Shown one piece after another: positions 1 through 64,000 of a stretch of 64,000 nucleotides of DNA (within the stretch, counting starts at the first letter, position 1; each line of letters starts with the position of its first letter). The notes beneath the pieces were generated by a model. The model did no database searches. It saw nothing but the letters and a program-made list of their open reading frames with translations, and was not told where the DNA came from. This stretch comes from a virus: IMG/VR virus record IMGVR_UViG_3300036770_003657, positions 335,797-399,796 of that record; one strand, written 5' to 3'. Both the position numbers and the translations under genes were made by a program.

Positions 1-424
1 TAATGTCACCATCAAGATAAGTCAGTGTGTAGTCTGTGCTATCGCCAGTAAAGGTATATGTGTCAATGTCTAATTCATCACCTTCAACATCAACTAGGAT
101 GTCAATAACCCCATCACCTTTACGACCAGTACCTACAGTACCAAAGGTAGCAATTTTGCCACCCAAACCAACTGTGCCAACTGTTACGATTAAGTTGTTG
201 TCTGGTGCTACTCCACCTAAATTTGTACCAGCGATAGTAATAGTATCACCTGCTACATAATCAGAGCCTTGACTGGCAGTATCCAATGTAACTGCATATG
301 CCCCGTTAGTTTTAATAACATCAAACTCGGCACCTGTTCCAGCACCGCCACCACCAATCACTCCTGATACATTTTGGTAGGTTTCATTTATTGCTTTATC
401 TGTCACTGTAATTCTTACTGTCAT
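1..424 (-). CDS. Partial Gly/Thr/Asp-rich virion-type protein (N-terminal part)
   Basis: An open frame starts at 424 with an AGGAAAATAAT ribosome site just upstream and runs off the left edge without a stop (about 141 residues seen). It is rich in G, T, V and D, has almost no Cys, and has the beta-strand-rich look of a phage structural or Ig-like domain (for example G-G-G-G-A-G-T-G and V-G-T-G-R-K-G-D-G-V). No family is recognised. It has a roughly 100-base non-coding leader (425-525) ahead of it, as expected for a separately transcribed structural gene. Confidence 0.6.
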   Translation of the reverse strand, partial: MTVRITVTDKAINETYQNVSGVIGGGGAGTGAEFDVIKTNGAYAVTLDTASQGSDYVAGDTITIAGTNLGGVAPDNNLIVTVGTVGLGGKIATFGTVGTGRKGDGVIDILVDVEGDELDIDTYTFTGDSTDYTLTYLDGDI

Positions 425-525
425 ATTATTTTCCTTTCTGTGGGCTGTTACGCCTCTCTGTGTTTAATATATAGCAAACTAGGATAAAAAAGCAAGTAAA
501 ATGGCTAGATTTTAGTCATTAACTG

Positions 526-1143
526 CTAGTTTATTAGGCTATTCTTAATATCTTCAACGGTCCACAACGCCATACTCTTATCGTATGCGTCGCCCACTAA
601 ACCCTCATTTATAATGAATAATGGCTTAGGCAAGTTAAATGGCTCCGCCTCAAGATTCAATGCTCGCCACTTTCCCATTTCTATATCATTATTATTTACA
701 TGGTCTGGGAATGTGGTCATCAATACGTATTTACAATCGCTAAGACATATATTGTATAGGCTTTTGAATACTAGATCATTGGGGAAATGTACTAAACAAT
801 CCCTTATTAATACTAGGTCAGCATATGGTAGTTCACTATCTATTAAGTCTAATTCAATGAATTCTTTTTCTGGATATTTTATACGATTGTCCTTAATAAT
901 CTCAGTGACTAAATCGGCTCCAGTATAATCTATACCTGCAAGGTCAACAATCTTCATCCAATTAAAATCACCGCATGGTATATCCAATACACTGGTAATA
1001 TTAAATTGTTTGAAAAGTACAGGTAGTTGATCGGCCAGTTTACGTGTTTTTACTATGCTAGATCCTGTACCGCTACGACTTTCCTGATCACGCCAATAAT
1101 TTGTATTGTAGATATCTAAAAATATATCTGTATAATTCTTCAT
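526..1143 (-). CDS. Class I SAM-dependent methyltransferase
   Basis: A 205-residue protein with a Rossmann methyltransferase motif I around residues 53-62 (V-L-D-I-P-C-G-D-F-N), an acidic strand near the expected motif II, and D-L-V-L-I-R-D-C-L-V-H-F, which fits the motif IV/V region. The substrate cannot be told. In phages such enzymes modify DNA, glycans or small molecules. It lies downstream of a tiny membrane-protein gene on the same strand and is not linked to the plus-strand genes beside it. Confidence 0.75.
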   Translation of the reverse strand: MKNYTDIFLDIYNTNYWRDQESRSGTGSSIVKTRKLADQLPVLFKQFNITSVLDIPCGDFNWMKIVDLAGIDYTGADLVTEIIKDNRIKYPEKEFIELDLIDSELPYADLVLIRDCLVHFPNDLVFKSLYNICLSDCKYVLMTTFPDHVNNNDIEMGKWRALNLEAEPFNLPKPLFIINEGLVGDAYDKSMALWTVEDIKNSLIN

Positions 1144-1162
1144 AAAATTACTTATACTAGTT

Positions 1163-1267
1163 CTAACCTGTTACAATCTTTTTTAACACACCAAAAATAA
1201 TACCGATCATTGGTATGATCAATAGACTGAATCCAAATAATGCAATTAATCCTAATAAATATTTCAT
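1163..1267 (-). CDS. 34-aa single-pass membrane microprotein
   Basis: The reading frame starts with M-K-Y-L-L-G and is almost entirely hydrophobic (L-I-A-L-F-G-F-S-L-L-I-I-P), ending K-K-I-V-T-G. One transmembrane helix with a positive C-terminus is the simplest reading. It sits 20 bases upstream of the methyltransferase gene and is oriented with it. Function unknown. It might be chance, but composition and position support a real gene. Confidence 0.45.
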   Translation of the reverse strand: MKYLLGLIALFGFSLLIIPMIGIIFGVLKKIVTG

Positions 1268-1279
1268 AAATAATTATAC

Positions 1280-1846
1280 ATGATTCTACAGATATTCACA
1301 CAGATTAATCGGCCCAATTTAGCCGATTCTTATAGTATTTGGATACCTTGCTTACGCACTGAGCCTGTAGAAATTTGTCCTATACAAACCACAAACATAT
1401 TTATTACTCATATTAATGCTGTAGAATACTGTAATCAAGACCTACACGACTATAAAATATATTGTATCGGACCCATTACTGAAGGTAGACTACGTGACAG
1501 AGGATATAATGTACATAGACTAGCAGATAAGGCCAGTGATGTAGCACTACCCGATGAACCTATAACTTGGCTACACGGGGATACTTATAGTAGAGATTTT
1601 AGCAGCAATCATAATGTGACTAGTCTACAGGATTACACTACCGTAGTGGATGAGGAAGCTATAGATAGATTAATATATTTAGAGTATAAATTTTTACACA
1701 TTTACAGCCCTAAAGTATTACGTGCCTACGAGAGCAGAAATCCTGAGCGTAAAATTCATTTATACTATACAGATAGCTGCATACCTAATCCAGACTTATA
1801 TGCTAGTATTACACGCTTTTATCCGGGTACTGATAAATACACTTAA
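1280..1846 (+). CDS. HemD-like protein (uroporphyrinogen-III synthase fold)
   Basis: 188 residues. Several HemD landmarks occur in order. T-N-I-F-I-T-H-I-N-A-V-E (about residues 39-50) matches the f-T-S-x-N-A-V element. Y-C-I-G-P-I-T-E-G-R-L-R-D-R-G-Y (about 61-76) matches the conserved v-G-x-x-T-A-x-x-L-x-x-x-G segment, followed by A-D-K-A-S-D. Then I-T-W-L-H-G-D with a following Tyr, and L-H-I-Y-S-P-K-V-L-R-A-Y, occupy the places of the second Rossmann-like lobe. HemD cyclises hydroxymethylbilane to uroporphyrinogen III. At 188 residues it is shorter than typical HemD (about 240), so a catalytically altered or inactive form is possible. No Shine-Dalgarno is seen; an ATAAATA late-type element lies just upstream (1266-1272). 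The window also carries ALAS, heme oxygenase and a bilin reductase, which supports the call. Confidence 0.55.
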   Translation: MILQIFTQINRPNLADSYSIWIPCLRTEPVEICPIQTTNIFITHINAVEYCNQDLHDYKIYCIGPITEGRLRDRGYNVHRLADKASDVALPDEPITWLHGDTYSRDFSSNHNVTSLQDYTTVVDEEAIDRLIYLEYKFLHIYSPKVLRAYESRNPERKIHLYYTDSCIPNPDLYASITRFYPGTDKYT

Positions 1847-1849
1847 CAT

Positions 1850-1917
1850 ACCCTAGGACCGTTAGGGTTATGTGGCTTACCCCAAGCCTCAGTAAAGGAC
1901 TCGCTACCCTTTTACTG
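1850..1917 (+). other. Three consecutive hairpins between two plus-strand genes
   Basis: Three perfect inverted repeats lie in the 96-base gap. ACCCTA 1850-1855 pairs with TAGGGT 1863-1868. GGCTT 1874-1878 pairs with AAGCC 1884-1888. CAGTAAA 1890-1896 pairs with TTTACTG 1911-1917. There is no U tract, so this is not a standard intrinsic terminator. It does not fold as a tRNA. It could be a structured leader of the next gene or a processing/stability element. Confidence 0.5.
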
Positions 1918-1942
1918 TAAATGGGGCCTACAAGGAGCACAA

Positions 1943-2251
1943 ATGAAAATACTACTAGCGGCCCTACTCTTGATACCCGCAGTGGTATCTGCTCAACAGA
2001 TCAAGCCGGTCAATAAAGTTGTTAACTGTGGCGATGCAAAATTAATAATTGGTGAACTACGCAAGGTAAAAGAAGATCCTGTATGGGTTGGTGACGTAGA
2101 TGACAATACCAACAGTCGTATGAGTCTATGGATTAGTAAAGAAAATAATACTTGGACTTTACTACAGAATAATGACAAAATAGCCTGTGTTATAGACTAT
2201 GGTAATAAGAATGTGTTTAGTTCAGAGTTGTTTGGCGGCAAAGGGGTTTAG
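1943..2251 (+). CDS. Small secreted (periplasmic) protein
   Basis: 102 residues with a clear signal peptide (M-K-I-L-L-A-A-L-L-L-I-P-A-V-V-S-A, cleavage expected after residue 17). The mature part has two cysteines (C29 in V-N-C-G-D and a second in I-A-C-V-I) that could form a disulphide, plus Trp-containing strands. An AAGGAG site precedes the ATG. No family is recognised. Periplasmic phage proteins of this kind may act on envelope stress or superinfection, but nothing here shows that. Confidence 0.65.
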   Translation: MKILLAALLLIPAVVSAQQIKPVNKVVNCGDAKLIIGELRKVKEDPVWVGDVDDNTNSRMSLWISKENNTWTLLQNNDKIACVIDYGNKNVFSSELFGGKGV

Positions 2252-2339
2252 TATAGTCACTACTAATACCCATTATTAAAAATGGAAAAAACCATAGCAG
2301 TATAAAATTTTTAACTATTTCATCAAACATTGTAATCAT
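2217..2339 (-). CDS. 40-aa membrane microprotein
   Basis: Its ATG overlaps the TAA of the upstream minus-strand gene (TAATG). The product has a short charged N-terminus, a hydrophobic helix (F-I-L-L-W-F-F-P-F-L-I-M-G-I) and a short polar tail. It runs 35 bases into the end of the convergent plus-strand gene. Translational coupling and composition support it, but the overlap keeps confidence low. Confidence 0.4.
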   Translation of the reverse strand: MITMFDEIVKNFILLWFFPFLIMGISSDYTKPLCRQTTLN

Positions 2340-3880
2340 TATACTGCTCCTTGAGGTTGTGTTGTAGTAATAGGTTGTGGAGCTACTGGTTGTGGAGCTA
2401 TAGGTTGATTTGAAGTTACAGATCCAGGAATTCTAGTGCTTTGACCTTTTGTTAATTTTGGTTTAAGTTGAGGAATACGTCTTTCTAATTCATCTATTAT
2501 GTCTTTTGTAGGAAGTTTTTCAACAATAATAAGTTTCATTGTTGTGTCAATAATCTTATGTAAAATCCTTTCATTATTGATATTCCTTAATTTAGCTAAC
2601 TTTTGAGCCCAAGGAATAAGTTTTTCTACAAAATCGTCACTCTGTATATCTTTTGGCTTCTTAGCAAACTTACCTAATTCTTTGGCACTAACTTCACCGC
2701 CGAATGTTGTCGGCTGTACATAGATTTGTGGATACGCGGTTCTACCAGGATCATTTACCCCAGTCAAATAGATACTGTCTGCATGGAATCTTAATCCTTG
2801 GCTTATTAGATCTTCTGCACTATTATACCAAATTAAATTCCTATCATAAAGGTTGACAAATAGTACACCATCATCATGTTTAAGTGCCATATAGTTGTTA
2901 AAACTGGCCTGTGAATAGGCTTGTTTAGCTGCCCCTAGATCTCCATCTTGTATGGTCAATAAAATTTCTTTTATATTTCTTTTTAATCTAGCAGTATATT
3001 CTTTTCTTTCTGTTTGAGCGTTACCAAATATTTTTTCAACAACACTTTTTAATTTCTGCATAAAAGTACTTTGAATTTCACCAGTAACATTTTGATGAAA
3101 CTCTATAGCCTGTGTAAGACTTAGCCCTGATTTAGTTAATTGAAGTTTAAAACCTTTTCTATTTTTATAAGGTCCAGTACCTCGTACAAAGTCATTTAAA
3201 TCACGAGCAGCAGGATCCCAACCTTCAATTGGCCTAACTTCCTGATCTCCAAAACGAGCTGATGCTTTACTGGATTTTTCCTTGCCAGTTTCAGGATCTA
3301 CAGTGGTGGTCATACTGGCTGTTTTTACTTCAACTTGCCACATCCTACCATTCCATTCTGCTTTAAGGTCACCCTTACCATCATTAGGTTTGTTTATAGT
3401 TTTACTAAAAACATTTAGGGCAAATTCGCCTTTACCATGTCCCAATGTAGCTACATTCATTAGAGTATCCACTAACTCAGTGGTGATTGGGTTAGATCCG
3501 TAAGTATTAAAAACTTCTTCAAAGGAAACAGACTCACCTGAAAATAAAGCGTCTTTGTTTACAATTTTATCCTGTTTCCATAAACTAAACAGTTGATTAC
3601 GTTCTTCAGGAGTGCCATCTATGCTAAGAATATATCTTGTCAGATCTTTTTGTACTGCATTGACTGCAGGGTCATTAATACTTTGTAGGTCCTTTGCAAT
3701 TAAGCCTTTTCTTCCACCAGCATTTACATCACGTAATAAATCCTCAATCTCTCTTAAGGTTTTAATAGTGGCATCATCAGAAGGAAGGATTTTGATTTGG
3801 CTCGCAATCTTCTCCTTCCAATTATCCACAGCATCAGCTGCCATTTCAGCCAATAGTAATCTAAATTCTTTATATCGCAT
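2339..3880 (-). CDS. Probable internal head protein with PD-(D/E)xK nuclease-like motif
   Basis: 513 residues. The first 12 residues (M-R-Y-K-E-F-R-L-L-L-A-E) resemble a T4 capsid-targeting peptide ending in the prohead-protease consensus (L/I)-x-E. In the middle are G-K-G-E (Glu152), G-D-L-K (Asp171) and W-Q-V-E-V-K-T (Glu184-x-Lys186), which have the spacing of a PD-(D/E)xK nuclease core. The rest is helical and ends in a P/Q/T-rich tail. The reading is a protein packaged with the DNA and possibly nucleolytic. It follows the bilin reductase gene by 10 bases, so it is probably co-transcribed with it. Active-site assignment is by eye. Confidence 0.55.
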   Translation of the reverse strand: MRYKEFRLLLAEMAADAVDNWKEKIASQIKILPSDDATIKTLREIEDLLRDVNAGGRKGLIAKDLQSINDPAVNAVQKDLTRYILSIDGTPEERNQLFSLWKQDKIVNKDALFSGESVSFEEVFNTYGSNPITTELVDTLMNVATLGHGKGEFALNVFSKTINKPNDGKGDLKAEWNGRMWQVEVKTASMTTTVDPETGKEKSSKASARFGDQEVRPIEGWDPAARDLNDFVRGTGPYKNRKGFKLQLTKSGLSLTQAIEFHQNVTGEIQSTFMQKLKSVVEKIFGNAQTERKEYTARLKRNIKEILLTIQDGDLGAAKQAYSQASFNNYMALKHDDGVLFVNLYDRNLIWYNSAEDLISQGLRFHADSIYLTGVNDPGRTAYPQIYVQPTTFGGEVSAKELGKFAKKPKDIQSDDFVEKLIPWAQKLAKLRNINNERILHKIIDTTMKLIIVEKLPTKDIIDELERRIPQLKPKLTKGQSTRIPGSVTSNQPIAPQPVAPQPITTTQPQGAV

Positions 3881-3890
3881 AGTTAAGTAT

Positions 3891-4574
3891 TTACCTTAAC
3901 TCTGGAAACAAACACTCCTGTATGAATATACGTACATCTTCCTCATTCAATCCCAAACTGGTCATTACCTTAGGCGTATGTGGGTTCATCTTTTGGTTCT
4001 GTGCGTAAAAATTCTGTTGTTCGCTAGTATTAAGTACAGTGTTATTAGTTTCACCTACTGTGCTTAAGTAATGATCTACACCCTTGCGAGCCATTTCAAA
4101 GATTTGATCTAGTTCGTGTTCGTCCTGTACATTACCTGCTGCCACCATGCTCTTGCTGAATATACGGGTAGCCCAATCTGGTAGTGCTCTTTCCTTACGC
4201 CATTCCATCTTACTTACTTCGTTGGCAAACCATTCACACATAGGATGATTAGCATCCCCTGTAGGACTATAATCATAAAAACAGCCGGTAATTTTATTCT
4301 TACCGGCTATAACATCAAATCCAAAGATTGGGGCAGGGTTGTGTGTATGTGGAAATACGCAACAATGCATCATCCACAATCCCTTTTTCTCTCTAGCATC
4401 TACAACATCTACGTGAGCCCTACGATATGCTTCACTGGTCCAAACACGGTTTACCCATCCTGGTTGATTAAACCTATCCATACCTGGTTCAAATGCTTCA
4501 GTACCAGTGCGTTCAAAACTTTGCTCTAATAGGTGTTGTACATTAATTAGAGCGTCCCAAACTTTACTCTCCAT
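3891..4574 (-). CDS. pcyX: Ferredoxin-dependent bilin reductase (PcyX/PcyA type)
   Basis: 227 residues. Hallmarks of the family are M-M-H-C-C-V-F-P (His70), F-G-F-D-V-I-A-G-K-N-K-I-T-G (Asp87) and the nearby D-Y-S-P. His70 and Asp87 align with the catalytic His88 and Asp105 of cyanobacterial PcyA. E-R-A-L-P-D-W and a C-terminal L-F-P-E close the usual pattern. These enzymes reduce biliverdin IXalpha with electrons from ferredoxin. PcyX forms from uncultured marine phages make phycoerythrobilin (known family fact). The start overlaps the end of the heme oxygenase gene by 11 bases, so the two are translationally coupled. The subfamily name is inferred from phage context. No ferredoxin gene is seen in this window, so host ferredoxin is presumably used. 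Confidence 0.85.
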   Translation of the reverse strand: MESKVWDALINVQHLLEQSFERTGTEAFEPGMDRFNQPGWVNRVWTSEAYRRAHVDVVDAREKKGLWMMHCCVFPHTHNPAPIFGFDVIAGKNKITGCFYDYSPTGDANHPMCEWFANEVSKMEWRKERALPDWATRIFSKSMVAAGNVQDEHELDQIFEMARKGVDHYLSTVGETNNTVLNTSEQQNFYAQNQKMNPHTPKVMTSLGLNEEDVRIFIQECLFPELR

Positions 4575-5112
4575 TGTACAAATCCCTCATCATCTTAATG
4601 GCCCATTCAAAGGCCACACGAGCCTCATCACCTAACTCATCTGTGAGTTCGGCTCTGATTGCTACTTTAAGTTGATCAGGATTAGTAAACTCATAGAACT
4701 TGCCACTGCTAATGTGTGCTACTTGTTTCTTAATAATTAAGCCACCATTTAGGTCACCCATATGACGACAATACAAATGTGCCTTAAGTAAATGTCTACG
4801 TTCTAGGTCATTGGTTAGCTGGACCAAATAGTCATGATAGGCTAGGGTCTGTGGTAGCCAAACAAACTTGTGCTCTGGCCCAGCTAATTCCATAAAATCT
4901 TGATATATTGCTGGTAAACGCTCAATACCCTGTATGTTAGCAAAGTGTCCTAACATACGATTACCAAATTCAATTGGTCCGTATATGGGCAATAATTGGT
5001 ATAGATAATTTGCGTAATCTTCCTTACTAATTTTACCACTTAGTAATAGTTTAGCAAATTTAGTTGTTTCCGCCTCGTGATGTAAATCCTTAGTAATCTC
5101 TCTTAAACTCAT
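4564..5112 (-). CDS. ho1: Heme oxygenase
   Basis: 182 residues, all helical. The N-terminal D-L-H-H-E-A-E fits the H-x-x-A-E proximal heme ligand motif (His11). The distal-helix signature appears as Y-C-R-H-M-G-D-L-N-G-G (compare R-Y-L-G-D-L-S-G-G). The enzyme opens heme to biliverdin, CO and Fe2+ using reduced ferredoxin. Its ATG overlaps the clpS stop (ATGA) and its end overlaps the bilin reductase start, so clpS, ho and pcyX form one tight operon. Length is slightly short for the family but complete. Confidence 0.9.
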   Translation of the reverse strand: MSLREITKDLHHEAETTKFAKLLLSGKISKEDYANYLYQLLPIYGPIEFGNRMLGHFANIQGIERLPAIYQDFMELAGPEHKFVWLPQTLAYHDYLVQLTNDLERRHLLKAHLYCRHMGDLNGGLIIKKQVAHISSGKFYEFTNPDQLKVAIRAELTDELGDEARVAFEWAIKMMRDLYNGE

Positions 5113-5426
5113 TCTTCCTCCATCTTCACTTGTAAGGGAAATCCGTTAGCCCTAGCCAAGCTAAATGTTTCACTTGATTTGACTTCTGCGATTTCATAAG
5201 TATATGTACCTGCAATACCACTTCCAGACTCGTGAATTTGAAGCGTAATATCTTTAGCTGTTTCGGGAGTATGTTTAAAAATTTCAATTAATATACTAAT
5301 TACAAACTCCATAGGAGTATGATTATCATTAAGGAAAACTACATGATATCGTTTGGGCTCAGACACCCTAATTTTAACTTTTTCATCTAGCACTACATCT
5401 GAGGTTACTTCTGTATCTACAGCCAT
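5109..5426 (-). CDS. clpS: ClpS, ATP-dependent Clp protease adaptor
   Basis: 105 residues from the ATG at 5426, chosen because GGAG lies 6 bases upstream; a start four codons earlier (5438) has no good site. Family signature: F-L-N-D-N-H-T-P-M-E-F-V at the N-degron pocket, the I-H-E-S-G-S-G-I-A-G loop, and A-E-V-K. ClpS brings N-degron substrates to ClpAP. A phage copy could redirect host proteolysis. It lies between hsp20 and heme oxygenase. Confidence 0.9.
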   Translation of the reverse strand: MAVDTEVTSDVVLDEKVKIRVSEPKRYHVVFLNDNHTPMEFVISILIEIFKHTPETAKDITLQIHESGSGIAGTYTYEIAEVKSSETFSLARANGFPLQVKMEEE

Positions 5427-5444
5427 TATTGACTCCATATAAGT

Positions 5445-5462
5445 GGGGGAGTTTCCTCCCCC
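5445..5462 (-). other. Stable hairpin between hsp20 and clpS
   Basis: A 7-bp perfect G/C-rich stem (5445-5451 with 5456-5462) closes a tetraloop that reads GAAA on the minus strand, a GNRA loop. No U tract follows, so it is not a typical terminator. It could shield the 3' end of hsp20 mRNA or attenuate readthrough into clpS-ho-pcyX. Confidence 0.55.
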
Positions 5463-5468
5463 TGTTGA

Positions 5469-5906
5469 TCAAGCTACGTTGACTTGAATCTTCCTTGGCA
5501 ATAATGCTTCTGGAACGATTCGTTCGATTACTACAGTAAGTAATCCATTTTTAAGATCAGCACTCTTAACTTCCATATGTTCTGAAAGAGCAAATGTTCT
5601 ATCAAAACTACGATATGCTAGGCCCCTGTGAAGATATTCAATTTCTCCATCAGTTTCTACTGGCTTCTTTTCACCAGTAATGATTAACTGGTCCTGATCA
5701 ATACTTACATCAATTTCATCTCTACTAAAACCTGCTACTGCTAGGGTAATAGTGTAGATATCACCTTTGCGTTCTAGGTTATAGGGAGGATAGTTGTTAT
5801 TGGCCATACTGTTCCCCCAACTACGTTCCATAGTGTTAAAAATACGATCAAAACCAATCAGCGCTCTATTCAAAGCCGCTGTATCCATTCTAGCTAATTG
5901 TGTCAT
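5469..5906 (-). CDS. hsp20: Small heat-shock protein (Hsp20/alpha-crystallin)
   Basis: 145 residues. A short N-terminal arm (F-D-R-I-F-N-T-M) is followed by an alpha-crystallin domain: Y-N-L-E-R-K-G-D, I-T-L-A-V-A-G-F-S-R-D-E-I-D-V, then A-Y-R-S-F-D-R-T-F-A-L and L-K-N-G-L-L-T-V. It lacks a long C-terminal extension. It resembles bacterial IbpA types. Hsp20 genes are common in T4-like marine phages. An AGGAG site precedes the ATG and a perfect TATAAATA lies 57 bases upstream. Confidence 0.92.
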   Translation of the reverse strand: MTQLARMDTAALNRALIGFDRIFNTMERSWGNSMANNNYPPYNLERKGDIYTITLAVAGFSRDEIDVSIDQDQLIITGEKKPVETDGEIEYLHRGLAYRSFDRTFALSEHMEVKSADLKNGLLTVVIERIVPEALLPRKIQVNVA

Positions 5907-5962
5907 AAAATTTCTCCTTTATTAAGCAAGATGCGTGTAGCCTCACCTGAGCACTACACGAC

Positions 5963-5970
5963 TATTTATA
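5963..5970 (-). promoter_or_regulatory. T4-type late promoter upstream of hsp20
   Basis: Perfect TATAAATA on the minus strand, between the dnaK stop and the hsp20 start. It would drive hsp20, clpS, ho and pcyX as a late unit. Confidence 0.6.
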
Positions 5971-5975
5971 AGGCA

Positions 5976-7853
5976 TTAGGCTGCGTTTTTAACTTCTGTA
6001 AAATCTACATCCGTAATGTCCTTATCCTGTTGTTGAGGCTGTGCGTTTTTAGCAGTGTAAATAACCTGTGCCGCAGCAGCTAGGTCACTCATCTTCTGTG
6101 TTATTGATTCCTTAGTACCTGTAGCAATCTCAGTTAATAGTGCTGTGATACTAGTTTCAATCTTATCTTTATCATCACTGCTAATCTTATCCTCAACTTC
6201 CTTCAAATCCTTACGAATTTGATGGACTTGTCCGTCTACGCTATTCCTTAAATCAACAATCTCACGCTGTTTGCGATCTTCCTCAGCGTTGGCTTCAGCT
6301 TCACGGATCATTTTTTCAATTTGATCCTTACTTAAACCACCATCTGATTTAATAGTGATCTTGTTTTCTTTGCCTGTAGTCTTATCCTTGGCACTAATTT
6401 TCATAATACCATTAGCATCTACATCAAAGGTTACTTCAATTTGAGGCATACCTCTGGGCTGTGGCATAATACCTTCTAGGTTAAACTCGCCTAGTAGTTT
6501 ATTATCCTTTACAAACTCACGTTCACCTTGGAATACCTTAATAGTGACAGCAGGTTGATTGTCATCTGCTGTGCTAAATGTTTGACTAGCCTTTGTGGGA
6601 ATAGTAGTATTCTTTTGAATGATCTTGGTCATTACTCCACCAAGTGTTTCAATACCAAGACTCAATGGTGTAACATCTAATAACAATACGTCATTGCGTT
6701 CGCCGCTTAGTACAGCACCTTGTACAGCAGCACCCACTGCCACTGCTTCATCTGGGTTAACATCCTTACGTGGCGCTTTACCAAATAACTTTTCTACAGC
6801 GTCCTGTACCTTGGGCATACGTGTCATACCACCAACTAAAATAATTTCATCAATATCTGCTGGTGTAACTCCTGCGTCTTTCATAGCAGTACGACAGGGA
6901 GCAATGCTACGTTCAATTAAATCTTCAACCAATGCTTCTAATTTAGCACGAGTAAGTTTTAGATTCATATGTTTTGGCCCGCTAGCATCAGCAGTAACAT
7001 ATGGTAGATTAATATCTGTTTGTTGGCTGCTACTTAATTCAATTTTAGCCTTTTCCGCTGCCTCTTTAAGACGTTGTAGAGCTAATACATCTTTAGTCAA
7101 GTCAATACCTTGATCCATCTTAAAAGTATCAACTAAGTAATCCATAATACGTTGGTCGAAGTCTTCACCACCTAAGAAAGTATCACCATTAGTGCTTAGT
7201 ACTTCAATTTGTTTGTCATTACCCAAGTTAGCAATTTCAATAATGCTAATATCAAAAGTGCCACCGCCCAAGTCATATACTGCTACCTTACGATCTTTTT
7301 TATCCGTCTTATCAACGCCGTAAGCCAACGCGGCAGCAGTCGGTTCATTAATGATGCGAAGAACTTCCAAGCCAGCAATACGGCCAGCATCTTTAGTAGC
7401 TTGACGCTGACTATCATTAAAATAGGCCGGAACAGTAATAACAGCTTGGGTAACATCATAACCTAAATAATCTTCAGCAGTCTTTTTCATTTTACGCAAT
7501 ACTTCTGCGCTGATTTGAGGAGGTGCTAACTCCTTGCCCTGTGCCTTAACCCAAGCATCACCACTTGAGTTTTCAATGATTTCATAGGGCATTAGATCTA
7601 AATCTTTTTGTACAGCCTCTTCTTTAAACTTACGTCCAATTAAGCGTTTGGCTGCGTATACTGTATTCTTTGGATTAGTAACAGCTTGTCTTTTAGCACT
7701 GGCACCTACAAGAATTTCTTCATCTGTATAGGCTACTATACTGGGAGTAGTACGTGCTCCTTCGCTGTTTTCAATTACTTTGGGATTGCCGCCTTCTATA
7801 ATGGCGACGCAACTGTTAGTAGTACCGAGATCGATACCGATTACCTTACTCAT
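5976..7853 (-). CDS. dnaK: DnaK (Hsp70) chaperone
   Basis: 625 residues and essentially full length. Signatures: [11 protein letters not shown] at the N-terminus; [22 protein letters not shown]; the linker [10 protein letters not shown]; and a complete substrate-binding and lid region ending in an acidic tail. It begins after a TAAGGAGATACAT leader. No dnaJ or grpE is present in the window, so host co-chaperones would be needed. A complete DnaK is rare in phages. Sequence type is DnaK rather than HscA (inference from the conserved tail). Confidence 0.96.
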
Positions 7854-7907
7854 ATGTATCTCCTTAAATTAAGCAAGAATTAAATGGTCTTAGTTAAGCA
7901 CCATTAT

Positions 7908-7915
7908 TATTTATT
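7908..7915 (-). promoter_or_regulatory. Late-type promoter upstream of dnaK
   Basis: AATAAATA on the minus strand, 55 bases before the dnaK ATG and immediately after the stop of the exonuclease gene. Confidence 0.4.
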
Positions 7916-8446
7916 TCAATCAAATTTTCTACCCAGCTTTTTAAACATAGTTTGAACACCAATGACCTGCCTCAGAGCATCTTCAAGAGCATGATGCTTA
8001 TTGGCCTGAGGCATTTCAGGATCCATACCCAAATCAAATAGTGTGCGAGTATCTCTTACTTCCCAAAATTTCCAAGGATATGGTTTATTGACTTGTCTAA
8101 AATAGTGTTCTAATATGATAATATCAAATGTACTACCATGACTCCAAAATTTACTAGAGCCCATACAGAACTTGTAGAATTCGTCTAACATCCAACGAAC
8201 GTCTACTCTATCATTGGGATCGAATGCTTCCTCTTGAGCAGCAGGGTCTTGTTTACTCCACCACTCAATAGTATTATCATCAATAAAGCTATCCAATCCT
8301 TCAAAACTTTCTAATTCAATTTTGTAGTAGAAAGTATCGTAGACTTTGGAACTATTGGGGTCAAATGTAGCCGCTCCAATGCTCAATATAGTGGCATTAG
8401 GAGTGGTGGCTAAAGTTTCTAAATCTACCATCAGATGTTTTGTCAT
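7916..8446 (-). CDS. DexA-like 3'-5' exonuclease (DEDD family)
   Basis: 176 residues. Exo I: M-V-D-L-E-T-L (Asp8, Glu10). Exo II: H-G-S-T-F-D-I-I-I-L. Exo III: H-H-A-L-E-D-A with the His and Asp of the DEDDh group. I-E-W-W and the W-x-x-R-D-T-R-T segment are typical of the RNase T/DexA branch found in T4-like phages. Likely role: trimming DNA 3' ends in replication or degradation of host DNA. Confidence 0.88.
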   Translation of the reverse strand: MTKHLMVDLETLATTPNATILSIGAATFDPNSSKVYDTFYYKIELESFEGLDSFIDDNTIEWWSKQDPAAQEEAFDPNDRVDVRWMLDEFYKFCMGSSKFWSHGSTFDIIILEHYFRQVNKPYPWKFWEVRDTRTLFDLGMDPEMPQANKHHALEDALRQVIGVQTMFKKLGRKFD

Positions 8447-8474
8447 AATAGTGATTATACAACTAATTTAAGAT

Positions 8475-8702
8475 TTAGTAAAGCTTTGTTGGTAATCTTT
8501 CTTTTTCTAATTTCTTTTTGTACCTATTAACAGCAGCACCATGACGACGTTTGCGTTCGGTAGTTGGTTTTTCAAAAAATTCACGTTTACGTAATTCGTC
8601 TAAAATACCACTATCTTCTACTTTATTTTTAAACTTGCGTAGAGCACGGTTGATATCTTCACCGTCTCTTAATTCCACTTTACGACCATTAAAATTATTC
8701 AT
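8475..8702 (-). CDS. rpsU: Ribosomal protein bS21
   Basis: 75 residues from the ATG at 8702, chosen because AAGGTGAAG precedes it and the family starts there. The core L-R-K-F-K-N-K-V-E-D-S-G-I-L-D-E-L-R-K-R and E-F-F-E-K-P-T-T-E-R-K-R is a clear bS21 match, followed by a basic tail. bS21 helps 30S initiation near the anti-Shine-Dalgarno. Phage copies are known from pelagiphages and large phages. It may bias ribosomes to phage mRNA (inference). The start overlaps the end of the upstream gene. Confidence 0.93.
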   Translation of the reverse strand: MNNFNGRKVELRDGEDINRALRKFKNKVEDSGILDELRKREFFEKPTTERKRRHGAAVNRYKKKLEKERLPTKLY

Positions 8703-9102
8703 CTTCACCTTCTTGTGTATCATCTACTCTCTTAAAAAATGGTATGCTATCTAAATCATAGATTCTGTTTTTACTTATCAGATGCCACGGAGTTATCTCA
8801 TCTTTAGTGATATAGTAAGAATCAGTCTGTGCTATCATAAATGTAACAAAACTCCTAGTAATTACATCACAATTGTCTATATCAATTATAGTAACATCTG
8901 CATAGCTATGTACACTTAATAACCAATCTAAATCCATTTCATTTTCGTCAAATACAAATACATTGAGTTCTTCAATAATTTCACAAATGTATTTTTGAAA
9001 AGCTTCTTTTACCTCGTTTGTTGGTTTAACCAAAAGTATACTAGGATTTTGATTAAACAACTTATCAGGTGGTGTAATTACGTTAATTTTTCCCAGATTC
9101 AT
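8695..9102 (-). CDS. Conserved phage hypothetical protein
   Basis: 135 residues starting M-N-L-G-K-I-N-V-I-T-P-P-D-K. Soluble, acidic, with alternating strands and helices (V-T-I-I-D-I-D-N-C-D-V) and an acidic tail. I recognise the type from marine T4-like phages but know no function. It overlaps rpsU downstream and the membrane-protein gene upstream, so all three are co-translated. Confidence 0.75.
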   Translation of the reverse strand: MNLGKINVITPPDKLFNQNPSILLVKPTNEVKEAFQKYICEIIEELNVFVFDENEMDLDWLLSVHSYADVTIIDIDNCDVITRSFVTFMIAQTDSYYITKDEITPWHLISKNRIYDLDSIPFFKRVDDTQEGEDE

Positions 9103-10603
9103 CTCTAGCTCTTATTCTTTCTAATTCATCTATTTGCCAAGGTAATCTATCTACTAAACCCATTTTTTTAAGTTTAATTTGTTGTTTGATAGTATCATTT
9201 GGATTAGAGTCTTTCCATGCTTTCATTAAATCTTTTTCACGTTGCTTTAGTTCATTTATATATCTTGTTTCATCATCTTCAACTAAAATAACACGATCTT
9301 CATCATCAGTAGCTACTCTTTTTTTTTCCGTATCGGTATCAGTCTCAGGCTTAGGTTCTGGAGCAGTAGCTACTGGAACAGGACTCAAATATGGTTTTTC
9401 TGTTTCTATTTTAATTTCAGTAGTATCTACAGTAATAATAGGTTGCTCTACTACTGGAACTATTTCTGGTTGTAAAACAATTGGTTCCTCTGTCTTAACT
9501 TCTATAATTGGTTCTGGGGGAACGATTATAGGCTCTTCTACTTTAATCTCCACAACTGGCGCTGGCTCGACGACGGGCTCTTCAATTTTAACTTCTTTGG
9601 CGGGTGCGGTTTCTTCATTAGGTGCTGGACGCCATTTAAAAAATACACCAGGTTTATCAAGATAACTTAATATTTTACTAGGTTCTGCTGGCTTAGGTGC
9701 AGTTTCCTTAATTTGTTCTATGACTTCTTCAGGTAAAGGCCCATCGTCCTTTTCGTACTTAGGTTCTTCAGGAGCGGGCTCATCCTTGCCCTTGGGACGC
9801 ATTTCTTCCTTGACCTTATCCCATAAACTGGCTTTTTCCTTACGTTCTTGGAAAGCCCATTGAAAACTCATTTGACTGGCTAGTAATAATAACACTGCCA
9901 AAGGATCAAATACAAATACAATGGTAAGAATTACCCAGACTACTGCTTTTTCTAGTAAATTAGTGTCAGGGTTATCACCATAGATTAAGGCTGCTATATA
10001 TTTGATTGGGCCAACTTCTGCTTCTACAGCACGAACTTCGGCACGTATTGGAGCAGCTTGTTCATTTAATTTTTGAATAACGCCCTGTTCAGTTTCAATC
10101 TCTTTTAATAGTCTTGCTCTATCTCTAGCCTGACTACGACGTATTTGATCTGACCTAGCAGCACCTTGTTCATTGGTACTACGGCTCATTACTTGATCTA
10201 CTGCTGCATCCAATTGTTTTAATTGATTTCTAGCAGATTCAATATTTTCTCTACTTATTTTGATCTTTTCGTCAATAAGGCTTATCTTGGCCTGTACGTC
10301 ACCACTGACTAGGCTTTGGTCACTATGTGCTTTACTAAGATAGCCAAAAATACCCATGCTAGTTATGAGCATTAGGGTAATGACTGCTATAGTAAGGTAG
10401 CCTTTTAAACTCCATGGAGTTCGATACCAATTAGCCTTAAGCCACCATGCTGTGACCAATTTACTAATTTCCAATACAGTGCCCATAATGATGACACTAA
10501 GGGCGGCGGCACTGAATATGCTAGCCAGCCCTAGAACCGAATAATATATAGCTATTGTTGAAATAGCTATACCTGTAAAGAATGTTAAAAATGCGAGAAC
10601 CAT
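9083..10603 (-). CDS. Membrane protein with coiled coil and P/E/V-rich repeats
   Basis: 506 residues. About three N-terminal transmembrane helices (residues 1-90), a long coiled coil (about 100-190, Q/E/K/R-rich), another hydrophobic segment (V-W-V-I-L-T-I-V-F-V-F-D-P-L-A-V-L-L-L-L), then a low-complexity region of repeated E-E-P-I/V-V units, and a charged C-terminus. It looks like an inner-membrane anchored scaffold with an extended cytoplasmic or periplasmic arm. Similar proteins occur in marine T4-like phages; role unknown. Confidence 0.8.
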   Translation of the reverse strand: MVLAFLTFFTGIAISTIAIYYSVLGLASIFSAAALSVIIMGTVLEISKLVTAWWLKANWYRTPWSLKGYLTIAVITLMLITSMGIFGYLSKAHSDQSLVSGDVQAKISLIDEKIKISRENIESARNQLKQLDAAVDQVMSRSTNEQGAARSDQIRRSQARDRARLLKEIETEQGVIQKLNEQAAPIRAEVRAVEAEVGPIKYIAALIYGDNPDTNLLEKAVVWVILTIVFVFDPLAVLLLLASQMSFQWAFQERKEKASLWDKVKEEMRPKGKDEPAPEEPKYEKDDGPLPEEVIEQIKETAPKPAEPSKILSYLDKPGVFFKWRPAPNEETAPAKEVKIEEPVVEPAPVVEIKVEEPIIVPPEPIIEVKTEEPIVLQPEIVPVVEQPIITVDTTEIKIETEKPYLSPVPVATAPEPKPETDTDTEKKRVATDDEDRVILVEDDETRYINELKQREKDLMKAWKDSNPNDTIKQQIKLKKMGLVDRLPWQIDELERIRARDESGKN

Positions 10604-10609
10604 ATCAAA

Positions 10610-10617
10610 TATTTATT
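10610..10617 (-). promoter_or_regulatory. Late-type promoter element
   Basis: AATAAATA on the minus strand 7 bases ahead of the membrane-protein start. The distance is too short for a normal leader, so it may serve only as a near-leaderless start or be coincidental. Confidence 0.3.
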
Positions 10618-11017
10618 TGAAAAAGCTCCACATCCTTGTACTTTCATCTAGACAGGCCCAGTGTTCTTCTGTGTTACGACTACTGGTAGTTCGTATTTCA
10701 CTATATACTCTACGACATAGTCTACCGCTTAGACGTTGAGTCATAATAATTTCAATAATGCCGTGATTGTAACTGTCATCGCTATACCAACGTATGACCT
10801 CACCATTGTCCAAATTACCAAGAGCGGTAAACATTGCCTGTTGATGCTTTCTACGATCATCTTCATTTAGTCCATCCAACATTCTGATTACACTATTTTT
10901 AATAGACCAAATGCTCTCAGGTAAACGAATTGTAACCTGTGCATTAGCCTGTGTGCTAGCGATTAATGCCGCGGCCGTCAATAACTTCCCAACTACCATC
11001 ACGCTTTTGGCAAGCAT
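10613..11017 (-). CDS. Secreted protein resembling 17-kDa surface-antigen domain
   Basis: 134 residues from the ATG at 11017 (AAGGA about 7 bases upstream); an earlier in-frame ATG at 11074 would give an N-terminus unlike a signal peptide. Signal peptide ends A-N-A. The C-terminal L-C-R-R-V-Y ... H-W-A-C ... R-M-W pattern resembles the surface-antigen repeat of Rickettsia-type 17-kDa lipoproteins, with two Cys that could pair. It overlaps the upstream lipoprotein gene by 62 bases. Confidence 0.6.
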   Translation of the reverse strand: MLAKSVMVVGKLLTAAALIASTQANAQVTIRLPESIWSIKNSVIRMLDGLNEDDRRKHQQAMFTALGNLDNGEVIRWYSDDSYNHGIIEIIMTQRLSGRLCRRVYSEIRTTSSRNTEEHWACLDESTRMWSFFK

Positions 11018-11288
11018 AGTTAATTCCTTCAATAATACGCCCATTGGGCAATTGTTGTTTATAGGGATGTTCAAAGCACTTTGGGGCTACTCCCATTCTT
11101 TTAATAGGGATGGCTTCAATGGGATCGTCTGTACATCGCATAATGGTTTGACTGGCTACAGACTTACCATCTACTATAGTAACATCTTTAGTACCATAAC
11201 AAGCCGGTTTAGCCGGCTGGTGAATTTGTCTAGGAACAGAACCACAGCCAGCTAAAATCACTACTAAAGGTATTAGAATTACTTTCAT
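10956..11288 (-). CDS. Small outer-membrane lipoprotein
   Basis: 110 residues with signal and lipobox L-A-G-C (Cys15). The mature part holds four more cysteines and a C-terminal G-S-W-E-V. It lies between an LPP20-like lipoprotein and a secreted surface-antigen-like protein, all in one direction, so the three probably act together at the envelope. An outer-membrane spanin-like role is possible but not shown. Confidence 0.7.
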   Translation of the reverse strand: MKVILIPLVVILAGCGSVPRQIHQPAKPACYGTKDVTIVDGKSVASQTIMRCTDDPIEAIPIKRMGVAPKCFEHPYKQQLPNGRIIEGINYACQKRDGSWEVIDGRGINR

Positions 11289-11294
11289 TATAAA

Positions 11295-12056
11295 TCAACG
11301 AATAGTTGTATTCATTACTACAGCATTTGGATCCTTTAATACTTCGGCTACTCTTGCCTTTACTTTTTCATCTGTAATAGAATTAGTAATCATTCTACTT
11401 CGATCTAAACTTGCAACTGGAGTTACTATAATTCCATTAGAATTTTCCTTTTCATTTTTAGAAACTTCTTTAGGTTTTATCTCAGGTGTTTTTACTGGTT
11501 TTTTGTCTAATTCATTAAAAGCCTCTGTTTCAGCATCAACTTCTTTAACGGGCTCTTTAACTTCGACTTTTTGTTCATCTAATTTAATAGCCATAAGAAC
11601 AAATGCTCTATAAACATTAGTGCTTTCTAGTACGACTTTTGTATCTACAAGCTCTACACCAGTAAGACTTACGTTCTCAACTTTTTTTCTAGTAGCACTT
11701 TGATAACTTCCTACATAAGAGCCGTTTTTGTCTGCCTGGAACATTTTAGTTTGTTTATCAATTTTAGAATCCAATGTTTCTGCAATTTTAGATTGAGCAA
11801 GTGTTCTTGCTTTTTCCACAGCCATAGAATAATCTTGACTACGAGCACTTGCACTAGAATATAAAATACCTGGAGTCTTAGGCAACTTGTGCATCCATTC
11901 TGGAGAACTATCTATGGTTACGTTGGATGGATGTTTGTAGATTACTTTTTCAACTACTCTTTCAGTAACTTGTGGGACAGGAGTCTCTTTTTTAGTAACA
12001 AAAGTTTCACAACCTGCAAGAGCAACTACAATTGGCAAAATAACAAATTTTTTCAT
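11295..12056 (-). CDS. LPP20-family lipoprotein
   Basis: 253 residues. Lipobox L-A-G-C at the N-terminus. Then P-E-W-M-H-K-L-P and an Ala-rich helix (A-V-E-K-A-R-T-L-A-Q-S-K-I-A-E), which is the LPP20 pattern of Gram-negative lipoproteins. The C-terminal third is K/E/P-rich and low in complexity. Phage lipoproteins of this kind may alter the outer surface or assist lysis. Confidence 0.72.
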   Translation of the reverse strand: MKKFVILPIVVALAGCETFVTKKETPVPQVTERVVEKVIYKHPSNVTIDSSPEWMHKLPKTPGILYSSASARSQDYSMAVEKARTLAQSKIAETLDSKIDKQTKMFQADKNGSYVGSYQSATRKKVENVSLTGVELVDTKVVLESTNVYRAFVLMAIKLDEQKVEVKEPVKEVDAETEAFNELDKKPVKTPEIKPKEVSKNEKENSNGIIVTPVASLDRSRMITNSITDEKVKARVAEVLKDPNAVVMNTTIR

Positions 12057-12178
12057 TTTGAAGCTTCCTGTAAAGTTGTCCCTGCCTTTTGGCTAATATT
12101 ATCTGTAAGTTTAAGTAAACCTGATATGTCTAATTTACCTACAACGAATCCAATTAGAAATACTGCAATATAACGCAT
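12053..12178 (-). CDS. 41-aa single-pass membrane microprotein
   Basis: Starts M-R-Y-I-A-V-F-L-I-G-F-V-V-G-K-L and continues as a polar helix; ends by overlapping the ATG of the LPP20 gene (ATGA). First gene after a sigma70-like promoter. Small membrane partner of the lipoprotein group; function unknown. Confidence 0.6.
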   Translation of the reverse strand: MRYIAVFLIGFVVGKLDISGLLKLTDNISQKAGTTLQEASK

Positions 12179-12221
12179 ATGATCCTCTATATCTGTGGGT
12201 TAATGTTTTACTACAAGTCAA

Positions 12222-12250
12222 ATTATACAATCGTTCCTATATCTTGTCAT
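12222..12250 (-). promoter_or_regulatory. Sigma70-like promoter for the lipoprotein operon
   Basis: On the minus strand ATGACA, a 17-base spacer and TATAAT, followed 44 bases later by the 41-aa gene. This sits in the 80-base gap after the candidate holin gene. Confidence 0.55.
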
Positions 12251-12259
12251 TAATTTTGG

Positions 12260-12589
12260 TTATTTAAAAATGATCAATCCCATAAGTGTTGCTTGAACAA
12301 AGAAACCAAACCCAATTGTAATAATATTGAGTAAGTCCCTAGCAATTACACTACGGAGAAAGAACATAAACAGACCTAGCCAAACCAATCCAACCAAATC
12401 TACAGGTGGCATCTTTTCTGTTAATCCTGTTAATATGGCTATTAGTGTAGGAATAGTGGCCATATGTATTAGAATTACAGCTATCCAGTTCAATGTTTCT
12501 GCACTGATATGTCCAATATTTTCTACTAGATTATTTGCCATTTCCTTAAAATTGAACAATTCAAGTACTTTATCCCATTGTATTTTCAT
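12260..12589 (-). CDS. Multi-pass membrane protein, candidate holin
   Basis: 109 residues with a soluble N-terminus and about three hydrophobic helices (W-I-A-V-I-L-I-H-M-A-T-I, L-V-G-L-V-W-L-G-L-F-M-F-F, and the C-terminal F-G-F-F-V-Q-A-T-L-M-G-L-I-I-F-K). It starts 8 bases after the endolysin gene ends, which makes a holin role reasonable. No family is recognised. Confidence 0.6.
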   Translation of the reverse strand: MKIQWDKVLELFNFKEMANNLVENIGHISAETLNWIAVILIHMATIPTLIAILTGLTEKMPPVDLVGLVWLGLFMFFLRSVIARDLLNIITIGFGFFVQATLMGLIIFK

Positions 12590-12597
12590 GTTTACTC

Positions 12598-13137
12598 CTA
12601 TTTGTAAAAAATATGTTGACCTATTACTGCTACTCGTTTACGATTCCACCGTGGATTCACATATTTGGCATGAAAGTACATGGCATCTTCCAAACTGGGT
12701 AATCTAAATCCTTCAAGTAAAACCATTTTGGCTACTTTTTCACTTTCCCTATATGTTTGCTCATGTTTAGGAATACGCTTAGAAGGATGTGTACAATACC
12801 AACTAAATTGGCAAAGCACTTTTTCATATACTACGTTCTTTTGGTAAACTACTTGACACAGGTCTGCTGGAAATTGTCCACTGTTGGCTCTATTCAATGT
12901 TACCTGTGCTACTGCTACCTTACCCTCAAATGGTTCTGTGCCTGCTTCATAATATACATTACGTGCCAAACACTCTAGTTGTCTACTCATTGACTCAGCT
13001 GGTATATGTTTAAAGGAACTCATTTTGATATTGATTTCCTTATTCTCATCCAACTTGAACATAACAACTTTATAACCTACCCACCCTAAACCAATTGCGG
13101 CAATAAGGATGGCTAGCATTTTAACAATGCGTATCAT
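12598..13137 (-). CDS. SleB-type cell-wall hydrolase (signal-anchored endolysin)
   Basis: 179 residues. One N-terminal hydrophobic helix (I-L-I-A-A-I-G-L-G-W-V-G-Y) is followed by a Hydrolase_2/SleB domain: L-A-R-N-V-Y-Y-E-A-G-T-E-P, G-K-V-A-V-A-Q-V-T-L-N-R-A, C-Q-F-S-W-Y-C, and A-M-Y-F-H-A. The Glu of Y-Y-E-A is the expected catalytic residue. The single weak helix suggests a signal-anchor-release endolysin. Paired with the candidate holin. Confidence 0.88.
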   Translation of the reverse strand: MIRIVKMLAILIAAIGLGWVGYKVVMFKLDENKEINIKMSSFKHIPAESMSRQLECLARNVYYEAGTEPFEGKVAVAQVTLNRANSGQFPADLCQVVYQKNVVYEKVLCQFSWYCTHPSKRIPKHEQTYRESEKVAKMVLLEGFRLPSLEDAMYFHAKYVNPRWNRKRVAVIGQHIFYK

Positions 13138-13167
13138 TTTTATCTCCTTTACGCTGGATAATTAAGG

Positions 13168-13563
13168 CTATCTACGCATACTAGCAATGTCTTTAGCCTC
13201 ATCATCTGTAAAGATGGGCACAGCATTACTCTTATGCATGGTTCCAATACCCTTAATTTTAGTGCCGGTATAGAGCTTGGGTGCTGCCTTAGTAGCGGCG
13301 GCACTGTCTATACCTTTATTTAGGCTGGGAATACGTGGAGCATCCATTCCACGATATGTCAGTTTTGGTGGCTGATATACAGTACGATCCATGGCGGCAC
13401 GTTGTTTACGTTGCTCCTGTTCAATACCATATTTCTTTTGAAGCGCATGCCAATCCGCTTCAAGTTCCCTTGCCTTCCGTGCTTCATCGGCGTTGCGGAA
13501 TTTAGTTTTACCCTTACGCTTGCCTGTAGTACTGAGCCACGGACCTTCAAGATGCATACTCAT
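13168..13563 (-). CDS. Conserved phage hypothetical, basic
   Basis: 131 residues starting M-S-M-H-L-E-G-P-W-L-S-T-T-G-K-R. An early helical, Arg/Lys-rich part is followed by P-R-I-P-S-L, then G-I-G-T-M-H-K-S-N-A-V-P-I-F and a terminal S-M-R-R. This architecture recurs in marine T4-like phages without a known role. Start overlaps the TAA of the 48-aa gene (TAATG). Confidence 0.72.
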   Translation of the reverse strand: MSMHLEGPWLSTTGKRKGKTKFRNADEARKARELEADWHALQKKYGIEQEQRKQRAAMDRTVYQPPKLTYRGMDAPRIPSLNKGIDSAAATKAAPKLYTGTKIKGIGTMHKSNAVPIFTDDEAKDIASMRR

Positions 13564-13709
13564 TAGTCTTCCCTTGTATAGTTTAACACATTGCCAACAC
13601 CATATTGTGCTTCTCCTAGCATTTTGGCAGCATAGTCATTCTCTGCGTATACAATGGTATTCACTGTTTGATATTCATTGATACGAACCCAAAGTTTGTA
13701 CTTGTACAT
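13563..13709 (-). CDS. 48-aa hypothetical protein
   Basis: Begins M-Y-K-Y-K-L-W-V-R-I-N-E-Y after a strong AGGAGGTACC site and ends coupled to the next gene. The beta-strand plus helix pattern (N-D-Y-A-A-K-M-L-G-E) recalls a very small alpha/beta fold seen in phages. It is first in its unit, under the dual promoter at 13729-13762. Confidence 0.68.
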   Translation of the reverse strand: MYKYKLWVRINEYQTVNTIVYAENDYAAKMLGEAQYGVGNVLNYTRED

Positions 13710-13728
13710 GGTACCTCCTATAGTAATT

Positions 13729-13762
13729 TATTTATTGTAGTAGAACTGTAATCAAATGTCAA
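13729..13762 (-). promoter_or_regulatory. Overlapping early and late promoter elements
   Basis: On the minus strand TTGACA (13757-13762), 17-base spacer and TACAAT (13734-13739) form a sigma70-like promoter, and AATAAATA (13729-13736) overlaps its -10. Downstream gene: 48-aa protein at 13709. Confidence 0.55.
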
Positions 13763-13772
13763 CTAAAAGCGA

Positions 13773-14108
13773 TTAAATGGCTGGCATTTGTTTACTTACT
13801 AGATTTAGTAAGTCCTGTAGGTCAAAATCCGCTAATTTCGCCCCTAATTCTACTGGTGAGTCAGGCAAATCTTCCCAATCTTTAATACAAAGTATTTCAA
13901 ATATTTCCCTACGACTTATAGGTTCTTCTCGCATATAACTTACCCATAAAACTGTAAGAAAACTCAGTGTGAATACTGTTTCATTGTTTATAATGTCGTT
14001 ATCTTCACAGTATTTTACAGTTTGGTTTAGGTAATAATCTATATCTTCAATACGATTTTCTAATTGATTAATCCAAAGTTTAGTATCGTATATATTCCAA
14101 TGTTTCAT
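13773..14108 (-). CDS. Hypothetical helical protein
   Basis: 111 residues, helical (N-Q-L-E-N-R-I-E-D-I-D-Y-Y-L-N), with a hydrophobic centre (L-S-F-L-T-V-L-W-V-S-Y) followed by P-I-S-R-R-E-I-F-E-I. No family is recognised. Its ATG overlaps the stop of the 58-aa membrane gene, in one run with iscA. Confidence 0.65.
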   Translation of the reverse strand: MKHWNIYDTKLWINQLENRIEDIDYYLNQTVKYCEDNDIINNETVFTLSFLTVLWVSYMREEPISRREIFEILCIKDWEDLPDSPVELGAKLADFDLQDLLNLVSKQMPAI

Positions 14109-14281
14109 TTTTGGTTATTCACATTTTGATATACATTACCTGCTATATAAGCACTGATGGCGGCCACTGCCACAACTGAATAGACTCCTGGATCTATTTT
14201 TCCAAACCATACCAGTAATTGGTTTCCAAGAATGGCCAACACGGCTACAATAAACTTGCGTTGTCCTATTAATTTATCCAT
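14105..14281 (-). CDS. 58-aa two-helix membrane protein
   Basis: Lies between iscA and the 111-aa gene and is coupled to both (TAATG upstream, ATGA downstream). It has two hydrophobic helices (F-I-V-A-V-L-A-I-L-G-N-Q-L-L-V-W-F and Y-S-V-V-A-V-A-A-I-S-A-Y-I-A-G) joined by G-K-I-D-P-G. The layout resembles small phage holins or membrane inhibitors. Function unproven. Confidence 0.6.
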   Translation of the reverse strand: MDKLIGQRKFIVAVLAILGNQLLVWFGKIDPGVYSVVAVAAISAYIAGNVYQNVNNQK

Positions 14282-14607
14282 TAAACATTAAAACTTTCGC
14301 CACAACCACATTTGGCTTTTTCATTTGGATTGTTAAATTCAAAACCTTCGTTTAGGCCTTGTTTAACCCAATCCATTTCTAAACCATCTACATAGACTAG
14401 GCTACGTCCATCTACATATACTTTGACACCATAGTTATCATAGACAAATTGATCTCGTGTTACAGTCGGATTATCTACATATTCTAACACATAGGCTAGT
14501 CCACTACACCCTGTGGTTTTTACTCCAATACGTATACCAATACCTTTACCTCTACGTTCTAAATTATTTTTAACTTTTTCAGCGGCACGTTCAGTCAGTG
14601 TAATCAT
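14281..14607 (-). CDS. iscA: A-type Fe-S carrier (IscA/ErpA/HesB)
   Basis: 108 residues. Cluster-binding cysteines Cys34 (T-T-G-C-S-G-L-A-Y), Cys100 and Cys102 (K-C-G-C-G-E-S) are all present with normal spacing. It passes Fe-S clusters or iron to apo-proteins. HesB-like genes are known from marine phages. No Shine-Dalgarno is seen: TATAAATA ends only 6 bases ahead of the ATG, so the late transcript may be leaderless. Confidence 0.92.
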
Positions 14608-14612
14608 AAAAA

Positions 14613-14620
14613 TATTTATA
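14613..14620 (-). promoter_or_regulatory. Perfect late-type octamer next to iscA
   Basis: TATAAATA on the minus strand. With a T4-type start point a few bases downstream, the transcript would begin at or near the iscA ATG. Confidence 0.5.
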
Positions 14621-14642
14621 TAAAAAAAGGGCCCTAAGGCCC
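14621..14642 (-). terminator. Intrinsic terminator after the 42-aa gene
   Basis: Minus-strand stem GGGCC / GGCCC (14638-14642 with 14629-14633), loop TTAG, then seven T residues. It ends the upstream secreted-peptide transcript just ahead of iscA. Confidence 0.8.
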
Positions 14643-14660
14643 AATTTGTAAAAGGCTAAA

Positions 14661-14789
14661 TTATTTTTTAGCTTCTTTTTTCTCTTCTTTCTTATCTACC
14701 TTCTTGTCATCCTTCTTAGCATCTGCTGCATAAGCGGTACCTACGGTTAAAGCAAAAAGAGCTGTCATCATTGCTGCAACGATTTTCAT
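14661..14789 (-). CDS. 42-aa secreted, lysine-rich peptide
   Basis: Signal peptide M-K-I-V-A-A-M-M-T-A-L-F-A-L-T-V-G-T-A-Y-A with cleavage at A-Y-A-A, leaving a mature peptide of about 20 residues made almost wholly of K, D, E and A. It has its own terminator, so it is a separate transcription unit. An AAGGAAC site precedes the ATG. The role is unknown. Confidence 0.65.
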   Translation of the reverse strand: MKIVAAMMTALFALTVGTAYAADAKKDDKKVDKKEEKKEAKK

Positions 14790-14854
14790 ACATGTTCCTT
14801 TCTAGTTAGTATGTATATATATTAACGCCTGTGTGTGTAAATGTGCTGACTTAT

Positions 14855-15250
14855 TTATTGAGCAGTTTGCTCAATCATATGTTTTTGTTTGTAGTCTGTT
14901 ATTGCGGCCTTAATGGCATCCTCTGCCAAAATGCTACAGTGAATTTTTACAGGTGGCAGAGCCAATTCTTCGGCTATATGCGTGTTTCTAATTTCCCCTG
15001 CTTGTTCAAGACTGCGTCCTTTGACCCATTCTGTAACAAGACTACTACTGGCTATGGCACTACCACATCCATATGTCTTAAACTTTGCGTCGGTAATAAT
15101 GCCATCTTCCACCTTGATTTGTAATTTCATTACATCACCACAAGCAGGTGCTCCCACCATGCCTGTTCCTATGCCAGATTCGTCTTTGGCAAAACTGCCT
15201 ACATTACGTGGGTTTTCGTAGTGGTCTAATACTTTTGTTGAATATGCCAT
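14855..15250 (-). CDS. iscU: IscU, Fe-S cluster scaffold
   Basis: 131 residues. All ligands are intact: Cys37 and Asp39 (P-A-C-G-D-V), Cys62 (Y-G-C-G-S-A), His104-Cys105 (I-H-C-S). The chaperone-binding motif L-P-P-V-K (98-102), recognised by Hsp70-type HscA, is also conserved. IscU builds clusters with the cysteine desulfurase IscS, which is not in the window. A GAGGAG site in the preceding gene serves this start. A full IscU is unusual in phage and fits the iron-handling set here. Confidence 0.94.
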   Translation of the reverse strand: MAYSTKVLDHYENPRNVGSFAKDESGIGTGMVGAPACGDVMKLQIKVEDGIITDAKFKTYGCGSAIASSSLVTEWVKGRSLEQAGEIRNTHIAEELALPPVKIHCSILAEDAIKAAITDYKQKHMIEQTAQ

Positions 15251-15383
15251 CTATAACTTTCTCCTCAATGTGTTTATGTGTTTTAGGGGTAGGTGGCAAT
15301 TTTAAATTCTCAAACTTCTTTAGAAACAATAACCAAGCCTCATCATCTTTCGAATCAGCATCAATTTTTGGATCTATTGACAT
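15204..15383 (-). CDS. 59-aa hypothetical overlapping iscU start
   Basis: Begins M-S-I-D-P-K-I-D-A-D inside the end of the His-rich gene and runs 47 bases into iscU. It contains L-K-L-P-P-T-P-K-T-H-K-H. Both overlaps suggest translational coupling, but the frame may only be a spacer. No Shine-Dalgarno is clear. Confidence 0.4.
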   Translation of the reverse strand: MSIDPKIDADSKDDEAWLLFLKKFENLKLPPTPKTHKHIEEKVIDGIFNKSIRPLRKPT

Positions 15384-15724
15384 GAAAATACGGATCCGTA
15401 TATGGGACGACCGTGTTGGTCTTTAAACCAACCTTTTTCCTCTCTGAGCATGGTTCCTAATGGACAAGTCAATGTAGGAACAGCATTCATATCATAGATT
15501 ACACTAGGTTTAGGGTTCTCATTCATAATTATTGTTTGTGTATCGTTACGCTGATTGGCTATTACAGCACCAGCAATACCACCAATAATTAATGGGGCTA
15601 CCCAATGATGTGCGGGTGGACTATTCCAATGTCTATGGTGATGATGTCTGTGTCCATGATAAGGACCCGCATCTACACCAGTACTAAAAATTGTTAAAGC
15701 CAAACCTAGTATAATCTTTTTCAT
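15374..15724 (-). CDS. Secreted His-rich protein, glycine-zipper-like
   Basis: 116 residues. Signal peptide ends D-A-G. Right after it comes H-G-H-R-H-H-H-H-R-H-W, then a hydrophobic Gly-rich helix (I-I-G-G-I-A-G-A-V-I-A) and a C-terminal domain with two cysteines. The His cluster could bind Ni, Zn, Cu or Fe in the periplasm (inference). GATAAATA lies 27 bases upstream. Confidence 0.7.
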   Translation of the reverse strand: MKKIILGLALTIFSTGVDAGPYHGHRHHHHRHWNSPPAHHWVAPLIIGGIAGAVIANQRNDTQTIIMNENPKPSVIYDMNAVPTLTCPLGTMLREEKGWFKDQHGRPIYGSVFSCQ

Positions 15725-15749
15725 AATCTACCCCTTAAAGGTTGTAAAA

Positions 15750-15950
15750 TTATTTATCCTTGCTTTCTTTACGTGAGTTTTTGACTTCTGTAACGTGGTT
15801 TCTAACTTCTTTACATAATTTGGCTAATTCTTGAAGGTGTTTACGCACACGAGTTCCAGCGGCATTATTGCCTTTATTGTAAAACTTTTCAAAATCGTCC
15901 TGCATACCTTCCATTAAGGTCTTAAACTCATTAAATCTACTTGAATCCAT
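15750..15950 (-). CDS. Histone H1-like Hc1-family protein
   Basis: 66 residues from the ATG at 15950 (AAGGAG 7 bases upstream). F-N-E-F-K-T-L-M-E-G, L-E/F-E-K-F-Y-N-K-G-N-N-A-A-G-T-R-V-R-K and the Lys-rich end match the N-terminal half of chlamydial Hc1-type proteins, which also occur in marine phages. Likely binds DNA. Confidence 0.78.
   Translation of the reverse strand: MDSSRFNEFKTLMEGMQDDFEKFYNKGNNAAGTRVRKHLQELAKLCKEVRNHVTEVKNSRKESKDK
15751..15758 (-). promoter_or_regulatory. Late-type promoter for the His-rich secreted protein
   Basis: GATAAATA on the minus strand, in the last codons of the Hc1-like gene and 27 bases before the next ATG. Confidence 0.45.
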
Positions 15951-16006
15951 ATAAATCTCCTTGTACATAATTTAGCATAATCTATACTATAGTCAAAGAA
16001 AAACGA

Positions 16007-17482
16007 CTATTCCGCATCAAAAAAGAACATATGCCATAATCTACAATTGTCCTTGTTATAGCCAAAATATTCTTTAGCTGCGTGTATCAACCCACCATCA
16101 TAGATCACAAGTCGATTATATACATTGCCTACTACATCAACGTCTTCAAATCCAGTACCATCTAAAAATGTAATTTGATTAAAACAATCCATAATCCTAG
16201 GATCACTACAATGACGTACACGATTAGTTTTGTAAGCACTCATTCTTGTGCCTGCACTATAGGGAGCGTTTGGTGTAAGATATATTAGACCAGCAAACTT
16301 TTGAAAATCAGTGTGCCAAGTTATAGCTTCACCTGCTACATTATGTTGAAATCTGCCATTCATTCCATGGCTTTCCCAATTGGTTATACGCATACCCATA
16401 ACCTGTTCAAACTTTTCTTTCATTCCTGGAAAGAAAAACTGCTGTCTAGTACGTTTACCTATAAAACCAGGATCATCAAAGTAATGTTGATTTAAAGCGA
16501 ATTCACGCACACTATCGGGATCATCATAAAAATCCTCTACAATCCATAACCTAGGCTTTTTGTTAGCTCCCATAGTTACTCCACCCATCTGTGGGAAACT
16601 CCATACCAAGGATTGATGAGCGCCTTCTAATGTAGGTAAAAAGAACTCATTATTTCTAACAACTTCAGGTAACTTATCTGTATTGTAGGGTTTAAGATGA
16701 TGATCACGTACTGCTACAGGATCTTGACCATTGTCCGTAGGAACAAATGTGTTCATATAACTTTTACGTAATTCGTGCCCTAATGCGCTATGTTCACTGT
16801 AAAAGTGGCTATCTTCGTACATCTTCCACTTAAGTTCACGATTTCCCATCCATTGGAATTTCCAGCCTGCGTCCTGTATTTCGTTATTGTCTTGTAGGTA
16901 CATTCCAGGGAAGTCTACCCAAGTCCATTTACCGTCTCTAGTCTTTTCTCTACGAAAGTCGCTTAAACTATATATGGTAAAGTGTTCACTGCGACAAACA
17001 TAACCCTGACGATTTTGTACCATCTCTCCACTTTCTGCCTGTAATTGCCAAGCACTATGTCCGCTTAGATGTGCTAATGGTAATCTAATATTATGTACTG
17101 GACTATTATAGCTTATACTACGATAATAATCAACAAACCCATAATTAGGTATTTCATCTTCGTAGTTTACAAATACTATGCTATTTTGTGGTATGTGTTT
17201 ACGCATACAATCAAACAGCCAATCGCTGCGTTCTTCTACGCTATGTCCAAACTTTGGTAAATCGTTACGTTTAACTTGAACAATTTGAATTTTATCTGTT
17301 GGTAATCCAAGGTCAACTATATCTTGTTCTAGGGTAAAAGGTTTATCTTTCCCTGATAGTGCATAATCGGCTTCTGCTATAATAAACAAATCAAAGCGAT
17401 CATACAAGTATTCAATTCTTAATTTCAATAATTCCTTAACGCCAGTATAAACTGAGCAATTTACAACTGGTTTATCGTACAT
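16007..17482 (-). CDS. GT17-like glycosyltransferase fused to 2OG-Fe(II) oxygenase-like domain
   Basis: 491 residues. The N-terminal ~290 residues match glycosyltransferase family 17: L-K-L-R-I-E-Y-L-Y-D-R-F-D, E-A-D-Y ... S-G-K-D-K-P, and R-S-D-W-L-F-D. The C-terminal ~200 residues look like a double-stranded beta-helix oxygenase: W-H-T-D-F (H-x-D) and, further on, L-I-H-A-A-K for the distal His. The pair could modify and attach a sugar, perhaps on the virion fibre encoded next to it or on host glycan. Domain borders are estimated by eye. Confidence 0.75.
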   Translation of the reverse strand: MYDKPVVNCSVYTGVKELLKLRIEYLYDRFDLFIIAEADYALSGKDKPFTLEQDIVDLGLPTDKIQIVQVKRNDLPKFGHSVEERSDWLFDCMRKHIPQNSIVFVNYEDEIPNYGFVDYYRSISYNSPVHNIRLPLAHLSGHSAWQLQAESGEMVQNRQGYVCRSEHFTIYSLSDFRREKTRDGKWTWVDFPGMYLQDNNEIQDAGWKFQWMGNRELKWKMYEDSHFYSEHSALGHELRKSYMNTFVPTDNGQDPVAVRDHHLKPYNTDKLPEVVRNNEFFLPTLEGAHQSLVWSFPQMGGVTMGANKKPRLWIVEDFYDDPDSVREFALNQHYFDDPGFIGKRTRQQFFFPGMKEKFEQVMGMRITNWESHGMNGRFQHNVAGEAITWHTDFQKFAGLIYLTPNAPYSAGTRMSAYKTNRVRHCSDPRIMDCFNQITFLDGTGFEDVDVVGNVYNRLVIYDGGLIHAAKEYFGYNKDNCRLWHMFFFDAE

Positions 17483-17523
17483 AGTAGTCCTTTAGTAGTA
17501 TAAGCTATTTACTATTCTATGCT

Positions 17524-17820
17524 TTAGTCACCTGCATAAACGTTAGGACTGCCCTGTGCTGACGCACTTCCACAAGCCACAGGGTCACCTACTCTACAAA
17601 CATCCAAATAATTGGCAAATACTGTTCCACTACCTTTAGCTAAATTACTAGAATGACAACTTGATCCGCAGCAGTGTACAATCCAGTGATCAGTTCTTCT
17701 ATGTACATTTAAAAAATTTGCATAAACATTAGGACTACCTTGACTATTTGGTCTTGGAGGCCAACATCCATGTCCCGTACAAACGTCGCCTAATCTTGTA
17801 ACATTTTTACTATTAGCCAT
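17524..17820 (-). CDS. PAAR-repeat tail spike tip protein
   Basis: 98 residues from the ATG at 17820; an upstream start at 17847 is possible but lies inside the previous gene. Motifs typical of PAAR: T-R-L-G-D-V-C-T-G-H-G, G-S-P-N-V-Y-A-N twice, R-V-G-D-P-V-A-C-G, and paired His/Cys to hold a metal. It would sharpen the tip of the tail tube (gp5.4-like role). It lies directly after a virion-type gene and the fibre gene. Confidence 0.85.
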   Translation of the reverse strand: MANSKNVTRLGDVCTGHGCWPPRPNSQGSPNVYANFLNVHRRTDHWIVHCCGSSCHSSNLAKGSGTVFANYLDVCRVGDPVACGSASAQGSPNVYAGD

Positions 17821-17821
17821 T

Positions 17822-18706
17822 TTACCATGTAGTAGTATTTTTACCACTATCTCCTATTATTTGTCCAATACTATATGCAGCAGGAGCAGCTACAAATTCC
17901 ACTGGATTATTATGATGTTGTGTTACCCAATCTCTTATTCTAGTCCAGTCTTGAAATAAGCTTTGTGTAGTTGTATATGTTCTTTTAGTACCTTTATTAG
18001 TCGTTAATTCGTAGCTATATGTAATTGTGTAAGTTAAATCATTGGTCCAATAATATATTTCAGATTCAGGTCTTGTTGGACATTCAGTTATATCATACTC
18101 TGTTAAAATTCTAGGAGTAGTGTGTGGAGCAGAGTCAGAAGTAGTAGCACTTGATAAATGATCAACATATTTCATTGTTCCAGTCGGTATCATATCATAA
18201 AATCCACTGGCTTCACAATTATCTGCATTGATAGTCAATGTAATATGATCTAAAAATCTTGGGCGTCTTGGCATACTAATATCAGTACATTGTACTTCAA
18301 TAATTTCTTCATCTTCTTCATCATTATACCATAAGTAAGGTATAGGATCATAATCTGGATTTGGTACTTCTCCTGCATAATTGCCATCACCATCATATGC
18401 AGCTATAGTTTGGGGTAAAAAATGTGCTGGGTTAGGGATATGTGGTGGTTTTACTATTGATGCTCCAACTGTAAAACTAAAATTAGCATAAATTTCTACA
18501 CTGCCTCCAGAACCAGACCAATTAAAAGTATTTCTATAGTCATAGCTATAACTAACACTGTCTCCAGGTTTATCATTACTAGAAGGAGTAAATGTTTCTG
18601 GAGCACGCCACTCTGCTCCATTTTTAAATGGAAAAATAAATGGAAAATCTGTATTAGGTGGAGGAGGTGACTGTATCAGTGTATAGCCATCTATTATCAC
18701 ACTCAT
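17822..18706 (-). CDS. Putative virion protein next to tail fibre
   Basis: 294 residues rich in Tyr, Thr, Pro and Ser with beta-strand repeats (S-V-S-Y-S-Y-D-Y, Y-T-I-T-Y-S-Y-E-L-T). No family is recognised. Its ATG overlaps the fibre stop and its stop overlaps the spike region, so it belongs to the tail gene block. Possibly a fibre accessory or baseplate protein. Confidence 0.6.
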   Translation of the reverse strand: MSVIIDGYTLIQSPPPPNTDFPFIFPFKNGAEWRAPETFTPSSNDKPGDSVSYSYDYRNTFNWSGSGGSVEIYANFSFTVGASIVKPPHIPNPAHFLPQTIAAYDGDGNYAGEVPNPDYDPIPYLWYNDEEDEEIIEVQCTDISMPRRPRFLDHITLTINADNCEASGFYDMIPTGTMKYVDHLSSATTSDSAPHTTPRILTEYDITECPTRPESEIYYWTNDLTYTITYSYELTTNKGTKRTYTTTQSLFQDWTRIRDWVTQHHNNPVEFVAAPAAYSIGQIIGDSGKNTTTW

Positions 18707-21700
18707 TATAGTCTCCCTACAACTACTTCAATAACGCCTTCATCACCATCAAAATCTTCTAGTGCTTTACCTATTACCATACCCATACGTGGATCATCAT
18801 GTGCCTTGGCATAGCCATCTCCTGCACTGACCAACATATCACCTTTGCTTATCTTACCACGTACCTTAACTGGTACACGACCTTGTAGAGCAACTGCTAC
18901 AACGTGTTCACCTTCTAGTTCACTGTTCATTAAGTGTGCTGGGTTCTTACTAACTACACCTACTACTTTACGTGTTAAATCTGTACCTATGGTAACTTCA
19001 TTTACTCCACCAATCATTAGAACTGTGCCTTCTTCGTATTTTGCATCAGCAAGATAGTTCTCTGCCAAGTCAGCATATTTTGCTTGTGTAGCTACACCAT
19101 TGAATACAGAAGCATATAATGTATCAGTAGCAGGATTACAGTATATACCACCTGTTCCATAAACACTGTTACCGCTACCCCATAGCATTTGGTATGTAGA
19201 ATTACTATCGTTATTGTAATTGATAGTAACTTGCGAGGAAGTGGAAGCTGAAGCAGCATTACCTGTACAGCTTCCTGAACTTCCACTTACATTACCTGTT
19301 ACATTTCCTGTTAGATTACCAGAAAATGTGGCAGTTATAGTACCTGCACTGAAATTACCACTTGCATCACGTTTGACTAATGTACTTGCTGTATTTGCTG
19401 TAGCACTTGATACATTAAAGGTAGTTCCACTTAATGAAAGATCGGTTCCGGCACTGTAAGTAGTATTAGTATCTGGATTAGCTGGCATAGTCAATGTTAT
19501 TGAACTAGTTCCTGTGATGTGTCCGTTTGCATCATAAGTAACACTAGGTATTTTAAATGTACCACCAAATGCCAGTGTTCTTGTTGCTCCTCCATCACTT
19601 ATTGTACCAGCTGTTACTGAATTACTATGATTAAACGTAGTTCCACTTAGAGATAATCCAGTTCCAGCACTATAGGTAGTATTAGTATCTGGATTAGCTG
19701 GCATAGTCAATGTAATAGTATTGGTACCAGTAATATGTCCATATGCATCATAAGTAACACTAGGTATTTTAAATGTACCACCAAATGCCAGTGTTCTTGT
19801 TGCTCCACCATCACTTACTGTACCAGCTGTTATTGCACTATTGGCATGCCCTAAAGTTATTGTACCTGCTGTACTTTGATTAGCAGTAAACGTACCGGTA
19901 CCAGTTAATCCATTATTACCCTGTACAGTAAGTGTACCATTGCCTATACTGACTGTAGCTGTAGCTACACTAGCAGCAGTAACGTGACCATAACCATCAA
20001 ACTCAAAACTAATATCTTGTATAAATGTATTATCACTGTTATCACTGCTTAAATTACCTACACTGCTAGTGTCAGCATGACTTAGTGTAATAGTACCTGC
20101 TGTACTTTGATTAGCTGTAAATGTACCACTACCAGTTAATCCATTGTTACCCTGTACAGTAAGTGTACCGTTACCTATACTAACTGTGGCAGTAGCTACA
20201 CTAGCACTAGTAACGTGTCCAAATCCATCAAAATCAAAACTAATATCTTGTATAAATGTATTACCACTATTATCACTGCTTAAATTACCTACACTGCTAG
20301 TGTCAGCATGAGAAATATTAACAGTGACACCTTCACCACTTCCTGAAATAGTTAACCCACTAGTTCCAGTTTGACTACCTGGAGTTCCAGAACTTACTGC
20401 TGCTATATAATTACCAGTAGTATCAGTTCCTAGTGCTACACTATCAATTCCAATAGTTGTAGTCATGCTAACATTGTTAGATCCATCAAATGTCACACTA
20501 CCACTAACATCACCAGTTAAGGCAATAGTTCTGGCTGTAGCTAATTTTGTAGCAGTGTCAGCGTTCCCACTCAATCCACCACTTACACTACCTTGGAAAG
20601 TTCCTGCGATAACAGTTGACCCTGCTCCAAATGTCCATTTATCAACACTTTCATCCCATAATAAACTTACGTTGGTATCAGTACCTCTTTCTATTTCTAT
20701 ACCAGCATTTTGTGTTGGTTCAGCAGTTTCGTTACTATTCAGTACAATGATATTATCAGCTAACTCAATAGTTTCAGTATTGATTGTAGTAGTTGTGCCA
20801 CTTACTGTTAGATTACCACCAATAACAGTATTACCTGTAACGTTAAAGTTTCCACCAACATTAAGGTTTTCAGTTACCGCTACTCCACCAGTAACAATTA
20901 AAGTACCAGTTGACGTATTTGTACTGGATATATTACCTGCCATTTCAATACGGCCAGTCCCAAATACCTTAAACTTATCTGCACTGGCTAAATTAGTAGG
21001 TCCACCATAAGTAAAGGCTATGTAGCTGGTAGTATCAGTTACCGTAATAACCTTATCTATAGCCCAATGACTCTTTAGGTTATTATCCTTTACAAACGCA
21101 CTACCATTCCAATTTAAATTAGTTAACCAACTAAATCTATTGGTTGTTCCTACACTAGTAAATCTAGTTTTAAAATCTGTAGTATAAGCACTTTGTAAAG
21201 TAACACTAGTTAATGCCCCACTGCCATTGTAGGTAATATTAAAAGTTGGATCATCTATAGTAGGTGCTGCTTTATAAATCACCTGTCCACCAGTAGTAAA
21301 GTTAATAGTGCTACCATCAGTGGCTTGGAACGTCATGGTGTTACTTGCTGTTAATGTCTTAGCATTAGCCAATGTAAATGTACCTGTGCTGTTGGAAATA
21401 GTCATTCCATTTACAGTCTTATTGGTCAATGCTTCTGTACCTGCCAATGTAGCCAATGTACCTGTCGTTGGGAAGGTTACACTGGTTGCAGCAGTCATAG
21501 TAAATGTGCTGGCATATGCTCCTGATGTAGTTAAGTTACCTCCTAAGGTTATAGTCTTTGTACCATTGTTAACACCAGTGCCACCATATGTTGGGCTAAT
21601 TATGCTGGCTTGCCAAGTACCTGTACTAATAGTGCCTACTCCAGTTAGACTACTATTGACAACACCTGAACCTAATGTTGTACTACTCAATACATCTACA

Positions 21701-24700
21701 CCGTTGATCTTATAAGTTTTACCTGTGGCAAGATCCATGTTCTCACTACTGGTCCAGCTACTTGTAGATTGTATCCAACGGAAAAGTTTATCAGTGGTGC
21801 CTTTTATTGTTATACCACCTCCAGCTGCTGTAGCATCAGTAATTCCACCAGTGTTGAAAACTACAGCCACTCCATTTGGACTAATTTGATCTGGTGGTGT
21901 ATCAGCTGTAAACGTAAACAAATTAGCACCATTAATAGCAGTTACTCTTGGATTGGCACCTAATTGACCACCACTTACTCTACTCAATGTCATCCCAGGA
22001 ATCATTCCTGCTGTACTAGCAGTAATTGTAGTTGTCAGTGCTCCAATAGCGGTAAAGTTAATATTGCCACTACGACTTGATATTGGTTCTACTGAGCCTA
22101 ATTCAATATTGTTATCATCCATTTGGATGTCATATGCATTAAGAGTGCTGGCAGCACCGGTAATATTAACATTACCATTTACAGTGAGCCCGTTTAAGGT
22201 TATGCTGTCGGTCCAAACTGGACGTTTATTAGCACTGCCTAAACTCACTGGCTGAACATTTAACACAGAATTAGTATCACCTATAGGTAATTTTTGTATT
22301 ATGGTGGAGCCACTGGCATATAACATGTCCCCGACAGTATAACTGGCAATATTAGTACCACCCTTATCTACAGGAACTTGACCAATAATATTACTTGGTG
22401 TTAGATAATATAATCCATCTTGTCCATCTAGAGTACCTGCATCTACTACACCTGATTTAATACCAACAGCACCCTGACTACCTCCGGTACCTACTTCAAA
22501 TTGACTCTTATTAAATGACGCTACACCTAAGTTTGTATGGCCAGGGATATTTGCATTTTCCTGTCCTCCACTGACTACATCCACACCAACAGTAACTTCA
22601 TTGTAGAATTCTTGTATGCCTCCAGGTCCTGGATCAAAGAATGGGCCAGTTATAGTAATAGCACTATCAACACTTGGTTTTTTGATCTTTTGTACGGCCT
22701 TGGCCCATGTACTATCGCCTCTTAAAAAGGTGTTACTATTAGCAGTACCAATAGCTAATCTAGTAGTGCTCATTATACCACTAACAATATTAGTTGTATC
22801 TATATTACTGGCGCTTAGACTACTCCAGTTTTCTGCCAGTATACTAGCATTATCTACAACACCAATAATTTTAATGCTTTGCTTTCTAAAACTAGCAACC
22901 CCAGTACCAGTATTAGTAAAATTAAATGCACCAATAGTAAGACCTAATGTACTGGCCACTGCATCAGCTCTACCTTCATGTATAGTAAAGGTGTTAGTAG
23001 TCACACTTCCTACAAAGAATATGCTGTTAGTTAGTATACCGTATGGTGGATCTGCTGCAATAATTTTTACTGCATCACCAGTAGCAAATCCATGATCTGG
23101 AATATAAACTGTATCTTTGGTGATATCTAATATAGATAATGTTAAAGTTTGATTACCTGCACCAGAGTTAACAATTGTTAACTTGGTTGATAGACTATAA
23201 GTTGTATAAAGTTCAATAGTATCAGCATCAATACTTTTCACATAATAGATGCTATTATTAACAATCCCACCTAATGGTGTTCCAAATCCTGCATTATATT
23301 GTACAGCATCACCATCATCAAATGGGTGACCAACGATAGTTATACGACTTAGCGCAGTATTAACATTGCCTCCTGAACCTGTACTAGCAGCATTAAATGT
23401 AGCAACTACAGTACTGTCTAATTGATCAGTTGTTTTCGTTACAACATTTGCATCTTCTGTAAATTCTGGGGCTATACTATTTGCATTAAACTTCAATGCG
23501 CCAACAATATCAACATACACACGATTTTGTATTTGGCTAACCTTAACACTAAATGCGCTTCCACCTGTACGTCCATTCAAATTTGCATCATTTGCACTGA
23601 GTCTATCTACTGTGGTATACCCACTTCCACCGGCAGTTAGTACTACATTAGTAACGACTCCACCACTTAGGAACAGGTCTGCCCTAGCTCCAGTTCCTGA
23701 TCCTCCTGTTAAAGGCACATCAGTATAAAATCCTGAAGGTGGTTGAGTATATCCACTACCCCCTGCTAATCCTGTTACTGGATCATTGCTATTATCTAGT
23801 GCATTAGCAACACCTTCTACAATATATTCTATAGTGCCTTGTGCTTGACTATTACTACCTGTTACACTAGTTACTCCTGTAAAATCATAAGTTTGAGTTG
23901 GGTCTAATAGTAATATCTGTTTACTATCTAATTCACTTAAAATGTAATTGGTATTTTGATCTGGAATAATACCTCCTACTAGGGTAGGTGTTAATCCAGT
24001 GCTTGCACCATTAAGAGTTATTTCTCCTACAGTATCAAATGTATCGTCAAAAAATTCACCTAAACTTCCAATGACTACAGTAGTAGAATTATTGCCACCG
24101 ACTACTCGACCAGTTGCTCCAGAACTGGCTTGTAGGATTAAGTCACCATCAACGGCCACTAATACACCATCTAGAGTCAACGATACTCCACTATATGTTT
24201 CAATGGCTAAATCACCATTTAAAATACTAGTAGGAGGTACTGTATTGACCAAGTTTAGTCTACTACGATATCCATTACTTCTATATACTAAGAAGTTTCT
24301 TAATGGTGGTATCTGATCAGCACTTAATTTTCCTAGTGCATTTAACTGAGGGATACCACCTGGTTGAGTAGTAGTTGTAAGTTCTTTGTCAATAAAGTCT
24401 CCTAGTCTATTTTCTAAGAAACTTCTAACAGCCAACTGTGTGCTTAATCTATTATGACTTGGTCCGCCTACTTCATTATCACCGAGATCAATATCAGCAC
24501 TAAATTCTTCAATAGTAATATTACCAACAGCCAACTTCAACGCATCTAAAGCAGCAATACTAACAGTGTTTGTAAATTGTACATTACCTGTTTTGTTTTC
24601 AGCTTTAATAAAATCACCAACTTTAAAGTCACCAAGTTCATTGGTTCCTGAACTATATACACGCCCTGGTAATTCACTGACTTGTTCATATTCAACTCTA

Positions 24701-27700
24701 GTACGTCCACCGTTTTGTGGTAATGCATTATAGTCAGTTCCGCTACCTGCATATTCCCAAGTGTGGCTACTGCTGTTAACAATACTAGGTCTATGCAACC
24801 ATATCTGTTTACTTGGCAGTGTTTCTAAATTGATTAGTTCATTACCACTGGTAGTGGCCAATATCTTAAATGTTGCCGTGTATAAGTTATCTACGTTTTG
24901 GACATCAGTTACATCAATATTTAAAATAGCAGGGCTACCATTGTCATATTGAATAACAGTATCTAAGGTAAAGTTATTTCTAATAAAATTTTCCCCAACT
25001 AATACTTTTTCTACGCTAACAACTAGGCTTCGTGTTGTTGGATCCCAACTGAATATATATGCTCTATTTGGTGTTATACCACTGGTTGTACCTTCGATTA
25101 CTCTACCTGGAATAAATGTATAACTTTGTCCTATAGGAGGAGGTTCTACTTGTAATTTTTGATATACAACGTGACTTTCAGTGAGATCATCAATAAAAAA
25201 TTCTTTAATATTCTTTAATAAAAGATGTTCACCTGTTGGTAGTGGAGCAGTAAATTTTGCCTTTATTTCAAAACCATCGTCCAAATATAATTCAAATTGA
25301 TTGGCATTTAAAATTTTAATTACATAAGTTTGTTCGTCATAAAGACCTTTAATTAAACTATTTCCATTAGCTCTATAAACTATTTTCTCTGTATTTTGAA
25401 AACCGTGAGCAGGAATTGTTATGACATTAGTATTGACATTTATAACTGGTTCGATTTGTGCAGGACTAGTTCCTGGAATGGTGACATTATTACTTGGTGT
25501 AAAAGGTACCTGATCATCCACCTGTTTGTAACTATTAGTTACATCTCCAATATTACTATAGTCAACTATTTCTGGAACATTAATGATACTGTCAATAATA
25601 TCTATAATGATATCAAATAAATCACCAACTCTACTCTGTGCATCAGGATGTACTAGCGCAATAGTTAACGATTTTAGTTCTTGGAAGGCAGCAATATTTT
25701 GAGTTCTTTGATTTATTAGAGCTGCCACAGTGCTTGTAGAATAGGCTACACCAGCTTCAACGCTTTTACTATTGCCTCCTGTTAGTACATCATATGCTAC
25801 TGCCTCTAATACTAGTAAAGTATCTCTTCTACAAGTATCTTGATCATATGTAAATCCTGTATAATATGGCGCTGTGTTGGCAGTTACTTGGCTGTCAATC
25901 CAAGTTATTAGTGCATCTCTTAATTCTTCTTTGTTATTTAAAATTGTACTATATGTTTCTCTATATACAGGATTTCTAAATCTTATTACATAGTGCTGTA
26001 CTGGTAGGTCCCCAAAACCAATAGCAGTAATAGTTTGTTGTGCTCCTGCGCTGCCTGTAGCAACTACAATACCTTTATTAAAATCAAAAGCATTAGGACT
26101 ATAACCATTGGCCCTTAAAGCAAATTGACCAAAGTTAGTAGCACTATTGGTAATACTTAGATATCCACCGCTTTGACAATAACTACCATTTAAACAGAAG
26201 ATCTGGAAACAGCTAACAATCTGTGCATATGCATCATTAATAACACGATATCCTGTACCCCCAAAGCTCAACATAGTAAATGCATTACCTACCATTGATT
26301 TACCTTGTTGCGGAGCAGGTCCTTCTACTGGGTTCTCTGCTTCAATTTGATTAACAGGTATATTTGGTGTACGTACTTTACTACCATCAACCAATACACC
26401 ATTACCACCTAAGAAGCTGATTATACTACAGTTCTGCACATATGGGCTAATACTAATAACTGGTTTATTATTTGGTAGTCTAGTATATCCTACACGACTA
26501 CATTCTGGATCAGCTGGATCATCAAACGCCACTGCATAGTCAAATGTAAAGCTAGGTATATTGTTTACATCCAGTGCATCTCTGAAAGTTATCTCTGTAA
26601 AATAACAGCCATTACGTACACGTAGCATATCCTTACCAGCATTAAGTGGTCTAATATTACAGGCACGTAGACCAGCTCCTACTACACTAACGTTATCTGG
26701 AATAATAATTGGATTATCTTCGTAATAGTCTCCACTAGCAACTGCTATAACAATACGCTTTTCGTTTGGAATGTAGTCAGCAACAAAAGCTACAGTTTCG
26801 GTTTGAATGATTTCCTTGTCTGCTAGTAATGCTGCTCTAGCATCACTCTTAGTTGGACTTATTGGTGTAGCATTAGGATATTCTGTATTTGGTGCTTGAC
26901 TGGGTCCTTGATCTATAATTGTTACTACATATCCTAAAAGTTCCTGAGCTTTATCTATGGCAGCACTGCTGGCTGGATCTCCTACACCAAATGCGTTGAG
27001 ATCATTTTCTAATACTAAATTGATTATTTCTTCTTTCAAATATCTATATGTTATTGCACTGGCTTGTCTATCATTGAATATAGGTAATCCCATTCCATAA
27101 CTAAAATATTTTTTAGCAGCATCTATAGTTTGACTATTGCCACCATACATTAGGTCATAGGCTAAACTGTAGACTAGATATCTTATATCACGAGCGCACT
27201 TTTCTTCATTATAAGTAAAGTTATTAAACTCAACAGTAATAAATTGACTTACTCCAGTAATAATAGCAGCTTTGTTTTCCTGTATCAGTCCAAAATTAAG
27301 TTGCGTTGTTGGATTAGCCGAACTAATGTCTGGAAATACTTTATTGTTTAAAGAACTAGTATTTTCATCTGTAATAACATCAATGATTATATCAACTAAA
27401 TCTTGGCATTTGATAGTTTGTTCAGAATTAGTAGCAGGATATAATGAAGTATCTTGTGTAAGAAGATTGGTACTAGATTTAGTAATTGGTACTGCGTTAA
27501 CAATATCACCAATAATCTCTTGTAGTCTTGTATATGCTGCTAGTGTTTGTGCCTTCTCACCAGCACCTAATTGTAGCACGGCTCCAAATATATAAGCTTC
27601 TGCATTAGAATAGGTTGCACTATTACCGCCATATAATACATCGTATGTTATAGCATCAACTATAAATTCTACATCACGTCTACATTTATCTATTATACTT

Positions 27701-30700
27701 CCTGGGGTGCTGGCATATGATGGATAAGTATCAATTAACCAAGCAATGACTTCCTCTCTAATAAATGCTTTATTTGTTTGTAATTGATTTTTAGCATTTA
27801 AAACTGCAACTTCTGCATTACTGGGATCAGTGAAAGACACTGCATCAATAGCAGGATAACCTTCCTCAAGAAAATCAATTATTTCCTGTACTTTATTTTT
27901 ATAGCTTAAGAAGAATGTGCCACTGGTTACATATTGTTCACTTTCTCTGTATAATTGTTTTAATGCTGCTGCTGTCTGTATCTTTTGATTATAGAAAGTG
28001 CCTAATTGATTCTGTCTATCATAACTATATTGATTTTGTCTAGTATTTAAGTTAGTTCCCAGTACTATGTCATATATAGCTCCTTCAATGACTAGACTCA
28101 TATCTCTTTCACATTTGGTTACTGTGGGGCCAGTATAACTAAATCCTAAAAATGTATTATTGACATAGTTAGTACCTTGATCAACTATATATTCAATATT
28201 ATCTAATAATAAGTCTTTGGCATTGACATAACCTACTGGCAATCCTGCAGGAGTTGGCATAGTAATTGCAGGTAATATTGTAGGTATTTTAGCAATACCA
28301 TCTCCAGTACCAGGTACAGCGGCTACAAAGGTATCTCCTACTGTATAAGATTCACCAGTAGTACCAGCTACAGCGTTCCAATCAGTGCTTCCTAATACTT
28401 CAATTTCATACGTAATACCCGCAACTAAATCTGTTACAGGATATGATACATCAACTACGTTGATTAAGTCACCAGCATATGTATTCGCCAGTATGTTTGT
28501 AATACTTTGAATACTGGCAGCTACTTCAGTTGCCTCAGTTCCACTTTGAGTATCTACAGCCTTTAACAATAGATAGTTTAAAGCTCTAATGGTAATATCT
28601 TTTTGACTAATTAGTACTGCACTGGCTGTGGCATTGCTATAGGTAAATCCTGCCTTTACGCTTTGCCAATTACTGCCATAGATAAGATCATATCCAATAG
28701 CATCAATAATTAAACCAACATCTCTAAAACAAGTTTGATCATTAAATTCATTTCTTTGTTTATAGACTAAATTACTGGCTATTTGTAGGGCACGTTTAAT
28801 AGTTTTTACTGGTTTATTAATGCCATCAAAATTATCATCACCATTAGTTGCACTAACAGCTACTTGTCCACCACCAAATAAATCAGCACTAACAAATTCT
28901 AATTTATTTCCATCTCGATTAAGTGATAATATTGATCCATCTACACCTAAAACTCTTGGAAATGTTAATGTATAACTGTTTACAAACTCTTCCGGTGTTG
29001 TTCCTGCTGGGGCACGTAATCCTACATAGTTATTGCCGTTTGAAGTTAACTCTTTTAATCTAATCTCGCCTTGATTATTAACATTAAGACCGTCAGTGTT
29101 GATTAAGGTAGATCTTATTGTAGATGGAGTTGTCTCACCTATCCTAGTATTATCAATAGTTCCACTGTTGATATCTACGTTGGCTAATGTGCTAGTGCCA
29201 TCTACAGTAAGATCTTCAGCAATATACACATTGTTGTTTACTGTAATATTATTTACTGTAATATCATCTAATAACAAACTGCCTAAAGTTGCTTGGCCAG
29301 TAACATCGAGGTCACCACCAATATTAACATTACCAGTAGTATCAAGTGTATTGGCATCAATGTTATCAGCATTTATATCATTACTTGTTATTGTGCCTGT
29401 GAAATTACTAGTACCAGTAACATCTAGATTGCCACCTACATGTAAGTTTTCGCTTATTCCTACACCACCTGTTACTACGACGGTTCCAGTAGTTGTATCG
29501 GTAGAACCTATATTAGCCTTTGCATATACCTGTCCATCTAAATTAGTCTCTAAATTAACTGTTAAGTTTTCAATAGTAGCATTATCAAGTACATCTAATA
29601 TATCAGTTTCTATATTAGTGGCATCAACGTCACCAGTCAAATCACCTGTAACATCACCTGTAACATTACCAGTATACATAGCATCGGTACCTGTAGTACC
29701 TCTATCCAATATTACAGTTTCAGTGACTACACCACCAGTGTCCTTATAAAGAATAATATCTGTGTATGCTTTTGCATCAAACCCATTAGTACCATTTTCA
29801 AAAACTTTTACACTTACATTTTCAGCAAATATATCACCAGTGCTTGGTCCAATAATAGTACCTTCAAACTCACCAATAAATCTTTCAGTGGCTTCGATTA
29901 TTGTTCCTGTTATGGCTCTAGGTTCTTCTGCTCCAATTACAGTGGCATCAATATTCCCACCATTTATATCAACTTGATCTAACCTACTAAGCCCATAACT
30001 GGTTATATTACCACTTACCTTACCGATAAACTCAGCTTCTACATAACCTGAATCTAAGGGTGCTCCACCTGTACCATTCTCCAATACTTTTGTAATACCA
30101 TCTTCAGCATAGATATCACCAGCAAAATTTCCGCTTATGCTACCTTCAACATTACCATAGAATACAGGTGGTTGATAACTTAATACATTTGTTGGGCCAC
30201 CTGTTCCATTATCTAATATTTTAGTAGTGCCATCAGCAGCATATAAATCACCAACTACATTACCTTCTAGTTTACCAACAAATTTTACACTGGCAGTAAT
30301 TACAGTTCCTGTGATTAAGGTAGGACCGCTATTACCAATTATAGTGCTGTTAATAAATCCACCGTTTAATAACAAACTACTTATTTGACTGGTTCCAGTA
30401 GTTTGAGTTATTCGACCTAACAATTCACCTGTAAAAGTTGCATCTGTTCCATTGGTGCCATTCTCTAAAACTTTTACTCCACTATCGCTATAAATATCAC
30501 CAAAAACATCACCAAACAAGTTACCAGTAATATTGCCTTGAATGTTAGCTAGAATTTCTTCTTCTACATTTATACTATTGGCTACTATATCGCCAGCTAC
30601 ATTAAGATCGCCTCCAATACCTACTCCACCAGATACAATCAATGTTCCTGTATATGGGTCTAAACTAGGCGTATTATCAGAAAGTATTGTTTTAACATTA

Positions 30701-30990
30701 ACAGTAATTATTTCTGGATCAGCTACTAGGGTTTCTACAGTATTGTTTGTCATGACAATACTATTGATTCTATCTTCAGGGCCAATGCTTAGAAAAGTAT
30801 AGGGATTGAATTCGGAAACAACTTCACCTAAAGTAACAATATAGGATAAGTTGTTCCACCTAGTAAAACCATCACCTATTTTAAAGTTTTTTTGATCTAG
30901 GTCAACCCCAATCTCGCCCTGTGCAAGAATCGGGTTAATATCTATCCAGTTTTGTCTTGAATCTCTTCTTAATTGAATCCTTTTGGCCAT
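18706..30990 (-). CDS. Giant tail fibre / adhesin (4094 aa)
   Basis: Start at 30990 is chosen because GGAGACAATA precedes the ATG; an ATG 15 codons earlier is weaker. The N-terminus (K-R-I-Q-L-R-R-D ... G-E-I-G-V-D ... K-I-G-D-G-F-T-R-W-N) is the Mtd-type tail-attachment module. It is followed by many T-G-N/G-D-V-T-G beta repeats, five C-x-R-D...Y-D...G-N-x modules between about 25.7 and 28.8 kb, a pectate-lyase-like stretch, tandem repeats near 19.4-20.3 kb, and a C-terminal peptidase-G2/IMC-like trimer autocleavage domain (Y-A-D-L-A-E-N-Y). It forms the main host-recognition fibre. GATAAATA-type promoter variant upstream. Confidence 0.9.
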   Translation of the reverse strand: MAKRIQLRRDSRQNWIDINPILAQGEIGVDLDQKNFKIGDGFTRWNNLSYIVTLGEVVSEFNPYTFLSIGPEDRINSIVMTNNTVETLVADPEIITVNVKTILSDNTPSLDPYTGTLIVSGGVGIGGDLNVAGDIVANSINVEEEILANIQGNITGNLFGDVFGDIYSDSGVKVLENGTNGTDATFTGELLGRITQTTGTSQISSLLLNGGFINSTIIGNSGPTLITGTVITASVKFVGKLEGNVVGDLYAADGTTKILDNGTGGPTNVLSYQPPVFYGNVEGSISGNFAGDIYAEDGITKVLENGTGGAPLDSGYVEAEFIGKVSGNITSYGLSRLDQVDINGGNIDATVIGAEEPRAITGTIIEATERFIGEFEGTIIGPSTGDIFAENVSVKVFENGTNGFDAKAYTDIILYKDTGGVVTETVILDRGTTGTDAMYTGNVTGDVTGDLTGDVDATNIETDILDVLDNATIENLTVNLETNLDGQVYAKANIGSTDTTTGTVVVTGGVGISENLHVGGNLDVTGTSNFTGTITSNDINADNIDANTLDTTGNVNIGGDLDVTGQATLGSLLLDDITVNNITVNNNVYIAEDLTVDGTSTLANVDINSGTIDNTRIGETTPSTIRSTLINTDGLNVNNQGEIRLKELTSNGNNYVGLRAPAGTTPEEFVNSYTLTFPRVLGVDGSILSLNRDGNKLEFVSADLFGGGQVAVSATNGDDNFDGINKPVKTIKRALQIASNLVYKQRNEFNDQTCFRDVGLIIDAIGYDLIYGSNWQSVKAGFTYSNATASAVLISQKDITIRALNYLLLKAVDTQSGTEATEVAASIQSITNILANTYAGDLINVVDVSYPVTDLVAGITYEIEVLGSTDWNAVAGTTGESYTVGDTFVAAVPGTGDGIAKIPTILPAITMPTPAGLPVGYVNAKDLLLDNIEYIVDQGTNYVNNTFLGFSYTGPTVTKCERDMSLVIEGAIYDIVLGTNLNTRQNQYSYDRQNQLGTFYNQKIQTAAALKQLYRESEQYVTSGTFFLSYKNKVQEIIDFLEEGYPAIDAVSFTDPSNAEVAVLNAKNQLQTNKAFIREEVIAWLIDTYPSYASTPGSIIDKCRRDVEFIVDAITYDVLYGGNSATYSNAEAYIFGAVLQLGAGEKAQTLAAYTRLQEIIGDIVNAVPITKSSTNLLTQDTSLYPATNSEQTIKCQDLVDIIIDVITDENTSSLNNKVFPDISSANPTTQLNFGLIQENKAAIITGVSQFITVEFNNFTYNEEKCARDIRYLVYSLAYDLMYGGNSQTIDAAKKYFSYGMGLPIFNDRQASAITYRYLKEEIINLVLENDLNAFGVGDPASSAAIDKAQELLGYVVTIIDQGPSQAPNTEYPNATPISPTKSDARAALLADKEIIQTETVAFVADYIPNEKRIVIAVASGDYYEDNPIIIPDNVSVVGAGLRACNIRPLNAGKDMLRVRNGCYFTEITFRDALDVNNIPSFTFDYAVAFDDPADPECSRVGYTRLPNNKPVISISPYVQNCSIISFLGGNGVLVDGSKVRTPNIPVNQIEAENPVEGPAPQQGKSMVGNAFTMLSFGGTGYRVINDAYAQIVSCFQIFCLNGSYCQSGGYLSITNSATNFGQFALRANGYSPNAFDFNKGIVVATGSAGAQQTITAIGFGDLPVQHYVIRFRNPVYRETYSTILNNKEELRDALITWIDSQVTANTAPYYTGFTYDQDTCRRDTLLVLEAVAYDVLTGGNSKSVEAGVAYSTSTVAALINQRTQNIAAFQELKSLTIALVHPDAQSRVGDLFDIIIDIIDSIINVPEIVDYSNIGDVTNSYKQVDDQVPFTPSNNVTIPGTSPAQIEPVINVNTNVITIPAHGFQNTEKIVYRANGNSLIKGLYDEQTYVIKILNANQFELYLDDGFEIKAKFTAPLPTGEHLLLKNIKEFFIDDLTESHVVYQKLQVEPPPIGQSYTFIPGRVIEGTTSGITPNRAYIFSWDPTTRSLVVSVEKVLVGENFIRNNFTLDTVIQYDNGSPAILNIDVTDVQNVDNLYTATFKILATTSGNELINLETLPSKQIWLHRPSIVNSSSHTWEYAGSGTDYNALPQNGGRTRVEYEQVSELPGRVYSSGTNELGDFKVGDFIKAENKTGNVQFTNTVSIAALDALKLAVGNITIEEFSADIDLGDNEVGGPSHNRLSTQLAVRSFLENRLGDFIDKELTTTTQPGGIPQLNALGKLSADQIPPLRNFLVYRSNGYRSRLNLVNTVPPTSILNGDLAIETYSGVSLTLDGVLVAVDGDLILQASSGATGRVVGGNNSTTVVIGSLGEFFDDTFDTVGEITLNGASTGLTPTLVGGIIPDQNTNYILSELDSKQILLLDPTQTYDFTGVTSVTGSNSQAQGTIEYIVEGVANALDNSNDPVTGLAGGSGYTQPPSGFYTDVPLTGGSGTGARADLFLSGGVVTNVVLTAGGSGYTTVDRLSANDANLNGRTGGSAFSVKVSQIQNRVYVDIVGALKFNANSIAPEFTEDANVVTKTTDQLDSTVVATFNAASTGSGGNVNTALSRITIVGHPFDDGDAVQYNAGFGTPLGGIVNNSIYYVKSIDADTIELYTTYSLSTKLTIVNSGAGNQTLTLSILDITKDTVYIPDHGFATGDAVKIIAADPPYGILTNSIFFVGSVTTNTFTIHEGRADAVASTLGLTIGAFNFTNTGTGVASFRKQSIKIIGVVDNASILAENWSSLSASNIDTTNIVSGIMSTTRLAIGTANSNTFLRGDSTWAKAVQKIKKPSVDSAITITGPFFDPGPGGIQEFYNEVTVGVDVVSGGQENANIPGHTNLGVASFNKSQFEVGTGGSQGAVGIKSGVVDAGTLDGQDGLYYLTPSNIIGQVPVDKGGTNIASYTVGDMLYASGSTIIQKLPIGDTNSVLNVQPVSLGSANKRPVWTDSITLNGLTVNGNVNITGAASTLNAYDIQMDDNNIELGSVEPISSRSGNINFTAIGALTTTITASTAGMIPGMTLSRVSGGQLGANPRVTAINGANLFTFTADTPPDQISPNGVAVVFNTGGITDATAAGGGITIKGTTDKLFRWIQSTSSWTSSENMDLATGKTYKINGVDVLSSTTLGSGVVNSSLTGVGTISTGTWQASIISPTYGGTGVNNGTKTITLGGNLTTSGAYASTFTMTAATSVTFPTTGTLATLAGTEALTNKTVNGMTISNSTGTFTLANAKTLTASNTMTFQATDGSTINFTTGGQVIYKAAPTIDDPTFNITYNGSGALTSVTLQSAYTTDFKTRFTSVGTTNRFSWLTNLNWNGSAFVKDNNLKSHWAIDKVITVTDTTSYIAFTYGGPTNLASADKFKVFGTGRIEMAGNISSTNTSTGTLIVTGGVAVTENLNVGGNFNVTGNTVIGGNLTVSGTTTTINTETIELADNIIVLNSNETAEPTQNAGIEIERGTDTNVSLLWDESVDKWTFGAGSTVIAGTFQGSVSGGLSGNADTATKLATARTIALTGDVSGSVTFDGSNNVSMTTTIGIDSVALGTDTTGNYIAAVSSGTPGSQTGTSGLTISGSGEGVTVNISHADTSSVGNLSSDNSGNTFIQDISFDFDGFGHVTSASVATATVSIGNGTLTVQGNNGLTGSGTFTANQSTAGTITLSHADTSSVGNLSSDNSDNTFIQDISFEFDGYGHVTAASVATATVSIGNGTLTVQGNNGLTGTGTFTANQSTAGTITLGHANSAITAGTVSDGGATRTLAFGGTFKIPSVTYDAYGHITGTNTITLTMPANPDTNTTYSAGTGLSLSGTTFNHSNSVTAGTISDGGATRTLAFGGTFKIPSVTYDANGHITGTSSITLTMPANPDTNTTYSAGTDLSLSGTTFNVSSATANTASTLVKRDASGNFSAGTITATFSGNLTGNVTGNVSGSSGSCTGNAASASTSSQVTINYNNDSNSTYQMLWGSGNSVYGTGGIYCNPATDTLYASVFNGVATQAKYADLAENYLADAKYEEGTVLMIGGVNEVTIGTDLTRKVVGVVSKNPAHLMNSELEGEHVVAVALQGRVPVKVRGKISKGDMLVSAGDGYAKAHDDPRMGMVIGKALEDFDGDEGVIEVVVGRL
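19430..19860 (-). repeat. Two-copy coding repeat (72-aa unit) in the tail fibre
   Basis: Near-identical blocks 216 bases apart, for example ACCACCAAATGCCAGTGTT at 19561 and again at 19777. Each encodes T-V/I-S-D-G-G-A-T-R-T-L-A-F-G-G and Y-S-A-G-T-x-L-S-L-S-G-T-T-F-N. Confidence 0.8.
19845..20310 (-). repeat. Two-copy coding repeat (77-aa unit) in the tail fibre
   Basis: Blocks 231 bases apart, for example TTAAATTACCTACACTGCTA at 20049 and 20280. Each encodes H-A-D-T-S-S-V-G-N-L-S-S-D-N-S plus V-Q-G-N-N-G-L-T-G. Two recent tandem duplications lie side by side. Confidence 0.8.
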
Positions 30991-31040
30991 TATTGTCTCC
31001 AACTGTAGTTTGGAGATAGCCTCCAAACCGCCCATAATAG

Positions 31041-31048
31041 TATTTATT
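31041..31048 (-). promoter_or_regulatory. Late-type promoter for the giant tail fibre
   Basis: AATAAATA on the minus strand, 50 bases ahead of the chosen ATG. A GC-rich inverted repeat (GGTTTGGAGG with CCTCCAAACC style pairing near 31008-31030) lies between them. Confidence 0.4.
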
Positions 31049-31074
31049 AGGAACGATTTGGATAGTAAACTAGT

Positions 31075-31365
31075 TTAATTCAATGCGATTCCTGAGGTTT
31101 TACTTAGATATTGCTTGGCAATCTCTGTGTCTGTTATAGCATGTGTGATAATTCCACTTTTATTAATTGCATATTCATCATCTGGATTTACTGTAAACAT
31201 AAAAGGAACCATGCCCATTCCTTGTTGATTCATCATTAATACACTGGGTTTAGTTATGTACATTGTAGTGTCATCCTCACGTACAAACCTACCTAATATT
31301 TCTTCACCGCTGCTTAATTTAAAGCTTACTACGTCATTATCTTTGTATTTTTTTGCTAATAGCAT
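31075..31365 (-). CDS. Small Sm/LSm-like phage protein
   Basis: 96 residues. V-V-S-F-K-L-S-S-G-E-E-I-L-G-R-F-V and M-Y-I-T-K-P-S-V-L have the strand pattern of an Sm fold, then a Met/Gln-rich loop. Similar proteins stand near nrd genes in marine T4-like phages. RNA binding is possible, not shown. Its ATG shares one base with the glutaredoxin stop. Confidence 0.6.
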   Translation of the reverse strand: MLLAKKYKDNDVVSFKLSSGEEILGRFVREDDTTMYITKPSVLMMNQQGMGMVPFMFTVNPDDEYAINKSGIITHAITDTEIAKQYLSKTSGIALN

Positions 31366-31595
31366 TATGCCGCCTTTTGAAAGTATTTTGCTAGTTCATT
31401 ATAACCACCAATATGTTGTTCATCTAAAAATATTTGTGGTACCGTACGAGCTGTTGGTACTGCTTCTAATAACTCTTCCTTAGTCCATCCATCACCAATT
31501 TTACGTTCTTCAAACTCAATGCCTTTTAATTCTAATAGGCTCTTGGCCTGATCACAATAGGGGCAATGATACTTACTCCAGATAATAGCCTTCAT
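31365..31595 (-). CDS. grx: Glutaredoxin
   Basis: 76 residues with C-P-Y-C at 11-14, cis-Pro motif T-V-P-Q-I-F and G-G-Y-N-E-L. It would reduce the phage ribonucleotide reductase, whose genes lie directly upstream. Confidence 0.93.
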   Translation of the reverse strand: MKAIIWSKYHCPYCDQAKSLLELKGIEFEERKIGDGWTKEELLEAVPTARTVPQIFLDEQHIGGYNELAKYFQKAA

Positions 31596-31607
31596 CTTAG
31601 TTCCTTT

Positions 31608-32705
31608 CTAGAATTGAGGAAGTTCATCATAGTTAATAGCATCACTCATGACACCAATAACATAGTTAGTTGATTCGTTTTCCTGTAATGCTGTTTGTTT
31701 CTTACTAGTATCGCTATGTTTGTTAAACCACGGAATAGGATTGGTCTTGATGTGTGTAGCATATTTTAATCCTATTTCCTTTAGTGCTGATACTGCTGTA
31801 TAATCAACAAAATCCTTTAGAATGTTAGCATTAAGTCCAATAACAGGTCCACGCTTAAACAAGTAGTCAGCCCAAGCCTTTTCTTCTCGTATAACATCCA
31901 TATATAAGGCATAGACTTCTGCTTCACATTCTACTTTGGCCTGTGCGAACCTTGGATCTTCCTTGACCACTTGATTGATCAACCAGCCTGTCCATCCCTT
32001 GTGTAATAATTCATCCTGTAGGATAAGACTGATAATGTTGCCATTTCCAATAAAGATCTTGTTCTCTACCATGGCTAGGCTAGTAGCAAAACTTACCATA
32101 AATCGTAGTGCCTCAAGAGCATAACTGGCATTAAGTGCTAGCCAAATTGCTTTGATATGATGGTCTACAGCGACTTCTGTACCTGTTTCTTTGAAGCAAT
32201 TTAATTGATGTAACTGCTCATAGTATCGACCTACACTAGCAGCCATATCCACAATCTCTTGTGTGTCATGTATGGTGTTAAACACATCTTTAGGTACATT
32301 ATAAATGTTACGAATGATATGACTGTAGCTACGACTATGTATATTAGTCTCGAAGAATGTCCAGTTGTACACTAATGCTTCTAGTTCAGGTAAACTTACT
32401 ACTGGAGTAAAGATTTGACTGGGCCCACGTCCTTGTAAACTATCCAATGCTGTTTGACGCAATAAGTTACTAGTGAAAATATGTTTTACTGCTTCACTGG
32501 CTTCTTTAAAATCCTGAGCATCTTTAACTAGGCTGATCTCCTCTGGTACCCAAAAGAAACCACGTGCTGTTTTTTCAAAGTCTGCTATTTTATTATATTT
32601 GACTTCTTCAAATCGTTGTATTGTCACTGGACCTGCTGGGTCAAGGAACATTTTACGATGTAGGTAGTCTGTCTTTGTGTGTAAGTTATATTGTTGTTTG
32701 CTCAT
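31608..32705 (-). CDS. nrdB: Ribonucleotide reductase class Ia beta subunit
   Basis: 365 residues. H-I-F-T-S-N-L-L-R-Q-T-A-L-D-S and F-F-E-T-N-I-H-S-R-S-Y-S-H-I fit the diiron/tyrosyl-radical site; Tyr127 is in the place of the radical Tyr. A second E-x-x-H ligand set follows (L-L-H-K-G, with Glu upstream). It ends with a short acidic C-terminus that docks to NrdA. Start overlaps the nrdA stop by 4 bases. Confidence 0.94.
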   Translation of the reverse strand: MSKQQYNLHTKTDYLHRKMFLDPAGPVTIQRFEEVKYNKIADFEKTARGFFWVPEEISLVKDAQDFKEASEAVKHIFTSNLLRQTALDSLQGRGPSQIFTPVVSLPELEALVYNWTFFETNIHSRSYSHIIRNIYNVPKDVFNTIHDTQEIVDMAASVGRYYEQLHQLNCFKETGTEVAVDHHIKAIWLALNASYALEALRFMVSFATSLAMVENKIFIGNGNIISLILQDELLHKGWTGWLINQVVKEDPRFAQAKVECEAEVYALYMDVIREEKAWADYLFKRGPVIGLNANILKDFVDYTAVSALKEIGLKYATHIKTNPIPWFNKHSDTSKKQTALQENESTNYVIGVMSDAINYDELPQF

Positions 32706-35035
32706 AATACGCAGGAATCGCAGTCCTCCTCCATTTCTATCTCTGTGTAATCCATTTTACTTTCTATACTAGCACCATTGGTATACTTAATATCTGCCTT
32801 GGCGCCTTGTTTATCTATTAGGCTGTAATAGAATGTTTTGATTCCCCAAATATGTGCCTGCATAAGGTTTTTCGCTATCAATGTACTAGGTACTTTACGA
32901 TCAGGAAAATGTTTGGGACTATAAAATGTGTTTGTACTAATGCTTTGATCCACATAGGCTGCTAGAACTGCTGCTGTTTTAATATAGCCAACGCAGTCTG
33001 TTTGTTCCCACATTAGTTGATACTTGTTTTTAAGTTTGTGGTATTCTGGAACTACCTGTGTAAAACTACCTGCCTTACTTTCCTTAGTACTAATAAGGCT
33101 CATGGGTAATTCTATACCATTAGTGCTGTTGATTACTACACTGCTAGATTCAACAGGAGCAATAGCCATTAAGGTAGCATTACGCACACCATACTGTATC
33201 ATATTTTGTCTAAGTGGTTCCCAGTCTAGTTCTGGAGTAAAGTCTGCTAGTTCATTAACACCCTTGGCTCTACGCTCCCACGGAAAGACTCCTTTGCCAT
33301 AGTGGGTTAGTCTACTATCCTTGCATGGACCACGTTCTTTGGCTAATTCAACTGTGGCTTCTGTTAGATAAAATGCTTGATGTTCCATCCAACTTTTAAC
33401 TTCTGCTAGAGCATCCTTATCACCATACTTTAGGCCACGTTTGGCATGCCAGTAGGCCAAATTAGTAACACCAATACCTAATGGCTGTATTTCATCATTG
33501 CTTAATTTGCTCTGTATGCTTAAGTAATCTTGGTAATCAAGAATGTTACAAAGGCTACGCTGGAGTATACGGCAAGCACGACGCATATCCTCAGGGTTGC
33601 GGAAGCAGCCCCAGTTAATTGACCCCAAGGTGCATAAAGCGATGCGGCCTTCTTGATCATCAAGTCTTTTGAATGTGCGTGTAGGAAGCAGGATTTCACA
33701 GCATAAGTTACTTTGGTATATGGGATGATGCAGGGGATCAAATGGTCCTTGGTTCAATACGTTATCTATGAACACAAGGTATATGCGTCCTGTATCAGTT
33801 CGTTCCTTAAGTATGCCTCCCTTAAATACTTCCTCGGCACTCATAGTCTTTTTGCGTAGACCTGGTGTCTTCTCGTATTTAACATACAATTCTTCAAATA
33901 GTTCAACATCTCTATAAAATGCTTCATAGAGATCTGGAACTTCATTGGGGTCAAAAAATGTTATGTCTTTTTGTTCTCTGAATCTTCGCCAGAAGAAACT
34001 CGAAAGCACAACCCCATAATCCATATGTCGTACCCTGGTTTCCTCTGTTCCTTGGTTGTTTTTGAGAACAATGAGATCATCAAACTGATGATGCCAAATA
34101 GGATAAAACACAGTGGCACTAGCATTGCGTATTCCACCTTGACTGCAACTCCTTAAATCGCCGAACCACTTTTTGAGGAAAGGTAGCATGCCTGTATGCA
34201 TGATCTCTCCACCCCTAATCGGACTACCTAATGGTCTGAGGCGTCCTATTTCCAAACCTATACCAGCACGTTTGCTGGCATATTTAGCCATCATTTCGCC
34301 GCTAGCAAATATACTGTCAAGATCATCGTCACTGCGGATAAGCACACAGCTAGAAAACTGTTTGGTAGGAGTACCAAGACCAGCAAGCACAGGAGTGGCA
34401 AGAGTAAAGAGCCCATCAGAGGCAGCATTGTAATATTCCCTTATGTAACGCATACGAGCAGTGTTAGGTTCTTCCTTATGAAATATAGTGGCAGCGGCTA
34501 CCATATAACGTACTTGTGGAGTTTCGTAGGTTTCTTTTGTACTACGATTCTTTACAAGATACTTTTCAATAAGTTGTTCAATAGCAGCATAGCTATATTG
34601 GAAGTCTTTGTCGTGATCAATCATATCATTCATACGATTCCAATCAGCTTCAGTATACCACTCTAGTAGTTCTTTAGTATACAGACCAGTAGCTATGTTG
34701 CGTTTAATGATTTCATAAAGATGAGGTATTTCGCTACTACCATATACATCTTTACGTAGCATATGGTATCGTTGACGACCTGCTACATATTGATAGTTAG
34801 TGTTACCAATGTCTGGATTTGACTCCACATCAATAAGATCAACAATAGCACGTAAGGTAATTTCATCTATCTCTCTAGTAGTAATACCATCATAGAAATG
34901 AGGGTTACTACGTATTTCAATCATACTTTGGCTTACATCAGCAATGCCATTACATATTCTTGATACTTGGGCTTGCCATTTTGTGAGATCTAAAGGCTCT
35001 CGGCTACCATTACGTTTTACTACAGTTATATTCAT
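32702..35035 (-). CDS. nrdA: Ribonucleotide reductase class Ia alpha subunit
   Basis: 777 residues. An N-terminal ATP-cone (V-V-K-R-N-G-S-R-E-P-L-D), then S-S-C-V-L-I, N-L-C-C-E-I and C-T-L-G-S-I-N carry the active-site Cys/Glu set, and the C-terminal D-C-D-S-C-V-L carries the redox pair. It makes dNTPs from rNDPs. It has its own sigma70-like promoter and heads the operon nrdA-nrdB-grx-Sm-like. Confidence 0.95.
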   Translation of the reverse strand: MNITVVKRNGSREPLDLTKWQAQVSRICNGIADVSQSMIEIRSNPHFYDGITTREIDEITLRAIVDLIDVESNPDIGNTNYQYVAGRQRYHMLRKDVYGSSEIPHLYEIIKRNIATGLYTKELLEWYTEADWNRMNDMIDHDKDFQYSYAAIEQLIEKYLVKNRSTKETYETPQVRYMVAAATIFHKEEPNTARMRYIREYYNAASDGLFTLATPVLAGLGTPTKQFSSCVLIRSDDDLDSIFASGEMMAKYASKRAGIGLEIGRLRPLGSPIRGGEIMHTGMLPFLKKWFGDLRSCSQGGIRNASATVFYPIWHHQFDDLIVLKNNQGTEETRVRHMDYGVVLSSFFWRRFREQKDITFFDPNEVPDLYEAFYRDVELFEELYVKYEKTPGLRKKTMSAEEVFKGGILKERTDTGRIYLVFIDNVLNQGPFDPLHHPIYQSNLCCEILLPTRTFKRLDDQEGRIALCTLGSINWGCFRNPEDMRRACRILQRSLCNILDYQDYLSIQSKLSNDEIQPLGIGVTNLAYWHAKRGLKYGDKDALAEVKSWMEHQAFYLTEATVELAKERGPCKDSRLTHYGKGVFPWERRAKGVNELADFTPELDWEPLRQNMIQYGVRNATLMAIAPVESSSVVINSTNGIELPMSLISTKESKAGSFTQVVPEYHKLKNKYQLMWEQTDCVGYIKTAAVLAAYVDQSISTNTFYSPKHFPDRKVPSTLIAKNLMQAHIWGIKTFYYSLIDKQGAKADIKYTNGASIESKMDYTEIEMEEDCDSCVL

Positions 35036-35057
35036 AATTTATTTTAACAACTTTACT

Positions 35058-35085
35058 AGTATAATACAAGAACAAATTAAGTCAA
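35058..35085 (-). promoter_or_regulatory. Sigma70-like promoter for the nrd operon
   Basis: On the minus strand TTGACT (35080-35085), 16-base spacer, TATACT (35058-35063). It overlaps the end of the tail-protein gene and lies 23 bases before the nrdA ATG, as expected of an early or middle gene. Confidence 0.6.
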
Positions 35086-36816
35086 AACCTTATATGTATA
35101 GGTCAATGTGCCTTCTTCAAAAGGTTGTTGATCAACACTAAGTGATTGATGTTGGTATGTCAATACAATTTCCTTTTGGTTCTGTATTGAATTTATCTGT
35201 TCTACAGCCCTAAAGATTAATTTTTCATCCTCAGGAGTAATATTTCCAGTAGCGTTAGTAGTTAATCCATACCCTATATATTCATAATCATCGTATAAAT
35301 TAATAATAGGAAGCGTCAAAGTGTTAGCTCTAAAATCTACAATTACTGTAAGAGTTCCTTTTCTTATTCTTCTTGATTTTTCATATATTGCAGGACTACC
35401 TGATGTGGTGTCAAAAGTTTTACTTTGATACAAATAATCTATTTCTATACTCATAGATTCTGGACCAATACCAGTGGTATTGCTCAAAGGAATAGGAAAT
35501 CTTACAAAATTAACAGGATTAGTAGAATAGGTAATCTTTTTTGTTTGGGTAATAAAGTTTTGATTTAATCCATAGCCAGTAAATTCACTAACATATGGTC
35601 TAGTACTTAGACTGTTGGCTCCGTATTTTGATAATTCTTTATGTCTTAAACTGCTATAATCTAAATTAATATTTCCTGGTACGTCAAATTCAATTTGTCC
35701 GTAAGCAGCATTTTGTATTCCACCATATATATTTCCCACACTTAGAAGATTATTGCTAGAACACATATTACTATATCCTTGTCTAATCTTCACAGCCTGT
35801 TTTTCAATATTGTCAAAGAAGCATGATTTTATTAAATTATGTCTAGGACCTTCATTTGAATTTGCAGATCCTAAAACAACACCTTGACTTAGCGTGATAA
35901 ATCGACTTTCTGATATTGAATTTTTATTGATTGGTCTTGAAGCATAAAACCCAATTTTAAAATTTTTAAATGTTACATTATTTATAGAGCATAAATTAGT
36001 ATAGGTAAAAGGTGATAGATCATTTACGTTTCCATTTCTAGGTTCATCAACTCGAAAAGCTATACTATCTATAGCATCTGGAACTACTGCACTTGTTACT
36101 AACGGCCCAATCAGTTCTAGATTACTAAATTCACATTTGGTTACACCGTAAAGATCAAATATTACTGATGGAGTATCAAGATACGATTGAGTTATTGGGT
36201 TTGGTCTAACAATTTCAATAGTTAAATTTGAAATACTTAAATTTCTACATTGATTTACTATCTCAATAGCATTGTTATCATCATGTATACTTTCAAATAC
36301 ATTTCCTGAACCTATGTATTTTAATATAGTATTTCCTTTTCCTGCACCTTGAATTCTAGTAAAGCTTGGTAATTGTACTGTACTATCAAATATAAAAATA
36401 CCTGGACCAATATCTATAACATTTTTACTATCATTTGATGTACCTATGTATAATTTTTCCATTAAAGCATTTAATACATCAGTATTTCTTGATGCATAAC
36501 TTAGGTTATCTCCTTCTAATAATCCAAAGTCATTGGCACTTACTCTATCTTCTAGTCTATCAGTAAAACTTCTAAAGATTCCATTATTTTTATAGGTATA
36601 TCTTCCTAGGCTAAAGATATCACTATTCTCTGTTAAAATTTCAACATTTTCTAATTGACTAGCACTTCCAATAATGGAAGATCCTATATATAACTGTTTG
36701 GTATCTATACACCAAGCGAACTCACCGTTGCTTAACTTGATAGGAAGATCACTACTAGGGCTAGCATCTTTAATATCTCTACGTATTTGTATTTTACTTA
36801 TTTGAACTACGGCCAT
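35077..36816 (-). CDS. Tail spike/fibre with pectate-lyase-like beta-helix
   Basis: 579 residues. N-terminal K-I-Q-I-R-R-D ... S-N-G-E-F-A-W-C-I-D ... Q-L-Y-I-G is the same attachment module as in the giant fibre. It is followed by short S-N-L-T-I, N-N-V-T-F-K-N-F, E-S-R-F-I-T strands of a right-handed beta-helix and a beta-rich C-terminus. It may be a second receptor-binding protein. GATAAATA lies 20 bases before the ATG. Confidence 0.78.
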   Translation of the reverse strand: MAVVQISKIQIRRDIKDASPSSDLPIKLSNGEFAWCIDTKQLYIGSSIIGSASQLENVEILTENSDIFSLGRYTYKNNGIFRSFTDRLEDRVSANDFGLLEGDNLSYASRNTDVLNALMEKLYIGTSNDSKNVIDIGPGIFIFDSTVQLPSFTRIQGAGKGNTILKYIGSGNVFESIHDDNNAIEIVNQCRNLSISNLTIEIVRPNPITQSYLDTPSVIFDLYGVTKCEFSNLELIGPLVTSAVVPDAIDSIAFRVDEPRNGNVNDLSPFTYTNLCSINNVTFKNFKIGFYASRPINKNSISESRFITLSQGVVLGSANSNEGPRHNLIKSCFFDNIEKQAVKIRQGYSNMCSSNNLLSVGNIYGGIQNAAYGQIEFDVPGNINLDYSSLRHKELSKYGANSLSTRPYVSEFTGYGLNQNFITQTKKITYSTNPVNFVRFPIPLSNTTGIGPESMSIEIDYLYQSKTFDTTSGSPAIYEKSRRIRKGTLTVIVDFRANTLTLPIINLYDDYEYIGYGLTTNATGNITPEDEKLIFRAVEQINSIQNQKEIVLTYQHQSLSVDQQPFEEGTLTYTYKVLT

Positions 36817-36835
36817 TGACTTTCCCCTTATCGGG

Positions 36836-36843
36836 TATTTATC
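36836..36843 (-). promoter_or_regulatory. Late-type promoter of the beta-helix tail protein
   Basis: GATAAATA on the minus strand, overlapping the stop of the upstream nuclease gene. Confidence 0.5.
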
Positions 36844-37558
36844 ATAGGCTGGTGTAGTATTGCTCTACCCTATCAAACCAACGATGGCTCCAATAATCAA
36901 AGTCCTTAGCCCCTAGTATAAACTGTTGATATACAGGCTCACCCCATTGTCCAGGACTTGTTTCAGGGGGTCTAACACACATCATAATAACACCTTTACG
37001 TATATCAGTACCATATACAGCATTATGAGCCAGTGCGTAGGCAGTGATCTGTAGGTAATAATCCTCAATCCATTCTAGCTTTTTAGGCTTATTGGTCTGC
37101 TTGAAGTCTAATATACTAGGCTCACCATCATGTAATCCTACGCAATCTGTAGTACCTGCATACATTTCAGGATAGTATAAGGGAACTTCATTGCCCCATA
37201 TTTCATTAATGGCACCAAATCCTTCATCAATTACCTTACGTGCCATTAATAGGCTTTGTTGAGCATATGGGTTACTCACACTGTCCTTGATGCCTTCACC
37301 CTTAATGTAGCGTTCTAGGAAGGTGTGCATCCTTGTGCCACGAGCAGCGGCTTCTGTAGTAATGGCCTGTGCCTGTGCATGTCCCACACGATTACGCCAT
37401 TCCTTCAATGCCTGTTTGGCTTCTTCTGGTTTGGTACGATCAAGTATAGTAGTTACACTGGGTACACGATGTCCATCTGGTGTGGCGTATAAGCGTTTGC
37501 CTGATGATTCATCTCTGGTTAAGTTTTTATATTGGAATTTTTCTATTAGTAGTGTCAT
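36842..37558 (-). CDS. Cas4/RecB-like PD-(D/E)xK exonuclease
   Basis: 238 residues. S-V-T-T-I-L-D opens the fold; A-A-R-G-T-R-M-H-T-F carries the first His; Y-A-G-T-T-D-C-V-G gives the Asp; I-L-D-F-K-Q-T-N gives D-x-K; and Y-L-Q-I-T-A-Y-A gives the Q-x-x-x-Y helix. This set is typical of RecB/Cas4/MGME1-like nucleases in T4-like phages and probably acts in recombination or end processing. No four-Cys cluster is seen. A sigma70-like promoter is directly upstream. Confidence 0.85.
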   Translation of the reverse strand: MTLLIEKFQYKNLTRDESSGKRLYATPDGHRVPSVTTILDRTKPEEAKQALKEWRNRVGHAQAQAITTEAAARGTRMHTFLERYIKGEGIKDSVSNPYAQQSLLMARKVIDEGFGAINEIWGNEVPLYYPEMYAGTTDCVGLHDGEPSILDFKQTNKPKKLEWIEDYYLQITAYALAHNAVYGTDIRKGVIMMCVRPPETSPGQWGEPVYQQFILGAKDFDYWSHRWFDRVEQYYTSL

Positions 37559-37564
37559 TAAGGA

Positions 37565-37592
37565 ATTATAGCAGAAATTTTTATAATGTCAA
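37565..37592 (-). promoter_or_regulatory. Sigma70-like promoter for the Cas4-like nuclease
   Basis: On the minus strand TTGACA (37587-37592), 16-base spacer, TATAAT (37565-37570), just 7 bases before the ATG; a very short leader. Confidence 0.65.
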
Positions 37593-37912
37593 CGTCTTCG
37601 GTTAAGTGCGCTCTTTGCCATACTTTTTGTAAGATTGCCTTTTCCAGGATCACCACCTGACTGTTGTGGTTCTTCACTGGCTCTTGTCTTAAGACGTACA
37701 CCTTGTGGGTCAAAGCTACAAATTTCAGCAAAGCTTGGATTGGCTTCAAAGCGTGGACCAAATTTGCTAGGGCTGTCTATACGTTGCCCTAGCACATTTT
37801 GTGTTATATCTCCAAAAGCGGCCCAGTTAATAACTTCTGGGTTGTCTGCACTATCAGCAGAGTTACGCTTGGCTACTAGTAAATCAAATAACTTATCTTG
37901 GTTTTCAGTTAC
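37589..37912 (-). CDS. -1 frame extension of the upstream gene (probable frameshift product)
   Basis: 107 coding codons in the -1 frame directly after the end of the 314-aa gene. The protein reads sensibly from the junction (F-D-L-L-V-A-K-R-N-S, then V-I-N-W-A-A-F-G-D-I, then a basic, R-R-R end). There is no ATG, GTG or TTG start before a GTG 44 codons in. The junction is a run of nine A then G right before the TAA, a slippery A-AAA-AAG type site. Reading: programmed -1 frameshift giving a 421-aa fusion, or a homopolymer sequencing error joining one gene. Confidence 0.6.
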   Translation of the reverse strand, partial: VTENQDKLFDLLVAKRNSADSADNPEVINWAAFGDITQNVLGQRIDSPSKFGPRFEANPSFAEICSFDPQGVRLKTRASEEPQQSGGDPGKGNLTKSMAKSALNRRR

Positions 37913-38853
37913 TTTTTTTTTGTAAGTATGGCAGCAAGTCTACGGCTATAAGCAGCAGTTTCTCTCATAGCACGACCTGCTGGTTCCGCTGCCCCTGCTG
38001 CACCAAGTTCATCTTCCATACCTGCTGCTGCTTCTGGAGCACCTACTTCTGGAGCACCCATACCACCCATACCCATGCCTGCGCCACCTGGAGCTTCTGT
38101 GCCTGTTAATACTGCTACTGCCTGTGCTAGTGCTTGACGATTTTTCTCTAAGGCCAAATATATTTCATCTAGAGCAGGACGAACTGTTTGTTCAAAACTG
38201 CTACTAATATCGGTGCCCATCTCATCTCTTATAGAGTCTAATAAGTCTAACATGGCTTCGGACTTCATGCTTGCTACATCCTCTAGCCAGCCTGTGATAC
38301 GATCTGTCATGTCCTTAGCGGCCATGATTAACTCTGCCTTTTCTTCTTCGCCTTCTGTTAACATAAGGTCACGTACTACACCTTTAGCACTGGTCTCATC
38401 TAGGTCGTAACGAATGATTAGTTCACTAATGATTTCCTCGCCAGCATCACGTTCCATCATAAGACGTTGACGAGCATTGGTAGTCCATTGTTGTGGTAGT
38501 TTATGACTGCGTAGTCTACGCTGTGCCATATGATATTCTTTTAAGTTCTTTGCCTTGCGCTCTTTCTTTGCCTTCTTGTCTTTATCTTCTTCGCCTTTCA
38601 TTTCACGCTCAGCAATTTCTTGATTAATTACATCAAGCATTCTTTGATTCTTTTGGTATCTGTGATCACCTAATACACTGTCATAACTGTTGCTACTTTC
38701 AAATTGGCTTTGACTAGTACGTAGTTTATTACGAGCATCATGTAGTTGCTCCATTGTAAACTTTTCTAAGACTAGTTTATATCCAAACTGTTTACCTAGG
38801 TTTTCGTTTAATTTACGACTTGTAATGGGTTTTTGAAGATCATTGATATTCAT
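37909..38853 (-). CDS. Conserved phage structural-type protein (314 aa)
   Basis: Starts M-N-I-N-D-L-Q-K-P-I-T-S-R-K-L. Helical and highly charged in the first 250 residues with K/E-rich coiled coil, then a Gly/Ala/Met-rich low-complexity section (about 255-295) and a basic end T-K-K-K. Similar proteins are found in marine T4-like phages in the structural block. It may continue by -1 frameshift into a 107-aa tail. GATAAATA lies 23 bases upstream. Confidence 0.75.
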   Translation of the reverse strand: MNINDLQKPITSRKLNENLGKQFGYKLVLEKFTMEQLHDARNKLRTSQSQFESSNSYDSVLGDHRYQKNQRMLDVINQEIAEREMKGEEDKDKKAKKERKAKNLKEYHMAQRRLRSHKLPQQWTTNARQRLMMERDAGEEIISELIIRYDLDETSAKGVVRDLMLTEGEEEKAELIMAAKDMTDRITGWLEDVASMKSEAMLDLLDSIRDEMGTDISSSFEQTVRPALDEIYLALEKNRQALAQAVAVLTGTEAPGGAGMGMGGMGAPEVGAPEAAAGMEDELGAAGAAEPAGRAMRETAAYSRRLAAILTKKK

Positions 38854-38875
38854 ACCGAGTTCCTAATATTTAAGA

Positions 38876-38883
38876 TATTTATC
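38876..38883 (-). promoter_or_regulatory. Late-type promoter of the 314-aa gene
   Basis: GATAAATA on the minus strand in the last codons of the preceding gene. Confidence 0.45.
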
Positions 38884-39319
38884 TAAATGAGTGATTAAAC
38901 GCCTGCGTTATTTCGTTGCGATACCACTGGCTTCTGTCTCTGGATTGCTCATATCTCCATAAGAACACATCCCTTTTAACTTCATCTTTGGTCTTGCCAA
39001 ATAATTCTTTAAAATGTACGCTGTCTGTATAACTACTCCAATAACGTTGATCTAGGTCTTTGGTTCTACTTAGTTCCATTATTCTATTATGTTTGTGCTG
39101 TTTAGCCGCTATTAATGCGCTGCTTTTTAAGTAGAAGGTGTATATGCTGTTCTTATAGCGTTTACCGTGTTGTATAAGATCCCATTGGCCATTACGATTT
39201 TTTCTTATTACATAGTTATAATAGCCTACACTGCCATCACTTAGTACCACTGTGGGCATAATGTTTTTAACTTCACCAAGTAATCGTTCAAACCTTTTAA
39301 CTGCTTTATCTATTGACAT
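38879..39319 (-). CDS. Conserved phage hypothetical
   Basis: 146 residues from the ATG at 39319; AAAGG about 10 bases upstream. Two parts: G-Y-Y-N-Y-V-I-R-K-N-R-N-G-Q-W-D-L strands and then a Lys/Arg-rich helix; ends near N-H-S-F-R. No family is recognised. It overlaps the end of the 67-aa gene. Confidence 0.65.
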   Translation of the reverse strand: MSIDKAVKRFERLLGEVKNIMPTVVLSDGSVGYYNYVIRKNRNGQWDLIQHGKRYKNSIYTFYLKSSALIAAKQHKHNRIMELSRTKDLDQRYWSSYTDSVHFKELFGKTKDEVKRDVFLWRYEQSRDRSQWYRNEITQAFNHSFR

Positions 39320-39509
39320 TGGCCACAACCTTTGGATTAACCTCACCTATCTTGATCAGTAGGCTTTTACGTATTAGGCCTTCTGCTACTTGCTGATCTC
39401 GCTCAGGTAACATACTTAGCAGAGTAGGCCTAGTCAGCTTGGTCAATAAGGCACGCTCCTCATTAGTTGTCCAAATTTCAAAACTACGTACTAGTTCGTT
39501 TATTTTCAT
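39306..39509 (-). CDS. Small protein with capsid-targeting-like N-terminus
   Basis: 67 residues starting M-K-I-N-E-L-V-R-S-F-E, followed by helices rich in L and R (L-T-K-L-T-R-P-T-L-L). The N-terminus resembles T4 capsid-targeting sequences, so it may be packaged in the head. Coupled to the upstream gene by a 4-base overlap. Confidence 0.6.
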   Translation of the reverse strand: MKINELVRSFEIWTTNEERALLTKLTRPTLLSMLPERDQQVAEGLIRKSLLIKIGEVNPKVVANVNR

Positions 39510-40390
39510 AGTCCAGCTAATTTTTTAAGGTTGATAACATCCTGGCTTTGATTAGTATTGGCCTTTGGCTGTATGTTAGATACTCTGCGGGCTAGTGCGA
39601 CTATATCATTGGTCTCGCCGACAAATTTTTTGTCCTGTGTAATCTGTTGCATGGCCTTACGCATCATGGCCTTCTCTCTATTCTTATCGTTATAGCCTGT
39701 AGGCACATAATCTTCACGAGGTAAGCCCTGTTGGAATTTAGCAAAGGCTCTTGGATCAACTCCCATACGTTGAGCACTGGCATCTGTGCCCATTAAATGT
39801 GCTATATCATCTGGATCAGCTGCTTGTCCAACCATTTTAGTAATTCCCTTTTGACCGTTATTAAAAGGAGTATCTGTAGATATAGATGCGTTTTTGTTTA
39901 CTCTATAAGTACCACCGGTGTGTACAGGTTGTCCTTGAGCATTTTTAGTCATTGACATATCTATAGGCCCGGCTTGATATCTATCCGTAGTGTTACCTGC
40001 CTTATCAGTCCTTCTACTCAATCCTGCTATTGGTGTAGTTGCTTGGGGCTCATCAAATATTTCCTCTGTTGCTGCTTGATCCTGTGGTTTAGGATTAGGA
40101 GTTAATGGGCTTCCTGGCTGACTGGGAGCATCCGTTCCACCAGCCATGTTTACTTCACTGCCTGGCTGTAATTGCGGCATTGGTGATGGTGCATTTGGAT
40201 CAGCTGTAGGGTTTACCATTACGCCTTGTGGCCCTTGCTGTATAGTGTTAGGATTTTTACTAGGATCAAATGTAGTCTGTGTTTGGGGATTATTAGGATC
40301 CTGTAGTGTTACCTTATTAGGCGTAGCCTGTATTACCTTCATCTTAGTCATTTGCTGAGGTTGTTGCCCAGTTACTTCAAATATTTTCAT
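39506..40390 (-). CDS. P/Q/T-rich protein with capsid-targeting-like N-terminus
   Basis: 294 residues: M-K-I-F-E-V-T-G start, then about 120 residues of low-complexity P, Q, N, T, and a folded C-terminal half (G-G-T-Y-R-V-N-K-N-A, R-V-S-N-I-Q-P-K). Likely an internal or scaffold-associated protein. It overlaps the nucleotidyltransferase gene. Confidence 0.6.
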   Translation of the reverse strand: MKIFEVTGQQPQQMTKMKVIQATPNKVTLQDPNNPQTQTTFDPSKNPNTIQQGPQGVMVNPTADPNAPSPMPQLQPGSEVNMAGGTDAPSQPGSPLTPNPKPQDQAATEEIFDEPQATTPIAGLSRRTDKAGNTTDRYQAGPIDMSMTKNAQGQPVHTGGTYRVNKNASISTDTPFNNGQKGITKMVGQAADPDDIAHLMGTDASAQRMGVDPRAFAKFQQGLPREDYVPTGYNDKNREKAMMRKAMQQITQDKKFVGETNDIVALARRVSNIQPKANTNQSQDVINLKKLAGL

Positions 40391-41087
40391 CGTTCATCTC
40401 CAGGCTTAAACCGCCAGCCTCTAATTTACTTATATGATTTCGTAGCTTTTCAATAAGACCTTTGGCACGTAATACCTTAAATGCTACATTCTCTACACCT
40501 AACTCACCTGTTTGGCTCAGTCCATGTTGACGCATCTTTCTAATATCATCATAGACATTTTGTACAGCATTGATATCTTTACTCTTTAGGGCCAGTTTAA
40601 TTTTACCCTTAAAATGTTTGTACTTTTCACCGACCAGTTGTCTATCTAAATTATCATGCACTGCTTGTGGAGTCTTAAGCCAACGATCATCTAGTATGCT
40701 ATATATTCCTGCACTAGTATGAGGCTGTTCGCTGTCCTGTACATATACTTCTACATCAATACCTTTGACTTGAATATCATAGGTAAAATTGTACAAGTTC
40801 TTCTTAGCATCAAATAGCTGCTTATATACTTCCTTGCGCTCGGGGTCGATGTCAACGATTAGGTGTAGGTCAATATCACTAGCACGACTATAAGTATACC
40901 CTGCATTACTGCCGCTTATGGTTATATCTTGTAAGTTAAGAGGTTTAATATCTATAAAGTTAATAAAGTTACGAGCTATTTTTAGTAATAGATATCTTAC
41001 TTCTGGCTTGAGTTTACCTTTACGCCATAGTTTACTGTTAAGTCTATTATGAAATATGACTGCTGTACTGACCAGGTCTTCGTGCAT
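40377..41087 (-). CDS. Predicted nucleotidyltransferase-fold protein
   Basis: 236 residues. I-S-G-S-N-A-G-Y-T-Y-S-R-A-S-D-I-D-L-H-L-I-V-D is a pol-beta-type motif (G-S, D-x-D), with a later D-V-E-V-Y for the third acid. The C-terminus is helical. Related phage proteins exist; the substrate (nucleotide transfer to RNA, protein or other) is unknown. GATAAATA ends 4 bases ahead of the ATG. Confidence 0.75.
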   Translation of the reverse strand: MHEDLVSTAVIFHNRLNSKLWRKGKLKPEVRYLLLKIARNFINFIDIKPLNLQDITISGSNAGYTYSRASDIDLHLIVDIDPERKEVYKQLFDAKKNLYNFTYDIQVKGIDVEVYVQDSEQPHTSAGIYSILDDRWLKTPQAVHDNLDRQLVGEKYKHFKGKIKLALKSKDINAVQNVYDDIRKMRQHGLSQTGELGVENVAFKVLRAKGLIEKLRNHISKLEAGGLSLEMNDENI

Positions 41088-41091
41088 TCCA

Positions 41092-41099
41092 TATTTATC
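41092..41099 (-). promoter_or_regulatory. Late-type element next to the nucleotidyltransferase gene
   Basis: GATAAATA on the minus strand; the spacing would give a near-leaderless mRNA. Confidence 0.35.
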
Positions 41100-41490
41100 T
41101 TAACATTTCAAAACTAATGTTGACACCAGGCATCCATAAAGCTGGTGTACAATCAACTGTTTCTGTAAGGTTAGGTATATAAGGAACTAGTTTAAAGTCC
41201 TTTTTAAGCAGAGCGACATCATCATGTTCTTCTAAGAATACAAACTCCATTTCAACACGCCATTCAAATAGCCAAATATTGCTAAGTTTTTTTCCTACCA
41301 TACCGTATGTTTCAGGTATACCAATAATCACTTTAGGATCATGATCAAATTGGATGTTCGATCTCATTCCAATGGTATTGAGTAATGTGTCAAAGTTTTG
41401 TTGTTGGCTTCGAGCCTGTTCTTTGCCTTCTTCGTTACGATATTGTTTTGTATGGCTAATGTCTACAGTGGTATAAAGTCTATATTGCAT
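41095..41490 (-). CDS. Conserved phage hypothetical (131 aa)
   Basis: Starts M-Q-Y-R-L-Y-T-T-V-D-I-S-H-T-K, includes Q-Q-N-F-D-T-L-L-N-T-I-G-M-R-S-N and strand-rich W-R-V-E-M-E-F-V-F-L. Mixed alpha/beta, soluble. It resembles conserved proteins in the structural region of marine myoviruses; role unknown. Confidence 0.65.
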   Translation of the reverse strand: MQYRLYTTVDISHTKQYRNEEGKEQARSQQQNFDTLLNTIGMRSNIQFDHDPKVIIGIPETYGMVGKKLSNIWLFEWRVEMEFVFLEEHDDVALLKKDFKLVPYIPNLTETVDCTPALWMPGVNISFEMLR

Positions 41491-41509
41491 CCACTATTTA
41501 CTACGTAGA

Positions 41510-41875
41510 TTATTTTCCCATTATCATCTTGATTATATTGTCACCATGAGCACCTACCCAACCAATAACAATAGCAGCGCCGCTTATAATGTATACCCAC
41601 TTCATCTTAAATTGTTCTAGGCTACTGATCTTTTTACTTAGAGCACGATCTGCTTCATCCTGTTCAAGTTTACGCTGGTCCAATTTTTGATAAAAGGCAT
41701 TACGATTAACTTCGTACTTTTCTTCCATGTCATCAAGCTTCTTCATCATGGTCTCATGATTATCCTTGATACTAGTTTTAGTATCTTTTACGTCCTGCTT
41801 GATGTCATCTACTTTTTCATTTAAGTGTTCGACTTTCGTCTCCACAACACCCATTCTTTCTTCCATGGTAGGCAT
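41510..41875 (-). CDS. Coiled-coil protein with C-terminal membrane anchor (XhlA-like)
   Basis: 121 residues: a long N-terminal coiled coil (E-T-K-V-E-H-L-N-E-K-V-D-D-I-K-Q) and one C-terminal transmembrane helix (W-V-Y-I-I-S-G-A-A-I-V-I-G-W-V). Shape and motif resemble haemolysin XhlA, a holin-associated protein. A lysis accessory role is possible. Confidence 0.65.
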   Translation of the reverse strand: MPTMEERMGVVETKVEHLNEKVDDIKQDVKDTKTSIKDNHETMMKKLDDMEEKYEVNRNAFYQKLDQRKLEQDEADRALSKKISSLEQFKMKWVYIISGAAIVIGWVGAHGDNIIKMIMGK

Positions 41876-41903
41876 ATGGTAACCTCTTTAATTGTTCTCC
41901 AAA

Positions 41904-41911
41904 TATTTATA
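41904..41911 (-). promoter_or_regulatory. Perfect late-type promoter of the XhlA-like gene
   Basis: TATAAATA on the minus strand, 29 bases before the ATG, between the terminator and the gene. Confidence 0.55.
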
Positions 41912-41956
41912 ATGGTGATAGACAAAAGTTTTATACGCATAAAAGTTTTTTAAACA

Positions 41957-41981
41957 AATAAAAAGGGCTCCGAAGAGCCCT
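41957..41981 (-). terminator. Strong intrinsic terminator with UUCG loop
   Basis: Minus-strand stem AGGGCTC / GAGCCCT closing TTCG, followed by a T run. It ends the single-gene unit 42016-42489. Confidence 0.9.
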
Positions 41982-42015
41982 AGTTTCCCATCCCGAATGA
42001 GAATTTTAAATCTTA

Positions 42016-42489
42016 TTATACACCTAGTAGAGTTGTTAGTCTAGCTACAGTTAGTGTACCGTCTACAACTGTGACTTCATCACCAACGATTCCATCTACA
42101 CCACCACCAGCACCACTGCTGTAACCATCATCAATATAGTCATCTAACTCACCTGTGCCACCTAATGCTCTATTGGCACGACGTGCAATAATGTTTGCAT
42201 CTAATGCGTGTGCATCACCAACAAAGATCATTTGAGTTGATGTTACTGGACTACCAATACGCTTGAATTCAAGCAATGCGCCTGTAGTACCAAACTCTTG
42301 AGCTAGTTTTTCTAAATTACTAGCAATACCGCCTGTGCCTAGATCACCGTTATATGTGATTAACCATGGGCGAATTTGTAAATGATCATATAGTGTACCT
42401 GGTACTTGACCAATACCATTTTGTCTACCTGTTACTAGGCCGGGTGTTCCTGGAAATCCTTCCTCGGCCCACATTTTCATTTCTGGCAT
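42016..42489 (-). CDS. Small Gly-rich structural-type protein, own transcription unit
   Basis: 157 residues. Aromatic and Gly-rich N-terminus (G-F-P-G-T-P-G-L-V-T-G-R-Q-N), middle A-R-R-A-N-R-A-L-G-G-T-G, acidic Gly-rich hinge, and a C-terminal V-V-D-G-T-L-T-V-A-R-L. It has a GATAAATA promoter, a CCCGT/ACGGG leader hairpin, a very strong CGAGGAG site and a UUCG terminator, all signs of high late expression. A head decoration or tail protein is likely; no family is recognised. Confidence 0.72.
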   Translation of the reverse strand: MPEMKMWAEEGFPGTPGLVTGRQNGIGQVPGTLYDHLQIRPWLITYNGDLGTGGIASNLEKLAQEFGTTGALLEFKRIGSPVTSTQMIFVGDAHALDANIIARRANRALGGTGELDDYIDDGYSSGAGGGVDGIVGDEVTVVDGTLTVARLTTLLGV

Positions 42490-42539
42490 AATATTCTCCT
42501 CGTTGCCTTTGCCCGTTAACTCTACGGGACTTGTAAATT

Positions 42540-42547
42540 TATTTATC
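42540..42547 (-). promoter_or_regulatory. Late-type promoter with leader hairpin
   Basis: GATAAATA on the minus strand 51 bases before the ATG; a 5-bp hairpin lies at 42512-42528 in the leader. Confidence 0.5.
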
Positions 42548-42589
42548 GAATTTTGGAAAAACTAACCAGATAGGGTAGATTTTGGTAGT

Positions 42590-42850
42590 TTAAGATTTTA
42601 CCTTACGGCTCTCGTGTACTTTACCCATACCACGTTTGAACTTATCACTGTCACCACTACGTATAGCGTTGATAAAGCGTCTTTCTAATTCAGTAGCAGT
42701 TTCTAAATCATAGTTTTCACGTATGAGTTTGAGAAGATTGATAGCACTGGCTACTAGGTTTACACCTTTAGTCTCTATAAGGTGGTCCTTATTTCTTATT
42801 AAACTAATTTCGTTAAGCTCTTCTAAGATACTTCTAGTGCTTTTTTTCAT
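42590..42850 (-). CDS. Conserved phage hypothetical (86 aa)
   Basis: Starts M-K-K-S-T-R-S-I-L-E-E-L-N-E-I. Helical, then E-L-E-R-R-F-I-N-A-I-R-S-G-D and a basic end. It is typical of small proteins in the late region of marine T4-like phages. Function unknown. Confidence 0.65.
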   Translation of the reverse strand: MKKSTRSILEELNEISLIRNKDHLIETKGVNLVASAINLLKLIRENYDLETATELERRFINAIRSGDSDKFKRGMGKVHESRKVKS

Positions 42851-42881
42851 AGCATCCTCTCACCTTTTATTTATAGTTGAC

Positions 42882-42911
42882 TTGACACCCATACTAATAG
42901 TTTATTATAAT
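42882..42911 (+). promoter_or_regulatory. Sigma70-like promoter of the microprotein operon
   Basis: TTGACA (42882-42887), 18-base spacer, TATAAT (42906-42911). The region 42851-42963 between divergent genes holds this promoter and leader. Confidence 0.75.
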
Positions 42912-42963
42912 GCTGCATTGCCACATAAATACACATATAGACATATACACATGGAGAATAACA

Positions 42964-43137
42964 ATGACTATTTCCTCTTTCATGCTCAATATCCTTGAGC
43001 GTCTGGTAGAAATGTTTCCAAAGGATGGTTACCAAAGTCGTTTGGAACGTTATCTTAGTACCAAAAGCATTACCGATGCTGCAACTCTTGACACATACAT
43101 CAAAGAGTTTGAATATAAATCTCACAAGGACAATTAA
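42964..43137 (+). CDS. 57-aa microprotein (early operon gene 1)
   Basis: ATG at 42964 is preceded by GGAG 7 bases upstream; earlier in-frame starts lie in the leader. Helical: F-M-L-N-I-L-E-R-L-V-E-M-F-P, then Y-Q-S-R-L-E-R-Y-L-S-T-K-S. The second half resembles short DUF-type helical hairpins. Function unknown. Its host-type promoter suggests early expression. Confidence 0.65.
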   Translation: MTISSFMLNILERLVEMFPKDGYQSRLERYLSTKSITDAATLDTYIKEFEYKSHKDN

Positions 43138-43138
43138 A

Positions 43139-43249
43139 ATGATCTCAATTATTACATCAATCGCATATCGTATTTTTAAGGCATTAGAGCAGAGTGGGCA
43201 AGCTCGTGCTCGTAGATACCTCAGTTTACATAAAGGAACTTGGCAATGA
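43139..43249 (+). CDS. 36-aa basic microprotein
   Basis: M-I-S-I-I-T-S-I-A-Y-R-I-F-K-A-L-E then Q-A-R-A-R-R-Y-L-S-L-H. Amphipathic N-terminus and basic C-terminus, loosely like DUF1127 peptides. It overlaps the next gene (ATGA). Confidence 0.55.
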   Translation: MISIITSIAYRIFKALEQSGQARARRYLSLHKGTWQ

Positions 43250-43353
43250 AAATTATTAACTTACTAAGAGAAGTCTTATGCCAGGCCTTACTAGCTAGCC
43301 ATCTTACTCGTAGAGGACGTTGGCAAAGTGCTGTTCGTCTAATGGGGAAATAA
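43246..43353 (+). CDS. 35-aa basic microprotein
   Basis: M-K-I-I-N-L-L-R-E-V-L-C-Q-A-L-L-A-S-H-L-T-R-R-G-R-W-Q-S-A-V-R-L-M-G-K. The same layout as the gene before it: hydrophobic front and Arg-rich rear, suggesting a related pair. Confidence 0.55.
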   Translation: MKIINLLREVLCQALLASHLTRRGRWQSAVRLMGK

Positions 43354-43354
43354 T

Positions 43355-43489
43355 ATGATATTCTCTTTTTTAACTTTAAGTCTACTGGCTTTTGCTGCTT
43401 GGCTGGATGAACGATTGGAACACAAAGTTAATCCAGCATTAGGAGAAGAATGGGATTTCACTCATCCAGTTATTAAGAAAAAGCATTGA
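43355..43489 (+). CDS. 44-aa membrane-associated microprotein
   Basis: Begins M-I-F-S-F-L-T-L-S-L-L-A-F-A-A-W-L-D and ends in a charged tail. Could be a short membrane or signal-like peptide. Its stop lies inside the next promoter (TTGACA). Confidence 0.55.
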   Translation: MIFSFLTLSLLAFAAWLDERLEHKVNPALGEEWDFTHPVIKKKH

Positions 43490-43513
43490 CATAATTAAAT
43501 AATACTATATAAT
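43486..43513 (+). promoter_or_regulatory. Sigma70-like promoter
   Basis: TTGACA (43486-43491), 16-base spacer, TATAAT (43508-43513), followed by a strong GGGAGGAG site for the next gene. Confidence 0.75.
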
Positions 43514-43535
43514 ACACACACAGGGAGGAGTAGTA

Positions 43536-43814
43536 ATGATTTTATTTGGTCCAGATACAGTAATTGATGCTGTACAGAATATGAAACGCATGGTAGTAAA
43601 TCAGTTTATCACTGATGAAGTCGTGCGTACGGCTGCTCATAACTACATTGACAGTCAAACACAATTTGCCAGGATGTTGGTCAAGAATACATTTGATCTT
43701 GCTGCCAACACTCTAGGCCAATGCGGGACTTTGTTCCCAGAAGTAAAGGTATCCAAGGTGGATGCCGCCAATAATGACACACACTCAGAGGAGAATGAAA
43801 ATGTCAGAATTTAA
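43536..43814 (+). CDS. Phasin-like small helical protein
   Basis: 92 residues. D-A-V-Q-N-M-K-R-M-V-V-N-Q-F, S-Q-T-Q-F-A-R-M-L-V-K-N-T-F-D-L-A-A-N-T resembles the helices of phasin-family proteins. Acidic tail. The strong promoter and ribosome site suggest high expression. Role in the phage unknown. Confidence 0.6.
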   Translation: MILFGPDTVIDAVQNMKRMVVNQFITDEVVRTAAHNYIDSQTQFARMLVKNTFDLAANTLGQCGTLFPEVKVSKVDAANNDTHSEENENVRI

Positions 43815-44082
43815 CGGTTTACAACAAAAAATCAGCATGCCAGAAGTTAAGTTTAATAAAAATGGATATGAGATCCGCACAGAGATCTTAGGTATGGCCA
43901 AACAACTTGCCGAGTTTGAATACAGTGCTAAATTCCAAGGTTGGGAAATGAGCGCTACTCGTGATGAGAAGACAGGTCAAATCGTAACTACGGTAGGGAT
44001 GCCGCAGGTTCCAGGTTTGGAGCAGATTCTAACCACTGCACAGAAGATGTATGAATTTGTTAATCAGGGTACTAAACGATAA
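43801..44082 (+). CDS. Hypothetical protein after phasin-like gene
   Basis: 93 residues from the ATG at 43801 (GAGGAG upstream, inside the previous gene). Includes I-S-M-P-E-V-K-F-N-K-N-G-Y, W-E-M-S-A-T-R-D-E-K-T-G and Y-E-F-V-N-Q-G. Mixed fold; no family is recognised. Followed by an intrinsic terminator. Confidence 0.65.
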   Translation: MSEFNGLQQKISMPEVKFNKNGYEIRTEILGMAKQLAEFEYSAKFQGWEMSATRDEKTGQIVTTVGMPQVPGLEQILTTAQKMYEFVNQGTKR

Positions 44083-44113
44083 AACAACTGCATAGCAGAT
44101 AAAATAATAATAC

Positions 44114-44135
44114 GGGGCCCTTGTGCCCCTTTTTT
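44114..44135 (+). terminator. Intrinsic terminator of the phasin-like operon
   Basis: GGGGC (44114-44118), loop, GCCCC (44125-44129), then TTTTTT. The other strand also has a T-rich trail, so it may serve the convergent gene too. Confidence 0.85.
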
Positions 44136-44763
44136 ATTCGTAACTTACAGTGTTAGTATCACCCAATGCCCACTTAGGATTAGTTTCAACCCTATACACT
44201 TTGGTACATACCTTAAAGTCTGGAAACTTAAGTTCTTTTGGATTGCTGGCAGCGTCTAAAAATATACAACGATTGTTAGGCTGTGCCGCATATTGTCCGT
44301 TATCCAATTCTATAAAATTATAACTCTTGTGATCTTCTGGCCATTCACTATATGTAGTATCGATTACATTAGGATCAGCGTGTGCTTGATCCACTGTGAA
44401 CATATATGATCCACTATAGAATTGTTTATCCTTAGCATAGAACTTACAACTTAGATTTTTTAAAAAACTTTTTTGTATAACAGTCATATCGTAACTAAAG
44501 CAGTCCCATATCTGTAAAGTGTCTAATTCAAGTTGTGCGCCTAAGTTGTCTGTTCTACTTACAAATGCATTGATGGGCAACTTGTCATACAGTGCTCCAT
44601 AATTAGGCAAGTAAGCTTCTATCCTAAATGCCTGTCCTCTTATACTTTTAAGACTTACCCATATACAAGGCTCATAATCTCCTTGACCCTGTTCAAAATC
44701 ATATAAGAATTCACGTTTGATATAGCAGTGTATTGGAGGTATGTTGGCAACTAGAAAACTCAT
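44134..44763 (-). CDS. Conserved phage hypothetical (209 aa)
   Basis: Starts M-S-F-L-V-A-N-I-P-P-I-H-C-Y. Contains Y-E-P-C-I-W-V-S-L-K-S-I-R-G, Y-G-A-L-Y-D-K-L-P-I-N-A-F and W-D-C-F-S-Y-D. A beta-rich soluble protein; the same type is frequent in marine T4-like phages. Function unknown. Overlaps the desaturase stop. Confidence 0.75.
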   Translation of the reverse strand: MSFLVANIPPIHCYIKREFLYDFEQGQGDYEPCIWVSLKSIRGQAFRIEAYLPNYGALYDKLPINAFVSRTDNLGAQLELDTLQIWDCFSYDMTVIQKSFLKNLSCKFYAKDKQFYSGSYMFTVDQAHADPNVIDTTYSEWPEDHKSYNFIELDNGQYAAQPNNRCIFLDAASNPKELKFPDFKVCTKVYRVETNPKWALGDTNTVSYE

Positions 44764-45461
44764 CTTAGTTTGGCCAAACCTAATAGCATTAGCATTTTAA
44801 GATATACATAGCCTATGTCTATTTCCCACCACTTTTCGCTGAGCTTGACACTGCTGGGCTTGTTATGGTGGTTGTTGTGGAGTTCCTCTCCTCCGATAAT
44901 GAATCCAAACGGTATAATATTTCTACTGCGATCAGAAGTTGAACTATTGCGATAGCCCCAATAATGCCCAATACCATTGATAACGCCCGCTGCCCAAAAT
45001 GGTATCCACGCCATCTGAATAAGCCAAATAAGAATACCCCAGCCATTAAAACATAAAGTGTTGATGATAAGAAGTGATAGTATGCCATGACAAGTATATT
45101 TACTATAAATGTTGCGTTCTACCCAATCATCAGGAGTACCTACTCCATATTGATCTATCATTGTACGATCTCTACTGGCTATATCATATAACCAAGCACC
45201 TTTAAACAGTACATTGCATATACCGTATACATGTGGACTATGTGGATCATTAAACTGATCTGTGAACCTATGATGCTTACGATGTATGGCTACCCATTCC
45301 TTAGTATTCATACCTGTTGTAAACCATAACCAAAAACGCATAAAGTGACTGACCACAGGATTGAACACTATACCCTTATGTGCCTGTCCACGATGTAAAA
45401 ATAATGTTACACATACTATAGTAATATGTGTAGCCGTTAAAAGATATAATAGTTCAATCAT
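44760..45461 (-). CDS. Fatty-acid (acyl) desaturase
   Basis: 233 residues, membrane helices with all three His boxes: H-R-G-Q-A-H (23-28), H-R-K-H-H (60-64) and H-N-N-H-H near the C-terminus. The diiron enzyme puts a double bond in acyl chains using O2 and an electron donor. Shorter than cellular homologues but complete. It overlaps genes on both sides, so it is co-translated with the metalloprotease/HD gene. Confidence 0.92.
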   Translation of the reverse strand: MIELLYLLTATHITIVCVTLFLHRGQAHKGIVFNPVVSHFMRFWLWFTTGMNTKEWVAIHRKHHRFTDQFNDPHSPHVYGICNVLFKGAWLYDIASRDRTMIDQYGVGTPDDWVERNIYSKYTCHGILSLLIINTLCFNGWGILIWLIQMAWIPFWAAGVINGIGHYWGYRNSSTSDRSRNIIPFGFIIGGEELHNNHHNKPSSVKLSEKWWEIDIGYVYLKMLMLLGLAKLR

Positions 45462-46351
45462 AAGTGGTGTTTCACTCCAAGCTTGGCACCTAACATGTTC
45501 AAACTCATTAGGTATTTCTTTTGACTACTAGCAGCACGCTCTGGATCCCAACTGCTTTTATCTCCAGTATAGTTTTCATAATTGTCAGCATACTTAACCA
45601 TCATGGCTAATGGATTACCACTGTTAATTATAGCTTCTATATTTTGTCTATAGGTTAGGCTCTTGTTCTTTGTTAGTAGGCCCACTGCCTGTATGACCTG
45701 TGGTGTAAATTCTAACTTGGCCAGCTCATCTATACCAATATGTGTATCTTCTACCACATCGTGTAGGAAGGCTGTTTTCACTGCATCACTGTTAAACCTA
45801 CTGCCAAATATCTTCTTACCAGTTAAGGCCACTGCTCTAGGATGACGCCAATATGGTAGACTACCATATAGTTGATCACCGTGTGCTTGTTTAATAAACT
45901 TAAGAGTTTGTGCTACATTGAGTTCGTTAAGAGGTTCTATACTTTCAGCAAGTAGAGCAGCATGTTGAAATAGCTCTGGGTTCATCTTACCCCATAGTCT
46001 CATTATTACAGCAGCCTTAGCATTAGCTTCATTCTCATGTTCACTACCATCCTCTCCACTATCTGGAGTGAGCACTCCCATACTATCTTGTTTATAGTGG
46101 ACTAGTTCATGTGCTAGAGTTCTAAGTACATCCATAATGTGTCTATTTCCCACATTAAGCTCTATACGTCCACCCATATAGCCACCAAAGCTACGACGAC
46201 TACTGGCCAGTTTGGGATCACTATATAATTTAATCTTAGGTAGGTCGTTCAATTTTATGTGTTTACTAGCGAACCTTAAAAAGTTTTGAATAATAGACTT
46301 GGTTTCATCATCTACCCTAGGTGGTTTTTCTTTTAGCTCTTTAAAGTTCAT
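45458..46351 (-). CDS. Metalloprotease fused to SpoT-type HD (ppGpp hydrolase-like) domain
   Basis: 297 residues. Residues 1-130: zinc protease with H-E-L-V-H (81-85) and downstream E-H-E-N-E-A. Residues 145-297: HD fold of RelA/SpoT/Mesh1 hydrolases, with Y-W-R-H-P-R-A-V-A (His170), F-L-H-D-V-V-E-D (197-202) and V-K-Y-A-D-N (Asp256). The linker L-L-A-E-S and L-N-E-L could be cut by a T4-type prohead protease. The N-terminus M-N-F-K-E-L-K-E looks like a capsid-targeting peptide. The fusion might be injected to lower (p)ppGpp (inference). Confidence 0.78.
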   Translation of the reverse strand: MNFKELKEKPPRVDDETKSIIQNFLRFASKHIKLNDLPKIKLYSDPKLASSRRSFGGYMGGRIELNVGNRHIMDVLRTLAHELVHYKQDSMGVLTPDSGEDGSEHENEANAKAAVIMRLWGKMNPELFQHAALLAESIEPLNELNVAQTLKFIKQAHGDQLYGSLPYWRHPRAVALTGKKIFGSRFNSDAVKTAFLHDVVEDTHIGIDELAKLEFTPQVIQAVGLLTKNKSLTYRQNIEAIINSGNPLAMMVKYADNYENYTGDKSSWDPERAASSQKKYLMSLNMLGAKLGVKHHL

Positions 46352-46548
46352 ATGAATCTTTTATTCTTATTTTGTTCTATAAATGCCTGGTGCTTTATTG
46401 CTCTACAATTATCACAATCACATTCTTTACACTCACATTCTACACATTGTTCTTTACTACAATGATGTGCGTGTCCGCAAGTATGACATGGAGTAAACAA
46501 TCTCTGAGTATTTCCATCTAATGCATCTAATATAGTAAACATGCTCAT
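46348..46548 (-). CDS. Cys-rich, metallothionein-like small protein
   Basis: 66 residues from the ATG at 46548 (GGAG 6 bases upstream). C-H-T-C-G-H-A-H-H-C then C-V-E-C-E-C-K-E-C-D-C-D-N-C: ten Cys and several His packed in about 35 residues. It probably binds Zn or other metal. Overlaps the metalloprotease gene by 4 bases. Confidence 0.7.
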   Translation of the reverse strand: MSMFTILDALDGNTQRLFTPCHTCGHAHHCSKEQCVECECKECDCDNCRAIKHQAFIEQNKNKRFI

Positions 46549-46550
46549 TT

Positions 46551-46751
46551 TTAACTCCAAGGCCTCCCTTGTTCTAATCCTCCTATATTAGGATTATCTA
46601 CTATATCATTACCATCGTATTGTGTGGGCAATTTAGTTATATCATAAGTGCTAGGTCTGTCTGTTGCTGCTCTTTTTATTGCTGCTAGATCTAGTTTAGC
46701 TTTTTGACGTAGCTCTTTGGTAGCTAGTGTACTGATTCCATTTTGCGCCAT
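46551..46751 (-). CDS. Hypothetical 66-aa protein
   Basis: The ATG at 46751 has GGAG 5 bases upstream. L-R-Q-K-A-K-L-D-L-A-A-I-K-R helix then a Pro/Asp-rich tail ending G-R-P-W-S. No family is recognised. It heads the minus-strand operon that includes the desaturase. Confidence 0.6.
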   Translation of the reverse strand: MAQNGISTLATKELRQKAKLDLAAIKRAATDRPSTYDITKLPTQYDGNDIVDNPNIGGLEQGRPWS

Positions 46752-46768
46752 AGCAACTCCATTTTGAA

Positions 46769-46784
46769 TATTTATCAATAAATA
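46769..46784. promoter_or_regulatory. Back-to-back late-type promoters
   Basis: GATAAATA on the minus strand (46769-46776) directly abuts AATAAATA on the plus strand (46777-46784). They point to the 66-aa gene and to hemA respectively. Confidence 0.45.
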
Positions 46785-46792
46785 CTAGTACT

Positions 46793-47989
46793 ATGATAGA
46801 TAAAATCCACTTCAAACGCTTAATCGGCGACTTAAAAGATTCGGGCAAATATCGTGTGTTCAACAATATAGTCCGTGAAAAAGGTAAATTTCCAAACTCA
46901 ATATGGTACGGTCCATACGCAATCAAGAACATCGTTAACTGGTGCTCTAACGATTACCTCGGAATGGGTCAGCACAAAGTTGTCATAGACGCAATGCACA
47001 CTGCACTAGATCAAACTGGTTCAGGGTCAGGTGGTACTAGAAACATCGGCGGGACCAGTACTTATCACGTTGCTTTGGAAACAGAACTAGCATTCTTACA
47101 TCGTAAGGATCGTGCTTTATTATTCAGCAGTGCTTATGTGGCTAATGAATGGAGTCTTATAGCACTGAGTAAAATTGTACCTAATATACACTTTGTGAGC
47201 GATAGTAAAAATCACAATAGTCTAATAGTAGGTATCAGTCATAGTAAGGCTCCGAAAACCGTGTTCACACACAACGATATGGAAAACCTTGAAAGCATAC
47301 TTAAAGCAGTTAGAGATGCTGGAGAGACTCCTTGCGTAGTGTTTGAAAGCGTATACAGTATGGATGGCGATGTTAGCACGATGACTGAAATATGTGACCT
47401 TGCTGACAAATACGAAGCCATTACCTATATTGATGAAGTACACGCAGTAGGCCTATATGGTGAACGTGGTGCAGGTAAGTTGGAAGAACTTAAACTACAA
47501 CATCGTGTGGACATTGTAAATGGTACATTAGGTAAAGCATATGGTGTACAAGGCGGATATATAGCGGCAGATAGTGAAGTGGTAGATGCTATACGCAGTG
47601 TAAGTCATGGCTTTATCTTTACTACAAGTATGAGCCCTGTTAGTTGTGCTGGTGCATTATCAGCAGTTAAATTTCTTAAAGAACATAATGAAATAAGAGA
47701 AAAGCATCAGGAGCGTGCCAATAGACTAAAAACATTATTGAAACAAAATGATCTTCCACTTATGAATACTAGTACACATATTGTGCCAGTGCTTGTAGGC
47801 AATGCTGTTCGTGCTAAGGCAATGAGCGATGCCCTACTAGAAGATCATAACATATATGTTCAACCTATAAATTATCCTACAGTGGCAGTAGGCACAGAGA
47901 GACTACGTTTTGCTCCAACTCCATATCATGATGATGGTATGATGGAGAAGTTAATTGTGGGATTGAAGGATATTTTTAGTCGGATTTAA
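46793..47989 (+). CDS. hemA: 5-aminolevulinate synthase (Shemin pathway)
   Basis: 398 residues, alpha-oxoamine synthase fold. [15 protein letters not shown] (His142), [12 protein letters not shown] (Asp214, His217) and the PLP lysine Lys248 in T-L-G-K-A-Y-G, which has the same number as in Rhodobacter ALAS. Makes 5-aminolevulinate from glycine and succinyl-CoA, the first committed step of tetrapyrrole synthesis. Full length and intact. It stands alone on the plus strand between minus-strand genes, with its start 8 bases after AATAAATA. Confidence 0.93.
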
Positions 47990-48416
47990 GACTAGCACGT
48001 AACATCCATCCGTGTTTGTTATGTGCATCAATCCTACCAGCAATGAAGTCACTAAAGCCATATTCATTATGGCTTTCACTTGCTTGAAATACTAATTTCA
48101 ATAATTTTATAATTCTTAAATTATCTTCTAATAGAGTAGCCACCATTTGCTCTTTGGGCAATATACTGACTTCATCCTCTATTTGGGTTAACATACTAAA
48201 TCTGCTAAAACTAGCTGGTACGTATGTGCCTAATCCTCTGATCTGTTCGGCAAAAACATCTATACTTTCAAATACTTCCTCGTATATATCCCCAAACAAT
48301 TGATGATATTGAGCAAAATCAGGACCTTCTACATTCCAATGAAAGTTATGTGCCTTTAGGTAAAAGGCAAATGTAGTACTAAAAGCTACTTTGGCTGCTT
48401 TGTGTAGTTCGTCCAT
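47976..48416 (-). CDS. dps: Dps-family ferritin
   Basis: 146 residues. N-F-H-W-N-V-E-G-P, with ferroxidase residues His26, His38, Asp53 and Glu57 ([11 protein letters not shown]). Dps stores iron and shields DNA from oxidative damage. It is convergent with hemA and overlaps its end by 14 bases. Suggests handling of iron freed by heme oxygenase (inference). Confidence 0.9.
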
Positions 48417-48848
48417 TTAGCACCAACTCTGCTTGGCCTCACCGTAATACTCACGGGCAAATCCGTTTTTAATTAATTGACTGCGTAGGCTTACACCATT
48501 TAGTACGATATCACCTAGTACACGACCACCATATTTGTCCCAACCATATAGTATGACTTGGTGCTTTTGCGTACTGGCCACAGCATTTTGTGTAAACTTG
48601 CTGGCTGCTTGTCCACGTTGATCTTCACTGGCACATTGTGCTCTATGTCCTTTCTCTGGAGTATCTACTCCAAATATACGCACACTTAATTGTGGCTTTA
48701 GGGGAGCGGGTAAGAAAGGTGCTTCAATGACCACTGTGTCACCATCAGTGACTTTTAATATTTTGGCATCGTAGGTTACGCCATTAGGCATCTTTTGTGC
48801 CATGGCCATTAAGGGTAAAAAGAATAGGGCTATTAGTAATTTTTTCAT
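48417..48848 (-). CDS. Secreted staphylococcal-nuclease-like (SNase) protein
   Basis: 143 residues. Signal peptide (L-L-I-A-L-F-F-L-P-L-M-A-M-A), then V-T-D-G-D-T-V-V-I, V-R-I-F-G-V-D-T-P-E and Y-G-R-V-L-type G-R-V-L-G-D. Catalytic Asp, Arg and Glu positions appear present. Would cut DNA/RNA in the periplasm. Confidence 0.88.
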   Translation of the reverse strand: MKKLLIALFFLPLMAMAQKMPNGVTYDAKILKVTDGDTVVIEAPFLPAPLKPQLSVRIFGVDTPEKGHRAQCASEDQRGQAASKFTQNAVASTQKHQVILYGWDKYGGRVLGDIVLNGVSLRSQLIKNGFAREYYGEAKQSWC

Positions 48849-48853
48849 AGTAA

Positions 48854-48861
48854 TATTTATT
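48854..48861 (-). promoter_or_regulatory. Late-type element next to the SNase gene
   Basis: AATAAATA on the minus strand 5 bases before the ATG; near-leaderless if used. Confidence 0.3.
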
Positions 48862-49279
48862 AAAAACTGTTATTGAACCATCCAACTTTGCGTCCTTCTG
48901 CTATACGGCGATCATGCTCTTCTGGTGTACTAGGATAACGCCAGGCCCATACAGCCACACAGAGCATAAACACACTAGTATATATTATGCCGCGTATGGG
49001 CACTCCTCCTGTGTACATAAGTACTAGGCTCAACGTCATACTGGCCAGCATAAAGAATTTTAACTTTAAGGGAAACACACGTTTAGTATTCCAGTCTGTT
49101 AGAAACTTACCAAATATACGATGATTCATAATCCAAGCATGTAAGCGTGGACTGGATCTAGCAAAGCAATAAGCAGCACCTACTACGAATGGACTATATG
49201 GTAATCCTGGAGTAATGACTCCTATATAGGCCATGCCTACGCTAATAAATCCCAAACACATCCATAGATACTTTTTCAT
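48860..49279 (-). CDS. DUF454 (YbaN-like) inner-membrane protein
   Basis: 139 residues from the ATG at 49279 (GGGGAAG upstream). G-V-I-T-P-G-L-P-Y-S-P-F, A-R-S-S-P-R-L-H-A-W and three to four helices match the YbaN family. The function is unknown even in bacteria, where ybaN is often found near heme genes (as I recall). ATGA overlap with the radical SAM gene. Confidence 0.82.
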   Translation of the reverse strand: MKKYLWMCLGFISVGMAYIGVITPGLPYSPFVVGAAYCFARSSPRLHAWIMNHRIFGKFLTDWNTKRVFPLKLKFFMLASMTLSLVLMYTGGVPIRGIIYTSVFMLCVAVWAWRYPSTPEEHDRRIAEGRKVGWFNNSF

Positions 49280-50145
49280 AATCTTCCCCAACTATTTTCG
49301 CTCTTGCGTGCCTGTAGATCAAAGCCATTTGAACATAAACGTCGCTGACACATTATAGGATCTGTAGGCCAGTTTATATTGTCCATATATAAATTACCTA
49401 TTGATCCACCTTGCTCACACCATCCTCGGTACACGTCACCAAACTTATCTATTACAAATTGTTCAACTCCGGCCCAACACATATGTCCGTGATACTCGTT
49501 TAATCTATGTAACTTTTTATACTCAATTTGATCAACTATTTGTTCTTCACCTACATCTTTATCTCTGTAATAAAAATTTAATTGTTGTTCGCTGTACTGA
49601 TAATAGTCATTATTACCTTTAGTAAAATTTTTATACAATAATTGTATTTCAGGTGTATATCCTCTGACTTCTAGTAAGTCTTTTATCTTTATGATGTCAT
49701 TCCAATATTTGGGAGTAATCGGTAGTTTCACTGTAACATCTACATTTTTCTCTTTAAGTTTTTCTAATACAAAGATCAAGTGTTCAACTGGTAGGAAGTG
49801 TAGATGATAACTTATGTTTACTCTATTGAAAAATTTACCATACTGATCCCACCAACTAATTTCTCTACTTCCGTTGGTTTCTAAAACAATTCGTTTATTT
49901 GGATTTGGTATAGAATTATTTAATGCCCATTCTAGTCCTCTGAACACTGTGGGCTCACCACCTATTAGGCTTAATTCAAAACTATCAAAATGGTCATAGA
50001 CTTTGGCAAAGCCTCTGACAAATACTAAGGGATCTGGTAGGCCAATACTGCCAGACTTTAGTATGTCTGGACAGTATTCGCAGTTGAAATTACAATGATT
50101 GGTAAAGTTCCACTGTATTCTTATTGGTTGATATATGCCAGCCAA
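49276..50145 (-). CDS. Radical SAM enzyme with C-terminal Cys cluster
   Basis: 289 residues. C-N-F-N-C-E-Y-C (C-x3-C-x2-C) binds the [4Fe-4S] cluster; L-S-L-I-G-G-E-P-T follows; C-terminal cysteines (M-C-W-A-G, W-C-E-Q-G, M-C-Q-R-R-L-C) suggest an added SPASM-type cluster. The substrate is unknown, perhaps a peptide or sugar. It overlaps the HNH gene. Confidence 0.87.
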   Translation of the reverse strand: MAGIYQPIRIQWNFTNHCNFNCEYCPDILKSGSIGLPDPLVFVRGFAKVYDHFDSFELSLIGGEPTVFRGLEWALNNSIPNPNKRIVLETNGSREISWWDQYGKFFNRVNISYHLHFLPVEHLIFVLEKLKEKNVDVTVKLPITPKYWNDIIKIKDLLEVRGYTPEIQLLYKNFTKGNNDYYQYSEQQLNFYYRDKDVGEEQIVDQIEYKKLHRLNEYHGHMCWAGVEQFVIDKFGDVYRGWCEQGGSIGNLYMDNINWPTDPIMCQRRLCSNGFDLQARKSENSWGRL

Positions 50146-50633
50146 GAGTCCTGCCTTACATTGAATGGTATTGCTCTACGCTTATTTACCAATTCAAAGT
50201 ATGCTGGCTTGTAGGGCTTGACCTTAGGCTTCATCCTAGTATCACTGCCCTTGGCTGCATTGCAGGGTCCACAGGCTGTGACAGTGTTATCGAACACAGT
50301 CTTGCCACCTTGGCTCACAGGCTTAACATGATCCAATGTACAGTCTTTTTTCTGTAGGTGTTTGTCACAGTATAGGCAAGTATAATTGTCTCTTAGGAAC
50401 ACATTGCTCTTACTGAATCTTACATAGCTTTTTGGCTTAGTATATTCTCTGAGCATGATAATACTGGGCACAAAGGTTTCCCAATTAACACTGCGTACAA
50501 TCCAATTCTCATACCATTCAATCACAGAAGCCTTATCCAATACCATATAGCGGATTGACTCTTGCCAATTAATTGTGCTAAGAGGAAGATAGTTTAAAGG
50601 TTGTCCGTCTGCGTTAAGAACTAGTGTGTCCAT
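50121..50633 (-). CDS. HNH endonuclease
   Basis: 170 residues. Y-T-C-L-Y-C, L-D-H-V-K-P, G-G-K-T-V-F-D-N-T-V and A-C-G-P-C-N form a zinc-supported HNH site in the 5-methylcytosine-restriction-type family. It is present as a free gene, not inside an intron. Own sigma70-like promoter. Confidence 0.9.
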   Translation of the reverse strand: MDTLVLNADGQPLNYLPLSTINWQESIRYMVLDKASVIEWYENWIVRSVNWETFVPSIIMLREYTKPKSYVRFSKSNVFLRDNYTCLYCDKHLQKKDCTLDHVKPVSQGGKTVFDNTVTACGPCNAAKGSDTRMKPKVKPYKPAYFELVNKRRAIPFNVRQDSWLAYINQ

Positions 50634-50655
50634 AATTTACTACTCAAAAAATTGT

Positions 50656-50684
50656 ATTATACTACCGGTCCTGTGTTTAGTCAA
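50656..50684 (-). promoter_or_regulatory. Sigma70-like promoter of the HNH/radical SAM operon
   Basis: On the minus strand TTGACT (50679-50684), 17-base spacer, TATAAT (50656-50661). Confidence 0.6.
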
Positions 50685-51225
50685 ATATTGATTGGACGAA
50701 ATCGTTGCTACTACGTTCTAAACTTTGGAGCCATTGATCCTTAAGGTCGTGATGAAATACCAAATCATAATTAGCACTGCTTATTAACCAACTAGCATTA
50801 CGATCTCTAGGTGGAGCACCATCATATTCTTCTTGTAGTTGTTCTGGGCTCCAACCACATAGGCCTAAGAATAACCTAAAGTGTTTAGGAGCATCACCTT
50901 CACCCAATCTTGGCAATAGGTCATCACTGCTACTGATACTAAACTCTTTATTAATACGCATGGTATTAGATCCTGCCCATTCACTGCTATGCAACATGGT
51001 AAGTGCCTTAATATTAACAGGACCGCCCACATATATATAACCTGGTATGTTTAATCTTTCACCTATTTGCTCTGTAAACTCAGCAGTACTAACGCTACTG
51101 CGTTTGTTCAAAAGTAAACCCATACTGCCGTTTACGTGATCTTCTGTGACAAAAATAACACTTTTATACCAAAATCCTGTTTTCATTTTTGGTGGGGCAA
51201 TTAATAATTTTCCGGTAAAATCCAT
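50677..51225 (-). CDS. AlgH/YqgE (UPF0301) family protein
   Basis: 182 residues. G-K-L-L-I-A-P-P, G-S-M-G-L-L-L-N-K-R, Y-V-G-G-P-V and L-F-L-G-L-C-G-W-S-P-E-Q-L-Q match the family core. Known bacterial members have unclear roles in transcription or cell surface. Uncommon in phages. Preceded by AGGATAAC. Confidence 0.88.
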   Translation of the reverse strand: MDFTGKLLIAPPKMKTGFWYKSVIFVTEDHVNGSMGLLLNKRSSVSTAEFTEQIGERLNIPGYIYVGGPVNIKALTMLHSSEWAGSNTMRINKEFSISSSDDLLPRLGEGDAPKHFRLFLGLCGWSPEQLQEEYDGAPPRDRNASWLISSANYDLVFHHDLKDQWLQSLERSSNDFVQSIFD

Positions 51226-51227
51226 TG

Positions 51228-52049
51228 TTATCCTATATCACTTATATTAGAAATAAGAGCTTGAGCAAAGGCTATTCTTTGATTTTTATGTAATCCTGCA
51301 CTTCTTTCATAATGTTTATCAAAAATAATTGCTGCTTCCTCTGCTGTCCTAGCTGTACTTAGCATTGATGCTGCTTTCTTTTCAGTATTTTCTAATTCCC
51401 ATTGTACAAATGCTAATTGCTCGCCTAAACTACTCTGTCTAATATCCTTACCAAATGCTTTTCTAAATAGCTGTTGCCTATCTGGATGCCACTGAGCAAT
51501 CCCGTATGCTCTACCTTTATCACCTACAGCATCAATTTGTAAATCCCTTCCGCTCTCTGCCTGTAGATTACCCACTATACCTGCTGCTTGTTCTGGACTC
51601 CATCCTTTACTGATAAAATATTTTACTGCATCTTTAGTATTTTTTGCAGAGTCTAATGATGCCACACTGGCCTTGGCACGTGCTCTAGTATCTTTATCTA
51701 TTCTACTATTTGGACCTTGTTTTACTTGGCTAACAACCTTTCCTGGTTTGACATCTGCTTCAGTACTTTTGACAAAACTAATCTTTTGATCTTTTAATTT
51801 TTTATTAATTAAGTCAATCATGGCCTTGTCTGGACTACCATCTTGAGTAAGAGCATTATCCTTTTCAAATTGTTTTATAGCATTATTAGTTTCTGGACCC
51901 CTGAACCCATCTACTCCATGTATAGGCAACTTATATCCTAGGGCCAATAATGCCTTTTGTAAATCTGCCACTGCTGGACCGCGTGTTCCTCTTGGTACCA
52001 TAATTTGTGAAGTTGATTGTACAAAATCAACAAACTCTTTTAACCTCAT
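51228..52049 (-). CDS. Peptidoglycan-binding and phage tail lysozyme protein
   Basis: 273 residues. N-terminal M-R-L-K-E-F-V-D-F (capsid- or tail-type lead), peptidoglycan-binding domain (R-G-P-A-V-A-D-L-Q-K-A-L, V-D-G-x-x-G-P-E-T), linker, then a tail-lysozyme domain: W-S-P-E-Q-A-A-G-I-V-G-N-L-Q-A-E-S-G with the probable catalytic Glu and Y-G-I-A-Q-W-H. Cuts the cell wall, probably for DNA entry. Confidence 0.88.
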   Translation of the reverse strand: MRLKEFVDFVQSTSQIMVPRGTRGPAVADLQKALLALGYKLPIHGVDGFRGPETNNAIKQFEKDNALTQDGSPDKAMIDLINKKLKDQKISFVKSTEADVKPGKVVSQVKQGPNSRIDKDTRARAKASVASLDSAKNTKDAVKYFISKGWSPEQAAGIVGNLQAESGRDLQIDAVGDKGRAYGIAQWHPDRQQLFRKAFGKDIRQSSLGEQLAFVQWELENTEKKAASMLSTARTAEEAAIIFDKHYERSAGLHKNQRIAFAQALISNISDIG

Positions 52050-52288
52050 TCCCCATTACCTTTCCAAACTGGCAATGGACCTCCATAATTGCCACCTTTG
52101 ACTTTTTTACCTTTAATGCTTTTACGCTTTTTGTTTATGGTAAATTGTTTTTCCGTATCCCTAGCACGAAACCCTTGGCTCTTACAGCTACTTAGTTGGC
52201 TGGCACCTAACTCACTATCAGGCTTAGTACTCTTACATAAGGTTCTGCTGGCTTTACCACTTTCTGTAATAATTTCATCTATTTTCAT
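52046..52288 (-). CDS. Basic protein with capsid-targeting peptide
   Basis: 80 residues from the ATG at 52288. M-K-I-D-E-I-I-T-E ends in I-T-E, the form cut by T4-type prohead protease. Mature part is Lys/Ser/Cys-rich and very basic (K-K-R-K-S-I-K-G-K-K-V-K-G-G). Likely an internal head protein that binds DNA. Confidence 0.7.
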   Translation of the reverse strand: MKIDEIITESGKASRTLCKSTKPDSELGASQLSSCKSQGFRARDTEKQFTINKKRKSIKGKKVKGGNYGGPLPVWKGNGE

Positions 52289-52581
52289 TCGCAATTCCAA
52301 CGGCGTAAAGCTTTGTTAATTGGGCTATTTGGATCTCTTTTAGTTTTAGCACTAGCATGGGCTTTTTTCATACCTCCCATTCTAGCACAAAAACTACTTC
52401 TACGTTTATCACTTTTACTACCTTTCTTAATCTTACTTGGCTTTGTTGTCACTGCTGTTTTTAACTTACTACCTGGATTTTCCCTACGGTACGCTTTTAC
52501 AGCCTTATTACTCATACCATCAGTATTGTCATTCTTATTGACTTTTTGCCAATCTTCGTTTAAGATTTCGTAGATTTTCAT
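52285..52581 (-). CDS. DUF6321-like basic protein with capsid-targeting peptide
   Basis: 98 residues. M-K-I-Y-E-I-L-N-E (L-N-E end), then A-V-K-A-Y-R-R-E-N-P-G-S, K-G-S-K-S-D-K-R-R-S-S-F-C-A-R-M and a R-R-W-N-C end. Strongly basic. The conserved family is known from marine phages. The two internal-protein genes overlap by 4 bases. Confidence 0.72.
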   Translation of the reverse strand: MKIYEILNEDWQKVNKNDNTDGMSNKAVKAYRRENPGSKLKTAVTTKPSKIKKGSKSDKRRSSFCARMGGMKKAHASAKTKRDPNSPINKALRRWNCE

Positions 52582-52585
52582 AACA

Positions 52586-53407
52586 TTATTTATCGTAGTC
52601 TAACCATTCGTATAGATTCAGCCAACTACGACGACCTATAGTTTCTTTAAGGTGTTTTAGATCAGCCTGTGCATTATCTCTATAAAAGGGGCGTAATTCA
52701 GCATCTACGTCGTTATATTCTAAAGTGGCTCCTTCTTGTTCGGCTATGTATTCCGCTATGTCCATGTAACTATGATTGAGTCCAGTGCCTACATTCCATA
52801 TACCACTGCCCTTTACAGTATTGATAAAGTCCCAATGTAGTCGTACAACATCACCTACCCATACCCAATCACGTTTGATCTTATCTGCCCCACGCCATAC
52901 TGTGATCTTGCCTTCTTTACGAGCCTGTTGACGCCATTTGTGTAGGGCATTAGGGTCACTCTTAACATTTTGCCATTTACCATATACAGTGAAATACCTA
53001 AAACCCTGTACAAAACTACTATGACTTCGACTAAAAGCGTATCTATCAAACAAGTATTTGCTCCAAGCATAGGGTCCTTGTGGCACACAGGCAGCACCTT
53101 CTTCAAAGTTATTAGTATTGCCATATACTTTATGTGAACTAGCATATTGAAGATTAACTCCATGATGCTGACATTCATCTAATAGCCAATGACTAAAATC
53201 ATAGTTCTGTGCTAGTACAGTTTCAACATCAAGGGTATGCGTATCTGTTATGGCACCCAAATGTATGACCCAATCATAATGTCTAACTATAGGTCTGTTA
53301 ATAGGATCCCATTCATATCCATCTACATGTACACCTTCTTGTTTATGGAGAAAGGCACACATATTACGTCCTATAAAACCAAGATGCCCGGTGACCAATA
53401 TACGCAT
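52586..53407 (-). CDS. NAD-dependent sugar epimerase/dehydratase
   Basis: 273 residues from the ATG at 53407 (AAGGAGGTG upstream). T-G-H-L-G-F-I-G nucleotide motif, A-S-S-H-K-V-Y-G, Y-A-W-S-K (Y-x-x-x-K) and R-Y-F-T-V-Y-G fit extended SDRs, nearest to ADP-heptose epimerase types. May modify surface glycan precursors. Confidence 0.88.
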   Translation of the reverse strand: MRILVTGHLGFIGRNMCAFLHKQEGVHVDGYEWDPINRPIVRHYDWVIHLGAITDTHTLDVETVLAQNYDFSHWLLDECQHHGVNLQYASSHKVYGNTNNFEEGAACVPQGPYAWSKYLFDRYAFSRSHSSFVQGFRYFTVYGKWQNVKSDPNALHKWRQQARKEGKITVWRGADKIKRDWVWVGDVVRLHWDFINTVKGSGIWNVGTGLNHSYMDIAEYIAEQEGATLEYNDVDAELRPFYRDNAQADLKHLKETIGRRSWLNLYEWLDYDK

Positions 53408-53424
53408 TTTACACCTCCTTGGTG

Positions 53425-53453
53425 TTGACATATACTTTAATATATAGTAGTAT
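53425..53453 (+). promoter_or_regulatory. Sigma70-like promoter at the start of the plus-strand block
   Basis: TTGACA (53425-53430), 17-base spacer, TAGTAT (53448-53453), 8 bases before the first ATG. Very short leader. Confidence 0.65.
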
Positions 53454-53460
53454 TTACAAC

Positions 53461-53943
53461 ATGGACAAATATAAAGACTTTCCAGAAAAGCCAAGGCGTA
53501 TGACCGACGCTGAGGGTGAGGAATACTTCGGTCGAATTGTTAGGGCTATTGAACACTTTAATCCCACAATGATCGTGGGTGTGGCACGTACTGGTTTGAT
53601 ATATGCTACTTGGGTAAGCCAGGTATTAGCAATACGTGATATAGGTATCTACTACCCAGGTAAGGATAAATTATTAATGCCAAATATGAATCCAGAACGT
53701 GTGGCCTTTGTGGATGATAACACGGTCACTGGAGGTAGTTATCTCAAGTGTAAACAGTTAATGGCACGTGATTATCCACAAACTGAATTTGTTTGGGCAG
53801 TATTGTATACAGATTGGAATACTCCTGAACACATAAGAAATGAATTAATACAAGGGACTAGGCTTCCTTATTTTGCCGAGGAACCTTTTTGGGGTAGTAA
53901 GAAAATAAGCAAAGACTATGGAGTAAGATTTAGAGATGAGTAA
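53461..53943 (+). CDS. Phosphoribosyltransferase-fold protein
   Basis: 160 residues from the ATG at 53461. V-G-V-A-R-T-G-L and the PRPP loop V-A-F-V-D-D-N-T-V-T-G-G-S are type I PRTase hallmarks. Substrate unknown; nucleobase salvage is the usual role. ATG overlap with the HAD gene. Confidence 0.8.
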   Translation: MDKYKDFPEKPRRMTDAEGEEYFGRIVRAIEHFNPTMIVGVARTGLIYATWVSQVLAIRDIGIYYPGKDKLLMPNMNPERVAFVDDNTVTGGSYLKCKQLMARDYPQTEFVWAVLYTDWNTPEHIRNELIQGTRLPYFAEEPFWGSKKISKDYGVRFRDE

Positions 53944-54370
53944 AGGCAGCAATTTAACAGCATTTGATTTGGATGGAGTATTCATTCCTGATTGTGACCA
54001 AATTCCAGATTTAGGTGATCACGAAGCCTATTTGAATTTGACTATGTATATGCAACCCGTATTCAAACCAGTAGGTGAATGGATCCTACTAACAGGTAGA
54101 CCAGCAGAATATGAGCACGTTACCAAAAGTTGGTTGCTCAAATATTTTACTAATCAACCCAAAATGATCCTTCATCAAAGAGATGCTGAAAAGGAAACTA
54201 ACGAAGAATACAAATTGCGTATGATTAAGGAACATGATATTGATGTCTATATAGAAAGTGATAAAAAAATCGTGGATCACTTAAAAGGTAATTTGGATGT
54301 GGATAAAAAGACTATACAGCATTTCAGCGAGTTCTGTGAGTTGTATTTGAACTACAACGCAGGAGCTTGA
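53936..54370 (+). CDS. HAD-superfamily phosphatase-like protein
   Basis: 144 residues. F-D-L-D-G-V-F (D-x-D motif I), L-L-T-G-R-P (motif II) and I-E-S-D-K-K (motif IV-like). Small HAD proteins with this form act on nucleotides or 5'/3' phosphates. Coupled to the phosphoribosyltransferase, so nucleotide metabolism is likely. Confidence 0.75.
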   Translation: MSKGSNLTAFDLDGVFIPDCDQIPDLGDHEAYLNLTMYMQPVFKPVGEWILLTGRPAEYEHVTKSWLLKYFTNQPKMILHQRDAEKETNEEYKLRMIKEHDIDVYIESDKKIVDHLKGNLDVDKKTIQHFSEFCELYLNYNAGA

Positions 54371-54395
54371 CAATATCTAAGTTTTCGCATATAAT
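54367..54395 (+). promoter_or_regulatory. Sigma70-like promoter before the lipoprotein
   Basis: TTGACA (54367-54372), 17-base spacer, TATAAT (54390-54395). Confidence 0.8.
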
Positions 54396-54423
54396 AGACT
54401 ATGGTTAACAAATAGGTGATTGT

Positions 54424-54675
54424 ATGCGAAAACTTGCCGCTTTTTTACTATCAATGAGCATTACTGGATGCTCTAGTATCCAATTTAAAGAGCCATTATG
54501 TCCTGGCACTAGAAGCTATGATGTACAACTCTGTAGGGGTGAAAAACCTTATATCATTCCTAATCCACCTGGATTCGCTTTTCAACAAGAAGCCAAATGC
54601 AACAAGTGTATAGACATAGATCAAAACTGTGTCTGGGGTGTACCACAACATTGTAAACCCAAATGGAGACAATGA
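54424..54675 (+). CDS. Small lipoprotein
   Basis: 83 residues, lipobox I-T-G-C (Cys16), then about six more Cys, including C-N-K-C and D-Q-N-C. An early-type promoter makes it a candidate superinfection-exclusion or host-envelope factor. No family is recognised. Confidence 0.7.
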   Translation: MRKLAAFLLSMSITGCSSIQFKEPLCPGTRSYDVQLCRGEKPYIIPNPPGFAFQQEAKCNKCIDIDQNCVWGVPQHCKPKWRQ

Positions 54676-55043
54676 TGAAAATTACTGTGCGTAATCCATT
54701 ATATCCTATTCGTGATCGTTATTTCTTTGACATACCAGAGTTTAGGGAATATGAAGGTGTGGAAACTACGCTCAAACACATTGACAGCGTACAATACCTA
54801 TGCCTCACTACAGGCATAAAAGATTTTCCCGTTCGTGTAATTGATAGGAGTACGATAGTGAATAGCGAAAAACAACCACTTTTCGCCCTTGATGAATTTT
54901 TTGGTGTCACCGAACGTCTTAAGGTGGAAGGTAGTAAAGGTGCTGTATACGAACTAACTAAGACCAATGGCAAATGGGCCTGTACCTGTCCTGGTTTTGA
55001 ATACCGTAAGGATTGTAAGCATGTTAGAAACGCCGGAACATAA
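54675..55043 (+). CDS. SWIM zinc-finger protein
   Basis: 122 residues from the ATG at 54675 (GGAG 6 bases upstream). C-terminal W-A-C-T-C-P-G-F and D-C-K-H-V give C-x-C...C-x-H. N-terminal part I-T-V-R-N-P-L-Y is beta-rich. Likely nucleic-acid or protein binding. Confidence 0.75.
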   Translation: MKITVRNPLYPIRDRYFFDIPEFREYEGVETTLKHIDSVQYLCLTTGIKDFPVRVIDRSTIVNSEKQPLFALDEFFGVTERLKVEGSKGAVYELTKTNGKWACTCPGFEYRKDCKHVRNAGT

Positions 55044-55269
55044 AGACCTATTGGGTCGTAAGGTTGGGGTTGGATCATTTGTGGCCTTTACCCAAAACAA
55101 TAGACTGTTCGTTGGTCGTGTAATAAAATTAAACAGACAAATGCTGCGTATTGAACGTATTAAACATACCAAATGGATGGCTGATCAGACCAATAAGTAT
55201 TCATATGATTGTGTGGTCATTCCAGATAAGGATGTGGACTTTTATATACTGAGGAATATTACAAAATGA
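55021..55269 (+). CDS. Hypothetical small beta protein
   Basis: 82 residues from the ATG at 55021. V-G-S-F-V-A-F-T-Q-N-N-R-L-F-V-G-R-V-I-K-L has an SH3/KOW-like strand pattern. The last residues Y-I-L-R-N-I and the sequence ACTGAGGAAT precede the first array gene, a layout like that of the later array. Confidence 0.6.
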   Translation: MLETPEHKDLLGRKVGVGSFVAFTQNNRLFVGRVIKLNRQMLRIERIKHTKWMADQTNKYSYDCVVIPDKDVDFYILRNITK

Positions 55270-55466
55270 AAATGAGTAGCGTGGAAGTTGGCCTATTCAA
55301 ACTGCCTGGTGTAGTATTTGAGCGTGATGTTCTCACTCCAGAGAAAGTAGAACAGATCAATGCTTGGTGTGCGGAAAATAACTGCGGCAAGCAAATGACT
55401 GACCTACTTTGGAGTTTTAAAAAGCCCACACAGCGTGACATGTTCATACTACGGTGGAGTGAATAA
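55266..55466 (+). CDS. WFxLRW-array protein 1
   Basis: 66 residues. Helix with I-N-A-W-C-A-E-N-N-C-G-K, then L-L-W-S-F-K-K and the end D-M-F-I-L-R-W-S-E. First member of the array. CGGTGGAG in its last codons serves the next gene, whose ATG overlaps the TAA. Function unknown. Confidence 0.75.
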   Translation: MKMSSVEVGLFKLPGVVFERDVLTPEKVEQINAWCAENNCGKQMTDLLWSFKKPTQRDMFILRWSE

Positions 55467-55654
55467 TGTATACGATTAAGTCTGAGCACATCTTACTTCG
55501 TGCATCAACACACTATTATTCAGAAGTATGGCAGGGTGGTAAGTTAGGAATGCTAGATTGGCTTGATAAGGAGTTTGGTGCTAGAACAAATGACGGTGTT
55601 ATTTATTTTAAAACAGAAGCCAAGCGTAATTGGTTTGCTCTAAGATTCTCATGA
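55466..55654 (+). CDS. WFxLRW-array protein 2
   Basis: 62 residues. M-L-D-W-L-D-K-E-F-G helix, G-V-I-Y-F-K-T-E-A strand and N-W-F-A-L-R-F-S end, with F in place of the final W. Ends by TCATGA overlap into gene 3. No clear Shine-Dalgarno at this junction. Confidence 0.75.
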   Translation: MYTIKSEHILLRASTHYYSEVWQGGKLGMLDWLDKEFGARTNDGVIYFKTEAKRNWFALRFS

Positions 55655-55941
55655 GCGGATCCAGTTTAAAAAAAGTTGTGGATGACCTTTATCGTATACT
55701 TAATCGTAAGGCAAGATATTATTGGAGTGAATCTGGGCTAGAATTGAAACTAATTGCCGAAATGGATTGGGAAGATGGAACTGGTATCCACGCACCAGAT
55801 CAGCACGTAGTTGAACGTATAGCAGAATGGTGTTATAAGAATCGTTGTGGACGTCGTACTAGTTATGATACATTTAAGTTTCGTAATCGTAAACAAATTA
55901 CTTTGTTCCTACTACGTTGGGGTGAAGTAAAGGATGAGTAA
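55651..55941 (+). CDS. WFxLRW-array protein 3
   Basis: 96 residues from the ATG at 55651. A longer N-terminus, then I-A-E-W-C-Y-K-N-R-C-G-R-R-T and T-L-F-L-L-R-W-G followed by a five-residue acidic/basic tail. The overlap with gene 4 is 8 bases. Confidence 0.75.
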   Translation: MSGSSLKKVVDDLYRILNRKARYYWSESGLELKLIAEMDWEDGTGIHAPDQHVVERIAEWCYKNRCGRRTSYDTFKFRNRKQITLFLLRWGEVKDE

Positions 55942-56134
55942 GGATTGGCAGGGTTGGGAAATAGTTAGTATACAACAACCCGCTAATAGTCTAGTTGGCT
56001 GGAGTGAATGCTTGGCTTGGTGTGACCATACCCTAAAGCCTCATACCTATTACTATATGGGCGAGGGTGTGTTTACTTTTAAAAATGAATGTGATGCTAC
56101 ATGGTTTAAACTAAGGTGGGATAATGGAAATTAA
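55934..56134 (+). CDS. WFxLRW-array protein 4
   Basis: 66 residues. C-L-A-W-C-D-H-T-L-K-P-H-T-Y, G-V-F-T-F-K-N-E-C-D-A-T-W-F-K-L-R-W, then D-N-G-N. It shows the full layout: W-C helix, hairpin, strand, motif. Confidence 0.75.
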   Translation: MSKDWQGWEIVSIQQPANSLVGWSECLAWCDHTLKPHTYYYMGEGVFTFKNECDATWFKLRWDNGN

Positions 56135-56285
56135 AAGACTAATGATTCCTTTGGATGATGATAGAATTGCCAGTTTGCTATTTAGGCGAGTCAACGATGG
56201 CAATGATTGGGTATGTGTGATGAACGATGAGTTTATGACAGATCTATCTGATTTATTGGAAGTAGAAGAACATACACTACAATGA
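56124..56285 (+). CDS. 53-aa acidic hypothetical, array insert
   Basis: M-E-I-K-R-L-M-I-P-L-D-D-D-R, then D-L-S-D-L-L-E-V-E-E. Lacks the array motif. Its ATG sits in the GGTGGGATAATG junction of gene 4, showing that the junction can host foreign genes. Overlaps the following gene by ATGA. Confidence 0.6.
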   Translation: MEIKRLMIPLDDDRIASLLFRRVNDGNDWVCVMNDEFMTDLSDLLEVEEHTLQ

Positions 56286-56542
56286 ACTACGACGACGTTA
56301 AATTCAATAACAAATTAGATGAGATGATAGAGCGAGCAGGTGGTCGTCTATATCTTGCTCACTTGGATCGTCCAGCACTAGAACGCTTTGTTAGAATAAT
56401 GCTGGAGGATATTGAAGAAGATATTAAAGGTTGGCGTGATAGTAAGGATGATAGTATGTATGGTGACTACTGGGAAGGCTATGCTCAAGGCTGTGCGGAT
56501 AGTATAGTAGCGGTGAGACTATGGGCACAAGACATAACCTAG
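56282..56542 (+). CDS. 86-aa hypothetical, array insert
   Basis: Helical and acidic, with M-L-E-D-I-E-E-D-I-K-G-W and Y-W-E-G-Y-A-Q-G-C-A-D-S-I. No array motif. Unknown role. Confidence 0.65.
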   Translation: MNYDDVKFNNKLDEMIERAGGRLYLAHLDRPALERFVRIMLEDIEEDIKGWRDSKDDSMYGDYWEGYAQGCADSIVAVRLWAQDIT

Positions 56543-56796
56543 ATCACTTGCCCAGACAGGGGCAATATGAATTATTCATCAGTGCCAATCATATCTATTG
56601 TTTTGATGATCTTGATCATGTTAAATGGCCTAATAACGAGCAAACTCAGAGTTGGCTAGCCAAGCAAAATAGTGTACTATGTAGAGCATACATAACTCAA
56701 GATAATAACAAGCCCAGTGCTTATTATTTGGATCCTAAATTATATTTTATGTGGAAATTGGCTTGGAGTGAATATGCGAAACCGATCCGGATATAG
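56521..56796 (+). CDS. WFxLRW-array protein 5 (degenerate end)
   Basis: 91 residues. The motif region reads L-Y-F-M-W-K-L-A-W-S, followed by eight extra residues. The SD (TTGGAGTG) for gene 6 lies at the motif, with the ATG inside this gene. It looks like a member whose end has drifted past the old stop. Confidence 0.6.
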   Translation: MGTRHNLDHLPRQGQYELFISANHIYCFDDLDHVKWPNNEQTQSWLAKQNSVLCRAYITQDNNKPSAYYLDPKLYFMWKLAWSEYAKPIRI

Positions 56797-56974
56797 TCTT
56801 CCTGATTATGCCTTATATCGTTATAAGTGGCAGTATAACGGCATAGCACCATTTGAGGAAATAAGCGATTGGTGTAGGAATAATCTTAAAGGCCATACTT
56901 ATATACCATATGAAACTATTTGGTTCAGTAATGAGCGGGACTATCATTGGTTTTTATTACGGTGGAGTTCATGA
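56774..56974 (+). CDS. WFxLRW-array protein 6
   Basis: 66 residues. E-I-S-D-W-C-R-N-N-L-K-G-H-T-Y, T-I-W-F-S-N-E-R-D-Y-H-W-F-L-L-R-W-S-S. ATG at 56774, 6 bases after GGAG. It resembles gene 4 in the H-T-Y turn. Confidence 0.75.
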   Translation: MRNRSGYSLPDYALYRYKWQYNGIAPFEEISDWCRNNLKGHTYIPYETIWFSNERDYHWFLLRWSS

Positions 56975-57228
56975 AATATATAGAAGATCCTGACATCTGG
57001 TACAATCTACAGACACACTTTTCAAATAATTTTATTCCCCGCTTGGAGAATGATGATAAGGTTTGGGCAATGGCATTTAAACGGTGGCTAAAAGATCAAG
57101 GTGCTGACATTGAAATGAAATTGGGTTATAGATTAATTCGTAATAGTTTGGGCATAGCACCTCACTATGATCGATTGGTCTTTGAAGATGATCGAGATGC
57201 CACAATGTTTATATTGAGGTGGTCATGA
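56971..57228 (+). CDS. WFxLRW-array protein 7
   Basis: 85 residues from the ATG at 56971. A-F-K-R-W-L-K-D-Q-G-A-D helix, R-L-V-F-E-D-D-R-D-A-T-M-F-I-L-R-W-S end. First of the eight uniform GAGGTGG junctions. Confidence 0.78.
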   Translation: MKYIEDPDIWYNLQTHFSNNFIPRLENDDKVWAMAFKRWLKDQGADIEMKLGYRLIRNSLGIAPHYDRLVFEDDRDATMFILRWS

Positions 57229-57476
57229 AGCCAAGTGAATTACTGGCCATAGCAGAAAAATACTGGCTCACGGAGTATGATTTTAACAAGCCCGTAGCAC
57301 CGGATACGCCCTTTGTCACAGGTGACGGCCGCTATGATGCTATATTATATGACATGCTCGTTCAACATGGTGTAGAATTGATATTGAAACAGAGTAGACA
57401 TAGAAATTGGAAATTGGAAGATTACCGTGTGGTTGATAACAAAAAGTTTATGTGGTTTTTGATGAGGTGGTCATGA
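57225..57476 (+). CDS. WFxLRW-array protein 8
   Basis: 83 residues from the ATG at 57225. Contains L-V-Q-H-G-V-E-L-I-L-K-Q and ends F-M-W-F-L-M-R-W-S. The start codon and TGA stop of gene 7 overlap. Confidence 0.78.
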   Translation: MKPSELLAIAEKYWLTEYDFNKPVAPDTPFVTGDGRYDAILYDMLVQHGVELILKQSRHRNWKLEDYRVVDNKKFMWFLMRWS

Positions 57477-57679
57477 AATTCCGTATGATCGATATGGGCT
57501 ATCGTCAGAGTCCCGACTATCCTTATAACTATAGGATTGAACTCTTTGATTATGGTTTCGAAGAACGCCGGCAGTTAAGTCTGTGGTTAAATGATCTTAA
57601 AATTCCCCATACCACAACTGGCAGTGTGATATACTTGGGCGAGAAATATGCTAATTGGTTTGCTTTGAGGTGGTCATGA
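57473..57679 (+). CDS. WFxLRW-array protein 9
   Basis: 68 residues. R-Q-L-S-L-W-L-N-D-L-K-I-P-H-T, G-S-V-I-Y-L-G-E-K-Y-A-N-W-F-A-L-R-W-S. The 3' codons are nearly identical to those of genes 10-12. Confidence 0.8.
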   Translation: MKFRMIDMGYRQSPDYPYNYRIELFDYGFEERRQLSLWLNDLKIPHTTTGSVIYLGEKYANWFALRWS

Positions 57680-57894
57680 GTGAAAGAATTGATCATGTCA
57701 TTGACAAAAGAGGGTATGTGCTTATGGGAGATAGTAGGGGCATAGTCACACCATATGAACTAAGACAAGAGATTTATGAATGGGCTCAAAAGAATAACAT
57801 AGAAATAGAATACCATGGCAGTCTTGATAGAAAAGATCTATGGTATGTAAAAAACGATCAGCATCGTAATTGGTTTACTTTGAGGTGGTCATGA
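57676..57894 (+). CDS. WFxLRW-array protein 10
   Basis: 72 residues. I-Y-E-W-A-Q-K-N-N-I-E-I-E-Y, L-W-Y-V-K-N-D-Q-H-R-N-W-F-T-L-R-W-S. A standard member. Confidence 0.8.
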   Translation: MSERIDHVIDKRGYVLMGDSRGIVTPYELRQEIYEWAQKNNIEIEYHGSLDRKDLWYVKNDQHRNWFTLRWS

Positions 57895-58232
57895 AAATAC
57901 AGGGAATAAAAAAACTTAGGGATGATCAAAAGATTTTTGTGTTGGGCAAGATTACTCCGCATGCGTTTCGTCAATATATGGATCGCTACTCAGATTTTGG
58001 TTGGGCTATGGAAACGAGAGCACATCATGCTATTAAACGTTTAATAAAACATGAGCATATGGAATTATACCAATGGTTGTTGAGTCAAAATTGTCAAACA
58101 ACCAATTGGATTGATGATGAAATATTTTCACTTCCATATCAATTCCGTAATCAGGTAGATTATTTTGATTGGGGTATAGGGTTTAAGTTTAATGATCCTG
58201 CAGAAACTTGGTTTACTTTGAGGTGGTCATGA
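57891..58232 (+). CDS. WFxLRW-array protein 11 (longest)
   Basis: 113 residues. An extended helical N-terminus (residues 1-55), then Y-Q-W-L-L-S-Q-N-C-Q and F-K-F-N-D-P-A-E-T-W-F-T-L-R-W-S. May have an added N-terminal domain. Confidence 0.8.
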   Translation: MKIQGIKKLRDDQKIFVLGKITPHAFRQYMDRYSDFGWAMETRAHHAIKRLIKHEHMELYQWLLSQNCQTTNWIDDEIFSLPYQFRNQVDYFDWGIGFKFNDPAETWFTLRWS

Positions 58233-58462
58233 TGACTAGGTTAGTTTGTTTGCCTGCTCACGAAGGACCTGTGCTAAATGCTGCTATTTGGTTGAGACAG
58301 CACTTAAACATACCCCAGTATGAAACTATGGAAAGTCAGTTTGAAGAATATTTTAATTGTCGGGTGGTAAGAGAGCCACCACACGATTTGGTCTATGGTA
58401 AAATATTTGCTGTGTTTGACTGTGAGCGGGATGCTAATTGGTTCGTATTGAGGTGGTCGTGA
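58229..58462 (+). CDS. WFxLRW-array protein 12
   Basis: 77 residues. A-A-I-W-L-R-Q-H-L-N-I-P-Q-Y, then F-A-V-F-D-C-E-R-D-A-N-W-F-V-L-R-W-S. Two ATGs lie in a row at the start; the first is in the best place for the SD. Confidence 0.8.
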   Translation: MMTRLVCLPAHEGPVLNAAIWLRQHLNIPQYETMESQFEEYFNCRVVREPPHDLVYGKIFAVFDCERDANWFVLRWS

Positions 58463-58662
58463 GACAATTGAAGAAAGAACTATGGCCCTGTAGTGTTAGA
58501 GTAAACTTGCCACCCGAGGATATAACACCTGTTGAACTATGGTTAGCCCTACAGTTTGGTGCATTAAAGGATAGATGGAATGTGATTTATAGATTCAATC
58601 ATACAGAGTACTATTTTCGTAATCAAAAAGACGCTAATTGGTTCGCATTGAGGTGGGCGTAA
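58459..58662 (+). CDS. WFxLRW-array protein 13 (GTG start)
   Basis: 67 residues. The junction reads TCGTGA, so the start is GTG overlapping the TGA. Contains V-E-L-W-L-A-L-Q-F-G and Y-Y-F-R-N-Q-K-D-A-N-W-F-A-L-R-W-A. Confidence 0.78.
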   Translation: MRQLKKELWPCSVRVNLPPEDITPVELWLALQFGALKDRWNVIYRFNHTEYYFRNQKDANWFALRWA

Positions 58663-58925
58663 TGGCAGAAACTATACGCAAGTTCGCTGAACAAAGGAAA
58701 GTAAAGAACTGGGACCACACCACTGCCAAAAATGTACAAGAAGAATACCAAGCCTCTGGCTACTATCCTGTGCAGTTAGGCATGCTGGGCCTAGTGGGTG
58801 AATGGCAGGAATGCCATCGGTGGTGTCGTGACTATATAGGTGAGGATCACTATAGTTGGACAGGATCAACATTTTGGTTTGAAACAGAGCAAGCGGCTAT
58901 GTGGTTCGCATTGAGGTGGGCATGA
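58662..58925 (+). CDS. WFxLRW-array protein 14
   Basis: 87 residues. E-C-H-R-W-C-R-D-Y-I-G-E-D-H-Y, S-T-F-W-F-E-T-E-Q-A-A-M-W-F-A-L-R-W-A. Starts by TAATG overlap with gene 13. Confidence 0.8.
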   Translation: MAETIRKFAEQRKVKNWDHTTAKNVQEEYQASGYYPVQLGMLGLVGEWQECHRWCRDYIGEDHYSWTGSTFWFETEQAAMWFALRWA

Positions 58926-59128
58926 GTAAAAGAGATTGGTGTAATATCGCTGTTAGTGTGCCTTGGCGTAGCCCTGGACAATGGCGTGACCTGCGTATTT
59001 GGCTACAGGAAAATGTCAACGATATGGACTACGATGCTGCCGGTGTAGATTTACAGCGTTACGATCAAAGAGTATTTTATTTTGCTAGACCGAAGGATGC
59101 AATGTGGTTCGCACTGAGATGGAGTTAA
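58922..59128 (+). CDS. WFxLRW-array protein 15
   Basis: 68 residues. L-R-I-W-L-Q-E-N-V-N-D, R-V-F-Y-F-A-R-P-K-D-A-M-W-F-A-L-R-W-S. Its last codons (GATGGAGTT) give the SD for the following non-array gene. Confidence 0.8.
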   Translation: MSKRDWCNIAVSVPWRSPGQWRDLRIWLQENVNDMDYDAAGVDLQRYDQRVFYFARPKDAMWFALRWS

Positions 59129-59129
59129 T

Positions 59130-59519
59130 ATGATTGATAAAACAGTAGAAGAGTTCTGTAAGAGATATGAAGCAAGAATAGTACGCACCGGCCAGTATCA
59201 TCGTAGGGCAGAACCGAGTCCTTGGCGTATACCTGGCTATTATGAAACAAGTACCATAAAAAATGTCGACTTCTTCAATATTACTGAAGTGCCTATAACA
59301 AGTATTACCCTGCCAGAAGATCGGCTTGGTGCATTGGTAGAACACGAACAGCGTGTATCTGATTTTGTAGAACCTTTCCACCGAGGCCATGTTGGCAAAT
59401 ATCAACACATAGAAGCCCATATAGCAGAACAAGAAATTGAATGTCGCCTGCGTCATACTAATCCTGCACTGAAGAAGGCCTGGGACAATTATCAAATGCT
59501 ATTGAGGCTGGTAAGATGA
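59130..59519 (+). CDS. 129-aa hypothetical, array insert
   Basis: Y-E-A-R-I-V-R-T-G-Q-Y-H-R-R, D-F-F-N-I-T-E-V-P-I-T, and a Glu-rich helical C-terminus (H-I-A-E-Q-E-I-E-C-R-L-R-H). Lacks the array motif. The family is unknown. Confidence 0.65.
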   Translation: MIDKTVEEFCKRYEARIVRTGQYHRRAEPSPWRIPGYYETSTIKNVDFFNITEVPITSITLPEDRLGALVEHEQRVSDFVEPFHRGHVGKYQHIEAHIAEQEIECRLRHTNPALKKAWDNYQMLLRLVR

Positions 59520-59746
59520 AGTGTGGCTGTTATGAGTGTGTAAAGAATGATTTACTTCTAGTTATGAGCACTATTATAGTGTGTGGTACCTGTGGTAATA
59601 AACGCTGTCCACATGCTACTAATCATTTACTGCCCTGTACCAATAGCAATGAGCCAGGACAATTAGGATCAAGGTATGGCACTTGGCCACATCCTGATCT
59701 GCCTTTTTATGAATTCATATCTAAAGGTCAAAAGGATAAAATCTAA
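59516..59746 (+). CDS. Zinc-binding small protein
   Basis: 76 residues. C-G-C-Y-E-C, C-G-T-C-G-N-K-R-C-P-H-A-T-N-H and C-T-N-S-N-E-P-G-Q: Cys/His-rich ligand sets for one or two zincs. Similar short proteins occur in marine T4-like phages. Not an array member. Confidence 0.68.
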   Translation: MKCGCYECVKNDLLLVMSTIIVCGTCGNKRCPHATNHLLPCTNSNEPGQLGSRYGTWPHPDLPFYEFISKGQKDKI

Positions 59747-59756
59747 TATATAGTGT

Positions 59757-59975
59757 ATGAGCATACAAGTCACTGTGCCTAATCAACATACTGGTCAACT
59801 CATAGACATGGTAAGAGAATTAAAAAAACAGGGACTAGAACAAGGGCGGGATTTCGATTTTAGGTTTATGCCTGCTGTATATGATTTTGCTAACAATCAT
59901 AGTGAGCCAAGGCATGCGGTATTTGTTTTCTACGAGGAAAAATGGGCAACTTGGTTCACACTAAAATGGCTTTGA
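59757..59975 (+). CDS. WFxLRW-array protein 16
   Basis: 72 residues with a different N-terminus (I-Q-V-T-V-P-N-Q-H-T-G-Q-L-I-D-M), V-F-V-F-Y-E-E-K-W-A-T-W-F-T-L-K-W-L end. K replaces R in the motif, and the GAGGTGG is lost at this junction (CACTAAAATGG). Confidence 0.72.
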   Translation: MSIQVTVPNQHTGQLIDMVRELKKQGLEQGRDFDFRFMPAVYDFANNHSEPRHAVFVFYEEKWATWFTLKWL

Positions 59976-60181
59976 ACAATTTAGGCTATCCTGATATATA
60001 TCCTGGTTGGCATTACTTACATAAGAAGTATAACATAAATCCTAAAGAAACAGACATTTATGAAATGTTTGCTTGGTGTGATGATAACATTGGTGAGTTT
60101 GGTGTAGACTGGGATTGGCACATTGATACCTTTTGCTTTCGTAGAGCCAAGGATGCTACAATATTTGGACTGAGGTGGTAA
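59966..60181 (+). CDS. WFxLRW-array protein 17
   Basis: 71 residues from the ATG at 59966. M-F-A-W-C-D-D-N-I-G-E-F, F-C-F-R-R-A-K-D-A-T-I-F-G-L-R-W and stop right at the W. GAGGTGG leads into the next gene. Confidence 0.75.
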   Translation: MALNNLGYPDIYPGWHYLHKKYNINPKETDIYEMFAWCDDNIGEFGVDWDWHIDTFCFRRAKDATIFGLRW

Positions 60182-60182
60182 T

Positions 60183-60485
60183 ATGGCTGGATTTAAAAGT
60201 AAACGAGCATTGTCATCAAGTAAGATGTTTAATATGCCTATGGTCATGGCTGACCCCAGTGTAAACATATTATATCGTACACCGGATGGTTGGTACACTG
60301 TGGCCTTTAACAAGGAAACTATAGACTGGTTCCGTAAAACCTATGATGACAAACAAGGAATAACCTGGCGTGAGACAGATGATGACAGTTATATCATATA
60401 TCGTCGTAGGTTAGAACTAACTGAAGAAATGGTCACTCTACTAAAACTAAAATACAGTGACACGCTGGATAATACAGATATATAA
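60183..60485 (+). CDS. 100-aa hypothetical
   Basis: F-K-S-K-R-A-L-S-S-S-K-M-F-N-M, then D-G-W-Y-T-V-A-F-N-K-E-T-I-D-W-F and S-Y-I-I-Y-R-R-R. SD supplied by array gene 17. Shares only the general alpha/beta pattern; near its end is L-K-L-K-Y-S. Confidence 0.65.
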   Translation: MAGFKSKRALSSSKMFNMPMVMADPSVNILYRTPDGWYTVAFNKETIDWFRKTYDDKQGITWRETDDDSYIIYRRRLELTEEMVTLLKLKYSDTLDNTDI

Positions 60486-60491
60486 TACATC

Positions 60492-60776
60492 ATGTTAAAC
60501 AAAGTTAAAGCCTTTTGGCACCATAGTTATACCACAGATCGTAAGGCCTTCTATTTAGAAATGATGGCCAGTATATGTGTAGTAAGCACTACATTTGCCA
60601 TTGCTTGGATGGCCTATCATCCACCAATGCACTATATCTATCCTGTAAGTTTTGTAGGTGCTGTATTCAGTATCCTAGCATATTGGCGTAGACAATTGGC
60701 CTGGCCATTTTTACTTACTTGTTATTTTGCCTGTATTCATGTATTTGGATTTGGGCGTGCATTGGGGTATTGGTAA
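60492..60776 (+). CDS. Membrane protein, about three helices
   Basis: 94 residues: I-C-V-V-S-T-T-F-A-I-A-W-M-A-Y, Y-P-V-S-F-V-G-A-V-F-S-I-L-A-Y-W and F-L-L-T-C-Y-F-A-C-I-H-V-F. Role unknown; early location suggests host modulation. Confidence 0.68.
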   Translation: MLNKVKAFWHHSYTTDRKAFYLEMMASICVVSTTFAIAWMAYHPPMHYIYPVSFVGAVFSILAYWRRQLAWPFLLTCYFACIHVFGFGRALGYW

Positions 60777-61591
60777 TGCCTATAGCCATACAATTACCTG
60801 AAGTATTGAGTCGTGAGGAATTCGTTAATATGATTCCTAAAACAGCTCGCACTTTGGAAATAGGACCATATAACAACCCTACTCTTAAGCGTAGTGAATT
60901 TCCCAATGTCAAATATATGGATATGTTCACCGCAGAACAAATACTAGAGGATAAAGAACGTTATACTAATATAGGTGAGATGCCAGATCAAATAGATATT
61001 TTAGTTGATCCTGAACAGCGTCCTACATTTACTACTGATCTTAAGTTTGATTTTATCTACAGTGCTCATAACATTGAACATCATCCTGATATAGTATACC
61101 ATTTAAATGAAATAGCTAGCCTAGCACAAGGCATGCACAGTAGATACTTTCTCACTGTCCCAGATAAAAGATATTGTTTTGATTATTATCAACATGCTAG
61201 TGAATATACTGATATGATTGAAGCATATTTAGAACAGCGTCGCACTCATAGTTTTGGCAGCTATCTACGTCATACTGTATATGCTACACATAATAACATA
61301 TATGAGCATTGGATGGGTAGTCATGGATTGGATCCTAGAAGTATAGAAATTAATATTAATCATGCTACCACAATAAGACATAAAATTGATAATGCCAGAG
61401 ATGAACGTCATCGTAAGTTTGCTGACATACATGCTTGGTATTTTACCAATGAAAGTTTTATGTACACAATTAATATGTTGAATCAACTAGGCCTACAGCC
61501 TTGGAGGGTAGATGCTGTGACTCCTCCACAACATATGACACCAGAGTTCCACGCCGTTATGAGTCTAACACGCTATGTCAACAGAAGTTGA
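60776..61591 (+). CDS. SAM-dependent methyltransferase
   Basis: 271 residues from the ATG at 60776 (TAATG overlap). T-L-E-I-G-P-Y-N-N-P motif I, F-I-Y-S-A-H-N-I-E-H-H-P-D (motif IV) and Y-F-L-T-V-P-D-K-R. Resembles glycan or small-molecule methyltransferases linked with surface sugars. Confidence 0.8.
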   Translation: MPIAIQLPEVLSREEFVNMIPKTARTLEIGPYNNPTLKRSEFPNVKYMDMFTAEQILEDKERYTNIGEMPDQIDILVDPEQRPTFTTDLKFDFIYSAHNIEHHPDIVYHLNEIASLAQGMHSRYFLTVPDKRYCFDYYQHASEYTDMIEAYLEQRRTHSFGSYLRHTVYATHNNIYEHWMGSHGLDPRSIEININHATTIRHKIDNARDERHRKFADIHAWYFTNESFMYTINMLNQLGLQPWRVDAVTPPQHMTPEFHAVMSLTRYVNRS

Positions 61592-61880
61592 AATTAAACT
61601 AACAGAAGGCATCACCCCTATGTATAAACTCATAGAGGGTGAATGCTATGACTGGATTGTATTGGCCCGTGTACCAATTGGTAATGAAGATCCAACCTAC
61701 TTTGCCCAAGTCTATTTAGAAAGCTTTAAAAAAAGTGACTATGGACGCTGGTGCATAAAACATATCAAAGATATAGAATATAAGTACAAACCAGGCAGTA
61801 AAAGTATATTTGACTTTGAGCTATTTGGTTATATCAAACCAATTAAGCTAACTGAAATGCGTATAAGATTCCAGCAGTGA
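61575..61880 (+). CDS. 101-aa hypothetical
   Basis: K-L-I-E-G-E-C-Y-D-W-I-V-L-A-R-V-P-I-G-N and Y-F-A-Q-V-Y-L-E-S-F-K-K-S: a beta-rich core. Last part E-M-R-I-R-F-Q-Q ends in GTGA overlap. Weakly like array proteins in layout (helix, strand, R-F end). Confidence 0.62.
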   Translation: MSTEVEIKLTEGITPMYKLIEGECYDWIVLARVPIGNEDPTYFAQVYLESFKKSDYGRWCIKHIKDIEYKYKPGSKSIFDFELFGYIKPIKLTEMRIRFQQ

Positions 61881-62131
61881 AACGTCACTATAATTTCTTT
61901 TTTACAATGCTTAAGGCATTTGCGGATTATAAAAAAGAATATGACATTAAAGAAGGTGCTATGACAGCAAAATTCTTTACATATATGGAAGAACGTTATG
62001 GCATTGAAATATTATTAGAAGCACATACTGGTTATATGCGAGCTGCATATAATATCAAAGACCTTGCTAAACACAGCCTGTTTATATTAAAATACGGTGA
62101 TTATTTACAGGACACATATTATAATGATTAA
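61877..62131 (+). CDS. 84-aa hypothetical, GTG start, array-like end
   Basis: GTG at 61877 overlaps the previous TGA. Helical N-terminus and A-K-H-S-L-F-I-L-K-Y-G near the end, recalling the F-x-L-R-W motif. A later ATG (61907) is the alternative start. Confidence 0.58.
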   Translation: MKRHYNFFFTMLKAFADYKKEYDIKEGAMTAKFFTYMEERYGIEILLEAHTGYMRAAYNIKDLAKHSLFILKYGDYLQDTYYND

Positions 62132-62486
62132 AACTATTAACTCAGGAAAATATATTACCGTACAACAAGCATATACTAGTCAACCATATATTAGCCCAGG
62201 ATCATCAGGCGCTGGTATGATACGGTGGAATCCCAATATGCAGTGTTTTGAAGTTAATGATGGTGCAGTATGGCAACAATATACAATGGCCAGCCCTACT
62301 ATTGAATTGAATACGGAAGCACAAGAACTGTTGGACTATGTTAGAAAACTACGTGATAGACAAAGACTAGTAGAACAAAATCCTAGTTTAGAAAAGGCTC
62401 TAGAGGCTATTACTCGTGCTGAGGATAACTTTGATACTTTGGCCAAACTAGTTGATACCAAACCAATAGATTATCATCATGTCTAA
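62124..62486 (+). CDS. Conserved phage hypothetical with coiled-coil tail
   Basis: 120 residues from the ATG at 62124. G-A-G-M-I-R-W-N-P-N-M-Q-C-F-E-V-N-D-G is a small beta motif often at phage fibre ends, followed by a helical L-D-Y-V-R-K-L-R-D-R-Q-R. Unknown role. Confidence 0.65.
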   Translation: MIKTINSGKYITVQQAYTSQPYISPGSSGAGMIRWNPNMQCFEVNDGAVWQQYTMASPTIELNTEAQELLDYVRKLRDRQRLVEQNPSLEKALEAITRAEDNFDTLAKLVDTKPIDYHHV

Positions 62487-62799
62487 TTATTGGGTAAAAA
62501 TAGAAGGCGATGAAGCTGTAGAATATCGTAAAGTACACGTTCATACAATCACTATGGGTGATGTAGAAGATCCTGAAATATATATAGCAGGACCCATATT
62601 AGAATGGCAACAAAGTGAAGTGGGTCGTTGGATAATGGAACATAGTGCTGAACAGCCTGTATTTCATAGATGGGCTGATCCTCACCATTATGGCTATACC
62701 TATAAAATCACTGCTGTACTACGAGGCAGGGATTATACTTATTGGACATTGAAGTGGGGCAAGGCGACCAATCACAAAGATATCTTGAAGAGTATTTAG
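62479..62799 (+). CDS. 106-aa array-like protein
   Basis: I-A-G-P-I-L-E-W-Q-Q-S-E-V-G-R-W-I, H-H-Y-G-Y-T-Y-K-I and R-D-Y-T-Y-W-T-L-K-W-G, then ten more residues. The motif is a variant of the array one (W-T-L-K-W), so it is likely a distant member. Confidence 0.6.
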   Translation: MSNYWVKIEGDEAVEYRKVHVHTITMGDVEDPEIYIAGPILEWQQSEVGRWIMEHSAEQPVFHRWADPHHYGYTYKITAVLRGRDYTYWTLKWGKATNHKDILKSI

Positions 62800-63023
62800 G
62801 AGCCTTCCACATATATCACGTGGATGACGACAGTGCTGAACGCATTAGTCTATGGTTGGCTCAGCAGGGTAGACAATATAGAGATTGGATAGTCATACAC
62901 GGTAGGATGTATGAAAGCAACACTTTTGTTCATATCAAAAGCCATAAGGTATGTTTGTTGTTCGAACTAGCATTTAGTCAATCAATAATACGCAGATTTG
63001 TTGACAGGAAAACAATGCCGTAG
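62754..63023 (+). CDS. Hypothetical protein in the array-like group
   Basis: About 89 residues if it starts at the GTG at 62754; a TTG at 62742 is also possible, and the true start is uncertain. R-I-S-L-W-L-A-Q-Q-G and V-C-L-L-F-E-L-A-F-S match the W-L helix and the L-F-x-L-x-F end. It begins inside the previous gene near its W-T-L-K-W codons, as in the main array. Confidence 0.5.
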   Translation: MGQGDQSQRYLEEYLGAFHIYHVDDDSAERISLWLAQQGRQYRDWIVIHGRMYESNTFVHIKSHKVCLLFELAFSQSIIRRFVDRKTMP

Positions 63024-63029
63024 TATACT
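63001..63029 (+). promoter_or_regulatory. Sigma70-like promoter before the release-factor-like gene
   Basis: TTGACA (63001-63006), 17-base spacer, TATACT (63024-63029); ATG follows at 63039. Confidence 0.75.
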
Positions 63030-63038
63030 TGCTGTATT

Positions 63039-63455
63039 ATGAATACACGAGAACCTTTATTCAGCGTGACCGCACGTGACTGTGAATGGTCTTATACCAG
63101 AGGTACAGGAGCAGGTGGTCAAAAACGAAACAAGACATCCAGTGCTGTGCATTGTAGTCATCGTCCGTCAGGTGCTCACGGATATAGTGAAGCCAGTCGT
63201 AGCCAATTGGACAATCGTCGTGATGCCTTTCGTAAAATGGGAGAGAGTGCTAAATTCCAAACTTGGGCTAAGATGGAAATGATGCGGCGTACTGGTGAAG
63301 CCTTGGAGATTGAGCGTTGGCTGGAAAATGAAATGCGTAAGGTTAAAATAGAGATTAAGGTGGATGGTCGTTGGCGTGAAGTTAAACCTCATATGCTGGT
63401 GGATGATCCAGATGATTTTAGAATTGAATACTTAGCGGAGATGGGCGATGAATAA
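63039..63455 (+). CDS. GGQ release-factor-like protein (RF-1 domain)
   Basis: 138 residues. R-G-T-G-A-G-G-Q-K-R-N-K-T-S-S-A-V is the class I release-factor catalytic motif with GGQ at 26-28. It lacks codon-recognition domains 2 and 4, like ArfB/YaeJ. The C-terminus is charged. It may free stalled ribosomes or peptidyl-tRNA in infected cells. Similar genes are known in marine phages. Confidence 0.88.
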   Translation: MNTREPLFSVTARDCEWSYTRGTGAGGQKRNKTSSAVHCSHRPSGAHGYSEASRSQLDNRRDAFRKMGESAKFQTWAKMEMMRRTGEALEIERWLENEMRKVKIEIKVDGRWREVKPHMLVDDPDDFRIEYLAEMGDE

Positions 63456-63669
63456 TGAAAGTCAAGCAAGATGGTATGCTATAAGGTTAATCTTAGTATA
63501 CCTCAGCATCATATCAATCTTTGCTGTTATAGCATATATTGATCTATTTTGGTTGTTGGTTGTACTTGTGTCTATGTTTGTGTTTATGGTAACAGGTGCC
63601 ATATATAGTGAAGCATATGATCGTAAACTTATGGAGTTAGAAAGAAATGACCAATCAAGAACTAATTAA
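63448..63669 (+). CDS. Two-helix membrane protein
   Basis: 73 residues with I-L-V-Y-L-S-I-I-S-I-F-A-V-I-A-Y-I and W-L-L-V-V-L-V-S-M-F-V-F-M-V-T-G helices. Unknown function; overlaps neighbours on both sides. Confidence 0.65.
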   Translation: MNNESQARWYAIRLILVYLSIISIFAVIAYIDLFWLLVVLVSMFVFMVTGAIYSEAYDRKLMELERNDQSRTN

Positions 63670-63784
63670 TACTCTGCGTAAGGCCAGTGCGAGCCAAGAT
63701 AACATAGCATTGAAGATGTTATTGATTTATGCTGCTGAAAGAATGGAAAGACTACACCTTGCTCTATATGGAGATACAGAATGA
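63647..63784 (+). CDS. 45-aa hypothetical
   Basis: M-T-N-Q-E-L-I-N-T-L-R-K-A-S-A then an amphipathic helix. Starts inside the end of the membrane gene and overlaps the next ATG (AATGA). Confidence 0.58.
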   Translation: MTNQELINTLRKASASQDNIALKMLLIYAAERMERLHLALYGDTE

Positions 63785-63969
63785 ACGAACGAATTAAAGA
63801 ACTTGCTGAACAGGCTGAACAGTGGGCAGATAATCAAAACTTTTATGCTAGCGATTACCAAGATTATATGATGGAAAAGTTCGCCGAGTTGATTGTCAGG
63901 GAATGTGCCAGCAAGGTCACCCGCAATGAAGCATTGAATATCTTTGAACATTTCGGAGTTGAAGAATGA
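63781..63969 (+). CDS. Small conserved phage protein
   Basis: 62 residues: M-N-E-R-I-K-E-L-A-E-Q-A-E-Q-W-A and F-A-E-L-I-V-R-E-C-A. The type is repeated across marine T4-like phages; the role is unknown. Confidence 0.68.
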   Translation: MNERIKELAEQAEQWADNQNFYASDYQDYMMEKFAELIVRECASKVTRNEALNIFEHFGVEE

Positions 63970-64000
63970 CAACGATTAAAAATCCATTTCCCGGTGTTAC
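63966..64000 (+). CDS. Start of a gene cut by the window edge
   Basis: ATG overlaps the previous TGA; only M-T-T-I-K-N-P-F-P-G-V is seen. Too short to name. Confidence 0.5.
   Translation, partial: MTTIKNPFPGV

Follow-up and report, generated by a model that had tools for sequence, protein, structure and literature searches.

A 297-aa protein encoded by a T4-like jumbo phage is probably head cargo that the phage's S77 prohead protease splits, giving a small alarmone hydrolase and a zincin metallopeptidase, both injected with the DNA. Its gene lies in the window (the whole 64,000-nt stretch analysed), which is the last 64 kb of a viral record of 399,796 bases (~400 kb). Elsewhere in the record T4-type head genes follow one another (portal, core protein, S77 prohead protease, scaffold, major capsid protein), of which the protease alone was identified by profile search (PF03420, E 3.5e-26), the others being named from reading their sequences. 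The following reconstruction covers packaging, cutting, delivery, substrate and benefit. The protein would be synthesized late, and a short N-terminal peptide would help place it in the prohead core, where the prohead protease, the counterpart of T4 gp21, would cut after E8 and E136 and probably also after E143. Freed in this way, the two enzymes would be injected along with the DNA. Once inside the new host, the hydrolase may strip the 3'-pyrophosphate either from alarmones such as (p)ppGpp and/or (p)ppApp or from the ends of tRNA pyrophosphorylated by toxSAS-type defence enzymes, and would do so before phage gene expression.

Table 1. Features of the gene and its operon (window positions; a slash marks a putative cut).
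Feature	Positions	Strand	Basis or remark
Whole gene, 297 aa: cargo-type polyprotein, metallopeptidase (MPTase) module + alarmone-hydrolase module	45458..46351	-	single open frame
Residues 1-8, MNFKELKE, disordered N-terminal peptide ending LKE/K	46328..46351	-	placed like a T4 capsid targeting sequence
Zincin-like metallopeptidase module, residues 9-136	45944..46327	-	conservation, model, fold matches
Zinc motif HELVH, residues 81-85; invariant E106 downstream	46097..46111	-	
LAE (134-136)/S, canonical [LI]xE/[AGS] site at module junction	45944..45952	-	junction common to relatives with other downstream modules
LNE (141-143)/L, second site, directly before HD module	45923..45931	-	[LIV]xE conserved in 23/24 contexts
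HD domain, small-alarmone-hydrolase (RSH hydrolase/Mesh1) type, residues 144-297	45461..45922	-	conservation, profile, fold
HD motif H197-D198 (with H170, E201, D202, D256, N260)	45758..45763	-	
Cys-rich 70-aa ORF, stop overlapping target-gene start	46348..46560	-	
First operon gene, 66 aa, MAQNGISTLATKELRQ...	46551..46751	-	operon containing target gene
Late-promoter-like octamer GATAAATA	46769..46776	-	ahead of small operon with target gene

An earlier note, made from the sequence alone, had claimed that one protein here joins an HExxH protease to an HD domain of RelA/SpoT/Mesh1 type. This is borne out: the ORF has exactly the limits it gave, both folds could be modelled, and the plus strand over the same interval contains many stops. 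The HD half was predicted by AlphaFold2 as a folded domain (pLDDT 91.8). It matched an alarmone hydrolase among PDB profiles at E 2.3e-11 and 7smg in Foldseek at 7.5e-7, with VIA Z scores of 19.4 for 7smg, a (p)ppApp hydrolase, 19.1 for the P. aeruginosa SAH 6yvc, and 15.5 for SpoT. The comparison with Mesh1 proposed in the earlier note gave 17.8, above the 8-12 of other HD-family enzymes, and the metal site that it had named as decisive (H170 in an HP pair, H197-D198, D256) is present. These residues, together with E201-D202 and N260, are invariant across 22 diverse copies of the module; HDVVEDT follows the HDxxED pattern, and N260 lies four residues past D256. By modelled fold and catalytic set, residues 144-297 are classed as a small alarmone hydrolase. 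They share fold, metal and catalytic residues, and size with the known small alarmone hydrolases, Mesh1, and RSH hydrolases (7smg, 6yvc, 3nr1; phage PaSpo SSU5), but are fused and flanked by conserved protease sites, and their activity is a prediction. The same predicted activity is found in large phages as jumbo-phage HD-alarmone phosphodiesterases (PMC7824862), for which, in the part of that account available, neither fusion nor virion delivery is described. The synthetase domain PF04607 is absent from both protein and genome. In cellular genomes the HD module was not found apart from one weak match.

Within packaging and cutting as proposed above, a compatible variant is that the hydrolase acts mainly on (p)ppApp, toxSAS-pyrophosphorylated tRNA, or NADPH and not on (p)ppGpp; this is a real possibility, if somewhat short of even. 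The top structural match points this way, as does a Q-x-Y-G loop replacing the basic loop that Rel and Lmo0812 carry. The SSU5 alarmone hydrolase undoes tRNA pyrophosphorylation by FaRel2 (PMC11559606), and NADPH is cleaved by Mesh1, according to the portion of the source available (PMC9765508). On the other hand, sequence and fold cannot separate these substrates, and Rel, SpoT, and Mesh1 are also strong matches.

The protease half was likewise modelled as a folded domain (pLDDT 86.5), with an HExxH helix and a downstream Glu helix on what is predicted to be a zincin fold. Every one of the 43 copies of the module compared keeps both HExxH and the downstream Glu. Fold matches were to Wss1 (Z 8.9), SPRTN (8.7), and abylysin, with ArdC lower, all at moderate scores, and sequence-family (Pfam) matches were weak. 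The module has at least 543 relatives, and in the 80 of these that were fetched it occurs free or within chains, the longest of 2082 aa. Should processing be the work of the prohead protease, the likeliest role for the zincin is cutting a host protein.

The fusion itself had been put forward as undescribed. It is real, but less special than supposed: shuffled cargo modules form a large family, and this is one of their pairings. The junction LLAE/S falls at the same point where the protease module of close relatives ends and other sequences start, which rules out a frameshift artefact as the origin of the fusion. Only three loci pair both modules, in differing order, and no independent copy of the exact adjacent MPTase-HD order was found among the relatives; nor was a phage isolate found that combines both halves, carries a polyprotein with this HD module, or contains a relative of the DNA flanking the gene. 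The HD module precedes the MPTase in L051, shares one 1129-aa chain with a GH19 enzyme and an MPTase in L001, and stands alone behind a short leader in L026 and L057. Elsewhere it lies beside ART-PolyVal (PF18760, E 2.9e-11; L003, L004), a Cu/Zn SOD (L007), or nucleotidyltransferases (L013, L015, L021). With each module found in such varied company, the fusion is one outcome of a system that shuffles modules. The two were modelled separately, a joint alignment having misaligned the rows with a single module.

The T4 internal proteins IPI-III and Alt (an ADP-ribosyltransferase) offer a parallel in their short N-terminal peptide ending in hydrophobic-x-E, the S77 protease in the genome, and the enzyme cargo. 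They differ in that here one chain holds several enzymes separated by sites, the 297-aa protein departs from the strict T4 pattern, and the T4 set includes no alarmone hydrolase cargo. The N-termini of IPII and IPIII read MKTYQEFIAE/A, and the 10 N-terminal residues of IPIII are enough for packaging (PMC9026906). MNFKELKE resembles this only loosely; it does not match a strict pattern based on IPII and IPIII, having neither K/R at position 2 nor a hydrophobic residue before x-E. Orthologous leaders in relatives are MKFLELTE, MKLRELLSE, MRAREFLSE, and MKAREILTE, and the last two, from distant relatives, have a T4-like shape.

Virion proteins of the cultured cyanophage S-CREM2, also T4-like, have been identified by mass spectrometry (PMC10665884). 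Among those detected are a SAM hydrolase (MKDFDSFLEE), a kinase (VKRFDAFLTE), an NMNAT (MKNFSSFLTE), and a 78-aa protein (MKDLHSFLTE). The MKxFxxFLTE-type N-termini of the three enzymes were noticed in the present analysis; the parts of the S-CREM2 paper available report no targeting sequence. A first targeting pattern, which required F to follow an acidic residue, did not work for S-CREM2 and was replaced by the one based on T4 internal proteins. The latter matched 5 of the 28 non-structural proteins detected in virions, none of the 24 structural proteins, and none of the 165 that went undetected (p 5e-5, an optimistic value because the pattern was written after the S-CREM2 N-termini had been seen and the first version had failed); one of the five, MKQIIIHE, looks like a chance match. 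With a plain test for an early [ILV]xE the counts were 8/28 and 20/134 (p 0.08). Across the window's genome the T4-derived pattern matched 5 ORFs against 0.9 expected. One of these encodes a 752-aa polyprotein that includes a GNAT domain as well as an ART-like stretch.

Two S-CREM2 virion proteins are homologous to genes in the window, gp156 to 40377-41087 on the minus strand (35% identity, 5e-42) and gp137 to 52285-52581, also minus (59%, 8e-31), and gp156 is homologous to the first module of large polyproteins as well. No alarmone hydrolase is among the S-CREM2 virion enzymes, and their authors, in the text available, caution that soluble proteins may contaminate virion preparations (PMC10665884). 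By analogy with these systems, virion delivery of the 297-aa protein is plausible.

Several other genes deserve mention here. The product of 40377-41087 is nucleotidyltransferase-like. That of 52285-52581 is a 98-aa basic protein, MKIYEILNE/DWQKVNK..., with a targeting-like leader fused to a module that forms the C-terminal end of longer proteins, and also of S-CREM2 gp137, and has matches in 497 phage records, for the most part from cyanophages and pelagiphages. Targeting-like N-termini are also seen in a 513-aa product of no family (2339-3880, minus; MRYKEFRLLLAE/MA...) and in one beginning MRLKEFVDF... (51228-52049, minus), which has peptidoglycan-binding and phage lysozyme2 domains. The 752-aa polyprotein (L043; G000 285181-287439, minus) comprises DUF6934, the ART-like stretch, GNAT, and a basic tail with LxE-like sites between them, and has no relative among phage isolates.

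T4 gp21 cleaves after L/I-X-E (PMC9026906). The 297-aa protein has just five [ILV]xE tripeptides, of which those ending at E8, E136, and E143 are in disordered or low-confidence stretches of the models and those ending at E201 and E209 inside the HD fold. The residue after E143 (P1') is Leu, where A, G, S, or N is usual. Ahead of the HD module the middle residue of the motif may be D, N, T, K, E, V, F, or A, and the lone exception to [ILV]xE at this position is a separate free-standing hydrolase in L059, a phage contig (1932-2387) in which a cargo-type and a free-standing alarmone hydrolase occur together. After the module, [ILV]xE is found in 21 of 23 contexts. CoeS_P1 was the only free-standing cultured-phage hydrolase checked to have such a tripeptide at its very N-terminus. 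In L051 one module end reads LQE/TATAGATTAGNVST.

The motif is also concentrated at module edges generally. In 83 polyproteins, [ILV]xE occurred at about twice expectation there and [ILV]xE[AGSTN] at about three times (61 vs 18 and 65 vs 20.5 expected, z 10; z 8-10 over both forms of the motif), the edges being fuzzy since they come from BLAST. As the relatives are not independent of one another, duplicate contexts were removed and control motifs run alongside. The controls ([ILV]xD, [ILV]xK, [ILV]xQ, Ex[ILV], [AGST]xE, and [FYWM]xE) were flat. The earlier suggestion that L-x-E sites in the linker could serve a prohead protease is thus supported by their placement in linkers, this enrichment, and the S77 gene in the genome. 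When 18 records of relatives were searched for an S77 gene, just 5 had a detectable one; the rest are mostly fragments. Elsewhere in the genome, a 68-aa protein, MRLRELYE/TASGGATSAGNVVA... (L040; G000 220296-220502, minus), contains a repeat of the stretch around the likely capsid-protein cut site of this phage, KYLAE/TASAGTTSAGNVATL.

It is considerably less probable that this is an ordinary bifunctional protein, made during infection and left unpackaged, with both enzymes acting in the cytoplasm and the L-x-E sites incidental. Stand-alone alarmone hydrolases without this architecture are common in phages, so the enzyme can also serve when made after entry, and L059 has a free one besides its cargo-type one. 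The neighbors of the gene are metabolic (desaturase, ALA synthase), and in cyanophage S-SRM01 a relative of the protease module without a leader peptide adjoins MazG amid replication genes. Such a protein would, however, leave unexplained the position-specific motif before the HD module and the general enrichment at module edges, the head-targeting-like N-termini in relatives, and the detection of related cargo modules in S-CREM2 virions.

Improbable, though published in outline, is a polyvalent protein processed by its own MPTase instead of the prohead protease, with the hydrolase released perhaps after injection. Self-processing by the metallopeptidase domain has been proposed for phage P1 DdrB and N4-type proteins (PMC5512222), MPTase is the hub domain of polyvalent proteins, and its HExxH and downstream Glu are invariant here. 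Polyvalent proteins are also multidomain, frequently have an MPTase partner, and are predicted to be injected, and ART-PolyVal stands beside the same HD module. The joints, by contrast, have the motif known for S77 proteases. Most HD contexts have no MPTase in the same protein and keep the same sites, and edge enrichment persists in proteins without an MPTase module (z 3.6-5.6), which makes a protease acting in trans the simpler cutter. Iyer et al. (2017; PMC5512222) report RelA/SpoT synthetase domains; the terms "HD domain" and "phosphohydrolase" were not found in their text. That the HD module is catalytically dead or structural and serves head assembly is hardly credible with every metal and catalytic position invariant in diverse copies, even if there are phage internal proteins for which no enzymatic role is known.

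Taken one by one, phage alarmone hydrolases, T4 internal proteins, and polyvalent proteins all have precedents. In the literature searched, which left most subscription journals and preprints outside, neither alarmone-hydrolase cargo nor punctuation of polyproteins by prohead-protease sites was described. It is an even call whether many environmental T4-like phages make shuffled cargo polyproteins with prohead-protease joints, cut in the head into injected enzymes, with an alarmone hydrolase as recurring cargo. If they do, suppression of the stringent response or of toxSAS would be a virion-delivered act, and an injected hydrolase would work ahead of any phage gene expression. The injected proteins of T4-like phages are known for few cultured phages, and cut-site punctuation combined with the N-terminal pattern would give a sequence rule for predicting injected enzymes from metagenomes.

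PADLOC gave no match, no RNA family was found close to the gene, and neither MazG nor a RelA synthetase was found in the whole record. Translational coupling of the target gene to the Cys-rich ORF is likely, since the stop of the latter overlaps its start. The octamer ahead of the operon weakly suggests late expression. One late-promoter candidate, TATAAATA, showed no enrichment within the window. Another, ATAAATA, lies within 80 nt upstream of 47 of the record's 358 ORFs on the coding strand and of 16 on the other, mostly 20-40 nt ahead of the start, and is possibly the late promoter of this phage; a reversed-string control gave no information, since the motif reads the same backwards. The window also has a bilin/heme set, at 3891-5112 (minus) and 46793-47989 (plus), with matches to ferredoxin-dependent bilin reductase (1e-15), heme oxygenase (5e-21), and 5-aminolevulinate synthase (TIGR01821, 1e-167).

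Follow-up and report, generated by a model that had tools for sequence, protein, structure and literature searches.

Integrons hold interchangeable small gene cassettes, all in one orientation and joined by shared sequence at the gene ends, and they work with attC sites and an integrase. The phage locus described here resembles integron cassettes in being made of small interchangeable genes of one orientation with a common sequence at each gene end; it differs in that the shared sequence is coding and supplies the ribosome site of the next gene, and in that recombination looks homology-driven.

A second point of comparison is the recognition of phage proteins by bacterial immune systems. The Gol region of the T4 capsid protein gp23 comprises 29 residues. 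The Gol segment triggers Lit, with EF-Tu involved, the Gol peptide activates the Lit protease, and Gol function and EF-Tu binding have been placed in the first quarter of gp23 (PMC3014915). CapRel (PMC9712102), Thoeris (PMC11312562) and Avs (PMC12931631) are likewise documented immune systems with a phage trigger of the capsid or large terminase (TerL) kind. Anti-sensor proteins of the DSAD1 type are phage proteins that counter a defence sensing a phage structural protein (PMC11087589), a role predicted here for the array. In that case one protein acts on a target established by experiment, whereas the array is a large shuffled family with putative targets.

The window analysed (64,000 nt; one strand, 5' to 3') lies at the very end of a 400-kb phage contig, IMG/VR record IMGVR_UViG_3300036770_003657, positions 335,797–399,796. 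We read its array, as the best account, as a set of small proteins that undergoes recombination and whose members bind sensors or host proteins; trigger mimics may be among them.

A family of small proteins encoded head to tail

The initial annotation reported about 17 related genes at 55266–60181, and all 17 are present there, head to tail on the + strand, together with an outlier at 62479–62799. A profile built from the 17 members gave 18 matches in the 400-kb genome, every one inside the array locus (E 2e-21 to 2e-6 for the members, 0.006 for the outlier). With a profile of the 20 C-terminal residues, 176 ORFs across loci were matched at E<1e-3, the best reversed decoy scoring E 0.06; these decoys and the confinement of all 18 matches to one locus rule out chance or composition as the source of the likeness. 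Such profile comparisons establish the 17 genes and 62479–62799 as one new protein family. Iterative profiles seeded with single members extended it to about 260 relatives, more than 100 of which, with the majority of seeds, were matched over the greater part of their length.

The array opens with members of 66 aa (55266..55466, C-terminus MFILRWSE), 62 aa (55466..55654, WFALRFS), 96 aa (55651..55941) and 66 aa (55934..56134, of the W-C type). Member 5 (56521..56796) has a degenerate ending, FMWKLAWSE, and was recognised through its relatives in L010 and L017, the ending being intact in L017. After member 6 (56774..56974, 66 aa) and member 7 (56971..57228, 85 aa), which has two relatives in L010 in a different order, come members 8 (57225..57476, 83 aa), 9 (57473..57679, 68 aa), 10 (57676..57894, 72 aa), 11 (57891..58232, 113 aa), 12 (58229..58462, 77 aa), 13 (58459..58662, 67 aa, GTG start), 14 (58662..58925, 87 aa) and 15 (58922..59128, 68 aa), the last being 82–88% identical to copies in L010, L011 and L012. 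Member 16 (59757..59975, 72 aa) ends in WFTLKWL, and member 17 (59966..60181, 71 aa) starts at either 59942 or 59966. Four ORFs within this range, at 56124–56285, 56282–56542, 59130–59519 and 59516–59746, are not members. Weaker relatives had been proposed as far as 63.0 kb; among these, the outlier (62479..62799, +, 106 aa, ending YWTLKWG) belongs, 60183–60485 is a marginal match (E 0.015), and membership is unsupported for the ORFs at 61575, 61877 and 62742.

No Pfam or PHROG family matches the common body, matches being confined to fused heads or weak and sporadic, and PADLOC profiles gave zero matches to known anti-phage defence proteins among 126 members searched. tblastn against cultured phages returned no related sequence. 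Searched with a profile, four selected cultured jumbo phages gave weak, dispersed relatives in Pseudomonas phage MIJ3 and Agrobacterium phage Atu_ph07, neither genome showing an array, one doubtful match with internal stops in SCTP-2, and none in RaK2. A narrow test of bacterial genomes with a single pattern found no relative. The literature searched, mostly outside subscription papers, describes no such array and no capsid or TerL decoys.

Each protein consists of two parts, a variable N-terminal head and a common C-terminal beta-alpha-beta-beta-alpha body that ends in W-F-x-L-R-W-S. AlphaFold models of member 12 (beta-alpha-alpha-beta-beta-alpha, pLDDT 79.5) and member 13 (beta-alpha-beta-beta-alpha, pLDDT 87) establish the fold class at the level of prediction. 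Together with the alignment, they bear out the shared plan first described, a W-C or W-L helix followed by strands and D-A-x-W-F-x-L-R-W, and the two related models and the family profiles support the expansion of one small fold in one phage; unrelated folds were not found. Compared with the ferredoxin-like beta-alpha-beta-beta-alpha-beta arrangement, the models lack the final strand, and the PDB contains no match to the family (best structural match E 0.28, TM about 0.5). The same predicted fold (TM 0.6–0.8, best E 5e-4) is found in BFVD in uncharacterized proteins of 55–92 aa from uncultured Caudovirales phages and Atu_ph07, which are unnamed and have no assigned function.

A shared ending with more than one use

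The sequence TTGAGGTGGTCATGA encodes L-R-W-S-stop and contains the Shine-Dalgarno (SD) sequence and the ATG of the next gene. It lies on the + strand at 57214..57228 and recurs exactly at 57665..57679, 57880..57894 and 58218..58232, with the variants ATGAGGTGGTCATGA at 57462..57476, TTGAGGTGGTCGTGA at 58448..58462, where the next gene begins with GTG, and TTGAGGTGGGCATGA at 58911..58925; TTGAGGTGGTCATGA also recurs identically in otherwise unrelated arrays. The Arg codon of the ending is AGG in 86 of 101 members whose stop overlaps the next start, whereas at other positions of the genes AGG makes up 69 of 668 Arg codons; in a larger set it is AGG in 232 of 282 coupled versus 21 of 56 uncoupled members. 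This codon bias establishes, at the sequence level, translational coupling through the shared ending. That the ending is a mere ribosome-site artefact is ruled out: its W-F portion precedes the SD, uncoupled members retain the protein motif, and in the predicted fold the motif sits in the final helix. Because the ending DNA doubles as the SD and the initiation codon of the cassette that follows, a cassette can be gained or lost at the junction with the translation of its neighbours intact. The role of the ending as a translation and recombination module had escaped the initial annotation.

Turnover of cassettes and selection

Array order and gene content differ between close relatives, and up to 73 copies occur, on one 94-kb contig; the comparison of copy number and order proposed at the outset thus showed strong variation in both, and no fixed order was found. 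Between L022 and the window, neighbouring genes at 50.1–54.4 kb are mostly 86–93% identical, while array genes after the first are 37–58% identical and reordered. Of 56 breaks in synteny, 49 (87%, against 25% expected) fall in the interval from -50 to +20 nt around a family stop codon, a count over related genomes in which each pair is scored from both sides, and crossovers were found inside the last codons. These comparisons demonstrate cassette shuffling as read from the aligned contigs, and recombination joins cassettes at the shared ending DNA, as seen at the breakpoints. Even without any decoy role, one coding sequence serves as the structural end of a protein, as ribosome site and start codon, and as a recombination joint, a triple use that explains how genes come and go without breaking the expression of their neighbours and that offers a way to find further such arrays.

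The family had been taken for a rapidly diversifying set, and purifying selection on the N-termini, together with fixed copy number and order in distant relatives, had been named beforehand as evidence to the contrary. Such selection is what was found: dN/dS of comparable cassettes between different phages is mostly 0.1–0.5, N-terminal parts included, and no positive selection on the N-termini was detected. Cassette diversity is therefore a product of old divergence and recombination-driven cassette turnover.

Breakpoints at the junction module would also be expected if the expansion were mainly selfish or neutral, with cassettes piling up, and pieces of genes being picked up, at an ending that strongly promotes both translation and recombination. 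Two cases fit that account: in L017 (L017:2303-2740) two cassettes have fused into one, and in L106 a Gol cassette has decayed. We regard it as very unlikely, and as largely refuted already for retained cassettes, given the purifying selection on cassettes and heads and the retention of the same capsid segments on very different bodies.

Capsid- and TerL-like heads in related arrays

In some cassettes of relatives, the family body is preceded by an N-terminal head that copies part of the major capsid protein: the Gol region, a helix or, more weakly and only probably, a third segment. Capsid heads match Pfam and PHROG at E 1e-9 to 1e-14. The N-terminal Gol segment of Gp23 (PF07068) passes the curated cut-off in cassettes of G004, G005, G012 and G022 (33–48 bits vs 24.4), and every short ORF with a Gol segment bears the family body, save one capsid gene truncated at a contig end. 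For the helix heads, a profile ranked capsid proteins first among 1307 proteins, all at one segment. These matches establish, as far as homology goes, capsid-derived heads in related arrays. Gol heads of L014, L085, L062, L042, L108 and L144 align to about residues 92–128 of T4 gp23, within its first quarter; unlike in T4, the segment here heads a small protein whose body is unrelated to gp23 and whose gene lies in a tandem array. The cassettes carry short segments only, not a full-length HK97-fold capsid protein (about 390–520 aa), and true capsid genes are separate.

Resemblance to the TerL Walker A region is suggestive. A profile of three TerL-like heads ranked TerL first, and PHROGs gave TerL for one of them (E 0.006). 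These heads are short, and one scores equally well against DnaB, although the joint profile argues against DnaB or other ATPases as their source; the cassettes lack complete ATPase and nuclease domains, some heads having just a Walker-A-like segment. Relatives of the body lineage of member 3 (L018, L087, L109) bear such heads, whereas its own short head differs from them. Portal, sheath, RecA and other proteins were rejected as head sources, stretches of MIJ3 and T4 matching no better than shuffled-head controls.

The heads appear conserved, with dN/dS of 0.09–0.42 where computable, consistent with purifying selection. The same capsid segments are kept on very different bodies, and heads are swapped on a similar body between L108 and both L118 and L110. 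Heads of the capsid or TerL type occur in roughly 40 of about 560 distinct members, all in relatives; in the window, no cassette matches PF07068, and neither capsid nor TerL heads were detected. The choice of segments seen as heads may reflect detection bias, conserved segments being the easiest to detect.

Because recognised heads derive from head and packaging proteins, the cassettes might be assembly modulators that bind the capsid protein and TerL of their own or a competing phage through copies of subunit contacts, regulating or poisoning head assembly and packaging. A helix-head cassette is indeed present in 9 of 10 contigs with P-loop heads, the two sometimes adjoining. We nevertheless consider this role rather unlikely: the capsid gene (93.5 kb) and the TerL gene (164.9 kb) of the 400-kb contig are remote from the array, high cassette turnover is atypical of assembly factors, and the majority of heads have no virion-protein match.

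Proposed function

We tentatively favour, at a little under an even chance, a modular gene-cassette array whose proteins act on immune sensors or host proteins, some as trigger mimics. Since capsid protein and TerL are sensed by several bacterial immune systems, trigger mimicry is the most likely role of the mimic-head cassettes, which would dampen such a sensor by binding to it or to a host protein that works with it, EF-Tu for example; the remaining cassettes would be directed at different sensors or host proteins. This function is our inference, as is applying it to the cassettes of the window itself. A more specific version, possible though doubtful, has jumbo phages mounting pieces of their own capsid protein and packaging ATPase on one scaffold, in a recombining mini-protein array, as decoys that blind immune sensors, a diversifying anti-sensing repertoire. 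If the trigger-mimic reading is right, phages meet pattern recognition by bacteria with a set of trigger mimics that is modular and reshuffled, and the heads are a readable list of the targets of bacterial sensors, usable for finding sensors as yet unknown. The suggestion in the initial annotation of host-target inhibitors or anti-defence proteins gains likelihood from the mimic heads of related arrays, though the window's cassettes have no recognised head of this type.

Upstream of the array, a perfect sigma-70 consensus promoter-like site (TTGACA-17-TATAAT; 54367..54395, +) is a possible start of the array transcript, and it is this one site that points to early expression. Host-type promoters had been noted in the region, and this one stands, with no overall excess of promoter-like sites (48 vs 43.8 +/- 6.1 by chance). 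Tiny, highly diverse and tightly coupled proteins downstream of such a promoter, with a wide spread of isoelectric points among array members, would suit a general host-takeover set in which each protein inhibits a different host enzyme, with capsid or TerL heads as a side use in a minority of members. We judge this unlikely, as no head is linked by sequence to host or known host-takeover proteins and the recognised heads point to phage triggers. Under the trigger-mimic reading, a Gol head could itself harm the phage, because the Gol peptide activates Lit, unless the body blocks that activation.

A family of short genes with a common ending

Seventeen short genes of 62 to 113 codons lie on the + strand at 55266-60181, with differing N-termini and a common end, as the initial annotation had described; four genes unrelated to them lie in the same interval, and the start codons of some members are uncertain. 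The genes form a family with a common fold class, and its members (cassettes) are shuffled between related phages. A profile of the 17 members, searched against the whole 400-kb genome, found 18 places, every one at the array locus: 17 at 55.3-60.2 kb (E 2e-21 to 2e-6) and one at 62479-62799 (E 0.006). Weaker relatives had been reported as far as 63.0 kb, and the majority of these were unsupported. A profile of the C-terminal 20 residues found 176 ORFs at E<1e-3 across the window plus 18 related loci (best reversed decoy 0.06); the related sequences are metagenomic contigs and include several near duplicates. Iterative profiles seeded with one member each settle on about 260 members. Most seeds found more than 100 relatives that span three quarters of the profile, so shared ancestry reaches beyond the ending.

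Each cassette consists of a variable N-terminal part (head) and a common C-terminal part (body). The body gave no recognised match to Pfam, PHROG or PADLOC, and no match of weight to the PDB by sequence or fold. AlphaFold models the product of the gene at 58459 as beta-alpha-beta-beta-alpha (pLDDT 87) and that of the gene at 58229 as beta-alpha-alpha-beta-beta-alpha (pLDDT 79.5), with the W-F-x-L-R-W signature in the last helix. The nearest predicted structures are unnamed proteins from uncultured Caudovirales phages and a pair from Agrobacterium phage Atu_ph07; sequence relatives in the cultured phages MIJ3 and Atu_ph07 are weak and dispersed. Sporadic weak Pfam matches occur among the long cassettes of related loci in our alignment A9, namely to a bleomycin resistance domain (two members, 1e-4) and to the HigB toxin (one member, 0.004). 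Two 260-residue proteins of related loci (L011:1869-2651 and L027:239-1021) carry the family ending at the C-terminus behind a long unknown N-terminal part.

The ending as a coupling module

The ending couples each gene to the next. In the array core the final codons are TTG AGG TGG TCA TGA, the stop being overlapped by the ATG of the next gene, and since the GAGGTGG within this ending is a Shine-Dalgarno sequence, every gene carries the ribosome site of its successor. The identical 15 bases also occur in arrays with little else in common. Of 101 members whose stop overlaps the next start, 86 use AGG for the arginine of the ending, compared with 69 of the 668 arginines encoded at other places in the genes; in a larger set, the codon is AGG in 232/282 coupled and 21/56 uncoupled members. 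Uncoupled members keep the W-F part, which falls outside the ribosome site, so the motif is a genuine feature of the protein.

Shuffling between relatives

Twelve related contigs searched whole hold 5 to 73 copies each, the 73 on one 94-kb contig. In a close relative (L022), the neighbouring genes at 50.1-54.4 kb mostly show 86-93% protein identity, with two exceptions at 49 and 62%. The array's first gene matches the window's at 86%, whereas later array genes are 37-58% identical, with changed order and new cassettes. A further related locus, L010, has single cassettes in common with the window (nucleotide identity about 73-83%), although 8 kb of DNA flanking its array matches nothing in the 400-kb genome at the nucleotide level. 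Among L010, L011 and L027, 49 of 56 synteny ends fall within -50/+20 nt of a family stop codon (25% expected), a large effect even though genome pairs were counted from both sides and the significance is thus overstated. Alignments place crossovers within the last codons; L010 and L011, for example, are identical over most of one gene and differ from its last 50 nt onward. Comparable cassettes of different phages are under purifying selection, N-terminal parts included (dN/dS mostly 0.1-0.5). A single gene with two complete family domains (L017:2303-2740, +) is apparently a fusion of two adjoining cassettes.

Capsid and terminase-like heads

Profile comparisons identify heads of capsid type in relatives. 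The gene at L014:6374-6850 opens with the N-terminal segment of capsid protein Gp23 and closes with the family body; the same fusion was found in the G004, G005, G012 and G022 arrays by Pfam Gp23, and in L085, L102, L108 and L144/L145 by a profile of Gol, the gp23 segment of T4. All short ORFs with the Gol segment carry the family body except L192, a capsid gene cut by the contig end. A review assigns Gol function to 29 residues within the first quarter of gp23, described there as the protein's most conserved part, and reports that Gol binds EF-Tu and activates the Lit protease (PMC3014915). By alignment the heads retain about residues 92-128 of T4 gp23, a correspondence drawn at the level of the first quarter of gp23 rather than the exact 29-residue limits. 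A decaying Gol-head cassette is seen at L106:7944-8285 (+), with the V-Q-P-M-T part gone and stops in the upstream reading frame.

In the heads of other cassettes the capsid profile scores low but returns to the same places, namely a helix near position 294 of T4 gp23 and an F-Y-A-P-Y segment near 448; taken singly, segments this short give weak scores. At E<1 the capsid profile picked up 13 of 559 family proteins, eight of them Gol heads, compared with 4 hits among 5107 other short ORFs and none among 1677 shuffled sequences. One of the four is a cut capsid gene, and another, lying at a contig end, also bears the F-Y-A-P-Y head. For the helix heads the reverse test is the stronger evidence: a profile of 12 heads picked by a simple pattern puts capsid proteins at the top of 1307 proteins, always at one segment, in a set that over-represents capsid genes fetched by an earlier search.

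In ten more cassettes the head contains G-R-x-x-G-K-S or a similar motif, and the resemblance of these heads to the terminase large subunit (TerL) is suggestive. A profile of three places MIJ3 TerL at the top (E 0.0017), followed by TerL of the 400-kb genome; with all ten, MIJ3 TerL is again first, weakly (E 0.012). Against PHROGs, one such head matches TerL (0.006) and another DnaB (0.004). A helix-head cassette is also present on nine of the ten contigs that carry a P-loop head, and on several of them the two are neighbours.

Heads are exchanged on similar bodies, as with a Gol head in L108 and another head in L118 and L110 (bodies 55-59% identical). No window cassette has a recognised head; that at 55651-55938 shares its body lineage with the P-loop-head cassettes of L018, L087 and L109, and its own head lacks the motif. 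Where computable, dN/dS of the heads is 0.09-0.42, and the heads are therefore not junk, being under purifying selection.

Possible function

Capsid proteins and TerL, which these heads resemble, are documented as triggers of several bacterial immune systems: Lit through Gol (PMC3014915), CapRel (PMC9712102), Thoeris (PMC11312562), and Avs1-4 through TerL and portal (PMC12931631). The function that we infer for the cassettes, as the best explanation of a small trigger-derived head on a scaffold in a high-turnover gene array, is that of a mimic that would engage the sensor or the sensor's partner. A battery of sensor- or host-binding proteins with trigger mimics among its members is a credible reading that falls somewhat short of probable; that the cassettes are true decoys is more doubtful. 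The array would presumably be expressed early, and the window cassettes may do the same kind of job as the recognised-head cassettes of relatives.

Genome setting

The IMG/VR virus record is 399,796 bases long, the window covering its positions 335,797-399,796. A T4-type major capsid protein is encoded in this genome. Its terminase resembles jumbo-phage terminases, among them those of Pseudomonas phages Paride and MIJ3, at about 64% over part of the gene. Just past the array region, the product of 63039-63455 (+) contains an RF-1 (peptide release factor) domain (E 5e-14) and is possibly a ribosome-rescue factor; a relative adjoins family genes in L025. Numerous host-like stress and metabolic genes, judged by eye from translations, lie at 4564-7853, 14281-15250 and 46793-48416, including DnaK, Hsp20, ClpS, heme-oxygenase-like, IscA/IscU-like, aminolevulinate-synthase-like and Dps-like proteins. 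One uninterrupted ORF of 4109 codons at 18706-31035 (-) probably encodes a giant tail fibre protein.

Follow-up and report, generated by a model that had tools for sequence, protein, structure and literature searches.

Arrays of small phage genes in which a conserved C-terminal motif appears to double as the ribosome site of the next gene

A large family of small proteins, encoded in arrays by environmental viruses, carries a C-terminal motif whose codons appear to serve as the ribosome site of the following gene. The reading that we favour, at a probability of roughly 0.8 and in the absence of expression or ribosome data, is an operon built of interchangeable gene cassettes, each with a single domain and dual-coded ends. 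Each cassette would start at an ATG overlapping the stop of the preceding cassette and would end in a helix coded F-x-L-R-W-S, where TTG AGG TGG TC followed by ATGA would double as a strong Shine–Dalgarno sequence lying 5 nt upstream of the following start. A ribosome finishing one cassette could thereby reinitiate on, or be recruited to, the next. Because each cassette would supply the downstream ribosome site and the overlap would reset the frame, the chain could stay translatable when a cassette between two junctions is deleted, inserted, duplicated or exchanged for another. Exchanges are observed at the shared junction (~15–26 nt), on which homologous recombination probably acts. As far as sequences alone can establish it, the motif, the overlap, the coupling-dependent choice of codon and residue, and the junction-precise turnover are real; reinitiation in cells, repeat-driven recombination and accessory products aimed at hosts or competitors are inferred only.

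The arrays provide a clear natural case, in hundreds of copies, of a protein motif that is also the next gene's ribosome site, and the copy number suffices to show translational coupling selecting an amino acid, beyond synonymous codons. They suggest a simple rule by which phages could add, drop and shuffle operon genes without new regulatory DNA, and bear on the question whether short homologies at gene boundaries are used in phage mosaicism.

The array and its junctions

The window, by which we mean the whole 64,000-nt stretch of DNA analysed, corresponds to bases 335797–399796 of a 399,796-base IMG/VR virus record, i.e. to the record's end. The record codes for a T4-type gp23 major capsid protein whose best INPHARED matches are those of jumbo phages (Sinorhizobium phage Phosso, 69.5 per cent; Vibrio phage 2.275.O, 69.3 per cent; the Escherichia phage 121Q group, 65.6 per cent); the source of this ~400-kb record is a T4-like jumbo phage. 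Sixteen small plus-strand paralogous ORFs with C-terminal F-x-L-R-W in common lie at 55266–60181 of the window, and a profile search of the record found no further family members elsewhere in it. The features are listed below in window coordinates.

54367–54395 (+): perfect match to a sigma-70-type promoter, TTGACA-17-TATAAT, preceding the array (pattern scan)
55266–55466 (+): family member, ends MFILRWSE; CTACGGTGG; next ATG at 11 nt
55466–55654 (+): family member, ends WFALRFS; CTAAGATTC
55651–55941 (+): family member, ends LFLLRWGEVKDE
55934–56134 (+): family member, ends WFKLRWDNGN; CTAAGGTGG; next ATG at 7 nt
56774–56974 (+): family member, ends WFLLRWSS; structure modelled
56971–57228 (+): cassette, ends MFILRWS; junction TTGAGGTGGTCATGA at 57214–57228
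57225–57476 (+): cassette, ends WFLMRWS; junction ATGAGGTGGTCATGA (M-R-W)
57473–57679 (+): cassette, ends WFALRWS; junction TTGAGGTGGTCATGA at 57665–57679
57676–57894 (+): cassette, ends WFTLRWS; junction TTGAGGTGGTCATGA at 57880–57894
57891–58232 (+): cassette, ends WFTLRWS; junction TTGAGGTGGTCATGA at 58218–58232
58229–58462 (+): cassette, ends WFVLRWS; junction TTGAGGTGGTCGTGA at 58448–58462; GTG start
58459–58662 (+): cassette, ends WFALRWA; junction TTGAGGTGGGCGTAATG from 58648
58662–58925 (+): cassette, ends WFALRWA; junction TTGAGGTGGGCATGA at 58911–58925
58922–59128 (+): final member of the closely packed run, ends WFALRWS; CTGAGATGG; next ATG at 10 nt
59757–59975 (+): family member, ends WFTLKWL
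59966–60181 (+): family member, ends IFGLRW; CTGAGGTGG; next ATG at 7 nt

The original prediction described eight successive L-R-W junctions with overlapping stop/start in the interval 57210–58925. All eight do lie there, but the family is wider than this interval. Direct reading and a pattern search confirm that each junction consists of T or A plus TGAGGTGG and an overlapping stop/start, with ends at 57228, 57476, 57679, 57894, 58232, 58462, 58662 and 58925. The L-R-W codons had been taken to be identical throughout; this holds for seven junctions, which carry exact TTGAGGTGG (starting at 57214, 57665, 57880, 58218, 58448, 58648 and 58911), but not for the one at ~57462–57470 (gene end 57476), which reads ATGAGGTGG and codes for M-R-W rather than L-R-W. 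The stop/start forms are those predicted: TCATGA five times, TCGTGA, GCGTAATG and GCATGA. GAGGTG, correctly recognized as matching the 16S anti-Shine–Dalgarno complement at normal spacing, sits within UAAGGAGGUGA, the complement of the 16S tail; AGG and ATG are separated by 5 nt at the window junctions and by 8 nt at the TAATG junction. Over the whole 399,796-base record, this strand holds four copies of TTGAGGTGGTCATGA, each of them in the array, against none for the reversed control.

The outer window members use other Leu–Arg codons (CTACGG, CTAAGA, CTAAGG, TTACGG, CTGAGA, CTAAAA, CTGAGG), which makes a test of coupling on codon choice possible. The outermost ones lack the strong site yet stand in the same strand run, and this counts against the dual-use model. 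The member at 58922–59128 has long spacing and no AGG; its relative in locus L007 is coupled and has AGG.

Perfect TTGACA-17-TATAAT matches number 29 in the record, against one for the reversed pattern, and only one occurs in the 60 kb preceding the array. A promoter and terminator scan found neither element at the junctions; terminator-like sites in the array region fall below the shuffle count, with no convincing terminator inside. A single transcript is therefore plausible, given the promoter match upstream, and each cassette would then, by inference, depend on coupling. Outside the window, G000:C1:10312-19385 holds 13 perfect promoter matches in 9 kb; in most the spacer starts with GGTCTTT, resembling a repeated early-promoter unit. 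By eye, from translations, window positions 4564–16000 and 44760–51225 contain host-like metabolic and stress genes (heme oxygenase, Hsp20, DnaK, IscU, fatty-acid desaturase, Dps, AlgH), together with 5-aminolevulinate synthase at 46793–47989 (+).

The family beyond the window

IMG/VR was searched by a peptide-pattern scan combined with a DNA pattern that left the Leu and Arg codons free and was thus codon-neutral; members were then defined by an iterated profile on the ORF ends of the loci found. The alignment of the 16 window members was too divergent for a viral scan, and an initial DNA pattern fixed too few bases. The family comprises 586 distinct members (median length 76 aa) arranged in arrays in 107 IMG/VR loci, 51 of which hold at least five. 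Conservation of the motif reaches 97 per cent for F, 94 per cent for L and 88 per cent for W. Seven of eight large environmental contigs (214–383 kb) carry 6 to 34 members each. Twenty pattern matches in GTDB genomes look like chance and were dismissed.

No relatives were found in INPHARED (50,697 phage records) by DNA search or single-protein tblastn; a profile search (E values up to 1, the best 9.6e-9) did find diverged relatives, 39 of them in Sinorhizobium phage Phosso and six in Agrobacterium phage Atu_ph07. In Phosso, Thr or Ala frequently occupies the motif Arg position and the ribosome site is weaker (−3.5 versus −1.3 synonymous, n = 10), so the environmental lineage shows dual use most strongly; judging from Phosso, it is not universal across the wider family. 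Runs of small hypothetical genes overlapping by 4 nt, many ending in FKL[TAR]W, are present in Phosso (PV764938.1) at 6673–9451, 12938–14020 and 369506–370992.

The family is thus a large one of small proteins, with diverged relatives in cultured jumbo phages, whose shared domain lacks a PHROG or Pfam model: over that domain no PHROG profile reached 0.01 with any of 76 diverse members, and Pfam gave just three stray matches, of one member each. Window members had no significant PHROG or Pfam match. A literature search, which did not cover most subscription papers, found no published description of the family or the junction. The model of 56774–56971 (pLDDT 83) has a strand-helix-strand-helix order with L-R-W in the last helix, and the shared domain is accordingly predicted to be beta-alpha-beta-alpha. 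With this model, the PDB fold search gave a best Z of 4.8 and no standout match (ferredoxin-like and RRM-like folds were considered), while BFVD matches, all above E 0.001, were mostly uncharacterized proteins of uncultured phages.

About 11 cassettes in different phages have an N-terminal segment ~33–56 per cent identical to gp23 residues 50–97:

L029:505-844 (strand-oriented coordinates, as for the next six): gp23-like N-terminus
L051:230-617: gp23-like N-terminus
L069:1354-1843: gp23-like N-terminus
L052:5974-6319: gp23-like N-terminus
L112:11826-12171: gp23-like N-terminus
L132:6487-6832: gp23-like N-terminus
L079:9728-10070: gp23-like N-terminus
L024, L026, L088 and L092 (−): gp23-like N-termini

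One further cassette, next in the L132 array, matches gp23 residues 149–223. Reversed queries gave no matches at E < 1e-3. PHROG 138 (major head protein) matches seven of 57 long members (best 2.9e-13), and Pfam Gp23 exceeds the cut-off in two tested members. These segments may act as decoys or dominant-negatives, or may be domains borrowed long ago. That small proteins of a single operon turn over quickly points to accessory roles directed at hosts or competitors, although this is an inference and their function is not known. It is conceivable, if improbable, that the arrays are a self-propagating library, each unit combining a variable module, the common domain and the next ribosome site, in which modules including fragments of conserved phage proteins, above all of gp23, would act as decoys for capsid sensing by the host or as dominant-negatives against competing T4-like phages. 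Upstream of the family domain, two other cassettes, L020:8976-9458 (+) and one in L098 (minus strand, oriented 2409–2868), contain, with weak statistics, a P-loop segment with a Walker-A-like sequence (SAGRQTGKS or SGGRQTGKS) and an NrdA-like segment, NLCxEI.

Codon choice and translational coupling

Members were classed as coupled either loosely (ATG 5–12 nt after the Arg codon) or more strictly (start 5–9 nt downstream). In the loose class, AGG encodes the motif Arg in 278 of 355 coupled members, in nine of 37 without a nearby start and at 98 of 1255 other Arg positions (Fisher 7.6e-11). Under the stricter definition AGG reaches 82 per cent in coupled and 26–27 per cent in uncoupled members, against 8 per cent at the remaining Arg positions in these genes; the corresponding values are 72, 35 and 24 per cent for the Leu codon TTG and 88, 29 and 21 per cent for the Ser codon TCA. 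Among 29 loci holding both kinds, AGG was higher in coupled members in 20, lower in none and tied in nine. Its use follows spacing, at 82–100 per cent for 5–8 nt (217/266 at 5 nt and 46/55 at 8 nt) but only 1/11 at 10 nt. The Arg residue itself is present in 86 per cent of coupled versus 61 per cent of uncoupled members (p = 3.7e-9). Overlaps among 407 coupled members are of the ATGA type in 344 and the TAATG type in 50.

Pairing with the anti-Shine–Dalgarno sequence, computed with the usual sequence since the host is not known, averages −7.11 kcal/mol in coupled members versus −3.58 for synonymous randomizations, and −4.75 versus −3.79 kcal/mol in uncoupled ones; the mean for other window ORFs of at least 150 aa is −3.19 kcal/mol. 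At the 3′ end of upstream genes the Shine–Dalgarno signal is therefore stronger than coding constraint alone would give. The prediction that protein motif and ribosome site are one sequence is supported by this pairing and by the dependence of AGG on coupling and spacing. It would have been refuted had members without a downstream start kept the same codons, and they do not (AGG 24–27 per cent, versus 78–82 per cent coupled and 8 per cent background). Coupling appears to select synonymous codons and also the amino acid. One cassette (cluster 9) follows its context, with AGG where coupled (L005, L007), AGA in the window (10 nt) and AAA where uncoupled (L006); in other clusters some uncoupled copies keep AGG.

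The motif is also a genuine protein motif, retained in uncoupled members with Lys, AGA or CGN at the Arg position. This persistence, the strong conservation of F, L and W and the inclusion of L-R-W in the modelled helix would all be expected if the motif were kept only for the fold and its likeness to a Shine–Dalgarno sequence were a by-product of codon usage. Such an explanation is hardly tenable, as AGG and Leu codons of the form NNG depend on there being a start within 5–9 nt and otherwise drop towards background, and pairing lies far above that of synonymous controls. The rarity of AGG in these genes (8 per cent) could instead point to a pause aiding C-terminal folding or release. However, a pause serving the upstream protein would not be expected to vanish when the start is 10–12 nt away or absent, as the bias does, and G at the third Leu position and TCA are biased too; rare-codon pausing was rejected as the cause because the bias depends on the downstream start, and we give it next to no credence. 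Homogenization of the junctions by gene conversion, rather than selection for a ribosome site, has in its favour that recombination at junctions is observed, but the 24-nt junctions are as alike between arrays (18.4/24) as within them (18.6/24), AGG is equally common before non-family (91/114) and family genes (180/215), and the x codon within the repeat varies freely. The first two results led us to reject gene conversion as the source of the codon bias, and it remains very unlikely.

Cassette turnover and comparison with known systems

The original prediction also held that the junctions can act as direct repeats for gaining, losing or shuffling cassettes, and would have been refuted had no recombination been seen there. 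Between arrays, 47 per cent of the 3′ ends of similar stretches fall within −10 to +9 nt of a member stop, versus 4.6 per cent expected by position. Of 85 near-identical cassette pairs in different contigs, 48 have unrelated and 37 the same downstream sequence. Several longer and shorter alleles (X-Y-Z versus X-Z) keep exactly one copy of a 21–26-nt junction repeat: L064/L067 differ by 478 nt between 98 per cent identical flanks, with a 35-nt overlap, and in a second allele by 585 nt; L064/L082 and L067/L082 differ by 239 nt; further cases are L013/L067, L013/L064 and L005/L017. The order of cassette pairs is conserved for 108 and found both ways for 12. Tandem duplicates occur in two arrays (L091:1736-2142, L105:2842-3290); their C-terminal halves are more alike than their N-terminal halves.

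Judged by these comparisons, exchange does occur at junctions, as predicted; what has not been demonstrated is that repeat homology causes it. Every boundary carries the motif, so that any gene-precise exchange leaves one junction copy and the breakpoints are no proof of repeat-driven recombination. The dual-coded site could be real and turnover still proceed by illegitimate or other recombination with selection for gene-precise products. This alternative concerns the recombination step only, is compatible with most of our model and must be kept as a serious, if not the favoured, possibility. It matches the classic view of phage mosaicism (PMC3029335); long shared repeats are absent from many indels, and the test for crossover within the motif (x codon versus neighbour) gave only a trend (identical 22/48 versus 24/37, p = 0.12). 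On the other side, several alleles share 21–40 nt of identical or nearly identical sequence at each end, extending in some past the start codon (L064 versus L067), and the tandem duplications fit unequal crossover. Repeat-driven recombination is thus likely, although not shown.

As far as the available literature shows, the combination of a ribosome-site repeat and boundary shuffling in a single coding repeat, by which a cassette family is defined, is new. The PeSL cassettes of T4-type phages, associated with Arbiol (2010) and Comeau (2014), are said to be intergenic promoter and stem-loop units, gene-boundary repeats that reportedly mediate modular shuffling. Whereas PeSLs are intergenic, the repeat described here is coding and translational, without promoter or terminator at the junctions; an early promoter plus stem-loop in an intergenic boundary is absent here, as the genes overlap and leave no intergenic space. 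Start-Associated Sequences of Cluster K mycobacteriophages, 13-bp GGGATAGGAGCCC before starts, are likewise short repeats with a Shine–Dalgarno core ahead of many non-structural genes (PMC3203893). They are not a protein motif and precede genes of different families, and the accessible portion of that paper does not describe cassette turnover at them; junction TTGAGGTGGTCATGA does not fit their consensus.

The 67/68 pair of mycobacteriophages Island3 and Brujita consists of adjacent genes sharing 18 C-terminal residues (~50 bp); recombination between them explains how one gene was lost or gained, and this was described as a first of its kind there (PMC3029335). It is a single event, with no ribosome-site role reported in the accessible part of the article, whereas the phage arrays contain hundreds of cassettes in about 100 loci with the ribosome site inside the repeat. 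Intragenic Shine–Dalgarno sequences at ATGA overlaps with reinitiation are well established, and removing the motif substantially cuts downstream translation in four of five Escherichia coli pairs (PMC6728339). The arrays resemble these termination–reinitiation pairs in their ATGA/TAATG overlaps and in the Shine–Dalgarno sequence at the 3′ end of the upstream gene. In those pairs, however, the site lies in unrelated coding sequences. In the arrays an entire family of paralogues has it as its conserved C-terminal motif, so that every cassette brings along a copy of the one sequence, which also constrains the amino acid.
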